Of a stretch of 64,000 bases of DNA, positions 1 through 64,000 are shown piece after piece. Source of the DNA: Pedobacter psychrotolerans (GTDB lineage Bacteria; Bacteroidota; Bacteroidia; Sphingobacteriales; Sphingobacteriaceae); contig NZ_SLWO01000003.1 in assembly GCF_004340665.1 (NCBI RefSeq), forward strand, positions 434,001 through 498,000. Reading direction: 5' to 3'. The translations under genes were made by a program, and so were the position numbers. The notes under the pieces were generated by a model. It searched no databases, had not been told where the DNA came from, and was given only the letters and a program-made list of their open reading frames with translations. The first letter of the stretch is position 1, and every line of letters begins with the position of its first letter.

Positions 1-1505
1 CTTATTCTAATCCTCAACGGGCAGCTTTAGCCATTACAGGGGTATATAGTGCAGCCCAGTCAAGTCCATATACAGATAACTCCAACCGTGGGTATCCTTT
101 TGGTGCTGCAAACACCATTCAAGGTGATATGAGAGGTGAAGATATGATGGCTATCCCTTCATTCTTCTTGGTAACATATGAAAACAGTTATGATGCTACG
201 ACAGCTAATAATACGGCATTGTGGACAAGCTTATATGCAACAATCAACAGAGCTAATATCGTAATAGCTAAATTAAAAGAAGCTGCTGCTGCTGGTACCA
301 TTACAGCTGATGTGGCAACAGCAGGTGAAGCAGAGTGCCGTTTTATAAGGGCGTTGAGCTATCATGAGTTATTAATTCAATTTGCTCGTCCATATAACGA
401 AACTTCTGGTGCAACACATCAGGGTGTTGTAATTAGAACTGTTGGAATTAATACGCCGGAGTTAGTAGATCAATACAAAAATGAGGGACGCAGTACTGTT
501 AAGCAAGGATATGATCTGATTCTTTCAGATCTAGATTTTGCTGAAGCTAATTTAGCTGCGCAATCATCCGCGTCTCTTAGAATTACTAGAGCCACTAAAG
601 GTGCAGCTGTTGCTTTAAAAACACGAGTTAAGTTGCATATGGGTGATTATGCTGGTGTAATTACTGAAGGTACAAAGTTAGGGACATCTGCTGCTGGAAC
701 TACTTTCACTTCTCCAACTGCGCTTGGTGGGTATGCATTAACTGCTACACCTGATGGTCCATTTGCCAGTGTTGGTGCGAATTATGGAAATACTGAATCA
801 ATTTTCTCAATTGAAAATTCAACGATCCGTAATGCAGGAACCAATGGTTCGTTAAGTACGATGTATTCAAAAGCGCCTGGAAGAGCACTAGCAGTAATAT
901 CACCTATCATCTGGAATGATCCATCTTGGAAAGCAACAGATACACGAAGAACATTATTGACAACAACTGATGCTGCCACTGGAGTTGCAGCCAAATATTA
1001 CTTTAGTGCTAAATACAAAGATCCGGCAACCTGGACTGATGCAAATCCGATAATTAGATATGCAGAAGTTTTATTAAACGTTTCTGAAGCATATGCCAGA
1101 ACAGGAAATACTACTCAGGCTTTAGCTTTATTAAACGCCGTTAGAAATAGATCAGTATTAGCTGCAGACAGATATACTTCTGCCAGTTTTGCAACTGCTG
1201 CTGCATTAATTCAAGGTATTATCAATGAAAGAAGAATTGAGTTTTTAGGTGAAGGTAAACGATGGATGGATATCCATCGCCTGGCAAAAGAAAACCTATA
1301 TGGTCCTAATGGTATTCCTGCAAAAACAAGTTCTACTGTACCTTTCTCTGCATATAATGCAGCGGCAGGATATACTGGCGTTAGATCTGTTGCTGCGATT
1401 CCTTATACAGGTGCCACAACAAGCTTTAGATTTATCTGGCCTATTCCAACTGTTGAAACTCAGGCAAACCCTGTTTTAGCCGGACAACAAAACCCAGGCT
1501 ATTAA
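1..1505 (+). CDS. SusD/RagB-like outer-membrane nutrient-binding lipoprotein (5' end missing)
   Basis: The frame is open to the left edge of the window, so the signal peptide and N-terminus are cut off; the first readable residues are YSNPQRALAAITGVYSAAQ. The visible part of about 500 residues has the SusD pattern: helical TPR-like repeats (AECRFIRALSYHELLIQFARPY), a late NERRIEFLGEGKRWMDIHRL segment, and the usual C-terminal end NPVLAGQQNPGY. SusD proteins are surface lipoproteins that cap a SusC TonB-dependent transporter and bind glycans or peptides; the partner should lie just upstream, outside the window. The substrate cannot be read from the sequence. A strong hairpin terminator follows. 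Confidence 0.93.
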   Translation, partial: YSNPQRAALAITGVYSAAQSSPYTDNSNRGYPFGAANTIQGDMRGEDMMAIPSFFLVTYENSYDATTANNTALWTSLYATINRANIVIAKLKEAAAAGTITADVATAGEAECRFIRALSYHELLIQFARPYNETSGATHQGVVIRTVGINTPELVDQYKNEGRSTVKQGYDLILSDLDFAEANLAAQSSASLRITRATKGAAVALKTRVKLHMGDYAGVITEGTKLGTSAAGTTFTSPTALGGYALTATPDGPFASVGANYGNTESIFSIENSTIRNAGTNGSLSTMYSKAPGRALAVISPIIWNDPSWKATDTRRTLLTTTDAATGVAAKYYFSAKYKDPATWTDANPIIRYAEVLLNVSEAYARTGNTTQALALLNAVRNRSVLAADRYTSASFATAAALIQGIINERRIEFLGEGKRWMDIHRLAKENLYGPNGIPAKTSSTVPFSAYNAAAGYTGVRSVAAIPYTGATTSFRFIWPIPTVETQANPVLAGQQNPGY

Positions 1506-1572
1506 CAACTGATTTATAATTAGATTACAGATAAAGTTTGTGACCTCCATTTAGATAGACTAGTAGCCTTTT

Positions 1573-1612
1573 AAAACGACAAAAGCCAGCAAATGCTGGC
1601 TTTTGTCGTTTT
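1573..1612. terminator. Bidirectional rho-independent terminator
   Basis: A perfect 18-bp inverted repeat (1573-1590 and 1595-1612) encloses a 4-base loop, with A-runs and T-runs at the outer ends. It lies between the convergent SusD and DoxX genes and can serve both strands. Confidence 0.9.
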
Positions 1613-1623
1613 GGAAATTTTCC

Positions 1624-2031
1624 TCACTTCTTATCCACACTATACTTTCCAGGCCCAATAAAAATTAAGCTGAAAAACACAATGCCTAACTCTATGGCAT
1701 GGCTGGCACCACCCAATCCATCACCTTTACCAAAGTGAACCAAGGCTGCAATAATCATGGTAAAAACCAGGGCTATGCATGCAGGGCGGAAAAATAGACC
1801 AACAATTAGTAAAAAGCCTCCAAAGGTTTCGGCAACAGCAGCCATAAAGCCCCAGAATACAGGTAAAAAATTTACCCCCACTACTTTCATACTGCCACCT
1901 AATTCTGCCCAACCCGCCGGGCCGCCTGCCAGCTTTGGAAAGCCGTGAACTATAAACATGATGCCAATGCCTATACGCATGATTAATAAACCAGTGTTCC
2001 GGTATTTACCTAAACTATCAAAAATTGCCAT
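1624..2031 (-). CDS. DoxX family membrane protein
   Basis: A 135-residue protein with four hydrophobic segments and the DoxX features LLIMRIGIGIMFIVHGFPKL near the N-terminus and GGASHAIELGIVFFSLIFIGPGKYSVD at the end. DoxX proteins are small inner-membrane proteins of poorly defined role, linked in some bacteria to thiol or oxidative stress. It starts one base after the end of the LD-carboxypeptidase gene, so the two are probably one transcript. The length is normal for the family. Confidence 0.85.
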   Translation of the reverse strand: MAIFDSLGKYRNTGLLIMRIGIGIMFIVHGFPKLAGGPAGWAELGGSMKVVGVNFLPVFWGFMAAVAETFGGFLLIVGLFFRPACIALVFTMIIAALVHFGKGDGLGGASHAIELGIVFFSLIFIGPGKYSVDKK

Positions 2032-2032
2032 G

Positions 2033-2932
2033 TTATAAATATTTAAGTTGAACGTTATGTGTTTCTATTTTTAAAAATACCTCAGCTCCTAAAACCATGG
2101 TGAGGTTATGATCAATATGTCCGGTAGGGAAATCAAAGCAAACCGGATAATCGTATTCCTGTATAATATCCCAAATTACCTCGTTTGCAGTTTGTCCGAA
2201 CGGAATTTTTTCAACTTCTATTTCATTAAATGCACCAATAATTAAGCTTTTTAAATGCTTCAGCTTGCCAGCCCTTTTGAGCATTCGCATCATCCTGTCG
2301 ATACTGTATTCATGTTCGCCAACATCCTCCAGAAAAAGAATTTTATCATTAAAATCCATTTCCGAAACAGAACCTTGTAACATGGCAAGTAAGGTTAAAT
2401 TTCCACCAATCAAAAGCCCTGTTGCTTCACCAGATCGATTAGGGAATCCACTTTCGTATTGATAAATCTGTTGCTCGCCAAATAAGGCTTTCTTTAAGGA
2501 GTCAAGCGCTTCCGGGGTACTTTCCTCAAATGTATAGGGCATCTGGCCATGAATGCATTGTACTTCGCTTTGCGAAATAATATGAGAAAGCAAAACGGTG
2601 ATGTCACTAAAACCGACAAACCACTTAGGGTTTAAATTAAATTGAGTAAAATCCAGCTCATCAATAATCCGAATGGATCCATAGCCTCCCCTGCCTGCAA
2701 TAATCGCTTTGATAGATGGATCATCGAGAAACTGCTGAATGTCTTTTGCCCTTAATTGATCTGTTCCGGCAAACTGATGATGGCTGGCATAAACACTTTC
2801 ACCTATAATTACCTCCAGTCCCCAACGGCTTAAAAGTGCTATAGCCGTGTCAATAGACTTCGGTAATTTCTTCGCCGGACAAACAAGGGCAACCTTATCT
2901 CCTTTTTTTAAATATGGGGGCTGTTTAATCAT
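2033..2932 (-). CDS. ldcA: LD-carboxypeptidase (peptidase family S66)
   Basis: Family S66 serine peptidase that trims the terminal D-alanine from tetrapeptides during murein recycling in the cytoplasm. Visible features: [19 protein letters not shown] at the N-terminus, [15 protein letters not shown], the nucleophile segment [24 protein letters not shown], the glutamate segment [16 protein letters not shown], and the histidine segment [16 protein letters not shown] place the start at ATG 2932 (MIKQPPYL); a TTG at 2956 would add eight residues and run into the metG promoter. It is divergent from metG and followed by the DoxX gene. Length (299 aa) is normal. Confidence 0.88.
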
Positions 2933-2944
2933 CTTCAAAACACT

Positions 2945-2952
2945 TATCTTTG
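2945..2952 (+). promoter_or_regulatory. -7 promoter box of metG
   Basis: TATCTTTG fits the Bacteroidota -7 consensus TAnnTTTG and ends about 20 bases before the metG start. The -33 TTTG element is not clear. Confidence 0.5.
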
Positions 2953-2972
2953 CCAAATTAATAAAAATTGTT

Positions 2973-5081
2973 TTGGATAATAGTAAAATAAAAAGATATA
3001 CCGTAACGGCGGCACTTCCTTATACCAATGGACCCGTTCATATAGGGCACCTTGCCGGTGTTTATATTCCTGCTGATATTTATGCCCGTTACCTGAGATC
3101 GAATAAACGCGATGTCAAGTTTATTTGCGGATCTGATGAAAATGGTGTGCCGATTACCTTAAAAGCCAAACGTGAGGGGATCACACCACAAGAAGTAGTA
3201 GATAAATACCATAAAATTATTGGTGATTCATTTAAAGAGTTTGGTGTTTCTTTTGATATTTACCACCGTACCTCATCACAAACCCATCACCAAACGGCAT
3301 CAGATTTTTTCAAAACCTTATATGATAAGGGTGTATTTACAGAAGAAGTTACCGAACAGTATTATGATCCTTCAGCCAAACAATTTCTGGCCGATCGATA
3401 TATTACCGGTACATGTCCGAAATGCGGTAATGAAAATGCCTATGGGGACCAATGTGAAAACTGCGGATCAACATTAAATGCCACAGACCTGATTAATCCA
3501 AAATCTACACTTTCTGGTGATCAACCCATTTTAAAAGAGACTAAAAACTGGTTTCTACCGCTAGATCAATACGAAGAAAGGTTAAGAACTTATATAGAAA
3601 GTCATAAAGAATGGCGCCCAAATGTGTATGGCCAATGTCAAAGCTGGTTAAATGCGGGCTTGCAGCCACGTGCCATGACCAGAGATTTAGATTGGGGGGT
3701 TCGTGTACCACTTCGAGATGCAGAAGGAAAAGTTTTGTATGTTTGGTTTGATGCGCCAATCGGTTACATTTCTGCCACTAAAGAATTGTGTAATTATGCC
3801 AAATTGGATGTTTGGAATCCAAAGGCTGAAGAATATTACATCAATAATTTCGATAGCGATAAATGTGGATGGGAAGAGTATTGGAAAAGTGATGAAACCA
3901 AACTGGTTCATTTTATCGGGAAGGATAATATCGTTTTCCATTGCATTATTTTTCCGGCAATGCTCATGGCGCATGGTGATTACACCTTGGCTGATAATGT
4001 GCCAGCCAATGAGTTTTTAAACCTTGAGGGACAGAAAATTTCCACCTCTAAAAACTGGGCAGTTTGGCTAAATGAATATTTGCGTGAGTTTGAGGGCAAG
4101 CAAGATGTTTTACGCTATGTACTTACAGCAACTGCTCCTGAAACAAAAGACAATGACTTTACCTGGAAAGATTTCCAGGCGAGAAATAACAATGAACTGG
4201 TTGCTATACTAGGCAATTTTGTTAACCGTGTAATGGTACTTACTCATAAGTATTTCAATGGAAGTGTACCAACTTGTATGGAAATTACGCCGGTCGATCA
4301 GGCTGTAATTGATGAGTTGGCAAGCTATCCGGCGAAGATTTCTGCTTCAATAGAAAACTATCGCTTTAGAGAGGCTTTATCTGAAGTGATGAATGTTGCC
4401 CGTTTAGGAAATAAATACCTGGCTGAAACGGAGCCCTGGAAACTCATCAAAACAGATGAAGATCGGGTGCGGACCATTTTACACCTTTCCCTTCAAATTG
4501 CGGCTAACATTCAGGTGTTAATAGAGCCTTTTTTACCTTTTACAGCAGAGAAACTGATGAATATGCTAAAAAATGGTGGAAATGATTGGGAAGATGCAGG
4601 GTCTGTGAATTTAATCAAACGTGGACACGATATCGGCGAGGCTGTGTTATTGTTTGAAAAGATTGAGGATGCTGAGATCGATTTTCAAATTGCAAAACTC
4701 AACCAAAGTAAATCGACCAATGCAGCCAATAATGCTGTAGTTACCCCGGCTAAAGAGAACATTAATTTTGATGATTTTTCTGCCCTTGACATCCGCGTAG
4801 CAACAATTACTGCTGCAGAGAAAGTTGAAAAAACTAAAAAGCTATTAAAACTTACCGTAAATACGGGTTTAGATGAGCGCACGGTTGTATCTGGCATAGC
4901 AGAATATTATAAGCCTGAAGAAATTATAGGGCAGCAGGTGAGTTTGCTCGTAAACTTAGCCCCTCGTGAAATTAAAGGAATTTTATCACAAGGAATGATT
5001 TTAATGGCTGAAAATTCAGAAGGAAAACTTACTTTTGTATCACCTGCCGAAAAATTTGAAGTAGGTAGTGTAATCAGATAA
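2973..5081 (+). CDS. metG: Methionyl-tRNA synthetase, long form with C-terminal tRNA-binding domain
   Basis: Charges tRNA-Met with methionine. The class I HIGH motif is in [11 protein letters not shown] near the N-terminus, the zinc knuckle is [18 protein letters not shown], and the KMSKS equivalent is [10 protein letters not shown]. After the anticodon-binding helical domain and a short linker, the last 110 residues form a Trbp111/EMAPII-like OB-fold ([20 protein letters not shown]). I choose the TTG at 2973 ([20 protein letters not shown]): family members start about ten residues before [12 protein letters not shown], no ATG fits, and the upstream frame extension to 2847 overlaps ldcA and the promoter. 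Product of 702 aa, normal for the family. Confidence 0.95.
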
Positions 5082-5158
5082 GCGCATTAATAATTGCGAT
5101 TTTAGGTTTTGTTCTCGGAAATCTAAAATCGTAATGCTGCAAATCTAAAATTACCTTT

Positions 5159-5230
5159 GGTCCCGTAGTTCAACGGATAGAATAGAAGTTTCCTAAACTT
5201 TAGATATGAGTTCGATTCTCGTCGGGACCA
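5159..5230 (+). tRNA. tRNA-Arg (anticodon CCT)
   Basis: The acceptor stem GGTCCCG (5159-5165) pairs with CGGGACC (5223-5229), followed by discriminator A. The anticodon arm GAAGT-TTCCTAA-ACTTT gives anticodon CCT, which reads AGG. The T-arm contains GTTCGATTC. CCA is not encoded. Its 3' end is the left attachment site of the mobile element. Confidence 0.92.
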
Positions 5231-5234
5231 CTTC
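5219..5234 (+). other. Candidate attachment site at the tRNA-Arg end (attL)
   Basis: TCGTCGGGACCACTTC covers the last 12 bases of the tRNA and 4 beyond. It recurs with one mismatch at 49630-49645, with an integrase gene just inside. Tyrosine recombinases commonly use tRNA 3' ends. Between here and the integrase start (5235-5542) I see only the arm-type repeat at 5343. Confidence 0.7.
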
Positions 5235-5342
5235 CTTGGATTCAAACCAGAACATTGTCGCGCAAATCGTTGATTTTCAAGACTTTGTTTTGGTTTTTAT
5301 AACACATTAAGACCCGTTTTTGACCATTCTGAATGATTAATT

Positions 5343-5356
5343 TTAGTGAGTCGAAA
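5343..5356 (+). repeat. Left copy of a 14-bp end repeat (possible integrase arm site)
   Basis: TTAGTGAGTCGAAA is found identically and in the same orientation at 49558-49571. Each copy lies inside the element, 109 bp from the left core site and 59 bp from the right one. Position and identity suggest integrase or excisionase arm binding (inference). Confidence 0.55.
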
Positions 5357-5542
5357 ATTGACTATTTTTTGTAAAACACTGTAGGTCAGTGGATTGATTG
5401 AAACATCAAAACCAGAATTATTCCGAAATGTTCGGGTGTTGGATTGTTTTGTAAGATATTGATTTACAGCTCGTTCGACTGATGAACATCTTGATGACTC
5501 ACTGGCTCAAATGTACATTTGTTTAATTTTAAATGTATCATT

Positions 5543-6814
5543 ATGAGTTACAATTTTCATCTTTTATTCTATCTAAAAAGACCAAAAAATTTTATCAAGG
5601 GCGAGATGATGCCCATCTATTTACGGATTACCGTGAAAGGAAAACATTCGGAATATTCTGTTGGCAGGGAAATTATTCCCAGCTTCTGGTCTGCGCTTAA
5701 AGGAAAAGGCACTGGCCTGCGCGAGGAGATCCGGGAACTTAATGATTATCTAGATACGCTGGCGTCAAAAGTTCGACGGTTTCATACCACTCTTGTTGAA
5801 AAGGAAGATGAGGTGACAGCGGTAGTCTTGAGGGATCATCTTACCGGAAAGAATACGTCTAACCATAGCCTGCTGAGAGTTTATCAGAAGCACAATGACA
5901 ATATGGAAAAACTGATTGGTAAAGGATACAGTTATGCTACGTTTCAAACCTATCAAAGTTCCATCAGACATGTTAAACAATTTCTTCAGCTCAAATATGA
6001 GGTTCAGGACATTAACATCAAAAAGGTGGATTTTAAATTTATCACCGATTATGAGCTATTTCTTAGAATAGATCGGGGAAATAATGCAATGTCTGCCCGG
6101 AAATACATTGTTCACCTGAAAAAAATCATGCTGTATTGCTTGGGTGCCGGGTGGATTGTTGGTAATCCATTTTTAAATTATCGAAATACTGCGAAAGCTA
6201 AGGCAAGGACTTTTCTAAATATGGAAGAGTTGGATCGGATCAAAAGCAGGGAATTTCCACTCGAACGCTTAAACATTGTTCGAGACATTTTTATATTCAG
6301 TTGCTATACAGGCCTTTCTTATATTGATGTAAAGCAGCTTCGGTTGGATCAGATTACGAGAGGCGATGACGGTAATTTATGGATATTCATCAAACGGCAG
6401 AAAACGGAAACTCCCTGTCACATCCCCTTGTTGGATGAGGCGAAAGTAATTCTTGACAGGTATAAAAATCACAGGATATGCAGATGGAGAAAAGTGGCGC
6501 TGCCAGTGCTCACTAATCAACGCATGAATGGTTACCTGAAAGAAATCGCTGATCTTTGTACCATCACTAAGGTACTCACTTATCATCTGGCTCGTCATAC
6601 TTTCGCGACGACTATTACGCTTTCAAATGGTGTTCCGATTGAGACCGTATCCCAGATGCTTGGCCACAATAGCTTAAAAACAACACAGCATTATGCGAAG
6701 GTTATCGATACTAAAGTTAGTACTGAGATGTCTGCATTACAGGAGAAACTTTTAGACCGACATAAGGAAGAAGAAGATACTGGTGATATGAAAGTTATGA
6801 AGCTATTTAGATAA
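5543..6814 (+). CDS. Tyrosine recombinase (integrase), IntDOT-like
   Basis: Site-specific recombinase of 423 aa that should integrate and excise this element. The N-terminus (YLKRPKNFIKGEMMPIYLRI) is the arm-binding domain of Bacteroidota integrases, followed by a SAM-like core-binding domain and the catalytic domain. The catalytic domain shows HLARHTFAT (H-x-x-R) and LGHNSLKTTQHYAKV with the nucleophile tyrosine. The first catalytic arginine is replaced by serine in FSCYTGLSYIDVKQL, as known for IntDOT of CTnDOT. The start is ATG 5543; the TTG at 5519 in frame is unlikely. It lies about 310 bp from the tRNA-Arg end. Fragments of related integrases occur at 6972 and 10461. Confidence 0.93.
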   Translation: MSYNFHLLFYLKRPKNFIKGEMMPIYLRITVKGKHSEYSVGREIIPSFWSALKGKGTGLREEIRELNDYLDTLASKVRRFHTTLVEKEDEVTAVVLRDHLTGKNTSNHSLLRVYQKHNDNMEKLIGKGYSYATFQTYQSSIRHVKQFLQLKYEVQDINIKKVDFKFITDYELFLRIDRGNNAMSARKYIVHLKKIMLYCLGAGWIVGNPFLNYRNTAKAKARTFLNMEELDRIKSREFPLERLNIVRDIFIFSCYTGLSYIDVKQLRLDQITRGDDGNLWIFIKRQKTETPCHIPLLDEAKVILDRYKNHRICRWRKVALPVLTNQRMNGYLKEIADLCTITKVLTYHLARHTFATTITLSNGVPIETVSQMLGHNSLKTTQHYAKVIDTKVSTEMSALQEKLLDRHKEEEDTGDMKVMKLFR

Positions 6815-6971
6815 ATTGCTTTCAATGTAAACGGAAATCGGTTGTAATTTGTCTTGTCAATCTTAATCTAATTGCCAGTATTTGTATCAACACTAGGCAG
6901 ATAATTTTCACACAAGGGTTTAAAAAATAAATAATTATTATACTAATAGTATTACTTTTTATGTTTTTTTA

Positions 6972-7063
6972 AACTGGTATTAAGATGTCTGCATTACAGA
7001 AGAAACTTCTAGAAGGATAAAGAGGAGGAGGATGGTGATGTGGTTATGAAGCTTTTTAGCTAG
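6972..7063 (+). pseudogene. Remnant of the 3' end of a second integrase
   Basis: This stretch repeats the last 30 or so codons of the intact integrase (6723-6814) with changes: the same ATGTCTGCATTACAG start, then GAAACTTCTAGAAGGATAA, a GAGGAGGAGGATGGTGATG run, and ATGAAGCTTTTTAGCTAG at the end. An internal stop breaks it. It probably descends from a related integrase of an earlier or tandem element. The rest of 6815-7305 holds a hairpin (7176) and the AbiE operator. Confidence 0.8.
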
Positions 7064-7175
7064 ATTGTTAGCTATGTAGCTGTTATAGGCTTTGAATATT
7101 GAAGCAATGTTAATTTAGATTCTTCTTAGTTGAGTAAAATCATTAAAATATAGTTATAAAAGGCACTTGCTGTAT

Positions 7176-7206
7176 AGTCATGGCCCATCAAAGATGGGCC
7201 ATGACT
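7176..7206. terminator. Strong hairpin, probable terminator
   Basis: A perfect 13-bp stem (AGTCATGGCCCAT and its complement) around a 5-base loop, between the integrase remnant and the AbiE operon. The following bases are T-rich but not a clean T-run. Confidence 0.6.
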
Positions 7207-7262
7207 TATTCCTATACTTCAATCATTCTTCTTATGAGCCAAAAAAAGCTAGTATAAAGTGT

Positions 7263-7285
7263 CACAAATATTTCATAAATTTGTG
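7263..7285. promoter_or_regulatory. Inverted repeat, possible AbiEi operator
   Basis: CACAAAT-N9-ATTTGTG lies 20 bases upstream of the antitoxin start. AbiEi proteins are known to repress their own operon by binding inverted repeats in the promoter, so this is a good operator candidate (inference). Confidence 0.5.
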
Positions 7286-7305
7286 GCAAAATAATTCATT
7301 TTAAT

Positions 7306-7929
7306 ATGAAATATTCAGCACATAATCAGATAGTTAACAAGATAATAAAGAATAAGCGCGGAAAGCTGTTTTTCCCAACCGACTTTTCGGATATTGGTAG
7401 TGCTGATGCGATCAGGAGCAGCCTGTACAGGCTTGAAAGGGATCATGTACTGGAACGGCTTGCGCATGGAATTTATTTGTATCCGAAGATAGATCCTGTT
7501 TTTGGTAGCCTCTACCCTTCTACTGAGGAGATAGCGGAAAGTATTGCTAAGCGTGATCATGCGAGGATTATTCCTACAGGATCTACTGCTTTACATAAAC
7601 TGAGGCTGACTACACAGGTGCCGATGAATGTTACTTATCTGACTGATGGTGCGCCCAGGAAAATCAAGATCGGAAAGCAGCGGATTACTTTTAAGCCTAC
7701 AACGGCAAAGAAGCTGGCTACTAAAGGAAAGATCAGTACGCTGGTGATACAGGCGCTTTCAGAACTGGGTCAGAAGAATGTGGATAGCCAGGTGCTAGAC
7801 CGTTTGAAGTTGGTACTAAAGGATGAAGATAACAGGAACATTGAACATGACGCTAAATTAGCACCGGCATGGATTGCGGTAATATTGAATGAACTCTCTA
7901 AATCGTTAGAAAATGATAAACTGGCTTAA
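7306..7929 (+). CDS. AbiEi-like antitoxin / DUF6088 transcriptional regulator
   Basis: A 207-aa protein with an N-terminal winged-helix segment (NKRGKLFFPTDFSDIGSADA, then LYRLERDHVLERLAHGIYLY) and a C-terminal domain containing IIPTGSTALHKLRLTTQVP and YLTDGAPRKIKIGKQRITF, the pattern of AbiEi/DUF6088 antitoxins of type IV systems. It probably represses the operon and opposes the nucleotidyltransferase toxin encoded by the overlapping next gene (17-bp overlap). Systems of this kind cause abortive phage infection and stabilise mobile elements. The start follows a palindromic operator candidate. Confidence 0.83.
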   Translation: MKYSAHNQIVNKIIKNKRGKLFFPTDFSDIGSADAIRSSLYRLERDHVLERLAHGIYLYPKIDPVFGSLYPSTEEIAESIAKRDHARIIPTGSTALHKLRLTTQVPMNVTYLTDGAPRKIKIGKQRITFKPTTAKKLATKGKISTLVIQALSELGQKNVDSQVLDRLKLVLKDEDNRNIEHDAKLAPAWIAVILNELSKSLENDKLA

Positions 7930-8914
7930 ATCAACGGCTGAACGTCAGAAAGAATTATTGGGACTGGCCAGTAACAAGACTGGTCTTCCCGCTTATGCGA
8001 TAGAAAAGGATTGGTGGGTAACTTTGGCGCTGTATGCGATATTCCGGACTCCCTGGTCGGATCATTTGGTATTCAAAGGCGGTACTTCTTTAAGTAAATC
8101 CTGGGACCTGATCGAGCGTTTTTCCGAAGATATCGATCTGGTTATTGACCGGTCGGTACTAGGTTTTGGGGAAGAGCTGAGTAACTCCAAGATTAAAGAA
8201 TTGCGCAAGGCTTCCTGTGCCTTTATTTCAGGGGAATTTAGGGACGGGTTGGAAAAGGAGTTGCTCGATTTGGGCATCCCTGCAGATCTGTTTTCTTTAA
8301 AAGTGGCTGAAACGACAGAATCTGACCGAGATCCTCAGGTACTGGAGCTGTATTACGAGTCTGTACTAGAAAAAGGCAGTTATTTAAAAGAGGCTGTACT
8401 GATCGAGATTGGTGCCAGGTCGCTAAAAGAGCCTTCAGAACAAAGGGAAATTAGCCCGATTATTTCGCAGGCTTTGGGCGATTTTAACATAGCTGGGGAA
8501 CCGTTCAGCGTGCTTACTGTTCTGCCAGCGCGTACATTTTTGGAAAAGGTTTTTCTCCTACATGAGGAATTTTGTAAGCCTGCTGAAAAGATAAGAACAG
8601 AAAGAATGTCGCGGCATCTATATGATCTGGATAGGATTATGGATACTGAGCATGGTAAACAGGCGCTGGAAGATAAGGATTTATACAAGGTAATAGTGGA
8701 ACATCGGGCAAAATTCAATGTGATCCGAGGAATTGGTTACGAAAAACATGGGTATCAGGATATCAGCTTTATTCCACCGGTTGAGGTATTGGGAGCTTGG
8801 GAAAATGATTATAAGGCCATGCAGGAAAGTATGATCTATGGTGACTCGAAAACGTTTAAAAAGTTGGTCGGACGTATGGAGGAACTGACCAAAAGGTTCC
8901 GAGATGTAAAATAA
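7913..8914 (+). CDS. AbiEii/AbiGii-type nucleotidyltransferase toxin
   Basis: A 333-aa protein with the nucleotidyltransferase signature of the AbiEii family: FKGGTSLSKSW (residues 54-64) followed by the metal-binding pair in SEDIDLVID (D73 and D75). AbiEii toxins transfer nucleotides to cellular RNAs (tRNA for studied homologues) and halt growth. The ATG lies inside the end of the antitoxin gene, so expression is coupled. The key residues look intact. It may defend against phage, keep the element in the population, or both. Confidence 0.86.
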   Translation: MINWLKSTAERQKELLGLASNKTGLPAYAIEKDWWVTLALYAIFRTPWSDHLVFKGGTSLSKSWDLIERFSEDIDLVIDRSVLGFGEELSNSKIKELRKASCAFISGEFRDGLEKELLDLGIPADLFSLKVAETTESDRDPQVLELYYESVLEKGSYLKEAVLIEIGARSLKEPSEQREISPIISQALGDFNIAGEPFSVLTVLPARTFLEKVFLLHEEFCKPAEKIRTERMSRHLYDLDRIMDTEHGKQALEDKDLYKVIVEHRAKFNVIRGIGYEKHGYQDISFIPPVEVLGAWENDYKAMQESMIYGDSKTFKKLVGRMEELTKRFRDVK

Positions 8915-9251
8915 CTTCTTTATTTAAGGAGGATAAATTGCCTGCTTTTTTGTTTTAAGGTTTATTCATACCAGCTGGATTTTAGTTTACGAAAATGGGA
9001 GTTTTCAGTGATGATCGCCGCAATCCTCCGTTTCGGTAAACCGAATTTGCGTGTCAATGCACCGATTATACCTAATTACTTATAAGCCAATTGATTTTTT
9101 AGATAAACAGTGATTAGCTAAATGATTGTTATTTCAATCATTTATGTTGATTAAGTTTGAAATAACAATCATCATACATCGAAAATGCAGTCATCCTTTT
9201 TTGTAAAAACGTTAGGAACAATTTCTGTCTGAAAAACCATAATATATTCGA
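8915..9251. other. Intergenic region with a perfect 16-bp inverted repeat
   Basis: No convincing gene. ATGATTGTTATTTCAA at 9122-9137 is repeated inverted at 9157-9172 around a 19-base spacer. A short hairpin TTCGGT-aa-ACCGAA lies near 9033, inside a plus-strand frame open for about 25 codons that could be a coding remnant (weak). The large repeat ends 80 bp before the phosphoesterase and could be an operator, a terminator, or a transposon end. Confidence 0.55.
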
Positions 9252-10016
9252 ATGTTATCAACTAAAGAAATGAAAATAAAGATAATTAGCGACCTACATC
9301 AAGAATTTGGAATCTCAGATTTGGATTTTAGCAATGCTGATCTCATTATCCTGGCTGGAGATACAAACCTGGGGACAAAAGGAATAGAATGGGTAAAGCG
9401 AAACATCCCTGATAAACCGGTAATATATTTATTGGGTAATCACGAATATTACAAGGGATCATACCCGAAGACACTCAACAAAATACTTGAAGCATCCAAA
9501 AACTCAAATGTAAATGTCCTTGAAAATATTATGGTTGAGTTTGAGGGCATAAGGTTCCACGGTGCAACTATGTGGACGGATTTTTCCTTATATGGAAATC
9601 CTGTGGAGTCTGGCATTATTTGTCAAGCCAAAATGAACGATTATGTGCAGATACGCAGAGATCCAGCTTATTCAAAGTTAAGAACAATAGATACCTATCA
9701 GATTCACCAGAAATCAAAATCTTGGCTACAAAAAAGTCTTAAAGAATCACGCGGTTATAAGAATGTGGTAATTACCCATCATGCACCTAGCCTGCAATCA
9801 ATACCCGAGCTTTATAGAGATGATATCTTGTCATCTGCCTATGCTTCAAACCTTGAAGATGTGATTTTGGAGCATCAGCCCTTGTATTGGATTCATGGCC
9901 ATATCCACACGCCTACGAGATATACTATTGGTAACACTGAAATTATCTGTAATCCACATGGCTATTTGAATGAGAAGTATAATGGCTATGAGAAAGATTT
10001 GATCATCAGTATCTAA
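9252..10016 (+). CDS. Calcineurin-like metallophosphoesterase
   Basis: All five blocks of the metallophosphoesterase superfamily are present: SDLHQEF (D14, H16), AGDTNLG (D37), GNHEYY (N63, H64), VITHHAPS, and HGHIHTPT. This predicts a two-metal hydrolase acting on phosphate esters, nucleotides or nucleic acid; the substrate is not evident. It is 254 aa and cytoplasmic (no signal peptide). The start could also be the ATG at 9270 (MKIKIISDLH). It stands alone between AbiE and debris of other modules, and such solitary phosphoesterases often occur in defence islands (inference). Confidence 0.88.
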   Translation: MLSTKEMKIKIISDLHQEFGISDLDFSNADLIILAGDTNLGTKGIEWVKRNIPDKPVIYLLGNHEYYKGSYPKTLNKILEASKNSNVNVLENIMVEFEGIRFHGATMWTDFSLYGNPVESGIICQAKMNDYVQIRRDPAYSKLRTIDTYQIHQKSKSWLQKSLKESRGYKNVVITHHAPSLQSIPELYRDDILSSAYASNLEDVILEHQPLYWIHGHIHTPTRYTIGNTEIICNPHGYLNEKYNGYEKDLIISI

Positions 10017-10144
10017 AATTCTTATACAACTTTCTCATTTATTAGCTTTAGATATTAAATGCTGATTATAATGTTGTTGTATGGTGACCTAGGATGGAGA
10101 TGTTTCCCATTAGCAAGCGGATGTTTGATTGTATATCATAATGG

Positions 10145-10300
10145 TTAACGTATTTGAAATACCTCATCTTGCCTTAAGGTCTGTTTTCATAGTCCCCGGA
10201 GGAAACGAAGTCCTACACCAGCTTTGAATGCCAATTCCCTGTGTGAGAGTTTAACCAGTTTGCGTTTTATTTTTACAAATATTGATAACGGATTATTCAT
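10145..10300 (-). pseudogene. Broken HipB/Y4mF-type helix-turn-helix regulator
   Basis: Reading leftward from ATG 10300 gives MNNPLSIFVKIKRK, then LVKLSHRELAFKAGVGLRFL, RGL, an in-frame TGA, then KQTLRQDEVFQIR and TAA. This matches the pattern of HipB-like repressors of the Y4mF type (RKALGLTQ-ELA-AGVGLRFLRELE, then TLRLDKV). The stop, and the absence of a hipA kinase gene, show a decayed hipBA locus. Operator-like palindromes remain upstream. The rest of 10017-10144 shows nothing. Confidence 0.68.
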
Positions 10301-10303
10301 GAT

Positions 10304-10361
10304 TATACCCTTACGCGTATAAGTGCTGTAAAAAAATAATTAATATACCTAATAGGGTATA
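10304..10361. promoter_or_regulatory. Two HipB-type operator palindromes
   Basis: TATAC-N8-GTATA at 10304-10321 and TATACC-N6-GGTATA at 10344-10361 lie directly upstream of the broken regulator. The E. coli HipB operator is TATCC-N8-GGATA, so layout and sequence are close. A further palindrome, TGTTCA-N7-TGAACA, follows near 10424. Confidence 0.5.
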
Positions 10362-10460
10362 ATGGCCGTTCATTTTATTTAAATACTATATTGGGTATGG
10401 CTTCATGTGTTCAAAAAATCAAACTGTTCATGATACGTGAACAAACATATTAAATGAACA

Positions 10461-10562
10461 TCACCGAGCATTGTTCATACTTAATAACCGAAGAATGAAT
10501 AGTTAGCTTAAAGAGATTGCAGATGTTTGTGGCATTCGTCAAGGCGCTCACTTATCACCTTC
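10461..10562 (+). pseudogene. Internal fragment of a tyrosine recombinase
   Basis: Translates as HRALFILNNRRMNS, a stop, LKEIADVCGI, then after a frameshift VKALTYHL. The intact integrase at 5543 reads KVALPVLTNQRMNGYLKEIADLC then KVLTYHLARH. The match ends six bases from the stop codon of the HNH gene, so the Septu-like module was probably joined here by recombination through integrase sequence. Confidence 0.78.
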
Positions 10563-10567
10563 AAATC

Positions 10568-11524
10568 TCAATTGTTAATCAAGTTCAGCTCACTAGCGAT
10601 ATCTAAATACAATTTTGAAAGAGGTCGGCGATGTAGTTCATGTTCATCTGTATAGTTCCCTACAATTAGCTTGTTGATGTCATGGTCCGTTAGCTCTAGA
10701 CGTCGATATTCATATTTTAGATATTCCCTATACTCAGGGGAGTATTTCAGACTTGCTTTAACAACTAGGTCTGCAATGTGATCAGTATGTTTATTATATA
10801 ATCCTTCGAGTTTAAATACTTCCAAATGCTTTTTAGGATGCTTTTCCACTATTACTGAAAAAGCATCCTTATTAAAACTATTTGAATAATCGATTGAATT
10901 TATGCCATAATTGAATTTGAAATCCCCGTTTTTAATCAAGTGTGGATTTATTAAGCGTGCCCCTGCTGACAAAGGATCTAAATCACTTTTGCATTCAGGA
11001 CCGTTGCAAGTTTGGCAACTTGGAATCAAATTGTAAAAACTCATTCCCAGATAAGGATATTTCTTTTTTGGATAAAAATGATCAATCTGAGGTTTGACTT
11101 TTTCTGCTTTGGTCAGATAATAAATATAGTTCCTGTTACAATATACACAGGTGTCTACGTTAATCTGCTTTACGAATTCGAATTTGTCAAATTTGTTCAA
11201 ATAAATATTATCAATGAAGATATAATATAAGATCGATGAACTGGTTGATGTAGAAACTAGTAATGATGGAACTGCCGTAATTACTTCTTTTATTGTTCTC
11301 TCTAAGTCCTCAGGCATTGCCGTGATCAAATTAATCAAATGATCTTTCCGTAGTAAGTATTGAAGGTAAGCCTTCAGATCATCTTCTAATATTTTAGCAG
11401 GTCTCTTTTTTAGTGCTGTAATGCCGTGGTTAAAGATAACTTTTCGAATTGCTTTTTGAACTTCATTTGTAATCGTATTATAATGCTCAATAGCTTTTGA
11501 ATGGTCAATTATTAAACTTATCAT
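10568..11524 (-). CDS. ptuB: HNH endonuclease, Septu PtuB-like
   Basis: A 318-aa protein with an HNH/zinc core: CVYC (126-129), QIDHFYPK (D148, H149), N165, and CQTC (170-173). This ordering is typical of PtuB-type HNH nucleases. The gene overlaps the ATPase gene upstream by 4 bp, the pair order expected for Septu (PtuA ATPase plus PtuB nuclease). In Septu the complex cuts nucleic acid when ATP control is released during phage infection. The N-terminal 120 residues are helical and have no recognised domain. A retron reverse transcriptase, present in some PtuAB contexts, is not seen. Confidence 0.75.
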   Translation of the reverse strand: MISLIIDHSKAIEHYNTITNEVQKAIRKVIFNHGITALKKRPAKILEDDLKAYLQYLLRKDHLINLITAMPEDLERTIKEVITAVPSLLVSTSTSSSILYYIFIDNIYLNKFDKFEFVKQINVDTCVYCNRNYIYYLTKAEKVKPQIDHFYPKKKYPYLGMSFYNLIPSCQTCNGPECKSDLDPLSAGARLINPHLIKNGDFKFNYGINSIDYSNSFNKDAFSVIVEKHPKKHLEVFKLEGLYNKHTDHIADLVVKASLKYSPEYREYLKYEYRRLELTDHDINKLIVGNYTDEHELHRRPLSKLYLDIASELNLINN

Positions 11525-13458
11525 TTTCTTAGTCGTTTAATTCTGTTTTGCAATTCTTCGATCTCCCTTTCTATAGGACTTCTATCATTGAATTTATGCT
11601 GAAACATGGAAAGTAATTTATCTTTTAGAAAAGGTTCGCCGATCATCTTAATTATAGCATTTATGTCCTCTTCCTTGAAAGGATTTGTTATTTCAATATC
11701 TTTCTGTAGGCTGTCGATCACGCGTTGTATAATAAGCTTTGCATTCTGCCCTATAAAACCGTGTTCAAAGTAAAAACTATTAGCTAATAGATCGTAAATA
11801 TTTGCACCAAAAGATTCTTGCTCTATGCCCGCTGGCAATGATTCCCTATTTTCGTCAAGCTGAAGATATAGAACATTATTTTTTGGAATATCAGAAAGGA
11901 TAAAAGGAGAGTGTGTAATGAAGTTAAAATTGATACTGTCAATTTCTGGGAGATGTGTTTTTCTTAATGTATCCAAAAGGTCATGCACATAGGTTCTTTG
12001 CATATCAGGATGGTAGTAGAGTTCTATCTCGTCAAGTATACAAGATACATGTCGGTACTTTCTCAAACCAGATCCGACTGAATTTAAATTGATCAAATGG
12101 TATACAATGGAATATGTGCCATATATTTTCTGTTTTTCTCCAGAGCTTAAATCACTGAAGGCACCATGATCAAAATATATGTCAAGCGTGAACAATGGTG
12201 GTGGTAGTAAATTTATTACTGGTATATTTTGCTCCTTGCTGTGGTAAAGTGTTAGTTCTGATAATTTTTCAAAAGAGATGTCTACATCCATTTTATTTTT
12301 ACTGTAGAAATCGTAATTCAAGAAATTGATTGCTCTTCTTAACTTAAAGGTTATGTGGCTATCATCTAAATATAAATCATTTAAGAACCCACGAAATAAT
12401 TGTTCCCGTTCTTCTCTTTTGCCATTCCAAAGATGCTTCTTAAATAACGACTGATATTTTTCCTTGTAGATGTCATAGTTTTCAGTGATAGACCTAAGCT
12501 TGTACATGACGTAGAACTGAGCGTAAAAATTCCAAAGATTTTCCTGGGGCTTAAAATTTCTTTTTCCTAAAAATCGATCATAAACATCTCTCATCCTATA
12601 ACTGAACAAAAATTCAGATGATACTTTTTTGTGCTTAGGCAGTTTGGGCATACCTGCTTTACGAAATTTATCCTCATCCAAAATCAAGACTAGTTTTCTT
12701 GCTATTTTTCCCGGCGCCAGGTGAAGTAGGCTTTTTTCCACATTACCTCCGAAAGGTTGTAAGAGAATAAATAAAAGCCTACTCATTACCAATTCTTTCT
12801 CTCTATTAATATCAATATTGCCTTTTTTTCTCCAGGGGTTAATAACTACTGGGGTTTGATATCCATCGTTTTTATGAAATAGTAAGCCTAGCCATCCACC
12901 CATATCATTTGTGTTTAATGCATAGAAAGAATAATTGATAACAATTGAGTAGAAGAAGGTTATATCATTAAAAGGTAAACTGACTGTATTTCTTGGGAAT
13001 TCGCGATAATCCGGGGCGATACCACTATATTTTCTATATGTTATATCCATATCTCGAAAAAAAACATGAAAAATATCATTATCCAATTTGTACAATAGAT
13101 CGAAGAAAACATCGGTTGGAGGTATCTGCTCCTTAATATTTGTATCAGACTTTGGTTTAGTATCAAGAATCCCCTCCTTCACTGCTAGATTATAAAGGCC
13201 AGCAAAAAAAAGTTCGAAGAGTGCACTTTTCCCTGAACCATTTTTTCCAGCAATTGCTGAAATATTGATAGTCATATTGTTGACTTTGAATAAATCCTCA
13301 GGATAAGATGGTATATAAGAAATAGAAGAATCGCCAACAATAAAATCTTTACTGAATTGATAAGTTATACCTCCTTTTAGGGACTTCATTAATAAAGGAT
13401 TGGCTCCAAGAGCTGGTTTGAGAGAAATTATCTTCAAGTCACTATTCATATTGAGCAT
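11521..13458 (-). CDS. ptuA: AAA/SMC-like ATPase, Septu PtuA-like
   Basis: A 645-aa ABC/SMC-like ATPase: Walker A GKNGSGKSALF (71-81), ABC signature DLSSGEKQKIYGTYS, Walker B SCILDEIELYYHPDMQ, and the H-loop NFITHSPFILSDIP. The long central part is the lid/coiled-coil insertion of overcoming-lysogenization-defect-like ATPases. The C-terminus is a charged helix (REIEELQNRIKRLRK). ATG 13458 is used; MNSDLKI at 13449 is an alternative. It is the first gene of a two-gene operon with the HNH nuclease. As PtuA it would bind and restrain the nuclease. Confidence 0.78.
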   Translation of the reverse strand: MLNMNSDLKIISLKPALGANPLLMKSLKGGITYQFSKDFIVGDSSISYIPSYPEDLFKVNNMTINISAIAGKNGSGKSALFELFFAGLYNLAVKEGILDTKPKSDTNIKEQIPPTDVFFDLLYKLDNDIFHVFFRDMDITYRKYSGIAPDYREFPRNTVSLPFNDITFFYSIVINYSFYALNTNDMGGWLGLLFHKNDGYQTPVVINPWRKKGNIDINREKELVMSRLLFILLQPFGGNVEKSLLHLAPGKIARKLVLILDEDKFRKAGMPKLPKHKKVSSEFLFSYRMRDVYDRFLGKRNFKPQENLWNFYAQFYVMYKLRSITENYDIYKEKYQSLFKKHLWNGKREEREQLFRGFLNDLYLDDSHITFKLRRAINFLNYDFYSKNKMDVDISFEKLSELTLYHSKEQNIPVINLLPPPLFTLDIYFDHGAFSDLSSGEKQKIYGTYSIVYHLINLNSVGSGLRKYRHVSCILDEIELYYHPDMQRTYVHDLLDTLRKTHLPEIDSINFNFITHSPFILSDIPKNNVLYLQLDENRESLPAGIEQESFGANIYDLLANSFYFEHGFIGQNAKLIIQRVIDSLQKDIEITNPFKEEDINAIIKMIGEPFLKDKLLSMFQHKFNDRSPIEREIEELQNRIKRLRK

Positions 13459-13553
13459 ATAGTTTATGCCCGAAGATAGTTTTTTAGAACAATAATTACC
13501 ATTCTCTGTTTAAGTCATTGTTTTCCTATCTGTATTTCAAATCGAAAAATGAA

Positions 13554-15335
13554 TTAGAATACTTGTGGCGTTATTGAATTAGGTTTGATCTCAGGTTCTC
13601 GGATCTTAAGAACGATAGGCATTGGAAAATCAACACCGGTCAACATTGCCTCCCCAGAACTTAATATTGGAAGAAAAGACAGTGCTGAACGATTTGCTTC
13701 AGAACACGCATACTCGATAGCTTCTCTATCCTGTTGATTAATTAGACGGTGAACAATAAATGTTCCCATTTGACTAAGAACTCCCTTTGGGATATCCCTA
13801 GGCATTTGAGTGGAAAGGATCAGAAATAGACCGTACTTGCGGCACTCTTTTGCTATACGATCATATGCATCTAGCTCAACTTCTATGGAGTACTCATCTT
13901 TTATGCGCTTATCCAAAAACAAATGTGCTTCATCTAAAAAAAGTAAAACACTTTTTTTATTTTTATCTTCTGCGGTAGATTTAAATTTTCCCTTCAATGC
14001 CTTTTCCAATAGGAATCTGCCAATTGCATTAACCAGTATCTCGCGCAATTTGTTTTCTGAAGGTATATTGGCAACTGAAATGATAAGAACATTCTTTTTT
14101 GCATCATGCTTTAAAAATCCATCGATCATTTCAGAAAGTTCGTTTTTTGCTAGATCGTCGGCTTTAAAACCAAACGTTTTTTTAAAAGCCTCATTGCCTA
14201 GTGTCACTAATATTCTGGAGATCATTGATTGACAAAAGCCTGCCGCTGCTGTATCAGATGCACCATAATTTTCACCACCACCAAAATCCCTAACACATTC
14301 GTTGAAAACCTGATATGGCAATGCATTGATATCAAAGTTACAACTAACATCAAATACCCCTATGTTTTCTTTATAGGCCTTGGTGATTCGTTGCCGAACA
14401 TTACCCTCTTTTTTCAAAAGTTTAAATCCCCAAGATTCATTTTCAAGCAGAAAATTATTTCCCGAATCAACGATGTGAGCGTCATTTACTGTCTTTTCTA
14501 CTTTGCTTTCTAACAAATTGACCAACCTGAGACTCCTCATTGCTTCTTGGAGTTTTGGGATTTGAGCCTGTCCGGTAGGCCTAAAAAGCGCATACAGATC
14601 AGTTTCTCGAAGCCGCCTATAGTCAAAATAAACCTCTGTATCGCCGAGGACATTGAATTCTAAGAAAGACACATTGGGATGAGCTCCCAACGTTTTATAT
14701 TCTCCTGTTGCATCAATTAAGATAGCTTTCCCATTGTTTGCCAAAACTTCCTGAACAAGTTTGGCAACAGTCCAACTTTTTCCACCACCCGTCGTTCCGA
14801 CTACAGCACAATGTCTTCCAAATAAAGCCTGTGCGGAAACGTTTATGATATGCTCTTCATCCTGAGGAAGATTCGCTAGTTGAATTAGCTTATCTGGCGA
14901 ACTATTGGTACCACTATTTCCGAATTCAGTCAAAAGTGAACCCAGGAACTGATTTGAGCATAAGTAAACCTTTGCCCCAACGGGTGGCAGTTGGTCCAAA
15001 CCCTTTTTTGCCTTTAGGTGATAATTATCAAAGCATAGTAAGATCTCAACTTTTCCTGTAGGGTGGAAAGACTCTCTGTCGTACCTAGATTCAGTTAAGC
15101 TCAATCTTTCACTTTCGGGCAGTGCAATCTCTATGATCTTTCCCAGAAATCCGTTACCGCTACCTTCAATAATCACATATTTACCTGTTAAGGCATGAAA
15201 ACCTTCATCAGACTTATAGAATTTTTTAAGTAGTACTGATGAAGGAAAATGGACATTAGTAATACTTGGAGATACAAGGGTTACATATCCGACAAAACTA
15301 TTATCGGAATACGGACTAATTTGAAGGTTAAACAT
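13554..15335 (-). CDS. herA: HerA-type hexameric ATPase/translocase of a SIR2-HerA defence pair
   Basis: A 593-aa FtsK/HerA-family ATPase: an N-terminal HAS-barrel-like beta region (to about 165), Walker A VVGTTGGGKSWTV (K186, S187), Walker B KSVLLFLDEAHLF (D468, E469), then the arginine-bearing ILSTQMPRDIPKGVLSQMG segment. HerA normally works with NurA in DNA end processing, but here the partner is a SIR2 protein whose gene overlaps by 8 bp. Known SIR2-HerA (Nezha) complexes deplete NAD+ and can attack DNA on phage infection. No NurA gene is nearby. Key residues look intact. Confidence 0.85.
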   Translation of the reverse strand: MFNLQISPYSDNSFVGYVTLVSPSITNVHFPSSVLLKKFYKSDEGFHALTGKYVIIEGSGNGFLGKIIEIALPESERLSLTESRYDRESFHPTGKVEILLCFDNYHLKAKKGLDQLPPVGAKVYLCSNQFLGSLLTEFGNSGTNSSPDKLIQLANLPQDEEHIINVSAQALFGRHCAVVGTTGGGKSWTVAKLVQEVLANNGKAILIDATGEYKTLGAHPNVSFLEFNVLGDTEVYFDYRRLRETDLYALFRPTGQAQIPKLQEAMRSLRLVNLLESKVEKTVNDAHIVDSGNNFLLENESWGFKLLKKEGNVRQRITKAYKENIGVFDVSCNFDINALPYQVFNECVRDFGGGENYGASDTAAAGFCQSMISRILVTLGNEAFKKTFGFKADDLAKNELSEMIDGFLKHDAKKNVLIISVANIPSENKLREILVNAIGRFLLEKALKGKFKSTAEDKNKKSVLLFLDEAHLFLDKRIKDEYSIEVELDAYDRIAKECRKYGLFLILSTQMPRDIPKGVLSQMGTFIVHRLINQQDREAIEYACSEANRSALSFLPILSSGEAMLTGVDFPMPIVLKIREPEIKPNSITPQVF

Positions 15336-16677
15336 TTTCTTTGGTCAGTTTTTTTAACTGAAAATTTAATTCCTCTAAAACATCAACCCTATTGTGAGCA
15401 ATATTTTCAGGAAAGTTCTTAGAAAAATCAACAAAAGTTTCAGCCACAAAAGTTATCCTACTTTGAAGTTCTGCAATTCTATGAAGTTCAATCTGATAAC
15501 TTTTCTCCGTATAAATAACTTCTGGATAAGTAAGGGCAATAAGATGCAAAGACGGATTTTGTTTTAACGTCTCCAAAATTACCGATGAGATGTGCTTATC
15601 CAAGAAACTAAACCCAATTGTGATCAATAACGTATTCTCAACACGAAGAGATTGCTGAAACCTAGCCATCATCTCAAAATAGGGTTGTTCGTAGGAATGC
15701 TCATATTTGCTATCCTGAGGAAAAACCATTACTCTTTTGGAAACATCTATTTCGCCGTCTGTTTGTTCAATGTCACCGTCTACATGCTTCCAGTTGAGAG
15801 ATCCATGCATTTTGAACAAATAAAACAATTTAGGAATTGTACTATCCTTTTTATCTTGTCGATTGTGCCGAGTTTCTATAATGTCATAATCAAAATATTT
15901 TCCATTAAAAGTTCTGGGGCTAGAGAATGTGAATCCATCAATAACGGTAAATTTCTCCCTAGCAGCAGACTGCTCAAATAATGTGTCATAATTTAAAGTG
16001 AATATTTTTACTCTAGGAAATTTTTGAGGTCGTAAAACTGCCTTTGTTAAAAACTCAATATGCGGAGCATTATCTGGCAATTTTAAGTCACAGAATTCTG
16101 CAATTATTTTTCTCGCGGTTAAAATGTCATCGTCGAGCTGTTTTTCTGACTCAACTTTATTTTTCATGCCAGCGATTGATAAGAGCGCTTCTAAATCTTT
16201 AACAATATTATCTGAATCAAAACTGCCATCTTCTTCAAGTTTGGAATATTTAGTTGCTTTAATCAATCTAGTCAAACACGCTAAATCCACAGTTTCCATT
16301 TTCTGCCATAAACCCGCCATTGTCAAGCCGACATTTTCCTTACCTACACCAACTGACGAGCCGGCTCCAGACAAAACAACTAAATTCTCAATTTCATTAT
16401 ATTTACCTTTCAGAAGGGACTTGTAATAATCCCTTTTGATTTTATCTCCATAAGCGAGGAGACCAATACTCGGTTCAACGGGAACCATATCCGCTGAATT
16501 TATAGCTTTGCCGTTTGAATCTTCTTCAAATAATTCTATTTTGCCGTCGCTATATATCACCTGAAGGGTCTTTAAGGTATATTCTGCTTTGCCTTTAATT
16601 ACTTCTTTTTCATAATTTAAGATTACTGTTTTATTCTGATTTTTCAGAATGGTCATTGGAGCATCAGATTTAGACAT
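15328..16677 (-). CDS. SIR2-domain NADase of a SIR2-HerA defence pair
   Basis: A 449-aa protein whose SIR2 fold shows LVVLSGAGSSVGVG (GAGSS at 104-108), IFTLNYDTLFEQ (N229, D231) and LFKMHGSLNW (H291), the residues that bind and hydrolyse NAD+ in defence SIR2 proteins. About 95 residues precede the domain (a beta-rich region reading IYSDGKIELFEED). The C-terminal part (TLLITIGFSFLDKHISSVIL) closes the fold. It is translationally coupled to the HerA gene. Expected role: NAD+ depletion leading to abortive infection. Confidence 0.85.
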   Translation of the reverse strand: MSKSDAPMTILKNQNKTVILNYEKEVIKGKAEYTLKTLQVIYSDGKIELFEEDSNGKAINSADMVPVEPSIGLLAYGDKIKRDYYKSLLKGKYNEIENLVVLSGAGSSVGVGKENVGLTMAGLWQKMETVDLACLTRLIKATKYSKLEEDGSFDSDNIVKDLEALLSIAGMKNKVESEKQLDDDILTARKIIAEFCDLKLPDNAPHIEFLTKAVLRPQKFPRVKIFTLNYDTLFEQSAAREKFTVIDGFTFSSPRTFNGKYFDYDIIETRHNRQDKKDSTIPKLFYLFKMHGSLNWKHVDGDIEQTDGEIDVSKRVMVFPQDSKYEHSYEQPYFEMMARFQQSLRVENTLLITIGFSFLDKHISSVILETLKQNPSLHLIALTYPEVIYTEKSYQIELHRIAELQSRITFVAETFVDFSKNFPENIAHNRVDVLEELNFQLKKLTKENV

Positions 16678-16821
16678 ATATTTTGAGATTGTTTGGTCAA
16701 ACTTAATTAATTCGGCTCAAATACCTTGTTAAATAAAATTTTATTTGGCGCAAACTTTATTATCGAAGAAAACCTACAATTGTTGTAATGATTTAAATAG
16801 TTTTTTAGAGCAGCTTTCCCA

Positions 16822-18252
16822 TCAATTGAGGAACTTGATTCTATCAGATTTTACCCTATATACAGTTTTGTCTGGAAAAATAAATGTGAGCGTTGCGTTC
16901 ATTCGAGAAAAGTCAATTTTTACAAAATTTTCAGGTAGTAAAAAGGAGAAAACGCCTTTTTTGCAGTTCGCCAAATTTAGCTTTAGGTAATTTTTGGAAT
17001 TAGGTAATAATGTATAAAAATAAACAAAGTCACCATTCTTTACTTTTAGAGAATCAATTTTCTCTCCGCCCTTAAAAAAATAAGCTTCTTCACCAACAGC
17101 GAAAGTGCGCTCAAAGGTGACCTCATCTTTAAAAACTTTATCCATTGGAAATGTAAAAGACATGATCGCTTTTTCAAACTGCTCTGTTTTTTCAAAAGTA
17201 TCGACTTTACCTTTTTCATTAACATTTAGTTCTTTTTTGCCTAATCTAGCTAAATTCGTAATAAGGAGGTGGTTTAAAGGCTCAGATTTTAGTCCTTCAA
17301 GATAACTTTTTCTGGCACTATCTAATAATCCAAGTCTAACAAAGCTATTTCCTTTGATGAGGCTGCAATATGCCAGAAGTTTGGAATTATGTATTGATAG
17401 CTTTCCAGATCGAATGTGATTCACTAGGTCAATGGCGGCTCGATGTTCACAATGGCTAGAAAAAATCAAAGACTGAACCAAATTACTGATAACATCAACT
17501 TGTTCTGGCGCTGTTTTAAACTCAATAATTTTAGGGTCTTCAACTCTTATTAATGAATCACCGATCCTAACAGAACTACATTGAGTCATTACATTGTGTA
17601 AATAGATATTACAAAAAAATATGCCATCAGTTACGTCCCGGGAACCATAAATAAGAATGGTTTTTTTATAGCATTTTGAAAATTTTGATATCGAATCCCT
17701 TAATTGGAATTCTGAAATTGTCGCGAGATGTTTATCCAGTTTATCAATAATAACACCCGTATCCAAGATTTTGGAATGTAAATCGTTCATCATTTGACCA
17801 ACAAATCCTGGATCTTGTTTCTCTGAAAATTTTGCAACAAAAATCGCCAGCTTATCTTCGCTCTCTTGACAATCCCTCAGTATTTTGGAATGTAGTTGAA
17901 AGAATAGAAAAACGGCGATTAAAATCCCTGTTAGAGATATTCCACGAACAACCTTACAAAATATCCGTAATTGAGGGGGATATTTGTATCCTTGACCATT
18001 TCTATTAGTATTTCTGTTATTCCTTGCAGAAAGAATCGTACCAGTTATCCGAAAGGTCATAAAAAGAGCACAAATGTAAAGTGTAACTCCCTTAATAAAT
18101 GAAATATATTCCGGTGGAGTATAAGCTGATATAAAAGAACTAAAAAAAGAAGAAACAACGCCTAAGGCAATACATAGGGCAATGATCAATTCTATAAAAC
18201 TTGTCCATTGTTTGATTGGATCAAAAGACCCTAATAACTTTTTCCAAAACAT
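16822..18252 (-). CDS. Membrane-anchored protein with TPR-like region, upstream of SIR2-HerA
   Basis: Not recognised. From ATG 18252 (MFWKKLLGSF) it has 476 aa; a TTG at 18309 would add 19. Three hydrophobic segments lie in the first 140 residues (FIELIIALCIALGVVSSFFS; FIKGVTLYICALFMTF; GISLTGILIAVFLFFQ), followed by a helical part with a TPR-like hairpin (SFVRLGLLDSARKSYLEGL) and a beta-rich C-terminus (YFYTLLPNSKNYLKLNLANC). It is co-directional with the SIR2-HerA pair, 145 bp upstream. It could be a membrane sensor or a regulator of that system, or an independent gene. Confidence 0.75.
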   Translation of the reverse strand: MFWKKLLGSFDPIKQWTSFIELIIALCIALGVVSSFFSSFISAYTPPEYISFIKGVTLYICALFMTFRITGTILSARNNRNTNRNGQGYKYPPQLRIFCKVVRGISLTGILIAVFLFFQLHSKILRDCQESEDKLAIFVAKFSEKQDPGFVGQMMNDLHSKILDTGVIIDKLDKHLATISEFQLRDSISKFSKCYKKTILIYGSRDVTDGIFFCNIYLHNVMTQCSSVRIGDSLIRVEDPKIIEFKTAPEQVDVISNLVQSLIFSSHCEHRAAIDLVNHIRSGKLSIHNSKLLAYCSLIKGNSFVRLGLLDSARKSYLEGLKSEPLNHLLITNLARLGKKELNVNEKGKVDTFEKTEQFEKAIMSFTFPMDKVFKDEVTFERTFAVGEEAYFFKGGEKIDSLKVKNGDFVYFYTLLPNSKNYLKLNLANCKKGVFSFLLPENFVKIDFSRMNATLTFIFPDKTVYRVKSDRIKFLN

Positions 18253-18470
18253 ATTTGAGAGCGGAATTTTTCTAAGTTGTAAAAGTACTTTACAAAGGCG
18301 GATTAGCAAATTGTTTTCTTTAAGTTTTCAGCAAAAGAGAGAATGTCAACCAGAAGTAGTATATTAAATTAGCAGTGCTTTTTTTTTAGACTAAAAAAAT
18401 CAGTTTGGTTTATATCTCCTTGTATAGATTGCAAACCGTTGAGCTATGATATTAGACACTTTAATTTATT

Positions 18471-19220
18471 ATGACAGAAGGTTTTTTTAAATTTAGATCG
18501 AGATTTAACTTTTCTCCACATCCTTATGAGATTGGCAACCCAATATTTTCCAATAGAAAATTAGAGGATAATTTCTTTGCCCTGAAACTTTATAGTCTGC
18601 CTGGTGGTAAATATAAAGCATTTTATGACTTTCACCTCGATCATTATCTGCTACGGAATCCAGATGGTCGTGAAGCATTCTTCCGAAAGGTAAACCGAAG
18701 TATTCAAAGAAGAATCATTTTTTATTCAGGAAAAAACCCATTCAAATCTGAATACGAAATTCACTCTACTAACTTGGATAAATTAGAAGCATTCCAAGAA
18801 TTCTTAAATAGCATTGATGAGTGGAATGTAAATACTTCAACAGAAAAAATGCTCAGTCAAAAAGATGCAGAAATTGCGCTACTCAAAATTAACTTGGCAG
18901 ACTTGCAGGATCGTTTTGATAAAGTCCTGGAGTATGAGGCGAGTGAGAAAATCGTAATCAACAGCGGAAGTATAGCAGCATTCATGGATTTGATGCGCCA
19001 GCTTCGAAAACAGGTTTTACCAAACGGCAAAAGGCTCGTGGTTACACAAGGCCACAGTCCATGGTATAAAATGGTCGCGAAGAACTTTGTTCATGGGGAT
19101 AAACCAATATCATTGGCGACAGCTCAAAATTATTTTTCTCCCGAAAACTCCTCCAAGCATATTTTTATATCCGATGAAGATAAAGCATTTGATATTGTTT
19201 CCCATGTGCCTGATAAATAA
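18471..19220 (+). CDS. Unrecognised mobile-element protein (249 aa)
   Basis: No family recognised. It begins TEGFFKFRSRFNFSPHPYEI, with a basic middle (FFRKVNRSIQRRIIFYSGKN), a coiled-coil stretch at about 130-165 (SQKDAEIALLKINLADLQDR), and a C-terminal part (GHSPWYKMVAKNFVHGDKPI then SLATAQNYF) that may be a helical DNA-binding end. It precedes the excisionase-like gene, so a role in element maintenance or regulation is plausible (inference). A decayed relative lies outside the element at 52655-52841, which suggests the gene is typical of elements using this site. Confidence 0.72.
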   Translation: MTEGFFKFRSRFNFSPHPYEIGNPIFSNRKLEDNFFALKLYSLPGGKYKAFYDFHLDHYLLRNPDGREAFFRKVNRSIQRRIIFYSGKNPFKSEYEIHSTNLDKLEAFQEFLNSIDEWNVNTSTEKMLSQKDAEIALLKINLADLQDRFDKVLEYEASEKIVINSGSIAAFMDLMRQLRKQVLPNGKRLVVTQGHSPWYKMVAKNFVHGDKPISLATAQNYFSPENSSKHIFISDEDKAFDIVSHVPDK

Positions 19221-19243
19221 CATTGGGATAGTTGAGCGCATCT

Positions 19244-19268
19244 ATGCCCAAACACCTCTATTGGGCAT
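19244..19268. terminator. Hairpin after the 249-aa gene
   Basis: ATGCCCAA and TTGGGCAT form an 8-bp stem around a 9-base loop, 24 bases after the stop codon. No T-run follows, so termination is only probable. Confidence 0.45.
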
Positions 19269-19370
19269 CTGATTACATGTTTCTGTTCTCACTTTTGATG
19301 TGAAATCTCCAAATAGATAGCTTTTTGCTATGGCTAGCTGGAGAGCATTGATCATTAAATTTTAAGAGAC

Positions 19371-19685
19371 ATGAATTTAGACCTGGTAACCAAAAGTGAT
19401 CTGCTTGAACTAAAAAGCGAGCTGATCGAAGAGATCAAAAAAATTAATCCGCTCCAAACGGCAACGCCGGATGAGTACCTCAAAAGTTCTGAGGTTAGGA
19501 AGCTGATGAAAATTTCTGCCGGTACCCTGCTGCACTTACGGGTGAGCGGCAAACTGCCCTTTACCAAGATTGGCCGTATTGTATATTTTAGCCGTGAGGA
19601 TATCAGGCGGATACTAGGTAACGGTACGCCTGAAAATGCGGTTGTTAAACGATTATTTCAGGGGGAGGCACATGGGGAGCATTGA
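19371..19685 (+). CDS. Excisionase-family helix-turn-helix protein
   Basis: A 104-aa protein: an N-terminal helix (LVTKSDLLELKSELIEEIKK), then the helix-turn-helix LKSSEVRKLMKISAGTLLHL with RVSGKLPFTKIGRIVYFSRE, the pattern of HTH_17/excisionase proteins in Bacteroidota integrative elements. It may control excision or mobilization genes. Its last codons overlap the start of the next gene (19672). Confidence 0.85.
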   Translation: MNLDLVTKSDLLELKSELIEEIKKINPLQTATPDEYLKSSEVRKLMKISAGTLLHLRVSGKLPFTKIGRIVYFSREDIRRILGNGTPENAVVKRLFQGEAHGEH

Positions 19686-19992
19686 TAAAAACCTTGATTA
19701 TCTCAAAGACCGGATTCAGGCGGATCAAAGGCTTTCAGCGTTTCATGTGAGTCTCCTAGCGGCGCTGATCTTTGCTTCGGAAAATTCCGGGTTGACTCAC
19801 CCTTTTCAGGTCAGCCGGAGCAGGCTCATGCGGTCATCCAAGATCTACTCTACCTCAACCTATCACAAATGCATCAGTGAACTTCAGATTTTTGGGTACA
19901 TCTTTTACAGCCCATCCTATAATCCTTTTCTTGGAAGCCAGGTATCCTGGAACCTGGAAGGCGAAGCTGTGTTGAGCTGCAATTTATCTTAA
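19672..19992 (+). CDS. Small protein coupled to the excisionase-like gene
   Basis: A 106-aa protein starting MGSIDKNLDYLKDRI; the ATG at 19672 overlaps the upstream stop by 14 bases. It contains a segment like a winged helix or replication-initiation helix-turn-helix (QVSRSRLMRSSKIYSTSTYH then KCISELQIFGYIFY). No catalytic motif. Proteins of this size commonly follow the HTH gene in Bacteroidota mobilizable elements; its role is unknown. Confidence 0.72.
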   Translation: MGSIDKNLDYLKDRIQADQRLSAFHVSLLAALIFASENSGLTHPFQVSRSRLMRSSKIYSTSTYHKCISELQIFGYIFYSPSYNPFLGSQVSWNLEGEAVLSCNLS

Positions 19993-20391
19993 GGATGGTT
20001 AAGGATTTTGTGAGTATACTATAATAGTAGAAGCATTTAAAATGGAGCTTATTAAATATTTTTTATGGGAGATCTGTTGGGATGGGTCTCCCACTAAAAG
20101 CTTTGAGGGGGTTAAGGCAGAATACAAAAGGTCCTTTTTCATTTCCAGAAAAAGGAGCAAGCGGTGGTTGGGCAGAGCCTCACCATCTTAGCCTTACGCT
20201 AGCTTAAAGGCTGTTTGGAGAACCCTCCAGGGGTTCTCTGGCCGCTGGAAGCGGTGGGATTAATGAAAAAGGAACCCTGATGAGGGTTTGGGATATATAG
20301 ATATGTAAACGCATAGATATCGGCATATCTATAGGGCAATATATACCGCGATGTACATAATAAGTTAATTAATGAACAACGAAGAACTAAA
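19993..20391. other. Non-coding region before the mob genes, candidate origin of transfer
   Basis: No gene is supported. It holds palindromes: GAGAACCC-TCCAG-GGGTTCTC at 20218-20238, ATAGATAT-CGGC-ATATCTAT at 20313-20332, and a weaker GGGAGA/TCTCCC pair near 20068-20093. Placement directly upstream of mobA/mobB-type genes is typical for oriT. The nick site cannot be identified by eye. Confidence 0.45.
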
Positions 20392-20955
20392 ATGGAAACT
20401 TTAAGAACCATAAAATATAATATTCAGACCGCGCTCAAAATGGACAGGGTCGCGCAAAAGCTTGGCCGTCCGAACAGGCTGGTATTTGCGCAGATGGTGG
20501 ATTACTTCTTTCGCAGTAAGAAAGATCCGCTGGATATCAATGATGAGCTGTTAAAGAATACAATGCTCAAACAGCACAAGGATTACATCGGTTTTATCAG
20601 GACCCAGGAAAACGACCTGCTAATTCCGATCAAAAGAGAGGTGGATAGGATGACGGGTAATCAACAGGACATCAATAACCTTTTAAGAGAATTGGAGAAA
20701 AGAAGCGTTAGCCTGGCCAGTGGCCAGAATGAACTTTTATCAGCCGGCAAAAATTACAGCAGCAAACTATCGAATACTGATGAGATACTCAAAGGCATCC
20801 TAATGAAACTATCGACGAGGGAGCAGCTTAAAAAACAGTTCCTGTACGTACTCGGCACTTATATCAAAAGCAGGGATGCCTTTAGTATGATGACTTCAGC
20901 TAAGGAGAAAGAGGAACTGATCAGGATAACCAAAAACCAGATTGATCTTTTATAG
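20392..20955 (+). CDS. BfmA/BtgA-family mobilization protein
   Basis: A 187-aa DNA-binding accessory protein of the relaxosome. The N-terminus (TALKMDRVAQKLGRPNRLVF then AQMVDYFFRSKKDP) is the conserved ribbon-helix-helix-like part of BfmA/BtgA proteins, followed by a long helical region (IKREVDRMTGNQQDINNLLR) and a C-terminal helix. The stop is two bases before the relaxase start. It should recruit the relaxase to the oriT candidate upstream. Confidence 0.8.
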   Translation: METLRTIKYNIQTALKMDRVAQKLGRPNRLVFAQMVDYFFRSKKDPLDINDELLKNTMLKQHKDYIGFIRTQENDLLIPIKREVDRMTGNQQDINNLLRELEKRSVSLASGQNELLSAGKNYSSKLSNTDEILKGILMKLSTREQLKKQFLYVLGTYIKSRDAFSMMTSAKEKEELIRITKNQIDLL

Positions 20956-20957
20956 CC

Positions 20958-21932
20958 ATGTATATCAATATTACGGATAATAAGGAAGCCAGCAACAAGG
21001 GTAGCAGCGGTGGTCTGGTAAATTACCTGGAAAAGGAGAACCGTACGGAGGATTTAAAGCAGCCGGAACTATGGTTCAATGGAAACCGTCAGGATGTGGA
21101 GCCGTATGAAGTACGCCGGGCATTGGATGGAAACAATGCAAAACTCGGGCGGCATGAGGCTAAGTTTTTCCTGATCAATATCAGCCCAAGCCAAAAGGAA
21201 CTAGAGCATTTAAGGAAATCGGTTGGGGATCCTGATATGAAGAATGTGCTGAAAGTATATACAGAGAAAGTAATGGATGAATATGCAAAGAACTTCAGAC
21301 GCCCTGGGATTGGTAGCAATAAGGATCTGCTCTGGTTTGGGAAAGTTGAACGCAACCGGTACTACAGCCATAAGGATGCAGCGGTTAAAGATGGTAGCCG
21401 GAAGCGTGGAGAAAAAAAGAGTGGAAACCAGCTGCATATACAGGTAATCGTCAGCCGCAGGGATATCACTAATAGAATCAAGCTCAGTCCTATGAACAGT
21501 TCGAAAGGCAGAAACGCTGAGCACTCAAAAAAAATGGGGCAGTTTGACCGGATGGCTTTTAAGCAATGTGGGGAGCGCTTGTTTGATAGTCAGTTCGGCT
21601 TTGAGCGTAACCTGAGAGATACGCTTGCTTATGCCAATATCTTAAAGAATGGCACTTTACAGCAGAGGGAGCAACTCGACATTTTGCAAGAGGCGTCTTT
21701 GAAAAATTACCAGAGCGGGTCTTTGGTTAATCAACTTGCTTTAGGTGTCGCTGAGGGAATTTTTTCTTCTGTTGGCAACATGCTCGAATCTACCGGTAAA
21801 ACCGTAGGCGAATTTTTGGAAGTTTTGATGGAGCCATTATATATTCCGGATATCGCGTCTGATACTATTGAAGAAGCAGAAAAGCGAAGAAGGAGAAAAG
21901 CAAGGCAACAACAGCAGGGTATGCAGCGTTGA
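20958..21932 (+). CDS. Relaxase-type mobilization protein (DUF5712, BtgB/BfmB-like)
   Basis: A 324-aa protein. The N-terminus (MYINITDNKEASNKGSSGGL) and the central GNQLHIQVIVSRRDITNRIK are features of the DUF5712 mobilization nucleases of Bacteroidota, which are thought to nick oriT. The LHIQVIVSRRD strand resembles the histidine motif of MOB relaxases. The C-terminus is basic (KRRRRKARQQQQG). No coupling protein or type IV secretion genes are present, so transfer would need a helper element. Confidence 0.72.
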   Translation: MYINITDNKEASNKGSSGGLVNYLEKENRTEDLKQPELWFNGNRQDVEPYEVRRALDGNNAKLGRHEAKFFLINISPSQKELEHLRKSVGDPDMKNVLKVYTEKVMDEYAKNFRRPGIGSNKDLLWFGKVERNRYYSHKDAAVKDGSRKRGEKKSGNQLHIQVIVSRRDITNRIKLSPMNSSKGRNAEHSKKMGQFDRMAFKQCGERLFDSQFGFERNLRDTLAYANILKNGTLQQREQLDILQEASLKNYQSGSLVNQLALGVAEGIFSSVGNMLESTGKTVGEFLEVLMEPLYIPDIASDTIEEAEKRRRRKARQQQQGMQR

Positions 21933-22125
21933 GAGGAATGACTATAGTTTTATAAGAAATCAAAAGGTATGAAAGAGAAATCCCGTCGCGCCTTGCGGCC
22001 TGCGAAACCCCGGTTGCACTATCCCAGCATGTTTCGCTTTAGCTTCTACAGGAAAAAAATAACGAAGATAAATAAAAATGAATTTATCTCGCACTAGCAA
22101 GCTTAGAGGTTATTCGGACATGATA

Positions 22126-22644
22126 TCAGTTTATTCCTGCCAGATTACAATAACCTGTAGTTCCAGAGGACAGGACTTTCACCTTTACCCACTCTCCCTT
22201 TTTTGCAAGCAGTTTTACTTTTTGGTTGCGCTTAAGCGTTTCTATAACGGGATAGGATAATCCTGGCCCTGAGCGAAGACTGATTTCTTTAAGTTTTACC
22301 GCGGATAAAGATTCAGAAACGCAACTTTTCATATTGCTCTTTTCAGCACTGAATGAATGCTTTTTCTGCTGACCAGATGCAGATGATCTCGGACTGTAGC
22401 TAGATGCTTTTTTGCGGGGGCTAGAGAATACCGGGGTTTGCGATTCAACAGATGAGCATACCCCACAGGTGCCTCCACTCCCGCAGTGGGCACAGCGGGA
22501 ACAGTTTTTACACGCCGAACAATAAGCCGAACCGGTGCATCTTCCTAGCTTGCTTTCATTGACTGTGCCAAGTGAAGATATCTTTTGGCAATTGCCAAGA
22601 AAATAACAGCAAATCAATGTTATTGAAAAAATAAATGCTTTCAT
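22126..22644 (-). CDS. Secreted Cys-rich protein with SH3b domain
   Basis: 172 aa. Signal peptide MKAFIFSITLICCYFLGNC, a cysteine-rich segment (CTGSAYCSACKNCSRCAHCG, then GTCGVC) resembling a metal-binding or disulfide knot, a Ser-rich linker, and a C-terminal bacterial SH3 domain (LKEISLRSGPGLSYPVIETL then KRNQKVKLLAKKGEWVKVKV). SH3b domains usually bind peptidoglycan or peptides in the periplasm. The intergenic stretch 21933-22125 shows no gene. Confidence 0.8.
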   Translation of the reverse strand: MKAFIFSITLICCYFLGNCQKISSLGTVNESKLGRCTGSAYCSACKNCSRCAHCGSGGTCGVCSSVESQTPVFSSPRKKASSYSPRSSASGQQKKHSFSAEKSNMKSCVSESLSAVKLKEISLRSGPGLSYPVIETLKRNQKVKLLAKKGEWVKVKVLSSGTTGYCNLAGIN

Positions 22645-22787
22645 GATTTTGTTTTAATATAACGATTTAAACGTTGCTAAAGTAAAATGTAATTGAAGAT
22701 ATATCCGGCAGTCTATTTATGCTGCCAGCATCTGCCGCCTCCGACAACCATCCGTTTGAAATAGCCTCCGGTCTTGTTTTTTGCCCC

Positions 22788-23264
22788 TCAAACTGAAGAG
22801 GTTGGAGCGGTGGTTCCACCTGAGCTGTTCCCGCCGGTTGACGTGGTGGAAACATAACTGCCAAAACTTGAGGTACCGTTTCCAGAAACGGTGTTATAGG
22901 AAAGATCCGCATGGTTATAACCGAGATTTCCGTATACCGCTTCCTCGTCCTTTAAGATATAAGCCTGGATGGTCTGATAACTTGAGATGATTGATGAAAC
23001 GCTTAACTTCAGATCAAAGGAAACCTTTTTCTCAATTTTATAAGTCCATTTGCCTATGTTGCTCGTTACCGTTTTGGTCTGATTGCTTGCATCGATGTAG
23101 GAAATGTTACAGTAATCACAGATTACTTCATAAGAAAAAACTACCGGAACTTGCTCCTGCTCTATTACAGTTTCCTGCGCTGCTTTCTTGCAGGAGCTGT
23201 GCATCATCACCGCTAAAATAACTAGTGCGGTAGACATTACTGATTTTTTAAAAATTGTGCTCAT
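22788..23264 (-). CDS. Small predicted lipoprotein
   Basis: 158 aa with a lipoprotein-type signal (ALVILAVMMHSSCKKAAQ; Cys25). The mature part has a C-x-x-C (VICDYCNIS) and a beta-rich body with a Ser/Thr/Gly-rich tail (TSTGGNSSGGTTAPTSSV). No family recognised. It is downstream of and co-directional with the LytTR regulator gene, so it may be part of its output. Confidence 0.72.
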   Translation of the reverse strand: MSTIFKKSVMSTALVILAVMMHSSCKKAAQETVIEQEQVPVVFSYEVICDYCNISYIDASNQTKTVTSNIGKWTYKIEKKVSFDLKLSVSSIISSYQTIQAYILKDEEAVYGNLGYNHADLSYNTVSGNGTSSFGSYVSTTSTGGNSSGGTTAPTSSV

Positions 23265-23361
23265 ATTTTTGATTTGAATTAACGTGAGCCAAGGTAGGAG
23301 AAACTAAAAAGACGTCATTACGGGTTTCCGTAAAGTTGTCATGAATCCCTCGCAAACTTTA

Positions 23362-24222
23362 CTAAGAGTCTGTTTTTAACCAGTCTATAAATAGAGGGGC
23401 TTTTGAACGGCTGACATTTATAGGTTCTGGGGTTTCTGGTTGTAATCTTACTTTAAGGCCTTTGTGTGGAATCTTTACATAACCTTCTACTGCCGCAGAT
23501 GAGACAATATAACTTCTTGTTGCTTTGAAAAAAGATGCTTCGTCTAGTTTTTTATAGATACTGTCTAAAGCTATAAAACACACATCAAGATCACTGTTAT
23601 GATGCTGGATATAGGTTGTCCCATTTTCTACATAAATATAGGCAATAGCTGCGGTTGCAATTTTCTTCTCTCCCTTCCCATCAGGAATAAATAGATACAA
23701 AACTGGCGCTGGTTTTGGTTTTCCAGCCGTACTATTTAGCCATTCCGAAGATCTATACATATAGTAATAAACCACATGTAGGAGATTGATCATGATACAA
23801 ATGAGTACAAGTAAGCTGGACATATTCCGGATATACCTTGTTGAGCTGATATTGACGTTGAGGAAATAAAAAGAAATCCAACTGAAAAAATAACAGATCA
23901 GTATAGGTGCCATAAATCCTAATAGAATCTGAAAAACAAGCCTTTTCCATAAATCTTTCTCCCAGAGCCACTTTGAATCCAGATAACTTGTGAAAATATT
24001 GGTAAAGGTTATCATGATGAAAACGGTTGCAAATGTATTTGCACATGCAATGTGATACCAATCTTGGGTGAAGGTATGCCAAAACCGTGAGTTCATAGTT
24101 GGCCAGTTTAAACAAAGCGTTATGCATAGCGAGATCAGCATCATCCAGCCAAAGCTGAAATAATCCGGAAGATTTTTGCCATCTGATTTCTTGCTATGCA
24201 TAAACTGCCTTATTAGTTTCAT
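23362..24222 (-). CDS. Membrane-bound LytTR-domain transcription regulator
   Basis: 286 aa. Four hydrophobic segments in the first 165 residues (FGWMMLISLCITLCLNW; CANTFATVFIMITFTNIF; VFQILLGFMAPILICYFF; MSSLLVLICIMINLLHVV) are followed by a LytTR DNA-binding domain (AIAYIYVENGTTYIQHHNSD, LDSIYKKLDEASFFKATRSY, YIVSSAAVEGYVKI). It has no receiver domain, so it would sense at the membrane directly. The region upstream (24223-24385) has GGGACAGTTCACC-type repeats that could be LytTR sites. Confidence 0.84.
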   Translation of the reverse strand: MKLIRQFMHSKKSDGKNLPDYFSFGWMMLISLCITLCLNWPTMNSRFWHTFTQDWYHIACANTFATVFIMITFTNIFTSYLDSKWLWEKDLWKRLVFQILLGFMAPILICYFFSWISFYFLNVNISSTRYIRNMSSLLVLICIMINLLHVVYYYMYRSSEWLNSTAGKPKPAPVLYLFIPDGKGEKKIATAAIAYIYVENGTTYIQHHNSDLDVCFIALDSIYKKLDEASFFKATRSYIVSSAAVEGYVKIPHKGLKVRLQPETPEPINVSRSKAPLFIDWLKTDS

Positions 24223-24385
24223 AAAATTACAAAAAGACCTTTTTATTGGCCAGTCATTGGGGGCAATTCATCAAAGTGAGGGACAGTTCACCCCCGAAAT
24301 TGGTGCAGTTGACGGAAAAACGTCCTTTTTGCCTCTATTTTTCTAAATGGATAGGCCTAAATTTATTCAAGTAATCCGATAGGCA

Positions 24386-24742
24386 ATGAACAATGATTTC
24401 AATGAACAGCCGTCAGGCCCTGAAAAAAAAGAGTATAAATTTCTTTGGATGAGATTTAAAAAGCCGGAACGCGGAGAAGTTTATCGAAGCCTTTTTGGCA
24501 TTATCGCAGTTGTCATTGGCGTTGGACTGGCTGTACTATTTCCTCAGAAAAATTGCACATGTGAGGATCAGATAACAGACCTGCGACTGGAAACACTGGC
24601 TCGCGAAGGTAATAAACAGGTCATGCACTATCAGCGGGAACGTGAGAGTGTCATTATTTGTGCCGCTAAGAGGGAAGAGCTCCTCAAAAAGCTTGAGCAA
24701 GAGAAAAGACGGCGTCCCAATAAAGAAAACAGGCCCGATTGA
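24386..24742 (+). CDS. Small single-pass membrane protein
   Basis: 118 aa, divergent from the LytTR regulator. One transmembrane segment (SLFGIIAVVIGVGLAVLFP), then a CTCEDQ motif and a charged coiled coil (LKKLEQEKRRRPNKENRPD). No family recognised. Probably shares a control region with the regulator. Confidence 0.65.
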   Translation: MNNDFNEQPSGPEKKEYKFLWMRFKKPERGEVYRSLFGIIAVVIGVGLAVLFPQKNCTCEDQITDLRLETLAREGNKQVMHYQRERESVIICAAKREELLKKLEQEKRRRPNKENRPD

Positions 24743-24997
24743 TTTGGGAAAAAATATTGAAATATGGTGGGTAGCACCTGTTTTCAACCGCCCTTCCCGG
24801 GCGTTAAGTAGAAAGCGCTAAGATAATCTGCCCAGAAGTTGATTAGGTTATTGGTGCGGAAACCGGCAGGTGCTCGCAAGTTTTGACCGGACTTTATACA
24901 GGGGACGCAGGCGCAGCGATAAGCGCGTATATTTCAAAATGGGCATGCAACAGCCAGGTTGTTGTAAAAGGGTAAATGTTAGGCAAAAACAGGAATT

Positions 24998-25234
24998 ATG
25001 AAAACTTTAAGGGTAACTATATGGATTGAACGGATACCGGAAATAATTTTCCGAACCGGCCTTTCTGTGCTTGCAACGCTAATCCTTAAAATGATTAAGA
25101 AACGTTTAGCTAATGTAGAAGTAAAATTAGGTTCGCCTGCATTAAGTGAGCCCAATAAATACCACGCCAAAAAGAGAGTAGTTGTTTATTTTCCACATGT
25201 TCGAAAATATGCGCTGTTCCCGGCGAGGCCGTGA
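24998..25234 (+). CDS. Possible small basic protein
   Basis: A 78-codon frame beginning MKTLRVTIWIERIPEIIF, with one hydrophobic helix and many Lys/Arg residues. There is no recognised family and no clear ribosome site, so it may be chance. The surroundings (24743-25340) otherwise hold only short hairpins, including one near 25247-25279 (AGGCTGT and ACAGTCCT) just before the next gene. Confidence 0.3.
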   Translation: MKTLRVTIWIERIPEIIFRTGLSVLATLILKMIKKRLANVEVKLGSPALSEPNKYHAKKRVVVYFPHVRKYALFPARP

Positions 25235-25340
25235 GGCCCGATAAAAGGAAAAAGGCTGTCCAAAGCTGAACAGTCCTTTTCGGAATGCCCGCCACAAGGG
25301 CGACCATAATTAAATCATTTTAAATTTAAACAATATCGGT

Positions 25341-25700
25341 ATGTATACCAAATCATTTAATACTAAAAAAACATGGCTTGGAGCTATGTTTTCTTTTGCA
25401 CTAGTTGCAATTATGGGTTTAACTTTTGCATTTAAACCATCGGATAGTAGTGCCAATAACAAGAAAGTACAGCCAAATCTGTACTGGTATCAGATCAGTT
25501 CTTCGGGTACATTACAGACGCAGCTTAACAGCACCCCTCAGACAAAGGATGATTCTATGCCTGGTGGCAGCAATCCCCTTACCTCTTGTGAGGATCAGAC
25601 TGCTGCTGATTGTATCAGAGGCTACGAAACTGTTCAGACGATTGATGATATCGCTCCCGCTCCAGCGGACAACGACCATCGCGTAGGGTTCAGTAATTAA
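25341..25700 (+). CDS. Small secreted protein (DUF6520-like)
   Basis: 119 aa with an N-terminal signal (LGAMFSFALVAIMGLTFAF) and a short mature part (NLYWYQISSSGTLQTQLNST, two Cys in TSCEDQTAADCIRGYE). The layout fits the DUF6520 family of small exported Bacteroidota proteins often found beside SusCD/thioredoxin loci; the call rests on layout and is tentative. It is convergent with the thioredoxin gene across a shared terminator. Confidence 0.62.
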   Translation: MYTKSFNTKKTWLGAMFSFALVAIMGLTFAFKPSDSSANNKKVQPNLYWYQISSSGTLQTQLNSTPQTKDDSMPGGSNPLTSCEDQTAADCIRGYETVQTIDDIAPAPADNDHRVGFSN

Positions 25701-25705
25701 TGATT

Positions 25706-25744
25706 AAGGGGTGGTAATGGATGGTTATTCCTTCACCACCCCTT
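25706..25744. terminator. Bidirectional terminator
   Basis: AAGGGGTGGT (25706-25715) pairs with ACCACCCCTT (25735-25744), followed by T's on the plus strand. It sits between convergent genes and overlaps the last codons of the thioredoxin gene. Confidence 0.78.
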
Positions 25745-27044
25745 TTTCCCTTATTACCAGGACATCAATTGGCCTTTTCTGTTCAACAAGGTCGAGCCCA
25801 TATTGCTTTAACTGTGCTCTGATTTTTCCCAGATTAAAACTATCAACAGCGTTTCCGTTCAATTCAATGTCTATATTTCCTGAATAACCGGTTTCGTCCA
25901 CAAATGGCTTTTCTAACCTAAGCGCTACCCATGAGCCTAAAATATTTGAAAAAGTCTTAAAAGGACGGTTGATCAGTCTCCTAACCGAATCAATTTGACT
26001 GGTCCGGATATCAGACATCCTAAAATTTGAAGGCCCTGTTTTCTGAGACTTTAGCTTATCCATGTTTCCTACCTTTACTAAAATCATACTACTAATCAAT
26101 TTTTTTTCTACTCTTGCATCAAATCCAAGATATCGCCTCAGATCTGAACGCATCATAATGAACCTTTCTTCGGCCATATTTTCCGGCAACAGCAGTGCAT
26201 AGTTGTATAGATTTTTTCTCTTCCAATCGTGAGCCAGTTCTTCCTCTTTAGGTGAAATAAACCGTTGAGTATCGTTCACATCCAATACAATGTTCCATTT
26301 CTTGGAAAAATCGTATTTCCCCTGTTCCCCGAAAGCTTCCCTGTATAAATTCATGAGGTCATAGTTATGGAATGATAACCCATTCTTTCCTATCGATCCA
26401 TTTAAATTCACCCCTGGAATCGCTTTTGAAAGATAGGAATAGCTAATTACGCTGGGCTCATATTCCCTGTCAAAAAGAGATGTCAAGTATTTACGCCTTT
26501 CCCGGTAATCCTCTAAATTCACCTTGTTTCCGGCAAGGAAGCGACGAATGGATGCTGCCGTGAGTTCATTGGTCATCTGGTGAAACTTCCCTTCTCCGTC
26601 TATCCATGCATATGCAGGATTGGCCCGATTCGGGAATAATTTGTTGATCGTGACGTCACTGGTTGCAAAAGGAATTTGTGGCCTGAAAAGAAATTTGCGG
26701 GTCTCAAAAAACCTTCTTGTTGAATCAAGACTTTCCTTGTTAACCAGCACAATTGTTACCTCATCTGCGAAGAGTCGCTGCAGGGAATCTATTTTTGGAA
26801 ACGACTTTAAACAGGAAATACAGCTTGGGCTCCAAAAATCGAATATGATCAGCTTTCCTCTAATCTTATCAAGGTCAAACGATTTCTTAGGGTAGTTATA
26901 AATATTTTGAAGCACGATATCAGGAATCTGTTCGCCTTTTTTTAAAGCGGCCTGGGCCATACCTATCCGTGGAAAGAAAATCAGCATTAAAATTAGGAGA
27001 ATTAAATGTTGGGTTTTAGCTATGTTAAATTGTCTAATTTGCAT
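25725..27044 (-). CDS. TlpA-type thioredoxin fused to a DUF3738-like domain
   Basis: 439 aa, exported (signal LILLILMLIFFPRIGMAQA). The thioredoxin domain carries FDFWSPSCISCLKSFP with the redox pair CISC, then TIVLVNKESLD. The C-terminal 230 residues end in FVDETGYSGNIDIEL and LKQYGLDLVEQKRPIDVLVI, the pattern of DUF3738 (TIGR03435) proteins. It is the last gene after SusC and SusD; its start overlaps the SusD end by 11 bases. It may keep an imported substrate or the transporter reduced (inference). Confidence 0.83.
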   Translation of the reverse strand: MQIRQFNIAKTQHLILLILMLIFFPRIGMAQAALKKGEQIPDIVLQNIYNYPKKSFDLDKIRGKLIIFDFWSPSCISCLKSFPKIDSLQRLFADEVTIVLVNKESLDSTRRFFETRKFLFRPQIPFATSDVTINKLFPNRANPAYAWIDGEGKFHQMTNELTAASIRRFLAGNKVNLEDYRERRKYLTSLFDREYEPSVISYSYLSKAIPGVNLNGSIGKNGLSFHNYDLMNLYREAFGEQGKYDFSKKWNIVLDVNDTQRFISPKEEELAHDWKRKNLYNYALLLPENMAEERFIMMRSDLRRYLGFDARVEKKLISSMILVKVGNMDKLKSQKTGPSNFRMSDIRTSQIDSVRRLINRPFKTFSNILGSWVALRLEKPFVDETGYSGNIDIELNGNAVDSFNLGKIRAQLKQYGLDLVEQKRPIDVLVIREKGVVKE

Positions 27045-28479
27045 ATCCTGGATTTTGGGTTAAAAAAATATTGGTCTGCGTTTCTGAAAAAGGAATGGGA
27101 TATAATGCCATGAAAGGTTTCCAGTTTGGCTTAAGTCTAGTAAGTTTTTGGTCAACTCTGCCGCTTCTTTTCAAATCAAGCCACCGATGGCCCCACTCAC
27201 AAAAAAGTTCATTCTGACGTTCATGAAATATTGCCTCAGTCAGCTCCGCTTTAGTCAGTATAGTAGAAAGGTTGGGGAGTGGATTTGTTATGGCAGGTGT
27301 TGCAGCTGCCCTAGCCCTGGTTCGAACCACATTCAGATCCGAGACCGCCCCACCAAGGTTGTTCTGGGCTAACCGCGCTTCCGCTCTAATCAGGTACTGC
27401 TCCGCCAGGCGCAGGACAATAAGACTTTCACTTACCGTGGAATTGGCCCTAACCTTATATTTGTACGGATAGCTATAACTTATACCATTGACAATATTGC
27501 TGGACAGCCACCTGCTTTTTCGAAGATCTCCTGCCTCAAATTCATTTAGCAGGTTATCCCTGATCACAAGAGGAGGAACAATAGTACCAGAAGACGGGAG
27601 GAAAACGGCTGCTTCTGCGGTATTAGCCGTTTCCCTTACCAATTGCCAGATGGTTTCATTTGAGGAGTTCAGAAAGGTTTTGTTTAGATCCGGCTCCATG
27701 TTATATAAACCGGAGGATATTACTGAAGATGCTTCAGCCTCTGCCTCAGCCCATCGCTGGCTGTAAAGATAAACCCTGGCCAAAAGTGCTCTGGCCGCGA
27801 ATAGATTGGGCCTTGCTTTTGCGCTACTCGGGTAATTTGCAGTTAGGAGAACTTTAGCTTCCTCAAGGTCTTTAATAATCTGGGCGTAAACAATGGCTGA
27901 TGACGTTCGTGGCATCACTGCGTTCTGCTCAAAGTCGCTTGTAAGCGTAAGAGGGATATCACCAAAAAGATTAACCAGGTAAAATAAATAAAATGCCCGA
28001 ATGGTAAGGGTTTCACCGGTTAACTGTTTTTTTGTTGCTGTACTTAGTGAGTTTGAAGCATTCAGCCCTTCCAGAATGGCATTTGCGTGGTAAATGTTGC
28101 GGTATGCCGTGCTCCAGAAGTTATTGCTGATTATGCCGTTTGAAGAAAGCAGCATATTGGCCGAATATGGATCATAACTGCTGCTTGGCGCAGGATTGAA
28201 CAGTTCATCTGCCGACAAGCCGAAATATACGCTCAGCCCGCCATTACTCATGCTCAGGTTTAGCGTCACCATCTTACTATAGAGCCCCATCACCGCTGAT
28301 GTTGCGGTCTCATTCCCAGAGAATACATCTTTGCTCAGGATCAGATTTCCTGCCTTTGGCACCTCAATTAGTTTTTCACATGCACTCCATAAAAAAGCTG
28401 TTAATAGCAGACTCCCAAGAAGCAAGCGCCTAAGATGGGAAATAGGCCCTGGGTTTGTTTTAATTACTGTTGTTTTCAT
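27034..28479 (-). CDS. SusD/RagB-like outer-membrane lipoprotein
   Basis: 481 aa with a lipoprotein signal (LLLGSLLLTAFLWSACEKL), SusD helical repeats (TGETLTIRAFYLFYLVNLFG; ARALLARVYLYSQRWAEAEA), and the C-terminal RQNELFCEWGHRWLDLKRSG with NIFLTQNPGYAN. It partners the SusC gene that ends two bases upstream of its start. Substrate not evident. Confidence 0.92.
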   Translation of the reverse strand: MKTTVIKTNPGPISHLRRLLLGSLLLTAFLWSACEKLIEVPKAGNLILSKDVFSGNETATSAVMGLYSKMVTLNLSMSNGGLSVYFGLSADELFNPAPSSSYDPYSANMLLSSNGIISNNFWSTAYRNIYHANAILEGLNASNSLSTATKKQLTGETLTIRAFYLFYLVNLFGDIPLTLTSDFEQNAVMPRTSSAIVYAQIIKDLEEAKVLLTANYPSSAKARPNLFAARALLARVYLYSQRWAEAEAEASSVISSGLYNMEPDLNKTFLNSSNETIWQLVRETANTAEAAVFLPSSGTIVPPLVIRDNLLNEFEAGDLRKSRWLSSNIVNGISYSYPYKYKVRANSTVSESLIVLRLAEQYLIRAEARLAQNNLGGAVSDLNVVRTRARAAATPAITNPLPNLSTILTKAELTEAIFHERQNELFCEWGHRWLDLKRSGRVDQKLTRLKPNWKPFMALYPIPFSETQTNIFLTQNPGYAN

Positions 28480-28481
28480 AA

Positions 28482-31478
28482 TTATAGTGTTAATTGTAAA
28501 CCAGCGGTTATTGTCCTTAAGGGTGGCAACACAAACAGATTCTGGCTTTCTGGGTCTGCTCCTTTATATCCTGTTATGGTTAGTAAATTCTGGCCATGAA
28601 CGTATATACTCAGCTGTTGCAGTTTGAGCTTTTTCACCCATCGCTCCACAAAGGCATAGGTCAGGGATACATTTTTGAGCCTGATAAAAGATGCGTCACT
28701 AAACACAGCACTTGAAGCCGGTAAATAACTTCCCGCCGGCGCATAAGCAGCGCTGCTGCCAGAGGCTACGAAACGCTGAATATCTGCAAGGTCTCCAACA
28801 GCTTGCCACCGATCCAGTACAACAGTGGGCTGGTTGAAATAAAAGTAGCCTGGGATGAAGGTCGATTGGGTATATAAGTAGTTATATCCGGTCTGTTTTC
28901 TGAATTCCAGGAAAATGTCCAGCTTGATATTTTTATAGGAAAAACTGTTCTGAAAGCCTCCATAGAAATCAGGCTGAGTATTTCTTATCAGAATTCTATC
29001 AGAAGCGTCATATAAGCCATCGCCGTTTACATCACGAAAGGAGTAAATTCCTGTTGATGGATCTACCCCAAGGTATTCGAGCACTCTTTTTGTCGAAAGT
29101 GGTTCGCCGATGATATAGGTATTGGCATAGCTGGAGCGATCGAGGCCACTGAATTTAACAAGTTTGTTTTTTGGAATGCTAAGATTTGCATTAGAGGTCC
29201 ATTTAAAAGCGCCACTCAGAAAGTTGGTACTTTCAAGACTGATTTCCAGGCCTGAATTCTGCACCACAGCATCGAAGTTTCTAAGAATCGAGGTAAAGCC
29301 TGTTTGTATGGGCAGCTGATAATTGATCAGCTGGTTTCCGCTACGGTTTACAAAGTATGCCGCGCTAAGCATGATCCGGTTTTTCAGCACCCCTAGCTCC
29401 AGTGCCACTTCAGCTTTATGGTTTGTCTCCCAGGAAAAATCCGCATTATACAGGCTTGAAGGCTGGAGCCCGGCATTTCCCTGGTAAGGCAGGCTGGAAT
29501 TCGTCCAGGTATCCAGGAACTTATAGTTCCCAATCTGGTCATTACCTGTTGTGCCGTAGCTGGCCCTTATCTTTCCGAAACTAAGCCAGGATAGTTTTTC
29601 CCTTATATAACCCTCTCCTGTAAATATCCATGCCATTCCAAGGGCGCCAAAGTTTGCAAAACGCTTTCCCGGTCCGAACCTGCTCGATCCATCACGCCTT
29701 CCCGTCAGGTTGATGAGGTACTTATCCGCAAAATTATAATTGATTCTTCCATAAAAGGCCGTGTAGCGGTAAGCGTAATCACTATTGCTTGTGGTTACAT
29801 TCCCGGCTGCGGCTATTGAGGAAAGCAGGATATCATTCCTGTAATTCTGTGCGGAAACGCTCAACGTATTGCTGTTTGTATTTTGTAAGGTCCCGCCGGC
29901 TAGAATGTTTAATTTGCCCTTACCTGAGGTATTGGTATATTCGAGCTGCGGCTCGACAATCCAACTGCCTAAAAATGATCGGCCAAAGTTGGAATAGGGA
30001 AGTGTTCCTGAGTTTGGATTTATGGAACTTGAGGGATTAAGCGCCTGGTCATTACCAGATAAGCTATTGTACCCCAGGCTTACCTTTCCTTTTAGTCCGG
30101 CTAAGATTTCATAGGCCATATTAACGCTTGTTGTCAGGTTGCTGAACTTTCCGGTATATTTTCTGTTGGCTGCGGCCAAAGGGTTGGTAATTGCCCCTCC
30201 AAAAAAAGTGCCGCCCTCTTGCCAGTTCAGGTTGCCTGCATCATCGTATAATCGCATATTTGGTGGCATATTGATATAGGCCGTAAGATCGCCCGAACTC
30301 ATCTTATTGCGGTCATATAAAAGCCCGCCATTAAAATCGAGGCTAAAGCGGTCGTCCGTTGAGCGGTGATTCAGGTTAATCCGGCCTGATAGTTTATCGT
30401 CACGCTGTTCGCCAGGAAATACAGAAGTCTCTCCATGATAGCCTCCGGAAATCAGGAACCTGGTTTTCTCAGTCCCACCGCTTATCGATGACTGTACGTC
30501 GGTGGTTTTTGCATTTCCGCCAATCAGAAGATCCTTAAAATTGGTATATCTGGTCTGGTCCCATAACAGGAGATCGGGGGCGTTGGCACTGGTCATAGCA
30601 AGCCCGTCATTTTTAAAAGCCTCCCTTCGCATCTTAAGGTAATCTTCTGTTGCCAGCATATCCATTGTTCTGGTGATATGGCTATATCCGTTGTAGATAT
30701 TCAGGTTTAATCTGCTCTTACCTGCTACACCTTTTTTTGTCGTGATCAGAATTACACCATTCGCTCCGCGGCTACCATATATTGATGTCGCATCAGCATC
30801 CTTTAAGATTTCAACACTTTCAATTTCCGAAGGGTTGATGGTACTGAATGGACTCACCCCGCTACTTCCTGTTGCATTGGTAACAGTGTTGATGGAATTG
30901 TTGCCTGGGGAAAAGGGAATTCCGTCGATAATAAATAACGGTTCAGAGCCTTGCATCAGCGATCCCTGGCCTCTGATTTGTACCTTCAGCCCAGCGCCAT
31001 TGATGCCGCTATTTTGTGTGATGGCAAGTCCTGGTATCCTGCCTTGTAGTGCGCTTAGCGGATTTGACACAGGTTGAAGCGTGATTTCTGAAGCGCTTAC
31101 CTTTCCGATAGCGCCGGTGTTCAGCTTTTTAGTCGTTGTACCATAGGCGATCACCACCACATCATCAAGGGATCCTGCTGTCTCATTCAGGATGATCTCA
31201 AACGTAAATTGTGGCCCGTAAGGAGTATTAACAGTCTGGTAAGCAATGCTGCTTATGGTAAGCATTCCATCTGGCTTGTCAACCGTAAGGCTGAACTTTC
31301 CTTCTTTATCTGTGAAAGTTATCCTTTCTTTTTCAGAGGTTTTTATGGTCGCACCAAGAATAGGTTTTCCGGCTCTATCCCTCACGGTGCCGGAGAGTTT
31401 TATCGGAACAGTCTGCGCATTAGCCCAAAAATTTAGGCATAGCGTAGCCATTACGACTATTTTTATCGTTTTTTTCAT
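28482..31478 (-). CDS. SusC/RagA-type TonB-dependent outer-membrane transporter
   Basis: 998 aa. Signal peptide, then a carboxypeptidase-regulatory-like domain (KLSGTVRDRAGKPILGATIK), the TonB/plug region (LDDVVVIAYGTTTKKLNTGA; LQGRIPGLAITQNSGINGAG; IYGSRGANGVILITTKKG) and a beta-barrel ending in LRTITAGLQLTL. It imports a TonB-dependent substrate captured by SusD. First gene of a three-gene operon with SusD and the thioredoxin/DUF3738 protein. No anti-sigma/ECF pair is adjacent; the LytTR regulator in the same cargo block is the nearest candidate regulator. Confidence 0.95.
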   Translation of the reverse strand: MKKTIKIVVMATLCLNFWANAQTVPIKLSGTVRDRAGKPILGATIKTSEKERITFTDKEGKFSLTVDKPDGMLTISSIAYQTVNTPYGPQFTFEIILNETAGSLDDVVVIAYGTTTKKLNTGAIGKVSASEITLQPVSNPLSALQGRIPGLAITQNSGINGAGLKVQIRGQGSLMQGSEPLFIIDGIPFSPGNNSINTVTNATGSSGVSPFSTINPSEIESVEILKDADATSIYGSRGANGVILITTKKGVAGKSRLNLNIYNGYSHITRTMDMLATEDYLKMRREAFKNDGLAMTSANAPDLLLWDQTRYTNFKDLLIGGNAKTTDVQSSISGGTEKTRFLISGGYHGETSVFPGEQRDDKLSGRINLNHRSTDDRFSLDFNGGLLYDRNKMSSGDLTAYINMPPNMRLYDDAGNLNWQEGGTFFGGAITNPLAAANRKYTGKFSNLTTSVNMAYEILAGLKGKVSLGYNSLSGNDQALNPSSSINPNSGTLPYSNFGRSFLGSWIVEPQLEYTNTSGKGKLNILAGGTLQNTNSNTLSVSAQNYRNDILLSSIAAAGNVTTSNSDYAYRYTAFYGRINYNFADKYLINLTGRRDGSSRFGPGKRFANFGALGMAWIFTGEGYIREKLSWLSFGKIRASYGTTGNDQIGNYKFLDTWTNSSLPYQGNAGLQPSSLYNADFSWETNHKAEVALELGVLKNRIMLSAAYFVNRSGNQLINYQLPIQTGFTSILRNFDAVVQNSGLEISLESTNFLSGAFKWTSNANLSIPKNKLVKFSGLDRSSYANTYIIGEPLSTKRVLEYLGVDPSTGIYSFRDVNGDGLYDASDRILIRNTQPDFYGGFQNSFSYKNIKLDIFLEFRKQTGYNYLYTQSTFIPGYFYFNQPTVVLDRWQAVGDLADIQRFVASGSSAAYAPAGSYLPASSAVFSDASFIRLKNVSLTYAFVERWVKKLKLQQLSIYVHGQNLLTITGYKGADPESQNLFVLPPLRTITAGLQLTL

Positions 31479-31921
31479 GAATTCGGTTAGTTGGTTTTAG
31501 AAGAGATAATCCTTGAAAGGAGCGAAAAATAAGACAGGGAGCATTATAAGAACCTATTCTATTTCTATCATTAACCATTGGGGTTCCCTGCCTTATTTTA
31601 TAGAGCTATTCTGGGGCGCAGATCACCAAAGAAATAAGGTGATTAAAAAGATGTGTGGATTTAAAGTTCATACTCATATAGGTTTATACGAGTCTCAGAT
31701 AAAAGCACTATAGCAGGCTCCATATATCATCTTGCTAGGCTTCTGACGGCCTTTTGAAACGATTACAATAGAGCCCATAACGCTATAGTGTAAGACGAAA
31801 TTACACATAATATTGTCATGGGCATTAATCTATTGTCTCGTTCAATCGCAATTGTCAGAATTTAGCAAGCGAGACTCTTATTAATACCAAAAATTAAACA
31901 ACTTATTAACAATAAGTTATT
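31479..31921. other. Leader region of the SusC operon with a long-armed inverted repeat
   Basis: No convincing gene. AAAATAAGACAGGGA (31526-31540) pairs with 31585-31599 with one mismatch around a 44-base spacer, close upstream of the SusC start on the minus strand. It could be an attenuator or a regulator site. The remainder, up to the HTH gene, shows nothing clear. Confidence 0.45.
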
Positions 31922-32233
31922 ATGTTTTCAAATATAACAATAAAAGATAAAAAGGACAAATATGTCCTAACATTAATTCTTTTATATTTTGACTTTAGTT
32001 CTGTGGGAAAACAGTATAGAGATCAGCCGTATTTAGAAGCCGTTGGACGAAAATTAATTGAAATCAGGGAGAAACAAGGTATCACTCAGGAAAAGCTTGC
32101 CGAACTTACTAAATTTGATACTAGACAAATTGGACGAATAGAAAGGGCCGAAACAAATACCTCTATTAGTATGATTAAAGCAATAGCAGATAAGCTCAAT
32201 ATAGGTGTTGATGAAATGCTAAATATCAAGTAG
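31922..32233 (+). CDS. XRE-family helix-turn-helix regulator
   Basis: 103 aa. The C-terminal 65 residues are a complete Cro/CI-type domain: LEAVGRKLIEIREKQGITQE, KLAELTKFDTRQIGRIERAE, SISMIKAIADKLNIGVDEML. The first 35 residues are hydrophobic and unlike the family, so a later start is possible. Target unknown; it stands between the nutrient operon and the Druantia-like block. Confidence 0.82.
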   Translation: MFSNITIKDKKDKYVLTLILLYFDFSSVGKQYRDQPYLEAVGRKLIEIREKQGITQEKLAELTKFDTRQIGRIERAETNTSISMIKAIADKLNIGVDEMLNIK

Positions 32234-32353
32234 TTAATAAGAAACCACCGAAAATGTCTGATAGTATTCATCTAGTGTAAAGTAAATGCTTTTGCAGAAT
32301 TATCCCGCTTTTCAAAATTCACACCCTTTCCAGGAGGTCTTTAAGGAGAGCCT

Positions 32354-32764
32354 TTAGCGTTTAACTATTGACAATCGCAACCTCAGCCCTTTGAGTAGTT
32401 TTTCAATACCATTGCCCATGTGATTTGGAGGATTGTCTAGTTGGCTTGAAGAAAATAATACAAGCTTAATATTTGAATTTTTTTTTATTGTGGCCAGCTG
32501 AAAATCCTTATTAAATAGTTTATTAAAAATCGAAGTTCTGAGGTTTTATTTACAACATTTTATTGGTCGTGGTTTATATCATACGCAACCGGAAACTTTT
32601 AGGGCGTATGCATACTTTGATATCGTATCCAGTACCCTGCCCTGAATGCCAAAAAGATTTAAGGCAGAAAATAACAGAATAAAACAGATCAAAATTAGGA
32701 GAATAAAATGATTCTCGATAGCATTAAGAACGATAACCTTGCTGATTCCGGGTATAAGGTTCAT
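32354..32764 (-). pseudogene. Possible decayed membrane-associated gene
   Basis: Two minus-strand frames follow each other: 32764-32579 (MNLIPGISKVIVLNAIENHF, with the hydrophobic helix ILLILICFILLFSALNLFG) and a second one ending at 32354 (KDFQLATIKKNSNIKLVLFS, then LLKGLRLRLSIVKR). They look like pieces of one gene broken by stops, but no family is recognised. Otherwise 32234-32954 shows no feature. Confidence 0.3.
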
Positions 32765-32954
32765 TCAGTAAAAAAATCAATTTGCTGATAAATATAGCCT
32801 TGACCCTGATTTTTGGCTATATGAACCGTGTTTTCCTTTCTGTAAATAGGTATTAATAAAAGATCGGTGACTATAGCTAGGTGAACGCTGTCGCAAAGCA
32901 GGGCAAAAAATTCGGAATCGAAATGACCAAAGTCACATAAACCTCCATTAAATT

Positions 32955-34118
32955 TTAGACGGCTTCAGTGGCTGGTTTGCGCTTCCGCTTTCTGACCAGC
33001 ACACCTGTTGAGTGAAGAAATTTTGCCATCGCTTCCGCCATCGCCCTCGCGAGCGGCACGGGGACACCATTGCCGATCATTTTGAATTTTTTGGTCATCG
33101 GCACTTCCGCTGAAAGCTGATATTCATCCGGCACACCCTGGATGCGCAGAGTCTCCCGGACTGAAAGCCGACGGTTCAAATACGGATGCAAGTGCACTTC
33201 ATTATTGCCATAACAGGCCGTGGGACTGTAACGGTATCGATGGAGCCTTTTGAATGAAGGCCTAGTAGTTTCCCCCTCTTTAATAGCCATTAGCCGTTCT
33301 GGCGGGAGCCTAAAATTAAAATATTCATTTGCATTAGCAGTTATCGCTTCCTCTCCTTCCTTTACCAAGCAATCCTCCACGCATAGTTCTATGGGCAGCT
33401 TTTCAGGCTTAATCGGCTGCCCGCCAAAATCGCTGACTAGGGACCAAGGGAATTTAGTTTCTGCGCCATGGTATTTCTCGTTCAAAGGAAATGGGAACCA
33501 CGGTCCGTCCAGCGCCTTAGCAATCATCTTGCTCGTTAAACCCTTTTTGCGTAGCCCTACAAAAAATACCCGTTCTCGGGACTGCGGTACCCCAAAATCC
33601 AGGGCATTGAGTACAGAATAATCGATAAGGTATTTCTTGCCGACTTTTTTAAGCAATTCAAACAGAAAGGCCTTGGACCCGACATTCCTGATAAGTCCGG
33701 TGACGTTCTCCATGATGAAAAAAGTTGGCTTGAGTTCTAGCACTTTCTCCAAATACACTGCGGTCAGCTTCCCTCTCTCGCCGGCAAAGCCTTCCATTTT
33801 TCCGTTTATCGTGAAATCCTGGCATGGCGGACCACCAATCATTCCGAAAATTTCAGGTACGCCTGATGGAAACCCATTTTGCAGGATCTCAGAGGTATTG
33901 ATATCGGTTACCGACCGTGTATCAAAAGCATGGTGACCATCCTCAATTCCGTTTGCTTTTTTCCAGCTACCCATGCCCTGTTGGTTCATCTTCGCAAAGC
34001 TGCTGTCAAATTCGTTGCTCCACACCGGAACGAAACCCGCCTGTTGGAATCCCATATCCATAAATCCCCCACCGGAATAAAAAGAAAGTATAGGAATTTT
34101 ATGTTCAGAGGCGATCAT
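32955..34118 (-). CDS. DNA (cytosine-5-)-methyltransferase
   Basis: 387 aa with the full C5-methyltransferase motif set: motif I ILSFYSGGGFMDMGFQQAGF (SAM), motif IV GGPPCQDFT with catalytic C99, motif VI ENVTGL (E137), motif VIII QSRERVFFVG, motifs IX-X RLSVRETLRIQGVPDEYQ and MIGNGVPVPLARAMA. The target-recognition region (about 190-300) gives no site. It follows the giant helicase on the same strand after 258 bp and is probably the self-marking enzyme of that defence locus (DruM-like role), though it could act alone or as an anti-restriction methylase. No type II restriction gene is adjacent. Confidence 0.9.
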   Translation of the reverse strand: MIASEHKIPILSFYSGGGFMDMGFQQAGFVPVWSNEFDSSFAKMNQQGMGSWKKANGIEDGHHAFDTRSVTDINTSEILQNGFPSGVPEIFGMIGGPPCQDFTINGKMEGFAGERGKLTAVYLEKVLELKPTFFIMENVTGLIRNVGSKAFLFELLKKVGKKYLIDYSVLNALDFGVPQSRERVFFVGLRKKGLTSKMIAKALDGPWFPFPLNEKYHGAETKFPWSLVSDFGGQPIKPEKLPIELCVEDCLVKEGEEAITANANEYFNFRLPPERLMAIKEGETTRPSFKRLHRYRYSPTACYGNNEVHLHPYLNRRLSVRETLRIQGVPDEYQLSAEVPMTKKFKMIGNGVPVPLARAMAEAMAKFLHSTGVLVRKRKRKPATEAV

Positions 34119-34376
34119 TATTATAATTATTATTCTTTTAGCAATGGCCTTTGCGCCGTTGTCTCACCAAGTGATTTTGTTGTGGGTATGTTTTAAAAGC
34201 ATTTAGATATCTGGGCCATTTCAGTCCACATGAACATCCGGAACAGCGAGGTCAAATTACTTTTAAGCTGTGAAGTCCTTCATCTTTTCCGTTTTTTGTG
34301 CTGCCAAAAGTAGTGATATCGGCTTAAATTTCAATAACTATTTTCTTATGGCAGCTGTTTAAGATTAACATTTCGA

Positions 34377-37300
34377 TTATCTACTGAGCAACTTCTCATA
34401 ACACCAGCCAGGTCTTCTGTGCAAGTTAAAACTGTCAATGACCTCAAGCTTTCCGCCGCTACTTTCAGCCTCTGTACGCAATTCGGAAAGAATTTCCTGG
34501 AACCAATTTTCTGGCTGCTGAAATTGAAGTTTCCAAAACGGATGCACGACAAGTATTATATTTCCACTGTCGGCCCGTTGGGGTATGTATGGCAATCCTT
34601 GCCTTTCCAACGGTCCCGGCAATCCGAAGCTTCTGGCAAAGTCCTGGAGCATTTTCATTGCTTGGGATTTCCAGTTCATGAGTTCGGTGAAACTAAAATT
34701 TCCGTCCGCACCGCATCGGTAATCCGTACTGCTTAAAATGCGCATCATCGATACAGCCAATTTCCAATCCAGCAAACCATGGAAACTCATATTACGGTAT
34801 ACCTTCAGGCATTCGTAACAGGCGTCTTGGCAACCTGTGGCATGTCCCGGAGCATGAATGCCCCAGAGGTAACTGTCATGCGGACTCGGGTTTATGGCCG
34901 TTTGAAGTATTGATTCGAAATCATCATGCAAACGACGCACAAAACCCGACCCGTTGGGCAATTCATCGGTGAGGATGATCTCAGCTGCGAAACGGGCGGG
35001 TTCCTCCTGGATTTTCTTTCTTAAGATATCTGCGATTTCTATTTCCGCTGGATCAACATCCAATCGGTCGGCGATGATACGCTGAAGCAAAAAAGCGGCT
35101 GAATAGTATCCAGCCCTGACACCATAGCTTTGGGCAACACGTGCCCTGGCGTCCCCGGCTTCGCTGACCATATTCAAATCCAGTGACGAATTGGTCCACC
35201 CCGGAGCGATCCGGAGCACCTCAGTGGTTTTACTGCTGGCTATGGCAATGATCTCTTCTTCGCTTTGATCTACTGGAAAAACTTCCATTCTGTATCCATC
35301 CTTTAACACTGTGTTGGTAGCGTGTGCGCTGGAAAGCCATTGCTGGCTGAGGCGCTGAAGCGAATTGGCAAAGGGAAAAGTATTGCGGGTATTATACAGC
35401 CTTCCGCTGAAAAATCGGTCACCGTTGGTATTTATCCTCCAGGTCACATCTTTATCCCTGATGTCCAGTGTGGCATTGCCAATGGATACCGGGCCAGGGC
35501 CATCGCTCTGCCTGGATTCAGCAAATACAGGCGGTCGGGAAAGGATAATGCCCAAATCATCCTGGGAATCCTGCCCTTGGGACAAATCAGTACGGTAGGC
35601 CCTAGGGGACTTGAGCATCACTGGAGGCTGGTAAGCTGGACCGTCCTCAGCACATACCTGGCATCTGTTTTCTGCGGATGCGCTTGCTGCCTGGGTTCCA
35701 TATGTCCGGAAATCGCCGCAGGTTTTGCATCTGGTCATCCACCTGTTTAGGTAAAATGGCCCTGTCTGGAAATTCTGTGCGCCCGTGCCGTTAAATTTTT
35801 CAGCGAACTCAGCGGTAAAACCGATAGCGGTATGGATGGCCTTGTCCTTGGTTTTCTGGGCACCGGGTGCGAATTCGTAAATGGCCATCGCTTGGTTTCG
35901 GTCGATGGCTTGCGGCTCCATTTCGCTGGTGAGGCCATGGTATAGGTTTTTAACGGTAGTGGGCATTCCGAACATGGGCAGCAACCCGCCTTCGGCAAGT
36001 TTTTGCGCAATGTCATCGGTTGAAATCTCCTCATTGCTGATAATGCGCTGGGCATGTGCAATCATTCCTTGCGTACTTTCCAGCTCACAGACCCACTCGA
36101 CAAGCTCCGCGGAACTATCCCGGAGTTGCCTGCTCAAAAGTATTGATACCACCGTTTCCACAGTTTCCCGGTTGCCTGCTATCCAGCCAGAAAGCTGTTC
36201 CTTATACTGCTGCCATTGAACTTCGTCCGCTCCAATCGAACCAAACTGACCATGGATACCCGATTCTCCGCTGATACGGATACCTGCGGAGAGGTAAGCT
36301 CGCCTAAATATCTCTTTTGCCAAAAGCCTTTTAACGATCCTGGGCTGGTCCATAGTCAAAAACGGCGTAGGAGGGACATCATTTGTGATTTTTCCAGGAT
36401 GCAAGAAATAAAATTCATCATGGCTTCGGCCACGGCAAAAGGTGAGAATGGCTGAATAAGCTTGCCCCCGGCGGCCGGCGCGTCCGACCCGTTGCTGGTA
36501 ATTAAAACGCTGCGGAGGCATATTGGCCAGCATTACTGCCTGCAAGGATCCGATGTCTACACCAACTTCCAAAGTCGTGGTTACGCTCAGCAGGTCAATG
36601 GTTTTCACCTCGGCCATTCCCTCGGAAGGCAGGATAACATTCCTGAAGTGCCGCTGGCGTTCAAACTGGTCATCGGTCTGCCCTGTAAGTTCTTCGCAGT
36701 GCAGCCGTATGGGTTTGCGCTTCTTCACCAGTGCATGGTAAGCGAGGTAGTTTTTTTCCCAAAGATCCACGCAGGTATCTCCTCCGACAGTCAGCCTGGT
36801 CAATGCGGGACCGGATTTGACCGTACCTGCATAGGTGCATATCCCTCCGCATTCATGCAAATGCGGGCGTTTGATGAGCGGGCCGTAATACACTTGATCA
36901 CCCGGTGAGGAGACGGTCAGGTAGAGCGACTCAATGACTAACCCTTTTACTGCATCCATCACACCCATCTCCGTCAGGCATTCATATAAGGCGTCACCGA
37001 GCAGGCCAAAATCTTTGGCATGGAGTTCTGCCACATTCTGTAGCCAGCGCCTCAGCGGCGCCGGAAAGTCCCGGAAGGCCCTGATGGGTTTCTGTTCATA
37101 GTTGGAATAATTATGCCTTGATTTATGCCCGAGGATTCTTATCACACCGTTCAAAATCCCAAGGAAACGCCCTTGGGTAAAACCAAGCCTCGCTGCACCT
37201 TGATGTACCTTCAGGTTTGAAGGATCGACAGACAGATAACCAAAGCCGGAAGACTCGAAGGAATAAAACAGCTGGCCAAAGAACATTTTGGTGAGCATCG

Positions 37301-40300
37301 AAAAGGTGTTTTGCCGCAAAGCGCCGATAAAGCCACTAAGTTCTGGATTGCTTTTCCATTCCCCTGATTCAAAATCAATGAGTTCATTCCATTCCCTCCA
37401 GATACCTTGCGCAGCCCGCTGCTTGCGCAATGCGATGTCCGGCCCGGCAGGGTTCACTCCTAAACGTGCCAAGGAGACCATTAAGGGGCTGAGAGCAAGG
37501 GAAGAGGGACGGTCAACAAGTTCACTTATTTTAAAAGACCCACTCCGGATTTTATCAAGCTCACGCAGCGCGGTAGCTTTTTTTATCGCGTTTGGATGCT
37601 GGGTAGCTTCAAAAGTCAGCTCGTAAATGCTTGCATAAATATCAGCTGATTGCCTTTGGAAGTTATTTTTTGTTTCCTCGTCATTTTCATCGAATGCCTG
37701 TAAAAGTGTCCTTTGGGCAGCGATGGTTCCATGCAGTTCAATGAGCAGGGCTTCACGCAGCAGGTCTGTAAAATGGTTCCGTTCAATGCCGTTTGCCACT
37801 TGGGCCGCATCTTCTCGGCTGTCTGAAAAGACGACGAGTTTACGCTCTTCTGCTTTATCAGGCAGTTGCAGCATCAGTTCTTTGGCGAAAATCTGGCTGG
37901 TTTTGGCAAAACCGGTCCTAAATCCCCTCACCGGTGAATTCCGGCTGCGCTTGAGTGTATAATCACTGGCACAACATGGGCAAACGGCCGGCAGTGCCAA
38001 ATGGGTGTCATTCAGGTTTTGGCTTTCCAGCCATTCCTCCCTGGCCACATCAGAACTGTTATGTTCGATTTTAAAAATGTAGCCAGGTATCCAGTCTTCA
38101 GGGTGCTCCATTTCATCCGCAGGACCTGCATCGACATCTCCTGACCGTTTGTTGATTATCGCGCGCCGCCATCGGCATTCATAGCGTCGCTGGTCCCCTG
38201 GGTTGGTTAAAGGCTGGACGGTCCAGTGGTCGACGTCATTTCCAGCATTGCTTCCGATGATCTGCGTGCGATGAACAAACTGCTGCCGGCCTGCCGGCCA
38301 GAATATGCCATACTCCTGATAGGTCCGGGTTTCCAGGAGTTTTCCGGCTGTTTTCTCAGGAATACCTTCTATCTTGGGACTGGTTGGCAACAGTTCATGG
38401 ATGCCATTGCGCCCGATGGACCGGCTGCCGCCGAAAAACGTTGTCCCGCAGCTATCGCAATAAAGCAGCTCTAAAACGCGGTTTCCTATCTCAGAGCTGA
38501 TCCGCATGCTTGTATAGAGGGTTCCAGCGGTCCGTAACCCGTCTCGGTAGGTCGGCTTCCCACCTAATTCAGCCGGATCGACAGACGCCCAGAGACCTTC
38601 GATGTTCCGAAGGAAATAATGGAAACGGAACCTGGGAAGCTTGGCAGACAGGTTTACCCCATTGCCCGCCTCTTCAAAAAAGGAACGCGCAATAAGCAGG
38701 CCGCGCAAAGCGTTATGAAGCACCTGCGGGTTTGTGTCCGTGCTGAATACCTCGTCGGCATAAAAAGGACCTGGGGAAGCGTCACCTGAAATACGCACAG
38801 CTGCTACGGCCTTATAGTCCCCACATGGCGAAAATAAACGCTCCCGGAGCAATAGCCCGGGATGTGCGAGCACGCTACACAATCCTGTGGTACCGTTACC
38901 CTCAACAGGAATGGAAAATTGTTTTCCGATGGCCTGAGATAGCTGGTTGCAGGCCCCTATAAACGCTGTAGCGGAGGTGTTTCCTTCGCACTGACTAAAT
39001 GCTTCAGCGAGCATAGCAAAAGGTTCAGGGCGGAGTTTTTCACTGTCTTGCGGAAGGGTATCCACCGGGGTATTCTCACCTTTGATAATCTTAAAGGGTG
39101 CTGTTTCCCAGTCTACACCGAAAAAATCTTCCAGGAATTGTTTACTTTTCTCGCCGTCCGGAGAATCGTCCGCTACGATTGACGCGCTTGAGGCGAGGAT
39201 GCGCAGCTGGGGATCGCCGGGACGCAGGCCAAGCCTGTCCAGGACAAGGCGAATCAGGTAGGCTACTTCGGTTCCCTGGGTGCCCCTGTACAGGTGCAGC
39301 TCGTCAATAACCAGGTTAAAAATACGCTTTGGACGCTCAGCTTCCCTCTGGGATACATCAAGGTCCAAGCCCTGCAACCAATTTTTAGTCTCTTCAAAAA
39401 TACCGGAATCCACTCCCCGCATCAGCATGATGCTGAGCATAGAATAGTTGGTAATCAAAATGTCCGGAGGGGCGAGCTGCATGTCGAAACGTGAGCGCAT
39501 TTCCGAGCTGCCGGCCAAACGCTGGAAAAAAGCTTTTAGATCTTTTATCTTTTCGATCTGCTTGGCGGGACTTAACTTTATAAATTCCAGATCCTGGGGA
39601 AGCATACCTGATATGTACTCGTCCACCCTTCTTGCGGCCTCCTCAACTTTTTGGAGTTTTTGCTTCAGTTTGTTAACCTTGCGATCGTTACGCCCGCCAC
39701 TACCGTTGAACAGTCCGCCTGCAATCGGCGTAGCGCCATTATAGCGGCCAAAGTAAATAGCATTACCATGGGCCTTTTGTGCAAACCATGCCCGGGCGTC
39801 ATCTGAGTCGAGGGCTTTGCGGAGCCTGCTCATCTGGTCTTCCACCAAAGCATTCATCGGGTAGAGTATCAGTGCCCTTACGCCCGAGGGACGTACTTGG
39901 TGGGCACGCTGTGCCACCCGGCGGTCCAGGTTCTGGGACATCGGATCACAAATGTGCCTCGGGGTTAATCCGTGATTGCTGGTCCACCAGCTGTCCAGGT
40001 CCGGTGAAGGTTCACGTGCAGCGGACCAGTTGCCAAGCTCCGCGGCAAGCTGCGCAAAAAGGGGTAACAAAAAAGATTCGGTTTTACCCGATCCTGTCCC
40101 TGAAGTAATGATACAGTTGTGGCCTTCCATCGCTTCCCGCAGCATTTCTGCCTGGTGCTTGTGCAATTTACCCTCAGCTGGGAAAAGTCCTTTTTCAACC
40201 AGCCCTACAAAAAGGTTGCGCTGGCTGGCATCGAGTTTGCCTCCGAAATCTTCTTCAGCGAGTTCGCTGACTTTTTTTCCGCTGCTTACATAATCGGCAA

Positions 40301-40457
40301 GGGGTTCCATCCAGGGACTGCGATAGAGCACTTTGTCTTCATTTAGTTTATCTTCGCGTTCCTGCTCTATTCCTTCAAAAGCGGTCGCGAAGGCGGTTTT
40401 TACATAACGTATAAAATTGTCTTTAATGGTATCGAATGCACCTATAGGATCTTTCAT
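34377..40457 (-). CDS. druE: Giant DEAD/DEAH helicase with DUF1998 domain, Druantia DruE-like
   Basis: 2026 aa. N-terminal RecA domain with Walker A TSGTGSGKTES (K125), NALVEDQM, and DELH at 385-388 after an unusually long insertion; second RecA domain with TTTLEVGVDIGSLQAVMLAN and QQRVGRAGRRGQ near 1320; several Cys pairs (CDSCGTTFF, CPCC, RCKTCGDF with RCQVC); and a C-terminal DUF1998 segment with CQDACYECLKVYRN near 1875. Size and order fit DruE rather than the shorter DrmA/DrmB of DISARM. Its start overlaps the end of the 947-aa gene by 4 bp, so the two are co-translated. G+C is visibly higher than in the flanks, a sign of transfer. Confidence 0.8.
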   Translation of the reverse strand: MKDPIGAFDTIKDNFIRYVKTAFATAFEGIEQEREDKLNEDKVLYRSPWMEPLADYVSSGKKVSELAEEDFGGKLDASQRNLFVGLVEKGLFPAEGKLHKHQAEMLREAMEGHNCIITSGTGSGKTESFLLPLFAQLAAELGNWSAAREPSPDLDSWWTSNHGLTPRHICDPMSQNLDRRVAQRAHQVRPSGVRALILYPMNALVEDQMSRLRKALDSDDARAWFAQKAHGNAIYFGRYNGATPIAGGLFNGSGGRNDRKVNKLKQKLQKVEEAARRVDEYISGMLPQDLEFIKLSPAKQIEKIKDLKAFFQRLAGSSEMRSRFDMQLAPPDILITNYSMLSIMLMRGVDSGIFEETKNWLQGLDLDVSQREAERPKRIFNLVIDELHLYRGTQGTEVAYLIRLVLDRLGLRPGDPQLRILASSASIVADDSPDGEKSKQFLEDFFGVDWETAPFKIIKGENTPVDTLPQDSEKLRPEPFAMLAEAFSQCEGNTSATAFIGACNQLSQAIGKQFSIPVEGNGTTGLCSVLAHPGLLLRERLFSPCGDYKAVAAVRISGDASPGPFYADEVFSTDTNPQVLHNALRGLLIARSFFEEAGNGVNLSAKLPRFRFHYFLRNIEGLWASVDPAELGGKPTYRDGLRTAGTLYTSMRISSEIGNRVLELLYCDSCGTTFFGGSRSIGRNGIHELLPTSPKIEGIPEKTAGKLLETRTYQEYGIFWPAGRQQFVHRTQIIGSNAGNDVDHWTVQPLTNPGDQRRYECRWRRAIINKRSGDVDAGPADEMEHPEDWIPGYIFKIEHNSSDVAREEWLESQNLNDTHLALPAVCPCCASDYTLKRSRNSPVRGFRTGFAKTSQIFAKELMLQLPDKAEERKLVVFSDSREDAAQVANGIERNHFTDLLREALLIELHGTIAAQRTLLQAFDENDEETKNNFQRQSADIYASIYELTFEATQHPNAIKKATALRELDKIRSGSFKISELVDRPSSLALSPLMVSLARLGVNPAGPDIALRKQRAAQGIWREWNELIDFESGEWKSNPELSGFIGALRQNTFSMLTKMFFGQLFYSFESSGFGYLSVDPSNLKVHQGAARLGFTQGRFLGILNGVIRILGHKSRHNYSNYEQKPIRAFRDFPAPLRRWLQNVAELHAKDFGLLGDALYECLTEMGVMDAVKGLVIESLYLTVSSPGDQVYYGPLIKRPHLHECGGICTYAGTVKSGPALTRLTVGGDTCVDLWEKNYLAYHALVKKRKPIRLHCEELTGQTDDQFERQRHFRNVILPSEGMAEVKTIDLLSVTTTLEVGVDIGSLQAVMLANMPPQRFNYQQRVGRAGRRGQAYSAILTFCRGRSHDEFYFLHPGKITNDVPPTPFLTMDQPRIVKRLLAKEIFRRAYLSAGIRISGESGIHGQFGSIGADEVQWQQYKEQLSGWIAGNRETVETVVSILLSRQLRDSSAELVEWVCELESTQGMIAHAQRIISNEEISTDDIAQKLAEGGLLPMFGMPTTVKNLYHGLTSEMEPQAIDRNQAMAIYEFAPGAQKTKDKAIHTAIGFTAEFAEKFNGTGAQNFQTGPFYLNRWMTRCKTCGDFRTYGTQAASASAENRCQVCAEDGPAYQPPVMLKSPRAYRTDLSQGQDSQDDLGIILSRPPVFAESRQSDGPGPVSIGNATLDIRDKDVTWRINTNGDRFFSGRLYNTRNTFPFANSLQRLSQQWLSSAHATNTVLKDGYRMEVFPVDQSEEEIIAIASSKTTEVLRIAPGWTNSSLDLNMVSEAGDARARVAQSYGVRAGYYSAAFLLQRIIADRLDVDPAEIEIADILRKKIQEEPARFAAEIILTDELPNGSGFVRRLHDDFESILQTAINPSPHDSYLWGIHAPGHATGCQDACYECLKVYRNMSFHGLLDWKLAVSMMRILSSTDYRCGADGNFSFTELMNWKSQAMKMLQDFARSFGLPGPLERQGLPYIPQRADSGNIILVVHPFWKLQFQQPENWFQEILSELRTEAESSGGKLEVIDSFNLHRRPGWCYEKLLSR

Positions 40458-43297
40458 AGTGGCTCGTTGATGTTTTGGATTTCTATATTCAGTTTAAATT
40501 TAAACAGGTTGTCAATTATTGAGCTCCTGATGTTGCGGTAAAGGTTGAAACTACCGCTTTTCCCTTGCAGCTTTAAGCTTGCAAAGTCCGGTGCGGTACC
40601 GGAAAGCTGGATTACAAAACGGGAGAAAAGTCTGGGCAGGGGAAGCTGGGCTGGCAAGGCAAGCGTGTCGGCATTCCGGAACAAACGGTTTGTTCCGGCC
40701 AAATTAATTGCCGGGTCGTAGGAATGTACCTTTGGTGAATAATGATGAAAAATCAGATACTTGCCCCAGTTTTTATCTACATGGTAGTAGTCTCCTTTGA
40801 TCCAGATGCCATACTCGGGGAGGTAATAAGGCCTGCACTCGATTAAGGTAAATTCCCGGTTATGGGCAACTTCCGTGCTAAATAACAGGTTCTCAGGGTT
40901 GAAGCTTTTCTGCACAATGTCCACCCCGTCCCATGAAAGGGCAGTGGGGCCGCCAATCAACATCCTACGGTAATCGTCCAAGGAAGGCAGCAACGCTTTT
41001 AACTTCAGCAAGTACCATTCATCGAATTCTACCGAAACGCTTTTGGCTATCTTTTCAAGTGTCGAGACATGCCCGCAGTGGAAACTGATGCTAACAGGAA
41101 TGAGCAGTTGCTGGTTTTTTTCAGAGGCTGGTTGAAACTCCATATTGATTTCATCAGGATACATCTTGCAATAGCCGATTAAGTCTTCCAGCAAGCCGTG
41201 TGTCCAGCAGCCGATGAGTTGCCCTTTACGTCCCTTTGAGGCGGGCAGGGTGATCAGCTTTGGTGGCAGCGGTGTGATTTTATCCTTCTGGTAATCGTAA
41301 TCAATATAGCCCAGGTAATCCAGCAGGTTTACTGCTGATTTGCGCTTTTGCAAAAGCCCCTGTGGCTCGAGGCCGAAACGTTTTCTGTGTATATACTCGA
41401 AGGCACGGTTGAATCCCGCTGTATTTGTTTGTTCAATAGTGATGAGCCAATTGAGCAGTGCCTGTTCATCAGCGGGTAGATCCGCAGTATTGCCTCTTAT
41501 CCACTTGTCGCTGGGAATAAAAGGGTTCCGGTCGGCAACACGCTCAAGGTTGGCTTCCATGAATATGGCATTACCCTGGTATCCCGGAATAGTCCCTTCA
41601 TCGGGATTTCCAAAGGCATCTTTGAAAGGAACGTTTTCATTTTTCAGCGCCAGCAGGTGAGGCCTTATAATTTCGTAAGTTTTGGCCATCTCTTCCGTCG
41701 AACCAGCTAAATGCAGGCAAAACGGTGCTCCGATCCGCAAGGATTCAGGTAGCAGCCACACTCCTCCAAGCGAGGGATGCGAGATGAGGTTTGCTGTTGT
41801 TTGATCATCCTGGTATTTTAGCACCAGCTGTTCTTCACCCTGGGCATTGATCAGGATGAACTCAGGCATGTATTGGTTGAGGTATTGGTTATGGCTTACT
41901 TTCAGACCGGTTCCTTCCCGGACGAGAATCGATTTTTGCTGTTCAACTTTCAGCATTTCAATCTCTGGATGGCCAGCCCGCGGTTTGTTGAAGCGAAAAA
42001 GCGTATAGCCAGGGGGAATACCCTTCAAACCTGACTGGTCGCGGAAACTTCCGCATTCCGCTTCAGCCCAGTTTTTTATGTTTTCAGCCAATTTGTCTTT
42101 GCAAAGCACGAACATATCATCCACTCTGGAAAGTTTGGTTGTTTCGATCCAAAAACGGCTGCTTAAGTTAAAATGTGCCGCATTGATGAATAACCTGATG
42201 TCCTTAGAACGGGACTCTGCTTTCCATTTGTAGCGTTTGTCGTAGAGAGTGATCTTTTCTTGAAATCCTAGGGCAAGGGTTTTTGACCAATTTTCATCTT
42301 GGTACAAGTCCGCTAAATCACCCAGGCAAAGGTCTGTAGGTGGTTCACTGGCAAATGCCGCGCGGTAGGAAAAGTCGATATGTCCAGGGGTGTACTCTTT
42401 GAATTGCATCCATAGTGGCACAACAGTTCCACTTAGATAGCTTCGCTCCCCGTGTTCAGTAGTAAATTCGAACTGCTCGCCGGTCCAGCGAGAAAACTCG
42501 GACTCAACAAGTTCGGTCAGCGATTTTCCCAGGCCGCTGTCCCCTTGGATAAGGGTGATGGCATCCGCACGCAAGCCAAGCCATTGGACGCCTTTGTCAA
42601 TTAAAAGATCCTTGAAGGCTCGTTGCGTATAAAAATTTCCTGGAATCAGGCCGGCTTTGGTAAAAAAAGAGGGAAGTTTTTTTATCGTTACCGGCGGAAA
42701 AATGCACTGGGAAAGCGGTTTGACGACGAACTTCCATCCCCTGTTCCCAGTATAACCAGCCTGGAAACTCCCCAACTGTCCGTCCATATGGATATTTGCC
42801 CATTGGGAGAGCTCGTCCCAAAGGTGGTCTATGTTGCGCAGTTTGTCCCTCAGGTTTTGAAGGCGTTTTGGTTTACTGGCGATTTCGTATAATCCGTTTT
42901 CGCTGATAAAATCCTCGAGCCTGTCGTAGTAGTTATTGGTGTTGTAACCGTCCTGGATTTCGATAAGCGGCAGGATGCTGAAAACCAGGTAGCTTAAGTA
43001 AGGGGGGAATTGCTGGTCATAACCGCTTAGTCGCTGGTGACGGCCTGCACGCCATTTTATCGCTACCTGCGCGGCCTTTTCAAAGATGTTATCTGCTCCA
43101 TTAACACCTACAGGTCCTTTTTGCAGTCCTTCCAGGAAGTCCGACCATATTTCTTTGTCCTGGGTTTCTCCTGAAAAGTATATCCGGCCCATAGATATAA
43201 TCTCTGTTTTGGAGATAAATAGCCTGACCTGGCGGCCGTATTGGCCGGGGTTAAAAAAGTGTTTGGCAAGCAGGTCATTCCACACTAGGAATCTCAT
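40454..43297 (-). CDS. Large P-loop protein, probable Druantia partner (DruH-like)
   Basis: 947 aa, first gene of the operon with the giant helicase. The one clear motif is a P-loop-like LIQGDSGLGKSLTELVESEF near residue 250; no convincing Walker B follows. The N-terminus (NDLLAKHFFNPGQYGRQVRL) and middle have no recognised domain. Druantia type III consists of DruH plus DruE, and the size and position fit DruH; I cannot confirm family membership by eye. It could also be a partner specific to this group. Confidence 0.6.
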   Translation of the reverse strand: MRFLVWNDLLAKHFFNPGQYGRQVRLFISKTEIISMGRIYFSGETQDKEIWSDFLEGLQKGPVGVNGADNIFEKAAQVAIKWRAGRHQRLSGYDQQFPPYLSYLVFSILPLIEIQDGYNTNNYYDRLEDFISENGLYEIASKPKRLQNLRDKLRNIDHLWDELSQWANIHMDGQLGSFQAGYTGNRGWKFVVKPLSQCIFPPVTIKKLPSFFTKAGLIPGNFYTQRAFKDLLIDKGVQWLGLRADAITLIQGDSGLGKSLTELVESEFSRWTGEQFEFTTEHGERSYLSGTVVPLWMQFKEYTPGHIDFSYRAAFASEPPTDLCLGDLADLYQDENWSKTLALGFQEKITLYDKRYKWKAESRSKDIRLFINAAHFNLSSRFWIETTKLSRVDDMFVLCKDKLAENIKNWAEAECGSFRDQSGLKGIPPGYTLFRFNKPRAGHPEIEMLKVEQQKSILVREGTGLKVSHNQYLNQYMPEFILINAQGEEQLVLKYQDDQTTANLISHPSLGGVWLLPESLRIGAPFCLHLAGSTEEMAKTYEIIRPHLLALKNENVPFKDAFGNPDEGTIPGYQGNAIFMEANLERVADRNPFIPSDKWIRGNTADLPADEQALLNWLITIEQTNTAGFNRAFEYIHRKRFGLEPQGLLQKRKSAVNLLDYLGYIDYDYQKDKITPLPPKLITLPASKGRKGQLIGCWTHGLLEDLIGYCKMYPDEINMEFQPASEKNQQLLIPVSISFHCGHVSTLEKIAKSVSVEFDEWYLLKLKALLPSLDDYRRMLIGGPTALSWDGVDIVQKSFNPENLLFSTEVAHNREFTLIECRPYYLPEYGIWIKGDYYHVDKNWGKYLIFHHYSPKVHSYDPAINLAGTNRLFRNADTLALPAQLPLPRLFSRFVIQLSGTAPDFASLKLQGKSGSFNLYRNIRSSIIDNLFKFKLNIEIQNINEPL

Positions 43298-43590
43298 GGC
43301 TTATTGGTTTGGCAGCTGTGCCGGCATAGCTTTTGCGATCCGGACCCAGTTGGTTTATTTAAATATTTTATAGGGGTAGCAAATCGAGCCCTGACTGGTT
43401 AAAGTTTCTATGGTCGGTGGGCCGGAATGTAATTTGATGGAGCGTCATTTGGCTAATATAATAAGTATTCATAGAAAAAGAAACCATTAGTGGAAATTTC
43501 CCAAGGTGAGTTGAGACTCCAAAGATATTGATGCATGTCTGCACAGAAATACGGTTTCCCGTAATCATGGCAATGAATTCTGGGTAAAGC

Positions 43591-43609
43591 ATACCTTTGC
43601 CAAAGGTAT
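43591..43609. promoter_or_regulatory. Palindromic divergent promoter
   Basis: ATACCTTTGCCAAAGGTAT is a perfect palindrome carrying a TACCTTTG -7 box on each strand. Rightward it ends 16 bases before the DUF5677 gene. Leftward it faces the Druantia-like operon about 300 bp away. The 43298-43590 stretch has an 84-codon minus-strand frame (MNLVNTFGKGMLYPEFIA) that starts upstream of the box and is probably not a gene. Confidence 0.55.
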
Positions 43610-43625
43610 TTACTAAATTCACTGG

Positions 43626-44486
43626 ATGGAAAAATTAAACTGGCAAGAAGATAAAATCACCTTCACGCAGGCTTACTACACAGCAATCAATTCCTGTAAT
43701 ATTGAACTTTTCGGGCTCATCAAAGAAAATTATGATGCCTTGAGCGGGGTGTATCCCATGATAGAATACGTGATTGAGCGGATCAATGCCGTTACGGTCC
43801 TGATTAACGAAGAGGTGTTGTGGGATGCAGATATTATTGTCCGTTCGGCGTTGGAGACGTTGGTTAAGTTTGTGTTTCTTGCTGATGCCAGTGAGTCTGA
43901 ACGTCCCGGTTTGCTCGATGAATTCTGGAATGGCCTATCGGAAGTTTACAGTGTTAAACTTCACGAACAGGCAAAAAAAAACCTGAGGCATACCGCAGAA
44001 AGCGAGGTTCACCGCCTGGCCTATTCCCCGCTTGTGCTATCCGAGGAGGAAGTGAGCCGACTGAGGACAAAATGGCCAAAGGCTGAGCGGACCAAACTTG
44101 AACAAAAATGGTCCTTCAGCGGGATCGTGAATTTCCTGTCGCAGAAAAATAAGGGTACCCCCATGGAGGTATTCGAATTCCTCACCCACTCTTACCGCAT
44201 GTCCAGCCACCTGGCCCATGGCGATGAGATGGGGATTTCACTTATCCAGGAGCGAAGGTCCCGAACTGCGGAGGAAGAGTTGGCCGTACATGCAGCTCAC
44301 TATGTGAGGCTGCTAAGCGACTGCTTTTCCTATTGCCTCTTGACTGCTATCTATACCACCCAGTACCTAAAGGTGTCTCCTGATTATTTCTTGGAACTCG
44401 GTTCTTCCCTTTCCGAACTTAACGAACTTATGGAGCAGTATCATAAAGTTCCCTTCGATGATAAGATGTATGATAAGTTCAGGTAA
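43626..44486 (+). CDS. DUF5677 protein with HEPN-like motif
   Basis: 286 aa, all helical. The segment VRSALETLVKFVFLADASE and the later HSYRMSSHLAHGDEMG fit DUF5677. The latter has R191-x6-H198, within the Rx4-6H spacing of HEPN ribonucleases, so an RNase role is possible (inference). It is divergent from the Druantia-like operon and convergent with the 348-aa gene. DUF5677 genes are common in defence islands. Normal length. Confidence 0.72.
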   Translation: MEKLNWQEDKITFTQAYYTAINSCNIELFGLIKENYDALSGVYPMIEYVIERINAVTVLINEEVLWDADIIVRSALETLVKFVFLADASESERPGLLDEFWNGLSEVYSVKLHEQAKKNLRHTAESEVHRLAYSPLVLSEEEVSRLRTKWPKAERTKLEQKWSFSGIVNFLSQKNKGTPMEVFEFLTHSYRMSSHLAHGDEMGISLIQERRSRTAEEELAVHAAHYVRLLSDCFSYCLLTAIYTTQYLKVSPDYFLELGSSLSELNELMEQYHKVPFDDKMYDKFR

Positions 44487-44628
44487 ACCTACAAGGCAAA
44501 TCGGTCATCGTCAGTCACAAGTTGGAAAATTTACTTGAGCTAAAAGTTGCATTGCGATAAAAATCTCTCCATACTCTTGCTGGCTGGGTTTGTATTTTTA
44601 GCGAAGCCAGCATTTGGCACTCCACATA

Positions 44629-45675
44629 TTATAATGAAATGATGTAGGCGCCGGTGCGGTCTGGATGCATCCAATTGACAACAAATACTTTGCCCGAATC
44701 AAGGAAATTTTCAAAATCAGATTTTAATGCGTTATAGTTTTCGATCTTTATGTCCGAAATATCCAATTTGCTTTTTAGCTTTCCATCATAGGTTTTGATG
44801 CTTTTTCCTGAACCATTGAAGATAACCGCTATGTATTTCAGCGCAAAGTATTGGATAACACTGCTGTAGATGTAAGTCGTATGCACGAAGCTGTTTGCCC
44901 ATGCATTTATTTTTGAAATGCTCGAAACCTTGAAGGGCAATGATATTCTTGAATCTGTTTTACGACATTCGTAAGCGATGAATTTCCAGGCGATTTGGCT
45001 GAATTTTTTGACCGGGTTTCCTACAGCATCCTCAATGTCATGATAGCCCAGCAGGTCTTTACCGAAAATCTCTAGGATTTGCCGGATTTGAAACATCACC
45101 ACAGGTTTTAAGTCCCGTAAGTAAAGTTCCTCCGTTTTTACAGTTTCCTCAATGAAGAAAAGTTCCCGTGCCGCGGAATAGATATCGGTGGGACTCAAAT
45201 CTGCCCTTCTGCCGCTAAGCAGGTATACTTTATCCACCTTGCGCCGGATGAGCCGTTCTATGTGGACAATAAGCCACTCCAAATCGACATTTAATTCTGA
45301 TATCGCATGCTGATATCTGGGTATGCTGTCTTTGTTGATTTGCTTAAGCAGATAGGTTACATAATCTTTCGCTACGAATTGGTAACAGCGCAGGAATTGC
45401 TTAAATTCAGTTTGAGTCAATTTTCTGGTTACGAACAGTTGTTCAACAATGGTTTCATCTAAAAAGATCTTGCCTTTCAAAACAGCTTCGGCATAGCGCA
45501 CAAACCAGGAAAGGTAATCTGTTGTTTTTTGGGCATACTCGGCTGACTTTTCAACTGGCATTCTGGGACTTCTCTCAAAATCCTTGAATGTGGCAAATAC
45601 CGGTTCATCGAGATAGTAGCCTCCATTATCCGATGACAATGTAAATTTTACTTCCATGTCGCAAATTTCAGCCAA
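44629..45675 (-). CDS. Unrecognised helical protein (348 aa)
   Basis: No family recognised. Mostly helical with many Lys/Glu residues. A segment SKINAWANSFVHTTYIYSSV near 260-280 has an N-x4-H spacing as in some HEPN-like proteins, but without arginine. No signal or membrane segment. The start may be ATG 45657 (MEVKFTLS) rather than 45675. It is divergent from the 584-aa nuclease-like gene (252 bp apart), so the two may share control. Confidence 0.68.
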   Translation of the reverse strand: MAEICDMEVKFTLSSDNGGYYLDEPVFATFKDFERSPRMPVEKSAEYAQKTTDYLSWFVRYAEAVLKGKIFLDETIVEQLFVTRKLTQTEFKQFLRCYQFVAKDYVTYLLKQINKDSIPRYQHAISELNVDLEWLIVHIERLIRRKVDKVYLLSGRRADLSPTDIYSAARELFFIEETVKTEELYLRDLKPVVMFQIRQILEIFGKDLLGYHDIEDAVGNPVKKFSQIAWKFIAYECRKTDSRISLPFKVSSISKINAWANSFVHTTYIYSSVIQYFALKYIAVIFNGSGKSIKTYDGKLKSKLDISDIKIENYNALKSDFENFLDSGKVFVVNWMHPDRTGAYIISL

Positions 45676-45927
45676 AATATTCGAAAAAATCCCATTATCT
45701 CAGATTTTTAGCATGAGAATAAAATCCTGCGAAATGCAGGTGGCAGGACCAAAATCTTTTTACTATTTTGCCATGGTGGTTTTGGAAACTAAACTATCCT
45801 TTTTGCTTATCCATTTTGATTCATTATCAGTTCTTCTCCAATTATTGATGGGAAGCGTCGATAAAATTCAAGCCGCCCATTATTTTTTTTAATTAGTAAT
45901 TCGATTCCTGACCATTCAAACCATTAT

Positions 45928-47682
45928 ATGCTAAATCAAAAAATAGTGCTATCTTATTATGACTTTCACCGGAAAAGCTTTCAGGGAATGCCCACGGAAC
46001 TTTTTAAAGGTGTTGACAAGGAGTTTGCATTCGGGTTAATTGATCTGCTAAACCGTGGAGAGAAAGAATATGGTTCAACAGCTGGGCTCCGCGCTTTTCT
46101 AGCAAGGTGGTTTTCAGCTTCCAATCTCAATGCCTTCCGGGGTTATGACGACAAAATTGAAGAAATTTCTTCGCGAAAGGTGTTTGAAGGAGCCGAACTT
46201 GTAGTTTTCAACCAGCATTCGACCTTGGCATTTATAGAATTCTTACTGCTTTACTTGAAAGATAATACTCCGGTAAGTCTGATTAAACCTACGAATGAGC
46301 AAATGGAAATTAATTTGTTGGATGCTTATCTGGTGATCAACCAGGGTTTAAACAGTTCGAAAAACGGCTTTGAGGATTTTCAAAAGAGCCATCCCCGGGA
46401 GGCCGTTTACTGGCTTTCAATGAACAAGGCATTCCAATATGCAGATTTGCTCGACAGAAATGCTCAGGAGCTCTTCATCACCGAAATCGGTAAAGCAACC
46501 ATGCTTTTTGGACTCCTTGAAACGCATGTGCTAGCCAAGCCGATCCTGGATACCTTTTTGGCTAAATATGATTGTTTACATTGGACAGATTATCTTAAGG
46601 CAATCGCTGGCATGAGTGCCATTGGTTTTGACACAGCAAACCATTCAGGTAACACGCTGGTTGAAATTGACCCGCAGCTTCCTTTTTACCCCACTTGCCT
46701 GAAAATCCTGGACCAGGTTTCTGTTGACATTGAAATGGCCGTCATCAGTGAAGATTTTCTTTACTTGCGCAACCATCCCATCCATAGGCAATGTGAAAAT
46801 AAATATCAGATTCTCGCCAGGCGCTTCTTTGTTGAAAAGATCTTCAGGGCACTTTATTTCGAGTTACGTGAGATCAATGCTACCCTTGGCATAATGAGTG
46901 ATACCAAATTCAGGACGGTCTTCTACACTAGTAGTTTTTCTGAAAATACGCTATTTTATGCAGTGCTCGATAAAATCTTCGAGCAATCACCGTTCAAAAA
47001 GCAGGGTTTGGAAATGGAAATGATAGATCGTGGTTTCGGTGCTTCAGACTATATTGCTTTCCATAAACAAAGCGTTTTTATCTTCGAATCAAAAGATATT
47101 TTGATTAAAAAGGAGGTTAAAGCCAGGCTTTTTATTCCCGAAATGTATGATGAATTCCGGAAAAAATTTTATAAGGACGGAACTGCAGATAAAGCGGTAC
47201 TTCAACTTGCCAGGAATGTAAAAAAAATGATTGAAGGAGGTTACGGAAAGTTCATGTTCAGTCCTTCAAAGTGCCGTTTTATCTATCCTGTGGTGGTTGT
47301 GCATTCAGAGGCTTTCAACATATTGGGACTCAATCAGATTTTAGCCCACTGGTTCAAGGAAGCTTGCATTGAAGTGGGCCTCAGTGCTAAGCAGCGCTAC
47401 AAAATCAAGCCTGTCGTGATTATTGATGTGGGTACGTTGCTTTATTTCCAGGATAAGATCAACAAGAACAAAGTTGGTCTGGGGTCGATCATCAGCCACT
47501 ATGCCCGCAGGACTAAAATGCCGCTGGATCCGGCGAGGTCGCCTAATCATATTACCATTTTCCAGGAACGTTACATGATCCCCTTTTCACTGTTTCTGGA
47601 CAGGCGGATAAAACAGATCAAGCGGTCAGGCACGCCTTTGAGTATTCTGTCAAAGGTCAGGAAAATATTTCCTGGATTTTGA
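45928..47682 (+). CDS. Predicted PD-(D/E)xK-fold nuclease-like protein
   Basis: 584 aa. The one recognisable site is ASDYIAFHKQSVFIFESKD: D374, then E387-S-K389 on the next strand, the spacing of PD-(D/E)xK nuclease cores. The N-terminal 350 residues are helical with no recognised domain (perhaps sensor or target-binding), and a short C-terminal region follows. Located among defence genes, it may cut invading DNA or RNA (inference). Not matched to any named system. Confidence 0.66.
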   Translation: MLNQKIVLSYYDFHRKSFQGMPTELFKGVDKEFAFGLIDLLNRGEKEYGSTAGLRAFLARWFSASNLNAFRGYDDKIEEISSRKVFEGAELVVFNQHSTLAFIEFLLLYLKDNTPVSLIKPTNEQMEINLLDAYLVINQGLNSSKNGFEDFQKSHPREAVYWLSMNKAFQYADLLDRNAQELFITEIGKATMLFGLLETHVLAKPILDTFLAKYDCLHWTDYLKAIAGMSAIGFDTANHSGNTLVEIDPQLPFYPTCLKILDQVSVDIEMAVISEDFLYLRNHPIHRQCENKYQILARRFFVEKIFRALYFELREINATLGIMSDTKFRTVFYTSSFSENTLFYAVLDKIFEQSPFKKQGLEMEMIDRGFGASDYIAFHKQSVFIFESKDILIKKEVKARLFIPEMYDEFRKKFYKDGTADKAVLQLARNVKKMIEGGYGKFMFSPSKCRFIYPVVVVHSEAFNILGLNQILAHWFKEACIEVGLSAKQRYKIKPVVIIDVGTLLYFQDKINKNKVGLGSIISHYARRTKMPLDPARSPNHITIFQERYMIPFSLFLDRRIKQIKRSGTPLSILSKVRKIFPGF

Positions 47683-47750
47683 TCGTTCGGGGATAGCTTC
47701 ATTGGTCATTTCCTGGAAGATAGTTTGTTCTTAGCGGTGTGTGGCTTGAG

Positions 47751-48266
47751 CTATCGGCTGGCTGGGTCATTTTTTTTTGTCAGCACAAAATACAAATCGA
47801 CGATGCTCCCGATGTTTGCCAGGATGATGTGTGTGAGCATAAATGTATCCAGGCTGAAAAAGATTTTTCCGGTCATGCTTCCGGCCTGGAAAACAAAGGG
47901 ATAGATAAGATTGAACAATAGTAATATACTTTCGATCAGGATGATGTAAGCGGTCCTGATCAACAGCATTTTGAAAATACTGACTTGTTCGCTGTACAGC
48001 ATAAAGTCGGTATTGAGTTTCTTGATTTCATCAATATTGGGGTTGGAGGCGGTAATGAGCAAAGTAAACATCGCCACAGTAAAGCCAACAAGCAGGCTCA
48101 GCACACTGATGGTATTGTTGACGAACTGGTCTATCAATTTTGGTAAATCCCCGCATGAGGGAAAATAGAGCAGCCCGGCACAGACCAGCAGTGAAAGCAA
48201 GAAATTAACCACCAGGGATGTCCTGCTGGTGGTTTTGAAATTTTCAATGAGAACCAATACCCACAT
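47751..48266 (-). CDS. Four-helix membrane protein, second gene of a two-gene operon
   Basis: 171 aa with four hydrophobic segments (VVNFLLSLLVCAGLLYFP; TISVLSLLVGFTVAMFTLLI; TAYIILIESILLLFNLIYPF; FMLTHIILANIGSIVDLYFV). It follows the 294-aa gene by 6 bp. A small four-helix membrane protein with a soluble partner resembles the Kiwa layout (KwaA/KwaB), but gene order differs and no sequence match can be claimed. It could be an effector, an anchor or an immunity protein. Confidence 0.7.
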   Translation of the reverse strand: MWVLVLIENFKTTSRTSLVVNFLLSLLVCAGLLYFPSCGDLPKLIDQFVNNTISVLSLLVGFTVAMFTLLITASNPNIDEIKKLNTDFMLYSEQVSIFKMLLIRTAYIILIESILLLFNLIYPFVFQAGSMTGKIFFSLDTFMLTHIILANIGSIVDLYFVLTKKNDPASR

Positions 48267-48272
48267 AATCGG

Positions 48273-49157
48273 TTATAAATTTTTAGTAAACGCCTGTAGT
48301 GCCCGAAGCATTTCCTTTGACTCTACTTCCCCGGTAACACCATTGACGGAAACATCGATGCTGTCAACCATTTCCATAAAAGAGGTATCCAAGGCAACCT
48401 CAGTGTCATTTTCATCACGTCCCTCGATGCGGACTTTTGATATGGAGTCGTTTTTCTTGGAGGAGAAACTGTTCCAAAAATCAATTGCTGTTTCGCTAAT
48501 ATCTTCCCGCTGCTGCGCTTTGACGGTCAATTCCAGGTCTCTTTGAAGGTTAGTTGTACGATTGGAGAAATTTAGGCAGTTGCTACCCAATAACTTTTTA
48601 TCAAAGAAAATACGTGCCGTTTTAATCCTTTTCATTGACTGTATCTGTGCCAGGAAATCCTTTCTTCCGAGTTTTAATAGCTTCACGCTGAACCCTTTCC
48701 GCTTGCCCTGGGCATTGAGGTGTTTTTTTGTGAAGGCGTTGATATACTCAATGATCTGATTCACTGTGAGACCATGGCCGTTGATTTCGACAACCAGAAA
48801 CAGTTCAGCGGGAGTGAGTTTGAAGGCAAAATGTGTTTTTTCAACGTCACCCTCAGAAAGCCTTTTCGGGCTCAACCGCTCCTCGCCTGTCTCCTTGTCA
48901 ATTAAATTCGGGCGGAAGGTATGGCGGGCACTTTTAAATAGCCCTGAGATAATCGCATGACCGTCATTATCTTTTTTGGTGGTGGCAGTTTGAAGTAGGC
49001 AAAATTTGTCTTCTTTCATTTCAAACTGTCTTTCTTTTTTGCTTAACTTTTTGACAAATGTGATGACTTCATCAATCTCGGAGAATACGCTATCCTCGGA
49101 GGTCAGCCATTTTCTTTTGTACACTGAACTGAATGATACTTTTCTGGTCTTTGACAT
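48273..49157 (-). CDS. Soluble partner of the membrane protein (294 aa, unrecognised)
   Basis: Begins MSKTRKVSFSSVYKRKWLTS. No known domain is certain; FAFKLTPAELFLVVEINGHG and SVKLLKLGRKDFLAQIQSM are beta-alpha segments, and the C-terminal 70 residues (KVRIEGRDENDTEVALDTSF) are beta-rich. The layout recalls DUF4747-like phage-response proteins, but this is weak. First gene of the operon with the membrane protein. Last operon before the right end of the element; 49158-49557 holds no gene. Confidence 0.68.
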   Translation of the reverse strand: MSKTRKVSFSSVYKRKWLTSEDSVFSEIDEVITFVKKLSKKERQFEMKEDKFCLLQTATTKKDNDGHAIISGLFKSARHTFRPNLIDKETGEERLSPKRLSEGDVEKTHFAFKLTPAELFLVVEINGHGLTVNQIIEYINAFTKKHLNAQGKRKGFSVKLLKLGRKDFLAQIQSMKRIKTARIFFDKKLLGSNCLNFSNRTTNLQRDLELTVKAQQREDISETAIDFWNSFSSKKNDSISKVRIEGRDENDTEVALDTSFMEMVDSIDVSVNGVTGEVESKEMLRALQAFTKNL

Positions 49158-49557
49158 GAGTGTTATTTAGATGAGCTACAAGGTAACGAAAATTTGTGAA
49201 ATCATATTAATCGATTCCTTGGAAACGGGATAGTACCTTTCAGTTAGCCGGGGATACATGTTCTCTGCCTTATTTGAGCAAACGGGCCCATTAGTAAGAA
49301 CTTATAGGCGGCCTAGAGTAAGAAGAGCATCTTTGCCGATGCGGATAGGGGGTTGAAGTAGCTCACGCGAATGTCGAGCTGGTTCATCAGAAAAGCGTAG
49401 ATAAATAATCAGAGTGGCACCTAATGCTTTTGGTAGGCCATTCTTTCAAGTTTATACTTTTTTCCAAAAATTGATAAATATATCTTGTTGTAAAAATTCA
49501 ATTCATTTCGTAAATTTGAATGAAAACATTTGAGCTCAAAAACGGTCATCTTTAAAG

Positions 49558-49571
49558 TTAGTGAGTCGAAA
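49558..49571 (+). repeat. Right copy of the 14-bp end repeat
   Basis: TTAGTGAGTCGAAA, identical and in the same orientation as 5343-5356, 59 bp inside the right core site. Confidence 0.55.
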
Positions 49572-49629
49572 TAGTGTTTTGCAAGTATTTGATAGTCAGA
49601 AAGTTATTTAGATAAAACTTGTTCTGGTT

Positions 49630-49645
49630 TCGTCGGGAACACTTC
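49630..49645 (+). other. Candidate right attachment site (attR)
   Basis: TCGTCGGGAACACTTC matches the tRNA-Arg end at 5219-5234 except for one base (A for C). It marks the probable right end of a 44.4-kb element. A 63-codon minus-strand frame (49749-49558, MQETETSYEQQFAEWLNSKK) crosses it and may be a small gene of the old chromosome joined to element sequence. Confidence 0.62.
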
Positions 49646-50166
49646 TTTTGTTCAATGGGGCTAGAAATAGGCGAGTAAAGTTGAGTTCGCTTTTTAGAAT
49701 TAAGCCATTCAGCGAATTGTTGTTCATAGCTTGTTTCAGTTTCTTGCATGTGATGTAAAGATATTTTATAGCCTATTTAGGGTAATTGGCTAAAGTGTTG
49801 TTTTCGTATTGAAAGTAAATAATCAAATGCAAAAAAAGCGCTTTTAAATTAATAATTAATTAGGACCAGGAGGTTTGCAATTAATCGTATCGCCCGATAA
49901 ATATTTTTAGCTCAAGTAAAGGATGAATAAAGCATAAAGCAGCATTTGGTTTTCTGTATTAGTGGCCATATCTTCCGCGAAACGTACAATTTGGTGAAGA
50001 AATTATCGAATTGAGATTGTAACAATAAATAAATTTTGCGAATACCTAAATAGTCTTTTACTTAAGGTGAAATTATGAATATTGTTTTTTTAAAACTCAG
50101 TATGAACTTATTGTTGGAGTAAATTGAGTCATCATATTAGAGAAAACTTTCATCTTTTGCGGTATC

Positions 50167-50503
50167 CGTGTTTTTCATGCCCGATGTATAATTTAGCAGT
50201 TGATGAATTAAAACTTTCGATCCTCCCTTCTCTTTATTATTAGACAAATGATCGATTGTCTTGTTTTGTAGATCAATTTTTCCTTGTTCAACAAGCTGGA
50301 GTATTAAAACTGCTTTAAAGGTTTTGATAAAGAGAAAACCTGGTATTTGGTATCATTGGTAATCGGCGAATTGAAATCACGTTCTGCCACACCAAAACTT
50401 TTGCGGTAAATCACCTTTGAGTCTTTTTGAATTAGGACTGATCCATTGAATTGGTATTCATTAGTATAATTTTCTACCAGTTTTTTGATAGAATAAGATT
50501 ACG
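50167..50503 (-). pseudogene. Broken serine hydrolase (beta-lactamase family)
   Basis: Reading leftward: YSIKKLVENYTNEYQFNGSV, LIQKDSKVIYRKSFGVAERD, FNSPITNDTKYQVFSLSKPL, then after a frameshift KAVLILQLVEQGKIDLQNKT and LIHQLLNYTSGMKN. This is the N-terminal half of a class C beta-lactamase-like hydrolase with the S-x-x-K motif in SLSKPL. The rest is missing. Otherwise 49646-50720 shows no gene, so this is an old decayed zone. Confidence 0.78.
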
Positions 50504-50720
50504 CTGAAGCATTATTTACAAGATGTTGTGTAACAAATAATTTAGAGATATGATTTTGGGTAATGGTCGTACTTAATTTCAGTCTTGCGAAACTTAGCCT
50601 AGCGGTTTTGATCATTCTTAATGGTCATTTAAAGATAATTAGCAGTATTCTGTGACATAGGATGTCACTTAAGTATTGTCATATAAAGTATAAATGATTA
50701 TTATTTAAAACAGACATTAC

Positions 50721-50752
50721 TTTGTTTTTTATAATTACATTTTCTACCTTCG
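50721..50752 (+). promoter_or_regulatory. Promoter of the 527-aa lipoprotein gene
   Basis: TTTG at 50721, a 20-base spacer, and TACCTTCG at 50745 fit the Bacteroidota promoter form TTTG-N19/20-TAnnTTTG with one mismatch. This implies a leader of about 220 bases. Confidence 0.45.
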
Positions 50753-50979
50753 CAAACCTCAAGTCAATCAACTTAAATGTTTAATACTTTATCAATTAAA
50801 ATAATTTCACCTCAACCTATGTCGAAGAAGATAGCTTTATTCCTTATTTGATAGCTATGGATTACATAAATCCAGGCAGAAATATTCGTTCTATACACAG
50901 GCAATCTTTGTATTCTTCTAAATAATGCAGGCTGCATTAATCTTAATTTATAACGGCTTATTATACTTAAATATACATT

Positions 50980-52563
50980 ATGAAACAAACTTTATTACGA
51001 AGCCTAATCGGGCTAACCACTATTATTTCATTACTTTTTAATTCGTGTTCAAAGTCTGAATTGGCTGACAACAAGAACAATACCGAAAATTTTGCCAATC
51101 CCAATAAGGTTATGGGGCTACCGTCGCCTAACCTGGCATTTGATCAACTGTCGGCATTTCCTTTTGGACCAACTGAAACTGTTCCTGCTCCATGGGCCGG
51201 AGGAACAGGAAGATCATTTCCCATTCAATATCTTGATGATTACAGAGGATCTGATGGGTGGGAATTATATTATAATACTTTTACTACGGCAAGGAAAGCA
51301 AATGATCCTTTTTTCATTATCTATAATCGATATAGGGGGCTTATGCGGTTATATTACTACATGGTTCCGAAATCTGGTGCCTCTACTGATGTGGTTACCT
51401 TTCAACTTGATTTAAGAGGCACCACCAATACCTCCAGTATTCTTAATTTTGAACAAGGTGAATTGGTCAATTTTGACCAACTTAATACCGTATCTACCAA
51501 GGTACAAAATGAAAAAATTGTTCAAAGTGGGACATGGTATGCGGAAGAGTTTGAATTGGCTTATGACCAAATGCTTTCCAGTACAAGCTACGTAGCAAAT
51601 CAGTTGAGATGGAGCATGTACTCTACTTCTGTAAGCCAAATCACACTTAATGGCACTCAAAAAGGGTCGATTGATGGCACCATCCAGACTCCAAATCCAA
51701 CAGGTAGTGGTCTTTTTGGAACACTTTTAAAAGGTGCGATATCTGTTGGTGTTGGCCAATTGGGTATTTTAGCTGTGGGTTCTAAGGCATTAGGGAATTT
51801 TTTCTCTAAAGATTTAGGGCCTTTCAAATTAGCAGATGTAAAAACAGGGGTAGAGGAAGCTGCTAAGGGAGAAAGTAAAAGTGGCGGTAAGAGTATTTTT
51901 AATGCCGTACTTGGCGCTATTAAAGGAGGAAGTAATGACCCTGGATTTAGTGAACAAAAAGTAAATTTAAAGCTGAATACGCAAATCAATCTCAATGGTA
52001 GTATCACTCAAAGCCCGGAGGGAATGTTTAACCCTGTGGTATTCATTTCAAATACTCAAGGTTTAGAAAATATAGCTCCAGATTATATCCCTAACTATCC
52101 GGCTTCGCTAGGTGTTTTTAATATCAGTAACACGCCTACTGTAAAAATTTATAAGGTTATCCCTCCGGTTGAGGAGCCATCAGATGTGCCCGGCAAAATG
52201 AATACTTACATATACAGTTACGGACTCGATCAAGCATCATTTAATGTTGTATTTAATCCCGCAGTTATCAATGGAAACGCTAATGGTGCAACTATTCAGA
52301 ATTTAAAAAAAGAAGTGGTGTTACTAAGCCCAACCGGAAGCCGTCAACCATCTGAGGTTGTAGGTAATAAAGAATACCTGGATGAATCAACTATCGCTTA
52401 TACAGATTTCTCTTATATTTCTTTTGTTACCTCACTTAAAACATTTGAAGCACCAGCTAATTTATACGTAAGGATATCATTTGATGTCGTTCCAAATAAT
52501 AGTAGTGCTGCAAGAACAACAATTATTAAGACCTTTTTGGCGAAACCAGTCAAGCAATACTAG
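50980..52563 (+). CDS. Large predicted lipoprotein (527 aa)
   Basis: Signal with a lipobox (LIGLTTIISLLFNSCSKSEL; Cys23). No family recognised. Residues about 245-275 form a glycine-rich hydrophobic stretch (GTLLKGAISVGVGQLGILAV) that could be a membrane-inserting or amphipathic segment, between two beta-rich halves. The N-terminal half has many aromatic residues (RYRGLMRLYYYMV). Single-gene unit with its own promoter and terminator. Probably surface or periplasmic; function unknown. Confidence 0.78.
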   Translation: MKQTLLRSLIGLTTIISLLFNSCSKSELADNKNNTENFANPNKVMGLPSPNLAFDQLSAFPFGPTETVPAPWAGGTGRSFPIQYLDDYRGSDGWELYYNTFTTARKANDPFFIIYNRYRGLMRLYYYMVPKSGASTDVVTFQLDLRGTTNTSSILNFEQGELVNFDQLNTVSTKVQNEKIVQSGTWYAEEFELAYDQMLSSTSYVANQLRWSMYSTSVSQITLNGTQKGSIDGTIQTPNPTGSGLFGTLLKGAISVGVGQLGILAVGSKALGNFFSKDLGPFKLADVKTGVEEAAKGESKSGGKSIFNAVLGAIKGGSNDPGFSEQKVNLKLNTQINLNGSITQSPEGMFNPVVFISNTQGLENIAPDYIPNYPASLGVFNISNTPTVKIYKVIPPVEEPSDVPGKMNTYIYSYGLDQASFNVVFNPAVINGNANGATIQNLKKEVVLLSPTGSRQPSEVVGNKEYLDESTIAYTDFSYISFVTSLKTFEAPANLYVRISFDVVPNNSSAARTTIIKTFLAKPVKQY

Positions 52564-52608
52564 CTAAATATTCAATATTGTATTTTGAATAGCATTAAAG
52601 CTAAAATT

Positions 52609-52641
52609 AGCCCGTATCATCTATCAAAGTTGCTACGGGCT
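52609..52641 (+). terminator. Rho-independent terminator
   Basis: AGCCCGTA (52609-52616) pairs with TACGGGCT (52634-52641), followed by TTATTATT, 45 bases after the lipoprotein gene. Confidence 0.7.
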
Positions 52642-52654
52642 TTATTATTCAACT

Positions 52655-52841
52655 AATCCCTTTAAATTTGGATATGAAATTCACGATGCTAACGTGGATA
52701 AATTAGAGGCCTTCCGAGAAATCTCAAATACCATTAATGAATGGGACATAAATACTTCGAAAGAAGATATGTTGAGTTAAGGGATGTGGAATTGCGCTGT
52801 TCAAAGGTGATCTAGCGGATTTACAGGTTCAACTCAATGAA
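52655..52841 (+). pseudogene. Decayed relative of the 249-aa element gene
   Basis: Reads NPFKFGYEIHDANVDKLEAF, REISNTINEWDINTSKEDML, S, a stop (CAA to TAA), then in a shifted frame IALFKGDLADLQVQL. The gene at 18471 reads NPFKSEYEIHSTNLDKLEAF, QEFLNSIDEWNVNTSTEKML, SQ, then IALLKINLADLQDRF. It lies 3 kb outside the element. The following 52842-53370 holds two copies of AGAATTAGGGT and no supported gene. Confidence 0.82.
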
Positions 52842-53370
52842 ATGTTGCTAATTCTGTAAATATTATCCTATCTAAAATTTGGCAAACTTTAATTCAAAAC
52901 TACATGTTGTCACAGAATTAGGGTGAATTTTCTTGGTATCTGTAATAGAATTAGGGTAAATGGTATGTGTTGTTGTTGCTAAACTGTTTGCAGAAGTTGT
53001 TTTTTAATTTTCTTAATATTTTGTAGCTGGTTGTACTTAGCTGATTTTTCATGTGTTAAACGAATTCATTTCATAAAGTAAATCTTTAGAGTATTTTAAA
53101 ATGCCAGGCCATGCCCTGTTTAATCATTTCTTGATTGATTACCAGCTTTTATGTTTAATAACCACCGTAAGTATCTTCTGTAGCGGTTGTATTTTTGGTT
53201 CTGTATATCTGTCCGAAACTATAAATTGGACAGGCTTACTTGGCTTTTGCCAAATGGCTTTAAGCATCTTTTCTCAAGGCAATCAATAGGTGAGAACTGG
53301 ATTTTAATGGGATGATCGTGATATAAAACCGCCAAAGTATCGCCATCTTAAATGTACAACAGCAACAGGT

Positions 53371-53580
53371 TCACTTTTCCCAGCCGCATAGTGTTTTGCC
53401 ATCTTTTTTGGCTTTTTCGAGATCAATGGTAACCACCCTATAAGTACAATTACTTAAACCGCGGCATTTTGAGTTATTATGGTATTTCTTGGCCTTGGGA
53501 CTGTTACAGATGTATACAGTTGTGGTTTCTTTGCAGGTAATATTGGCAAAGATGAAGATGAGCAGGGAGAGTGTTTTCAT
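53371..53580 (-). CDS. Small secreted Cys-rich protein
   Basis: 69 aa: signal (LSLLIFIFANITCKE) then VYICNSPKAKKYHNNSKCRG and LSNCTYRVVTIDLEKAKKDG ending TLCGWEK. Four cysteines and a histidine in a pattern like the small Ada-type metal-binding fold (YHxxxxCRGL) common in Bacteroidota exported proteins. Function unknown. Confidence 0.7.
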   Translation of the reverse strand: MKTLSLLIFIFANITCKETTTVYICNSPKAKKYHNNSKCRGLSNCTYRVVTIDLEKAKKDGKTLCGWEK

Positions 53581-53668
53581 GTTGAGGGATGATTGATGAA
53601 AAGTTATGGGGGGTTAGTTTCTCTGTTAATGAAGAGCTTACTAAAATAATAAATAGTTATAAGTTAGC

Positions 53669-54535
53669 TCATTGTTTATGGCTTCCTTGAATAAAATCTT
53701 TAATTACAGGGTCCAAATTAGCAGCTAAATCAGTTGTCCTTAATTCGAATTTCTTTACCTTCATCGCTTTAAACCAATCTGTCCAATATTGTTTAATTAC
53801 ATCTTCTTCGTATGGGTTTTTAGCTGAAGGATTAATGCCTAACACTATAATTTCAAGTTCTTTTAAATTATAAGGGAAGGCAATAAAACCAAGATTCTTT
53901 TGCTTCATAATGCTTTGGTAGCTTGCAGTTGTGAGCTTTTGTAAATTCAGAAATTGCGAAGTGATGTAAGAACTTTTACCGGCTTCTTCAATTTTGCTGT
54001 CTTTATAGTACATATAGCCATCCGTTAATATCACTAAAATATTCCGATGCTGGGGTTTGATGCAATATTCGCGAACATTGTTTTTAAAAAACTTCCAAAT
54101 ATCGGAGCCAACATAATTATGGTCTTTAATGGCGCTCTGGTAGATTTTAGCAGAGTTATCGGTATAAATCTTATCTATAATCAGGAAATTCTTTTTACTG
54201 GTTTTGGGATTAAAATCTACTTTTAATTGTTCACTTAGCTCATTGATATTGGGGATATTGGGCAAGGGATTAAAGAAAACCTGCATCTGATCTTTTAAAA
54301 GAAGCATCTTTTTGCCCCTTACATGATTAACAAAGGCCTTTTGTACTGATTTAATATATTGAAGATCGCGTTGGTAAATTCCAGGATTCTTTTTAGGATC
54401 AATCCGATCTGACAAATCAAGTAAAAAGCTGATATTAAGGTTCTGGGTAACAGGTTGTGCCTTCGTTTCTTTTGCAAAAGCGGCTGTAATAAACAGCACC
54501 AATAAGGTTTGTAATAATTTCTGTTTCATGATCAT
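53669..54535 (-). CDS. Exported vWA-like protein
   Basis: 288 aa with a signal peptide (LLQTLLVLFITAAFAKETKA). A von Willebrand A-like core is suggested by ISFLLDLSDRID (MIDAS-like D-x-S) and NILVILTDGYMYYKD. Begins 4 bases after the end of the 442-aa membrane gene, hence same operon. It may bind a partner at the envelope in a metal-dependent way. Confidence 0.74.
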   Translation of the reverse strand: MIMKQKLLQTLLVLFITAAFAKETKAQPVTQNLNISFLLDLSDRIDPKKNPGIYQRDLQYIKSVQKAFVNHVRGKKMLLLKDQMQVFFNPLPNIPNINELSEQLKVDFNPKTSKKNFLIIDKIYTDNSAKIYQSAIKDHNYVGSDIWKFFKNNVREYCIKPQHRNILVILTDGYMYYKDSKIEEAGKSSYITSQFLNLQKLTTASYQSIMKQKNLGFIAFPYNLKELEIIVLGINPSAKNPYEEDVIKQYWTDWFKAMKVKKFELRTTDLAANLDPVIKDFIQGSHKQ

Positions 54536-54539
54536 GGAT

Positions 54540-55868
54540 TTACAAAGTAGTTACATAAACAGAATTTTGCGAATCTTCGCTGGCCCCTACACTTTTAAGG
54601 TTTTCGTTGTAACAGGCAATACATTCAGTTTGAAGAACAATTTTTTCATGCATTGAGATATGGAGCTTTTCACTTACAAACGTAATCCAGCCTTTCATGT
54701 ACTCAGAGGCATAAAGCACATACTCTTTAGTGGGAATAATCACCGCATCGATTATGCCTTGTAATGTGACTACACGTCCCTGTGCTTCAAGTGAGCTTTT
54801 CTTAATTTCATTAAGTTCTTCAATCAATTTCGCTTTTTGGATTTCAATATCGGTTATCCTATCCTGATGGATCTGGATGTCTTTTTTTCTCCGCAACTGT
54901 TCGTGTTTGACTTTGTCTTTCTCACGGTGTTCTTTCATGATAAAATCAAATACTACTCCCCAGATGAGGTATACCACAAAGCCAGCAAAGATGATTCCCC
55001 AAAATTGGATTTTGCCAAAGGCAATAGGGATATTAAATTCAGGTGTATCTAATGTTTTGGTTAGATCATAAATCTTTTCCTCGATCTGATAAGCCAGAAT
55101 GGCATCGAAAATAAAAGTAATAATTAAGAGCAGGCCAATTTTAATGTAATTCCCAACACTTTTAACCTCTCCAAACATATGGATCAAATAACCCAGTCCT
55201 AAAAACACAAAAGGAATAAAAGTTACAAAAGCACCTTCAAGCGATCCATCGTGCCAGGCTTTTTCAAAAGCTTTCGAATCGAGTACATTCATGATGATGG
55301 TGCTATTGGCATCAAATGGTTTAAAAAAGGCAGAATAAGAGGTAGAAATATAAAAGGTAAATAGATATAAGCTTAAAGGGATAAGGATGATTAAACCGAT
55401 CCAAAATTTGCTTGAAGCCCCTTTTGAAGCACTAATGTGGTGTTTTTCGGGATTTCTCGCTAGATCGTTAATTTCGAACTTTAGCTCTTCTATATGATCT
55501 TTAACGGCCCTGATATCGGTTTCTACCTTGATAATCTGCTGTTCTTTACTTTCTTTACTGATGACCAATGTTTTTATTTCAGTTTCTTTAGTTTTCTGTT
55601 CATTGATATAGGGCTCTTTTGCCAGTTGCTGTTTTTCTACCAGCTCCTCTTCTTCATTTTGAAACCTGGCATAAATGGCATTTAAACAGATCGAAAGTAC
55701 CAGAGGGCTACCACTGTTTCGAGATCCGTCCCTAAAGCCGGCTTCGTGGTAAGTTCTTTTTCTTACTTCCTCCTCTGATTCGGTAGCCGGCTTTTTAACC
55801 TCTACATTTTCGTCCTGCGCCACGTTAGCCACTTTTGGTCGCAACAAATCTTCTATTTGGGAAATCAT
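54540..55868 (-). CDS. Membrane protein with coiled coils
   Basis: 442 aa. A coiled coil (KEQQIIKVETDIRAVKDHIE) precedes four hydrophobic segments (FWIGLIILIPLSLYLFTFYI; FVTFIPFVFLGLGYLIHMF; IKIGLLLIITFIFDAILAYQ; FWGIIFAGFVVYLIWGVVF), then a second coiled coil (IQKAKLIEELNEIKKSS) and a cytoplasmic tail. No family recognised. Operon with the vWA-like protein. Confidence 0.75.
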   Translation of the reverse strand: MISQIEDLLRPKVANVAQDENVEVKKPATESEEEVRKRTYHEAGFRDGSRNSGSPLVLSICLNAIYARFQNEEEELVEKQQLAKEPYINEQKTKETEIKTLVISKESKEQQIIKVETDIRAVKDHIEELKFEINDLARNPEKHHISASKGASSKFWIGLIILIPLSLYLFTFYISTSYSAFFKPFDANSTIIMNVLDSKAFEKAWHDGSLEGAFVTFIPFVFLGLGYLIHMFGEVKSVGNYIKIGLLLIITFIFDAILAYQIEEKIYDLTKTLDTPEFNIPIAFGKIQFWGIIFAGFVVYLIWGVVFDFIMKEHREKDKVKHEQLRRKKDIQIHQDRITDIEIQKAKLIEELNEIKKSSLEAQGRVVTLQGIIDAVIIPTKEYVLYASEYMKGWITFVSEKLHISMHEKIVLQTECIACYNENLKSVGASEDSQNSVYVTTL

Positions 55869-55889
55869 AACATTAAGTTTTGGGTTGAT

Positions 55890-56282
55890 TTATGATGTGA
55901 TTATTGTATTTTTTTTTGCCGAAATAATCCGATCTCGAGAGTATGTTTTTTGCTTAGCTAAAATCTCAGCCGCTTTTTCCTCTTTTTTTTCAGGTTCTTT
56001 TTGATGATAAAAGACAATAAGTAAAAACAGCAGTCCGGTGATGATATCAAGTGGAATCCAGATGCTTTTTCTATGCAGGTAAATGGGGAATAGGGGATTA
56101 AAAAGGATGAGTACGAGAACAAAAATGATGGCTAAGGAATAGTTTTTTTGCTTGATCCAGCTATAAATGAGCAGTGCCGCTCCTAATGAAACAATGGTTC
56201 TAAGGAAGGTATAATATTCGATGGGCAACTTCAATATAGCGATGAAACAGCAGATTGAGCAAAGGATTAGGAATGGTTTCAT
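55890..56282 (-). CDS. DUF6804-like small membrane protein
   Basis: 130 aa from ATG 56282 (MKPFLILCSICCFIAILKLP). Four hydrophobic segments and NPLFPIYLHRKSIWIPLDII match DUF6804. A charged C-terminal tail follows. The upstream frame extension to 56363 overlaps the DUF6232 gene and is not the start. Function unknown. Confidence 0.72.
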   Translation of the reverse strand: MKPFLILCSICCFIAILKLPIEYYTFLRTIVSLGAALLIYSWIKQKNYSLAIIFVLVLILFNPLFPIYLHRKSIWIPLDIITGLLFLLIVFYHQKEPEKKEEKAAEILAKQKTYSRDRIISAKKNTIITS

Positions 56283-56328
56283 GGCGTAAAAATTTGGAGC
56301 CGTTAAGATCGCTGGTTCATTAATTGCT

Positions 56329-56701
56329 TTAACCTCTGTAAACAATCGCATCATTAAGTGCATTTACAATGCTCTGAACATACAATCTGTCTTTTGACAT
56401 GATACTATTTACTTCGCCGGCATTTGTACTGATCCTTACCGTGAATTCATTTTTAATAAGGGCTAATATTAAAATACCTATTGCTATAGGAATAAGACCA
56501 AAAACCCTTAAATCCACGGTAAAGCATCAGGATACCTAATATGATCAATATAATAGGTGGAGTTTTACTTTTTATAATTTCAAAAATATGAACAGAAGAT
56601 ATGTTCCGCATTGCATATGTTTTTGAGTTGGTTACATACCTTGATTGTGTAACATTTACATCTTGATAAAATGTTACTTCTTTTTGTAATGTTGTTTCCA
56701 T
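56329..56701 (-). pseudogene. DUF6232 membrane protein, frameshifted
   Basis: The first frame (ATG 56701: METTLQKEVTFYQDVNVTQS ... PPIILIILGILMLYRGFKGF) and a second (GLIPIAIGILILALIKNEF ... SKDRLYVQSIVNALNDAIVY) together form one complete DUF6232 protein. They are separated by one extra T in a GGGTTTTTGG run. It may be a true pseudogene, a sequencing error at a homopolymer, or a programmed shift. Confidence 0.78.
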
Positions 56702-56932
56702 GTTTAGTTTATAAGAGGGTTTAAATTTATAGATCAAAAGTATACAAGGCCAAGCCCTAAACCTTACGGAAAACCGTAAAATGATAAACTATTTAAGAAA
56801 AGATACAGTTTGATTTATAGACAATTATGTCTTTTCATTTGGAATATAAACACTAAAAAAGGATTGCTCCATCTTCTTAAATGAATATGAAACAATCCTG
56901 CAATTTTTAAGCACTTAAAAGCTATATCAGTT

Positions 56933-57139
56933 TTACGTGGTGTGGCAGTCTATAGCACATGTTCTGCAACCGTTTGATTTGCTGTAAATTTTTTTCGCTT
57001 CTGTTACCGCACCCTTACATGAAGAAAATTCGCCCAAATACTTTCTGTTATCACTGGAAGGTAAGTAAGTACAATTTTCATCATGAACCTCATGATCGCC
57101 ATTACTTTGGGCATTTTTGTTTACATAATATTTTTTCAT
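56933..57139 (-). CDS. Small conserved-type protein (68 aa)
   Basis: Reads MKKYYVNKNAQSNGDHEVHD, ENCTYLPSSDNRKYLGEFSS, CKGAVTEAKKIY, ending NGCRTCAIDCHTT. Five cysteines and several histidines suggest a metal-bound mini-fold. Stand-alone, found in other Bacteroidota by recall only. Function unknown. Confidence 0.68.
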   Translation of the reverse strand: MKKYYVNKNAQSNGDHEVHDENCTYLPSSDNRKYLGEFSSCKGAVTEAKKIYSKSNGCRTCAIDCHTT

Positions 57140-57269
57140 TTTAAATTATTTTAGACTATAAACCTAAAGAGACGATAAGTCTTTTTCTAAAGGGAAACCG
57201 TAAAAGGAGAAACTACTAATAATGCGATTGAGAAAATGAGAATACCGGCGGCAGAACTAATAAAAGGAG

Positions 57270-57376
57270 TCGTCATCTCGACTGTAGCGCAGCGAAATGG
57301 AGAGATCTATCAATGCAGATTTGCTTCGCTGAGTACCTTGTGGTTCTCGACTGCGTTGCACTCCGCTCGAAATGAA
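57270..57376. repeat. Intergenic REP-like repeat
   Basis: TCATCTCGACTGTAGCGCAG begins a stretch whose end (CGACTGCG ... CGCTCGAAATGA) is its inverted partner. This is the form of dispersed intergenic repeats seen in Pedobacter-like genomes. The 57140-57446 gap holds only this. Confidence 0.6.
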
Positions 57377-57446
57377 GGTTACTCAAGCGGGGATTTTAAG
57401 CGCAGATCAATTGACTGATGACTATAGATTGAAGACTCAGGACTAA

Positions 57447-58112
57447 TCAAATAATCCCCATGTCTTTACAATAAGCGATCAGTTGTTCATTTTTAGAAAA
57501 ACCAAGCACTTCCTTCATCAGGTTAAGGCGTTTTTCGATGCTGCTGAGGCCAGATGGTTTAATATTGTTTTCCTGCAGGTAATAAGGAATGTTTTTTTGA
57601 GGGGTACCTTCCACCAGTTGAGAGATAATGGCAATATCCAGATCAGTAAAATCGTGTGAATTATTTTCTTTTCTGGCCAGTTTTAAATCGGGCGAAAGGT
57701 ATTTTTTATGATTATTGATGGCATTGATGGCCAGCTTGAGGTATTGGCCATCGTGGCGGGCTTTTCGTACATAGCCATCAATATTCATTTCATTAAATAG
57801 CATATCGATAACTGCCGTTTTACTTTCTCCAGAAAATACCAGTGTCTTTAAATTGGGCTGAATCTCTTTTGCCGCCTTGATGAGTTCGGCACCCCCGGCA
57901 ATTTTTTGCTGGTTATGATCTTCTTCAAAATAAAGATCGGTAATCAACAGATCGTAAGGTTGATCTGTTTTGACCGCATTTTTTATCCAGGTAAGCGCAT
58001 CATCGCAATAATAAACATATTCGGGTTTTTCTGCGCCCAAATCCTTCAATGTTTTTTGCAGCGAAATATTTTGTGTTTCTTGATCTTCGGCAATAAGTAT
58101 TCTTTTAAACAT
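57447..58112 (-). CDS. Response regulator with C-terminal DNA-binding helices
   Basis: 221 aa from ATG 58112 (MFKRILIAEDQETQNISLQK). Receiver domain with the acidic pair ED (9-10), phospho-acceptor aspartate in LLITDLYFEE, and the conserved Ser/Lys region LVFSGESK with VRKAR. The C-terminal part (LDIAIISQLVEGTPQKNIPY; SSIEKRLNLMKEVLGFSKNE) is LuxR-like. Ten bases downstream of the histidine kinase gene. Confidence 0.86.
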   Translation of the reverse strand: MFKRILIAEDQETQNISLQKTLKDLGAEKPEYVYYCDDALTWIKNAVKTDQPYDLLITDLYFEEDHNQQKIAGGAELIKAAKEIQPNLKTLVFSGESKTAVIDMLFNEMNIDGYVRKARHDGQYLKLAINAINNHKKYLSPDLKLARKENNSHDFTDLDIAIISQLVEGTPQKNIPYYLQENNIKPSGLSSIEKRLNLMKEVLGFSKNEQLIAYCKDMGII

Positions 58113-58122
58113 ATTAATACAA

Positions 58123-59796
58123 TTAGGAAACCGGAAAAGAGATTTGGATTTTAAGCCCCTTTTCAATTTTAGTATCAAAGGTAATTGTACCACCAATGGC
58201 ATCAATACGGGAACCCGTATTTGTTAAGCCATTTTTTGGTTGTGGCTTACCTACAATGCCAATGCCGTTATCGGTATAATAAATGTTTATTTTTTGCTGC
58301 ACCTGTTCAAATTTGATCACCACATCGCTGGCCTGGCTGTGCTTGCCCATGTTTACCATCAACTCCTGAAGGATGTGCGCTATTTCGTCTTTGGCCTGTT
58401 CGGAAACTTTTTCCCACAATGGAGCAGAATTCCCGACTAATATTACCTTTGTATTTTCGGAAGCAAAGGATTTTAATGTTTCAGATATTTTTTCGTTAAA
58501 TGATTGATTTTTCAATCTAGGCCTTTCATAAGAAATATCACGCGATTGCTCGTATAGTTCCTCTATTTCGTTAATAATAGGGTTGTCTTTTAAGGCTTCT
58601 TGATTATCGAGTTTGTTCATAATCCGATATAAACCATTGGCAACCCCATCATGAACTTTTTTAACATATTTAAGTTCAGTTTTTTTAACCTCTATTTCTT
58701 TTTCCTGTCTTAAACTCTTTTGTCTTCTTTGGTAAAAAATATAGCCTAATATTAAACATATAACCAAAGTGAGAATACCTATATTTCTTAAAAGTATATC
58801 TTTTTGTTTTTCAATATTCTCTGCCTGGGCTTTTAGAAAATCGGCTTTGTTCTTTTCTGAATTATAGCGGATCACTGCAAATTGATTCTTGGCAGCGCTA
58901 CGTACAGTTTGTATGCTATCGCTAAGATTTTGATAGCTTTGAAAATATTGTTTGGTTGCAGAAGGCGGACTAATCCTGATCAGTTTTTGCAAGCCCTCCA
59001 ATCGATCGTCAACCCGGTTGATCACCTGAGCCACCTGATATCTCTTATTTGCATAGAATAAAGCAGAATCGGGTTTGCTATTCGTATAATAATCGGCAAG
59101 GTGGGCATAACTGGCATTAAGTTCTAATAGGAGATTATTTTTCTTTCTTATGGCCAATGCTTTTAATAATTCGGGGGCTGCATTGTAACCTGGATTTTGA
59201 AGCCATTTGCTTAGGGCAAGGTTGGATAGTACCTTTGCAAAGGTTTCACTATCGATTGATTGATTTAAAATATCTTGATAGATCACTATTGCTTTTTGAT
59301 AAGCTTTTCTTTTTCTGTAGATATTGGCGATATTATTTTTGAGAATGGCTTCTGCATTAACACCTGTAGTGTAATTTAAAGCTTCCGTATAAAATACAAT
59401 GGCCTGGTTATAGTCTTTTAAATTTTCGTAGGCAAGGCCGAGGTTATTAAGGTTCGCCTTGATAAAGATGTGCTGCTTTGGTATCCTTTTATCAAAATAT
59501 GGGGAGGCATTGACTGATAGTTCTTGTCCACCAAAATAATCGCCATTATCGGTTGAGATCATGGCCATATTTAAAAGGCACTTGGCAACGCCCAAACTAT
59601 CTTCCTGCTGAAGAAACAAATCTTTCGCTTTATCGAAATAGAAGAAAGCACTATCGGTTTTATGCTCTTCTGCGTATTGAAATGCCTTATCGTAAATCGG
59701 GTTATTTTCTTTCGTTTTGACTTTTACATTGGGGCTTTTCTCTGAGCAAGAGAACAGGAGCAGGATGGAGATGATGGTAATATTAAGGCGCTTCAC
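58123..59796 (-). CDS. TPR-containing sensor histidine kinase
   Basis: 557 aa. Lipoprotein-like signal (IISILLLFSCSEKSP), several TPRs in the periplasmic part (LGLAYENLKDYNQAIVFYTE), a transmembrane helix (NIGILTLVICLILGYIFYQR), the HisKA_3-type phospho-acceptor helix (KVHDGVANGLYRIMNKL) and an HATPase domain (QELMVNMGKHSQASDVVIKF; YTDNGIGI). The pair with the response regulator is a two-component system of Bacteroidota type. Signal unknown. Confidence 0.88.
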   Translation of the reverse strand: MKRLNITIISILLLFSCSEKSPNVKVKTKENNPIYDKAFQYAEEHKTDSAFFYFDKAKDLFLQQEDSLGVAKCLLNMAMISTDNGDYFGGQELSVNASPYFDKRIPKQHIFIKANLNNLGLAYENLKDYNQAIVFYTEALNYTTGVNAEAILKNNIANIYRKRKAYQKAIVIYQDILNQSIDSETFAKVLSNLALSKWLQNPGYNAAPELLKALAIRKKNNLLLELNASYAHLADYYTNSKPDSALFYANKRYQVAQVINRVDDRLEGLQKLIRISPPSATKQYFQSYQNLSDSIQTVRSAAKNQFAVIRYNSEKNKADFLKAQAENIEKQKDILLRNIGILTLVICLILGYIFYQRRQKSLRQEKEIEVKKTELKYVKKVHDGVANGLYRIMNKLDNQEALKDNPIINEIEELYEQSRDISYERPRLKNQSFNEKISETLKSFASENTKVILVGNSAPLWEKVSEQAKDEIAHILQELMVNMGKHSQASDVVIKFEQVQQKINIYYTDNGIGIVGKPQPKNGLTNTGSRIDAIGGTITFDTKIEKGLKIQISFPVS

Positions 59797-59907
59797 TTTT
59801 TAGATTTTAATCTAAATTAAAGAAATTTACTCTGGAATGCACCTATTGCCGTGTTTTTAAAATTGTTAGCGCCAATTGTCTGAATATTTTAGCATATTAA
59901 AATTAAA

Positions 59908-59934
59908 AATAAGGCGGCACATTGCCGCCTTATT
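59908..59934. terminator. Bidirectional terminator
   Basis: AATAAGGCGGCA and its complement form a 12-bp stem around CAT, 10 bases after the stop of the small peptide gene on the minus strand, with A/T-rich flanks. Confidence 0.78.
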
Positions 59935-59943
59935 GTGCTGTTA

Positions 59944-60123
59944 TTATTTTGGTATTTTGATCTGGCCACCTTCACCACCAGTATCGTCGCCTGGAGGCTG
60001 ATCACCAGGATCCCCATCTTCACTATTAGTTACATTTACGGTAGTAGATGTTCCGCCGGTGCATGATGTATTTGAAGGACTTACAAATCCTAAGAAAAGA
60101 GCAATAAAATATGGTAAAAACAT
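59944..60123 (-). CDS. Small secreted acidic peptide (59 aa)
   Basis: ATG 60123: MFLPYFIALFLGFVSPSNTS then CTGGTSTTVNVTNSEDGD and a Gly/Asp/Pro-rich tail PGDQPPGDDTGGEGG ending QIKIPK. The N-terminal 20 residues look like a signal or lipoprotein signal. Below 60 codons but with a start, a coherent composition and a terminator right after. No family recognised. Confidence 0.6.
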   Translation of the reverse strand: MFLPYFIALFLGFVSPSNTSCTGGTSTTVNVTNSEDGDPGDQPPGDDTGGEGGQIKIPK

Positions 60124-60152
60124 GATTCAAAAATTTAAAAAGTGATGTACAC

Positions 60153-60287
60153 GTAGTTCCCCACGCCCCATGCGTGGGGGTTGCTACAAACTGTAAATCA
60201 GAAGGCCTTCTGAAATTTTTGGGAAGTGATGAGTGTCTGTCGCGGGAGCTAATAACTGCTTCCCAAACCGGCTAATAACGACCGCGA
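60153..60287. other. Region rich in nested palindromes, candidate structured RNA
   Basis: In order: GTAG...CTAC enclosing CCCCACGC/GCGTGGGG (60153-60187), a perfect palindrome TCAGAAGGCCTTCTGA (60198-60213), then interleaved pairs GGGAAG (60221) with CTTCCC (60259) and TCGCGG (60240) with CCGCGA (60282), which would form a pseudoknot on either strand. The word GCTAATAAC occurs twice (60248 and 60271). A short minus-strand frame also crosses the area. No known RNA family recognised; 60288-60488 shows nothing else. Confidence 0.4.
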
Positions 60288-60488
60288 TTTCTACTCTTTT
60301 ATTAATCAGTTTTTTATTTTAGCTTTGATAATGAATCGCCACCTGTGCTGATCAACGATACAAATATGGGGGCTTCAAATCGCTAGTTATCAAAAGATTC
60401 CGTTCGTTCCTGTCATTCCGTTAGAATTCCGGTTAACCGTAAAAATTCCGGAAATTCCGTCTTATTTTTACGACTAAATTTTTGAAAA

Positions 60489-61715
60489 ATGCCCGAAGAG
60501 TATAGAAAAGTTGTATTTGATGCCTATCAAAAGAAAAAGAGAGAAGGCAGTCTTTCGTCAAATTTATTGGATCCAACTCCTGGAAATGTACGCGAAGAAT
60601 GTTTAATTATTTATCGAGAAAGAGAACGTAATCCTAAAGACGACGAGATCTTCAAACAATTTTTCAAAGGAGTAGATAAGGAAAAAGGATATCTTACTGT
60701 TATTGAGAATTCTTTAGCAGAAAAATTTAAACAAATGCCAAAAATTTTAAAAGGAAGTGTACCGAATTATGGGCTAAGGTATGCTGAACTTTTGGCATGG
60801 TTAATAGATTTCCAACCTAGACCAAGTACATCTTATTACACAAGTTTTTATAAGGAAAAGCCATTAGATATAGAAGAGGTTATCGATATAGCTGGTGTTA
60901 AAATAGATGAAACACTTACTACGATAACAGGAGGAAATGATGACGGAAAGCAGAATCCTAAAAATGAAAAACCAAATAAAGACAAAGGAGAAAATAAACA
61001 GGAGGACATAATTGAAGAAGTAAAACAACCCGTTGGAACAACTGATATAGGCGTTACGGAGCAACCTATTGAGATAATAGAAGAAGAAACCACTAAAGTC
61101 GATTATATTAAAACAGAATATGTCCGTCTCTTCTCCCCTCGCTATATCACCATTTCCTGTATCCTTTTACTATTTATTGGAACTACTTCTTTTGCGGTTT
61201 GGGAACGTAGCGCGACAACTGTTAAAATGCCAAGTAAAGGCGAGGGATGTATGTACTGGAATGAAGATCATTACGAGCCGGTAAAATGCGATACACAAAT
61301 TGCAAATGCTACAATAATTCCATTAAATCTTAAAAAGTTACAGCGTCAAAGGAAGATTAACCTAACAGATACCCTAACCAGCTATTCGTTGGGTAAGGTG
61401 TGGTATAAAGGATTTGTAAAAAATCATGAATTTTTTACCGATAGCGGTGCGTATCCTCAAGATACGCAAAGAGTACTCAAACCACTTTCAAGCACCATCT
61501 TAACCAAGTACACTTCTAATTACAGGTATATGCTTACCCGTTTAGTATGGTTTGTGTGCGCCGCTTTTTTTATAGGCGTTTGCGGTTTTGCAGTGAGTAA
61601 GCTAGAGAAAGAAGTCATAACAAAAGATGAGTCTGAGCAGCAGGATTCGGAAGCAGTATTGCCATTAGAGGAAGAACCCATAATTGAACAAACCGAAGGC
61701 TCTTTGGCCATGTAA
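60489..61715 (+). CDS. Two-pass membrane protein (408 aa, unrecognised)
   Basis: An N-terminal cytoplasmic part (MPEEYRKVVFDAYQKKKREG), an acidic/Lys linker (KNEKPNKDKGENKQEDIIEE), a transmembrane helix near 222-240 (YITISCILLLFIGTTSFAVW), a loop with two Cys (GEGCMYWNEDHYEPVKCDTQ), a second helix (LVWFVCAAFFIGVCGFAVS) and an acidic tail. No enzyme motif. Possibly linked to the neighbouring two-component system. Confidence 0.74.
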   Translation: MPEEYRKVVFDAYQKKKREGSLSSNLLDPTPGNVREECLIIYRERERNPKDDEIFKQFFKGVDKEKGYLTVIENSLAEKFKQMPKILKGSVPNYGLRYAELLAWLIDFQPRPSTSYYTSFYKEKPLDIEEVIDIAGVKIDETLTTITGGNDDGKQNPKNEKPNKDKGENKQEDIIEEVKQPVGTTDIGVTEQPIEIIEEETTKVDYIKTEYVRLFSPRYITISCILLLFIGTTSFAVWERSATTVKMPSKGEGCMYWNEDHYEPVKCDTQIANATIIPLNLKKLQRQRKINLTDTLTSYSLGKVWYKGFVKNHEFFTDSGAYPQDTQRVLKPLSSTILTKYTSNYRYMLTRLVWFVCAAFFIGVCGFAVSKLEKEVITKDESEQQDSEAVLPLEEEPIIEQTEGSLAM

Positions 61716-62263
61716 TTAATTATAGAAATGGTTTAGCGCATTTTATATTGTGCTTATGCGACATGAATTTTACTATTTGAATTATGGCTAACAAGTTTGA
61801 GCAATAGCATGCGCTGGAATTAATTTGCCAAAGAAACCCAATTGGCATGCTGCTAGAGGAAAGGCAAAGGATTGCTTAGGTGCGTCATTTTTTAACTGCG
61901 AATATTTAAATTTGAGCAAATGCGGATGAAAAAACCACTTTTGATAACATCATAAACGACGATTTTCAACTTGGTTTATGAAAAATCAGCTTTAGTTTTC
62001 CAGGGTATAAAAAAATGATAGGAAATAAAGCATCAAGATTCTTGTAAAGAACTACCAGCCAAAAGCAAAGTATAGCTTATAGAGGAAAGAGGCATCAGTA
62101 TACATAGTATAAAGTATATATTTTATGCTTATCAATACTACGATGTCGTAAATTAAATTAAATATCTATTGTATGAACATTTGTATTATAAATTTGATGA
62201 TTTGTAGTATTGTTTCCGTGATAAATAGACTTTTTTTGCTTCTCTAACCAATATAATTTTATT
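61716..62263. other. Intergenic region before the xylanase gene
   Basis: No gene supported. A TAnnTTTG-form box (TAAATTTG, 62189-62196) lies 67 bases before the xylanase start and may be its promoter. Confidence 0.4.
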
Positions 62264-63034
62264 ATGAAAAAACAAAACTCACTAACAAGAGTAAGCCGGA
62301 AGGTTACTCTTGTCGCTGCTGCAACCTTTATGCTTGCCAGCACAGCATGGTTAACAGGCTGTAAAAAAGATGCAAAGATGGAACCCGAAGCCGTTGCAGT
62401 AACTGCTACCACACCTCCTTCTGATAAAGCAGTCACGGAATCTTACCAATCGGGTACACATAATGGTTTCTTTTGGTCGCTCTGGAAGAGTGATGGTGCT
62501 ACAGGTACCGTTAACTATGCAAATGGTGCCGCTGGAAATTACAGCGTAAACTGGAACGGCTTTAATGGTAATTTTACCTGCGGTAAAGGTTATTCAGTAG
62601 GCTCAGCAAACTATAAGATCGGGTATAACCTTAGCGCTTATTCTAACTCTGGAGGTGGTACTTTTGGCTGGTATGGATGGAGCAGAAGCCCTTTTTATGA
62701 GTACTACGTGAATGAAACCTGGGGTGCAGTTTCACCTCACAGTGGTACTTTCCTGGGTACTTTTGATAGCGATGGTACAGCTTATAACGTATGGACCCGC
62801 TGGATGACAGGTAAAAATATTGATGGCGGTGACGGCTTCAGACAGATTTACAGTTCAAGGGTTACAAAAGCTGCTCCCGGACAAAATCGTGTGATTACTT
62901 TTGCCAACCACTACAACAAATGGAAAAGTTACGGCTATACACTTGGTCAGCTTAATATTCCAGCCATTATGGTTTCGGAAACATGGGGCACCAATACCAA
63001 TGGCAATATTAACTGTACCATTTGGGCACAGTAA
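62264..63034 (+). CDS. GH11 endo-1,4-beta-xylanase, lipoprotein
   Basis: 256 aa. Lipoprotein signal (TFMLASTAWLTGCKKD; Cys33), then a GH11 jelly-roll: GFFWSLWKSDGATGTVNYAN, GNYSVNWNG, FGWYGWSRSPFYEYYVNETW with nucleophile E146, GFRQIYSSRV, and IMVSETWG with acid/base E239. It should hydrolyse xylan, anchored to a membrane rather than freely secreted as most GH11 enzymes are. No xylan locus is visible next to it. Confidence 0.88.
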   Translation: MKKQNSLTRVSRKVTLVAAATFMLASTAWLTGCKKDAKMEPEAVAVTATTPPSDKAVTESYQSGTHNGFFWSLWKSDGATGTVNYANGAAGNYSVNWNGFNGNFTCGKGYSVGSANYKIGYNLSAYSNSGGGTFGWYGWSRSPFYEYYVNETWGAVSPHSGTFLGTFDSDGTAYNVWTRWMTGKNIDGGDGFRQIYSSRVTKAAPGQNRVITFANHYNKWKSYGYTLGQLNIPAIMVSETWGTNTNGNINCTIWAQ

Positions 63035-63058
63035 CAGTATTTAATGCTATCACAACTA

Positions 63059-63088
63059 CATCCTGCCTGGCAATAGCCGGGCAGGATG
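63059..63088. terminator. Strong hairpin after the xylanase gene
   Basis: CATCCTGCC pairs with GGCAGGATG, with GGC-aata-GCC inside, 24 bases after the stop. No clear T-run. Confidence 0.6.
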
Positions 63089-63158
63089 TACTTCAGGTGC
63101 TTTCTGATCAATTTACCTGGATTAAAAATCTTTTAATGTTATTTAACAATTAGTTATC

Positions 63159-63680
63159 ATGAGATCCATACTTTATTTTTTAGCTTTTTTCATTTTTGCC
63201 CTTTCTGCCTGTAATTCATCAAAGCCTAAAAACATCGATGGAAATAAAAAATCACTCATCGGGAAATGGTATAGGTTTTCTATGGCAAACGGATATAGCG
63301 AATTTGATATCGATTCACAATATGTCGTTTTCTATAACCAGAAAGTTGGCCGGTTCAAGCTTGCTTATAAAATGGATAATGATTCCCTAAGGTATCTAAC
63401 CAAACCATATGTAGCTATGATTACAAACTATGGTGACTCTGTACTGATGCGAGGCAATGACAGTACGGAAGCGGTTTTACACAGGTTTAAAGCACCGAAT
63501 ATTCCTTTTGAAACCATCCCTGAACAAAAGGATTCTTTAAAATTTGCCTCATACATTGCAGATTTTGATAAAAGATTAATCCGTGAGTTTGAGAAAGCAG
63601 GAATAAAAATTTCTGACGGTATGGAAAAGCCTGAGGGGCCTGCCTACGAAGAACTGTTAAAGAATAGATTAAATAAGTAA
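63159..63680 (+). CDS. Small predicted lipoprotein (173 aa)
   Basis: Lipoprotein signal (LYFLAFFIFALSACNSSKP; Cys18), then a beta-rich body (LIGKWYRFSMANGYSEFDID) like a lipocalin-type lipoprotein fold, and a helical end (RLIREFEKAGIKISDGMEK). No family recognised. Tail of the window (63681-64000): a 39-codon minus-strand frame ending at 63688 (MDQKIVLIQDVADVNSNSKD) could be the end of a gene; nothing else. Confidence 0.72.
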   Translation: MRSILYFLAFFIFALSACNSSKPKNIDGNKKSLIGKWYRFSMANGYSEFDIDSQYVVFYNQKVGRFKLAYKMDNDSLRYLTKPYVAMITNYGDSVLMRGNDSTEAVLHRFKAPNIPFETIPEQKDSLKFASYIADFDKRLIREFEKAGIKISDGMEKPEGPAYEELLKNRLNK

Positions 63681-64000
63681 AAGATATTTAACGGTCTTGT
63701 ATAACTTTCTGTTCGGCGGTATGAGTCGCATTCGTGCCTGTTCCATTGTCTTTGGAATTGCTATTTACATCTGCTACGTCCTGAATTAAAACAATCTTTT
63801 GATCCATCTTGTATCGGTGATTTATCCCATAGTTTTTGTTGAAGTTAACAGATGGTTTATCTCTTTCATTAAACCATTACATCATTTCTATTCAGCTTCT
63901 GCTCTTAGATCTTTAGATACCGGAAATACAATACCATATTGATGCTGAAGAATTGTGTTTAATTCTGTTCATCTATTGTAGTACTGCAGATCCGGTTTCT

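Follow-up and report, generated by a model that had tools for sequence, protein, structure and literature searches.

A Druantia operon on the border of types II and IV in Pedobacter psychrotolerans, with a predicted loss of its nuclease gene

Introduction

Druantia type II has been described as DruM-DruF-DruG-DruE and type IV as DruE-DruF-DruL, and in the same account type II is reported from Proteobacteria only (PMC8565338). In the literature, we found no description of the roles that the type II and IV methylase and accessory proteins play. Here we analyse a locus within a 64,000-nt stretch of Pedobacter psychrotolerans DNA (hereafter the window), for which the original prediction was a hybrid of Druantia types III and II. 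Our preferred reading, to which we give a probability of roughly 0.5, is that the locus is an operon of the DruFL-DruE-DruK-DruM kind from which druK was lost, with a predicted anti-phage role.

Results

The locus combines components of types II and IV

Three open reading frames lie on the minus strand at 40454-43297 (947 aa), 34377-40457 (2026 aa) and 32955-34118 (387 aa), as had been noted before. The first gene of the operon (40454..43297) encodes DruFL, a fusion of DruF and DruL that is matched by the PADLOC models DruF4 (PDLC00054, 208 bits, residues 1-542) and DruL4 (PDLC00056, 111 bits, residues 613-911). The second (34377..40457) encodes DruE, a YprA-family SF2 helicase with a DUF1998/MZB domain, matched by DruE2 (PDLC00014) at 1702 bits over residues 1-2024; Pfam finds DEAD, Helicase_C and MZB (PF09369, above cut-off), which confirms the DUF1998 helicase that had been called. 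The reading frames of druFL and druE overlap by 4 nt, so that the proposed co-translation of the two holds in so far as the overlap is consistent with translational coupling. The third (32955..34118), on the same strand after the helicase gene, encodes the expected C5 cytosine methyltransferase, DruM (DruM2, PDLC00030, E 8e-138; Pfam PF00145), with the usual C5 methyltransferase motifs.

Of the type II components, DruM is thus accompanied by DruF (PDLC00021, E 1e-56), while DruG is absent from the PADLOC families found for the 947-aa protein at E<=0.01, and five neighbouring proteins scanned with PADLOC gave no family match, DruG included. The type IV set is complete with DruE (DruE4, 1572 bits), DruF and DruL, the latter two on one chain, but type IV as first described has neither DruM nor DruG, and DruM is present here. 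Because PADLOC gives a DruF-DruL fusion, a DruE of the II/IV branch and DruM, the locus is, by its profile matches, a Druantia system on the type II/IV border, with the type IV parts E, F and L and the type II methylase, without DruG or DruH. This supports the suspicion that a DruM-bearing Druantia such as this one falls outside the published types. A mixed subtype had also been proposed; types II and IV are indeed mixed, a share of type III is not supported, and the mixture is the usual form in Bacteroidota (see below).

Could this still be a type III (DruH-DruE) system that gained a type II methylase? A cytosine methylase does come after a DruE gene, and the 947-aa protein had been taken for a P-loop-like DruH. 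However, DruF and DruL account for all ten PADLOC families that match this protein at E<=0.01, with no DruH among them; in the profile search with the PADLOC Dru models it was DruF that turned up, from the DruF/DruG pair that the original prediction had itself set against DruH. DruE scores only 303 bits with DruE3, 1270-1400 bits below DruE4 and DruE2, and the P-loop is not conserved: GDSGLGKS (residue 252) occurs at that place in just one of 41 aligned DruF-family members, namely this protein. A type III origin is therefore highly improbable.

Structure and divergence of DruFL and DruE

In the AlphaFold model of DruFL, a low-confidence stretch (residues 587-606) lies between the DruF part (approximately residues 1-575, 41573..43297) and the DruL part (residues 609-947 plus the stop, 40454..41473), both on the minus strand. 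Within the DruF part, residues 451-546 (41660..41947, minus strand) may form an Ig/fibronectin-like beta sandwich; the structural match is only weak, with the best PDB entry at Z 7.1 and rmsd 3.1 over 90 residues, below the level of kinship. The structure search with DruFL gave no kinship-level match in the PDB and no viral match at E<=0.001, the sequence matched no solved structure at E<=0.1, and a first scan of genome contigs with this single DruFL protein as query gave no match. Mean pairwise identity is lowest in DruFL (0.44), followed by DruK (0.54), DruM (0.61) and DruE (0.67). We considered the Ig-like block as a hypervariable sensor and rejected it, since its mean identity is 0.43 against 0.42-0.47 in the other main parts; the faster change of DruFL may reflect weak constraint rather than an arms race.

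The modelled C-terminus of DruE matches the DUF1998 domain of MrfA (Z 10.1), the sole clear match there; in its first part, unrelated LuxS chains reach Z 5.5-6.1. The last domain (residues 1928-2026, 34380..34676, minus strand) gives weak fold matches to I-Bth0305I (Z 5.7), the FASTKD4 RAP domain (5.7), VRR_NUC (4.5) and FokI (4.3), and is perhaps PD-(D/E)XK/Vsr-like, though probably inactive. The Vsr domains of type I/II DruE are likewise predicted to be inactive in PMC12458937.

The nuclease gene is missing from an otherwise conserved operon

A DruE alignment search returned at least 553 relatives, of which the best 80 were kept, and the DruE branch was resolved with FastTree. Within the branch examined, 38 loci reduce to 33 distinct ones after merging five duplicates; left out of the 33 are L144 (apparently the same contig as L027, judged by the length of 205469), L146 (whose contig ends inside DruE) and L145 (DruF without DruE), while L133 and L134, which are not placed in the tree, are included on grounds of homology. 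DruK, a Cas4-like nuclease, directly follows DruE in 33/33 of these loci, DruM is present in 32 and, when read further, also in the 33rd (L010), and DruF and DruL are fused in 31 of the 33. In L133, 2.8 kb lie between DruK and DruM, which are on opposite strands; in L044 no DruF was detected because the contig starts at that point. The mixture of types II and IV is thus the usual form in Bacteroidota, in the order DruFL-DruE-DruK-DruM, and the solitary trait of the present locus is the absent nuclease.

Where relatives carry druK, this locus has an AT-rich, non-coding spacer of 258 nt (34119..34376, minus strand, G+C 0.357), a gap on which the original prediction was silent. A six-frame search at maximum sensitivity with a profile of 35 sequences found no DruK remnant in it (the best match, at E 0.22, lies outside the spacer), and there is no DNA trace of druK: the score against the druK of the sister locus (L124, same genus) is 23, where 200 shuffles give a mean of 21.4 and a maximum of 29. 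Two PADLOC models found no DruK elsewhere in the window or in the genome, while the same search scored DruK in 6/6 other genomes. DruK is well conserved, with E134, D149 and D162-x-K164 in 35/35 sequences and Cys26, 260, 263 and 269 in 34-35 of 35.

Among 43 loci of the wider branch, DruK and DruM are both present in 31 and both absent in eight; two have DruK alone, one has DruM alone and one is uninformative (L010 and L015 read further; methylases upstream of DruF in L034 and L037 included). Their joint presence or absence suggests that within Druantia the two work as a pair, one cutting and the other protecting. It should be noted that seven of the eight loci without either belong to one cyanobacterial branch in the FastTree phylogeny, so that few independent events lie behind this link.

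The spacer holds a candidate promoter (34305..34334, minus strand) reading towards druM, of the Bacteroidota-type form TTG-N19-TAnnTTTG. The match was found after the fact; three such sites occur on both strands of the window where 1.67 are expected, and 19 of 100 shuffles have at least three. DruM is possibly expressed from a promoter of its own, and the retained methylase is probably protective.

Are the remaining genes intact?

The sister locus carries all four genes, with identities to the present locus of 57% (DruE), 40% (DruFL) and 62.5% (DruM). At columns invariant in all other sequences, DruE has 21/606 private changes (sister 18/603, L051 39/624), DruFL 4/51 (sister 2/49, L011 11/58) and DruM 1/114, the numbers for DruE and DruFL being the second highest among the proteins compared. 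Judged by their sequences, DruFL, DruE and DruM look intact, and this copy does not appear decayed.

A sizeable minority probability nevertheless goes to a decaying system, in which loss of DruK ended defence, the other genes are intact only since the loss is not old, and DruM is left behind as an orphan methylase, much as when a restriction-modification (RM) system decays. DruK is universal in the branch (33/33), losing the nuclease first would be the safe order, and in L036 DruK is split in two and no DruM lies nearby. Moreover, the branches of this locus exceed those of the sister in all three genes (0.61 against 0.42 for DruE, 0.99 against 0.63 for DruFL, 0.68 against 0.34 for DruM; a factor of about 1.5 to 2), as would also be expected if constraint was relaxed once druK had gone. 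On the other hand, DruE and DruFL have uninterrupted reading frames of 2026 and 947 codons, 585/606 and 47/51 invariant columns are kept, near the sister's values, and no DNA trace of druK is left, which argues that the loss is not very recent.

Rather unlikely is a nuclease step supplied in trans, by a host recombination nuclease or by, for example, a 584-aa protein encoded at 45928-47682, on the opposite strand at a distance of 2.6 kb. This protein has, read by eye, a D...ESK stretch like a PD-(D/E)XK active site, and type III Druantia has been linked to RecBCD (PMC13192584). However, it has no family match in PADLOC, Pfam, NCBIfam or PHROGs, and its homologues occur in 25 of 399 genomes of the family and DruFL in nine, with this genome the single one in both lists. 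We found, therefore, no association with Druantia among these genomes and rejected the gene as a substitute nuclease.

Base composition

The block had been described as richer in G+C than its surroundings. This is so for DruFL (0.474), DruE (0.510) and DruM (0.479), with 0.34-0.41 in three non-coding stretches beside the genes, but the block stands out only modestly from the nearest genes, because 1-kb windows there reach 0.44-0.46 (27-31 kb) and 0.40-0.44 (43-49 kb). Allowing up to one mismatch, the 3' end of the tRNA-Arg gene has a single copy in the genome, and therefore no repeat marks a far island end.

Discussion

So what could the operon do without DruK? In an intact system, DruFL, the fastest-changing part, would sense infection or pick the target, the YprA-family helicase DruE would load on phage DNA and move along it, and the Cas4-like DruK would cut that DNA, while host DNA methylated by DruM would be spared. 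In the present copy, with the nuclease gone and DruM kept, the DruFL-DruE pair might block replication or hand the DNA to host nucleases. We consider it somewhat more likely that DruFL and DruE still act than that they decay, by analogy with the cyanobacterial DruF-DruL-DruE loci without DruK (checked in whole genomes for two), which must act in such a way if they are active.

A wider and more doubtful view is that types II and IV form a single system, in which an RM module is attached to or detached from a DruF-DruL-DruE engine as a unit, the module comprising DruK, DruM and, as found in three loci, a small stand-alone protein with an AspBHI-type 5mC-reading domain; the present locus would then be a nuclease-free, methylase-keeping form whose engine still defends. 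The present results also suggest that types II and IV, as they are defined in the literature, divide one continuous family. A natural loss of DruK with all else intact makes the need of Druantia II/IV for its own nuclease directly testable.

With type III (DruH-DruE) the locus shares a YprA-family DruE, but it has no DruH, and where type III DruE carries C-terminal PLD-like nuclease domains according to PMC12458937, the present one ends in the putative Vsr-like domain. Its likeness to type II lies in DruE and the methylase, which score highest with DruE2 and DruM2, respectively; it differs in having no DruG match and in placing the methylase last in the operon, where type II has it first. DruE, DruF and DruL are common to this locus and type IV, and the F-L-E order matches the split loci examined, but here DruF and DruL are fused and DruM is present, whereas type IV is described without DruM in PMC8565338. 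A locus of Neobacillus sp. DY30 (L075) also has a fused DruFL (its DruL part by PADLOC), DruE and, about 230 nt on, a C5 methylase, and one model found no DruK in that genome; since its DruE sits on a distant branch and its methylase is nearer to other C5 families, we regard it as an independent case. Closest are the Bacteroidota loci of the sister (L124), Sphingobacterium siyangense (L022) and Niabella drilacis (L026), which have genes, order, strand and fusion in common with ours; in all three, DruK lies between DruE and DruM (in L026 with a small extra gene), at the place where the present operon has 258 nt of non-coding DNA.

Gene content of the operon

Three genes on the minus strand make up the operon: a 947-aa DruFL gene (43297-40454), a 2026-aa DruE gene (40457-34377) that overlaps it by 4 nt, and a 387-aa DruM gene (34118-32955) that starts 258 nt past the end of DruE. 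The original prediction of a Druantia system with a methylase is borne out, as PADLOC DruE models match the 2026-aa protein over its full length (DruE2 at 1702 and 1677 bits and DruE4 at 1572, with DruE1 at 534 and the best DruE3 at 303), and the methyltransferase matches DruM model PDLC00030 (E 8e-138). The 947-aa protein had been read as a DruH-like P-loop protein, and both parts of that reading were mistaken. The HMM search with Dru models that had been proposed as a check recovered DruE, DruM and DruF, and among the PADLOC models neither DruH nor DruG matched the 947-aa protein at E<=0.01. Instead, its N-terminal part is DruF (DruF4, 208 bits, residues 1-542) and its C-terminal part DruL (DruL4, 111 bits, residues 613-911). 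An AlphaFold model of this protein (mean pLDDT 82, 24-row alignment) falls below 50 at residues 139-144, at 587-606, between the DruF and DruL parts, and at 857-875. Its sole P-loop-like string, GDSGLGKS at residue 252, occurs at the aligned place in this protein alone out of 41 DruF-family proteins (23 fused and 18 separate, chosen by E<1e-60); relatives carry e.g. NELGQSII there, and three others contain a P-loop match at positions that differ from this one and from one another. Judged by this alignment, the string is a chance match. For type I/II Druantia, an McrB-like GTPase that has lost its activity, a CnuB homologue, is described in a preprint (PMC12458937).

DruK in related operons and its absence here

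The more interesting point, overlooked in the original prediction, is the missing nuclease. By its PADLOC matches, DruK is a predicted Cas4-like PD-(D/E)XK nuclease, in which E134, D149, D162 and K164 are invariant among 35 sequences (three being the same gene, one of these incomplete). Cys26, 260, 263 and 269 are retained in 34-35 of the 35, and by analogy with Cas4 we infer that they hold an iron-sulphur cluster.

Related loci in other genomes (L numbers) came from a DruE-alignment scan, whose 80 named loci are the best 80 of at least 553 relatives, and from scans with the DruFL protein, which matched in 7/395 phylum, 3/145 genus, 9/399 family and 7/395 class genomes, overlapping sets that each count the own genome. 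Their ORFs were searched with profiles built from our own sequences. The set of close relatives comprises 38 loci, namely 26 of the branch that includes the window DruE (27 rows with the latter, drawn from the best 80 of at least 553 DruE relatives), L058, whose split DruE was kept out of the tree, and 11 from genome scans; these reduce to 33 distinct loci. DruK is present in all 33, DruM in 32 by profile and in the last, L010, by further reading, and 31 have DruF and DruL as one fused gene, the exceptions being L013 (two genes) and L044 (contig begins there). The fusion itself is not new, since PADLOC DruF2 models of 1011 and 1030 aa extend into the DruL region. Where all three genes are visible (36 loci), the start of DruK falls within a range from 58 nt ahead of the DruE end to 4 nt past it, and in 25 of the 36 the DruM gene overlaps that of DruK, although overlaps may be overstated because leftmost starts were used. 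Three loci have about 550 nt and an extra gene between DruK and DruM, whereas the DruM of L133 is encoded 2.8 kb away on the opposite strand. Among 30 loci that combine a DruFL fusion with over 1.5 kb of sequence past DruE, DruK is found in 24 and DruM in 25; the six lacking DruK (L038, L054, L083, L086, L096, L100) all lie outside the branch of the window DruE. In two Proteobacterial DruFL-DruE loci (L054:16284-17945, L096:10530-12161), a UvrD/NERD-helicase-like protein follows DruE, which is the place of DruK in Bacteroidota. Elsewhere (L145:3-4759, plus strand), DruF (243 bits) occurs without DruE in the tight order AbiEi-AbiEii-DruF-465-aa protein, and may serve in another system.

At the window locus, the DruK profile found no match, neither in the 258-nt gap and the sequence around it nor anywhere else in the window (best E 0.22). 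The gap DNA likewise showed no similarity to 11 DruK genes (scores 21-25, with shuffles against the sister's gene reaching 29), and two DruK models found none in the own genome, rated 99.97% complete, while the same search recovered DruK in 6/6 other genomes carrying this operon. The closest relative, sister locus L124 of the same genus, has the full gene set including DruK, and the window locus pairs with it in each of the DruE, DruFL and DruM trees.

Nuclease and methylase

In a wider branch of 43 loci, drawn from the best 80 of at least 553 (with E<1e-30 as the threshold for DruM in the available DNA, counting the methylases upstream of DruF in L034 and L037; L010 and L015 read further), 31 have both DruK and DruM and eight have neither (seven cyanobacteria and L043). 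Two have DruK without DruM (L014, on a short contig, and L036, with DruK in two pieces), one has DruM without DruK (L041, with the contig end inside DruM), and the short L040 is left unclassified. Weaker C5-methylase matches lie on the opposite strand in L036 and L043. Such a pattern would be expected of a nuclease paired with a methylase that protects against it, but few independent events underlie it. Whole-genome DruK searches for L075, L041, L038 and L039 were negative in all four. The DruK of L036 (Paenibacillus, 16005-16629, plus strand), two overlapping pieces with no close DruM, is perhaps another DruK loss. A small stand-alone protein lies between DruK and DruM in L025 (17189-17743), L026 (17111-17671) and L079 (17159-17809). 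That of L025 matches the Pfam AspBHI N-terminal domain, which reads 5-methylcytosine, those of L025 and L026 match a PADLOC methyl-directed restriction enzyme, and that of L079 is their homologue; larger relatives (241-422 aa) occur near six other loci.

Could another part of the operon cut? In a model of the C-terminal 327 residues of DruE (mean pLDDT 79), the first part resembles the DUF1998 domain of MrfA (Z 10.1, rmsd 3.8, 132 residues) and for the last 99 residues all matches are weak, several being to PD-(D/E)XK folds (Z 4.3-5.7). The DruE alignment of 20 has no conserved Asp past the near-invariant Pro257, the stretch that in Vsr contains the catalytic Asp. This absence agrees with PMC12458937, in which the Vsr domain is predicted to be inactive in DruE of types I/II. 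On this evidence, we recognise no active nuclease in what remains of the window locus.

Intactness and possible function

A system decaying after DruK loss is a close rival to a form still active without its nuclease. At columns invariant in all others, the window proteins differ at 21/606 (DruE), 4/51 (DruFL) and 1/114 (DruM), while L124 differs at 18/603 in DruE and 2/49 in DruFL; the extreme members reach 39/624 and 11/58, and the window proteins rank second highest in both. Their branches are about 1.5-2 times the sister's length in each of the trees, and no other DruM has a longer one. Since invariant columns are mostly kept and DruM retains its motifs, the sequences give no sign of pseudogenes in DruFL, DruE or DruM, despite the longer branches. 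The 258-nt gap holds a promoter-like site, TTG-N19-TAnnTTTG, directed towards druM; it was sought after the fact, and the window has 3 such sites on both strands (1.67 expected; as many in 19/100 shuffles). With spacings of 17-21 the window holds 11 promoter-like sites, and therefore about 0.02 would be expected in such a gap on the same strand. The site in the gap might let DruM be made alone.

DruFL changes fastest (mean identity 0.44, with DruK 0.54, DruM 0.61 and DruE 0.67), as a sensor might, and could be the sensor. For type III, PMC13192584 proposes DruH, which has Ig-like domains, as the sensor; the Ig-like block of the window DruFL is a weak match (Z 7.1) and not especially variable. 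According to the same source, type III DruE contributes to defence against T3 mainly by DNA engagement rather than as a nuclease, and joint defence requires RecBCD (PMC13192584), because of which a nuclease-less DruE could, by analogy, still work. For this reason, we slightly favour a still-active, nuclease-free form over decay.

Genomic neighbourhood

A tRNA-Arg(cct) and, next to it, a tyrosine integrase (5159-6814, plus strand), with full-length 97-98% identical copies of the integrase in 2/59 other genus genomes searched, together with a gene of the DUF5712 mobilisation family (20958-21932), suggest that a mobile island has its left end here; a search for a repeat of the tRNA-Arg end on the right-hand side found none. 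Downstream of DruM on the opposite strand, a 103-aa protein resembles phage transcriptional regulators (31922-32233, plus), and a DUF5677 protein is divergent from the operon (43626-44486, plus). Further on are a 584-aa protein without a family match in PADLOC, Pfam, NCBIfam or PHROGs, whose D...ESK stretch resembles a PD-(D/E)XK site (45928-47682, plus; in 25/399 family genomes, with no link to Druantia), and a pair of genes for 171-aa, probably membrane, and 294-aa proteins (47751-49157, minus) that match the uncharacterised phage families phrog_4613 and phrog_4672.

Relation to known Druantia types

In the open-licence literature we found no paper on DruK or the DruFL fusion, some names being swamped (DruG by 'drug'); DruK is known to the PADLOC authors, since PADLOC-DB includes DruK models. 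Type II is described as DruM-F-G-E, type III as DruH-E (PMC13316683); type II is reported only from Proteobacteria, and type IV consists of E-F-L and lacks both DruM and DruG, with 168 instances in 11 phyla (PMC8565338). The window locus is real, and as a form of the known Druantia system it is somewhat surprising: unlike type II it has no DruG, unlike type IV as described it carries DruM, and it fits neither.
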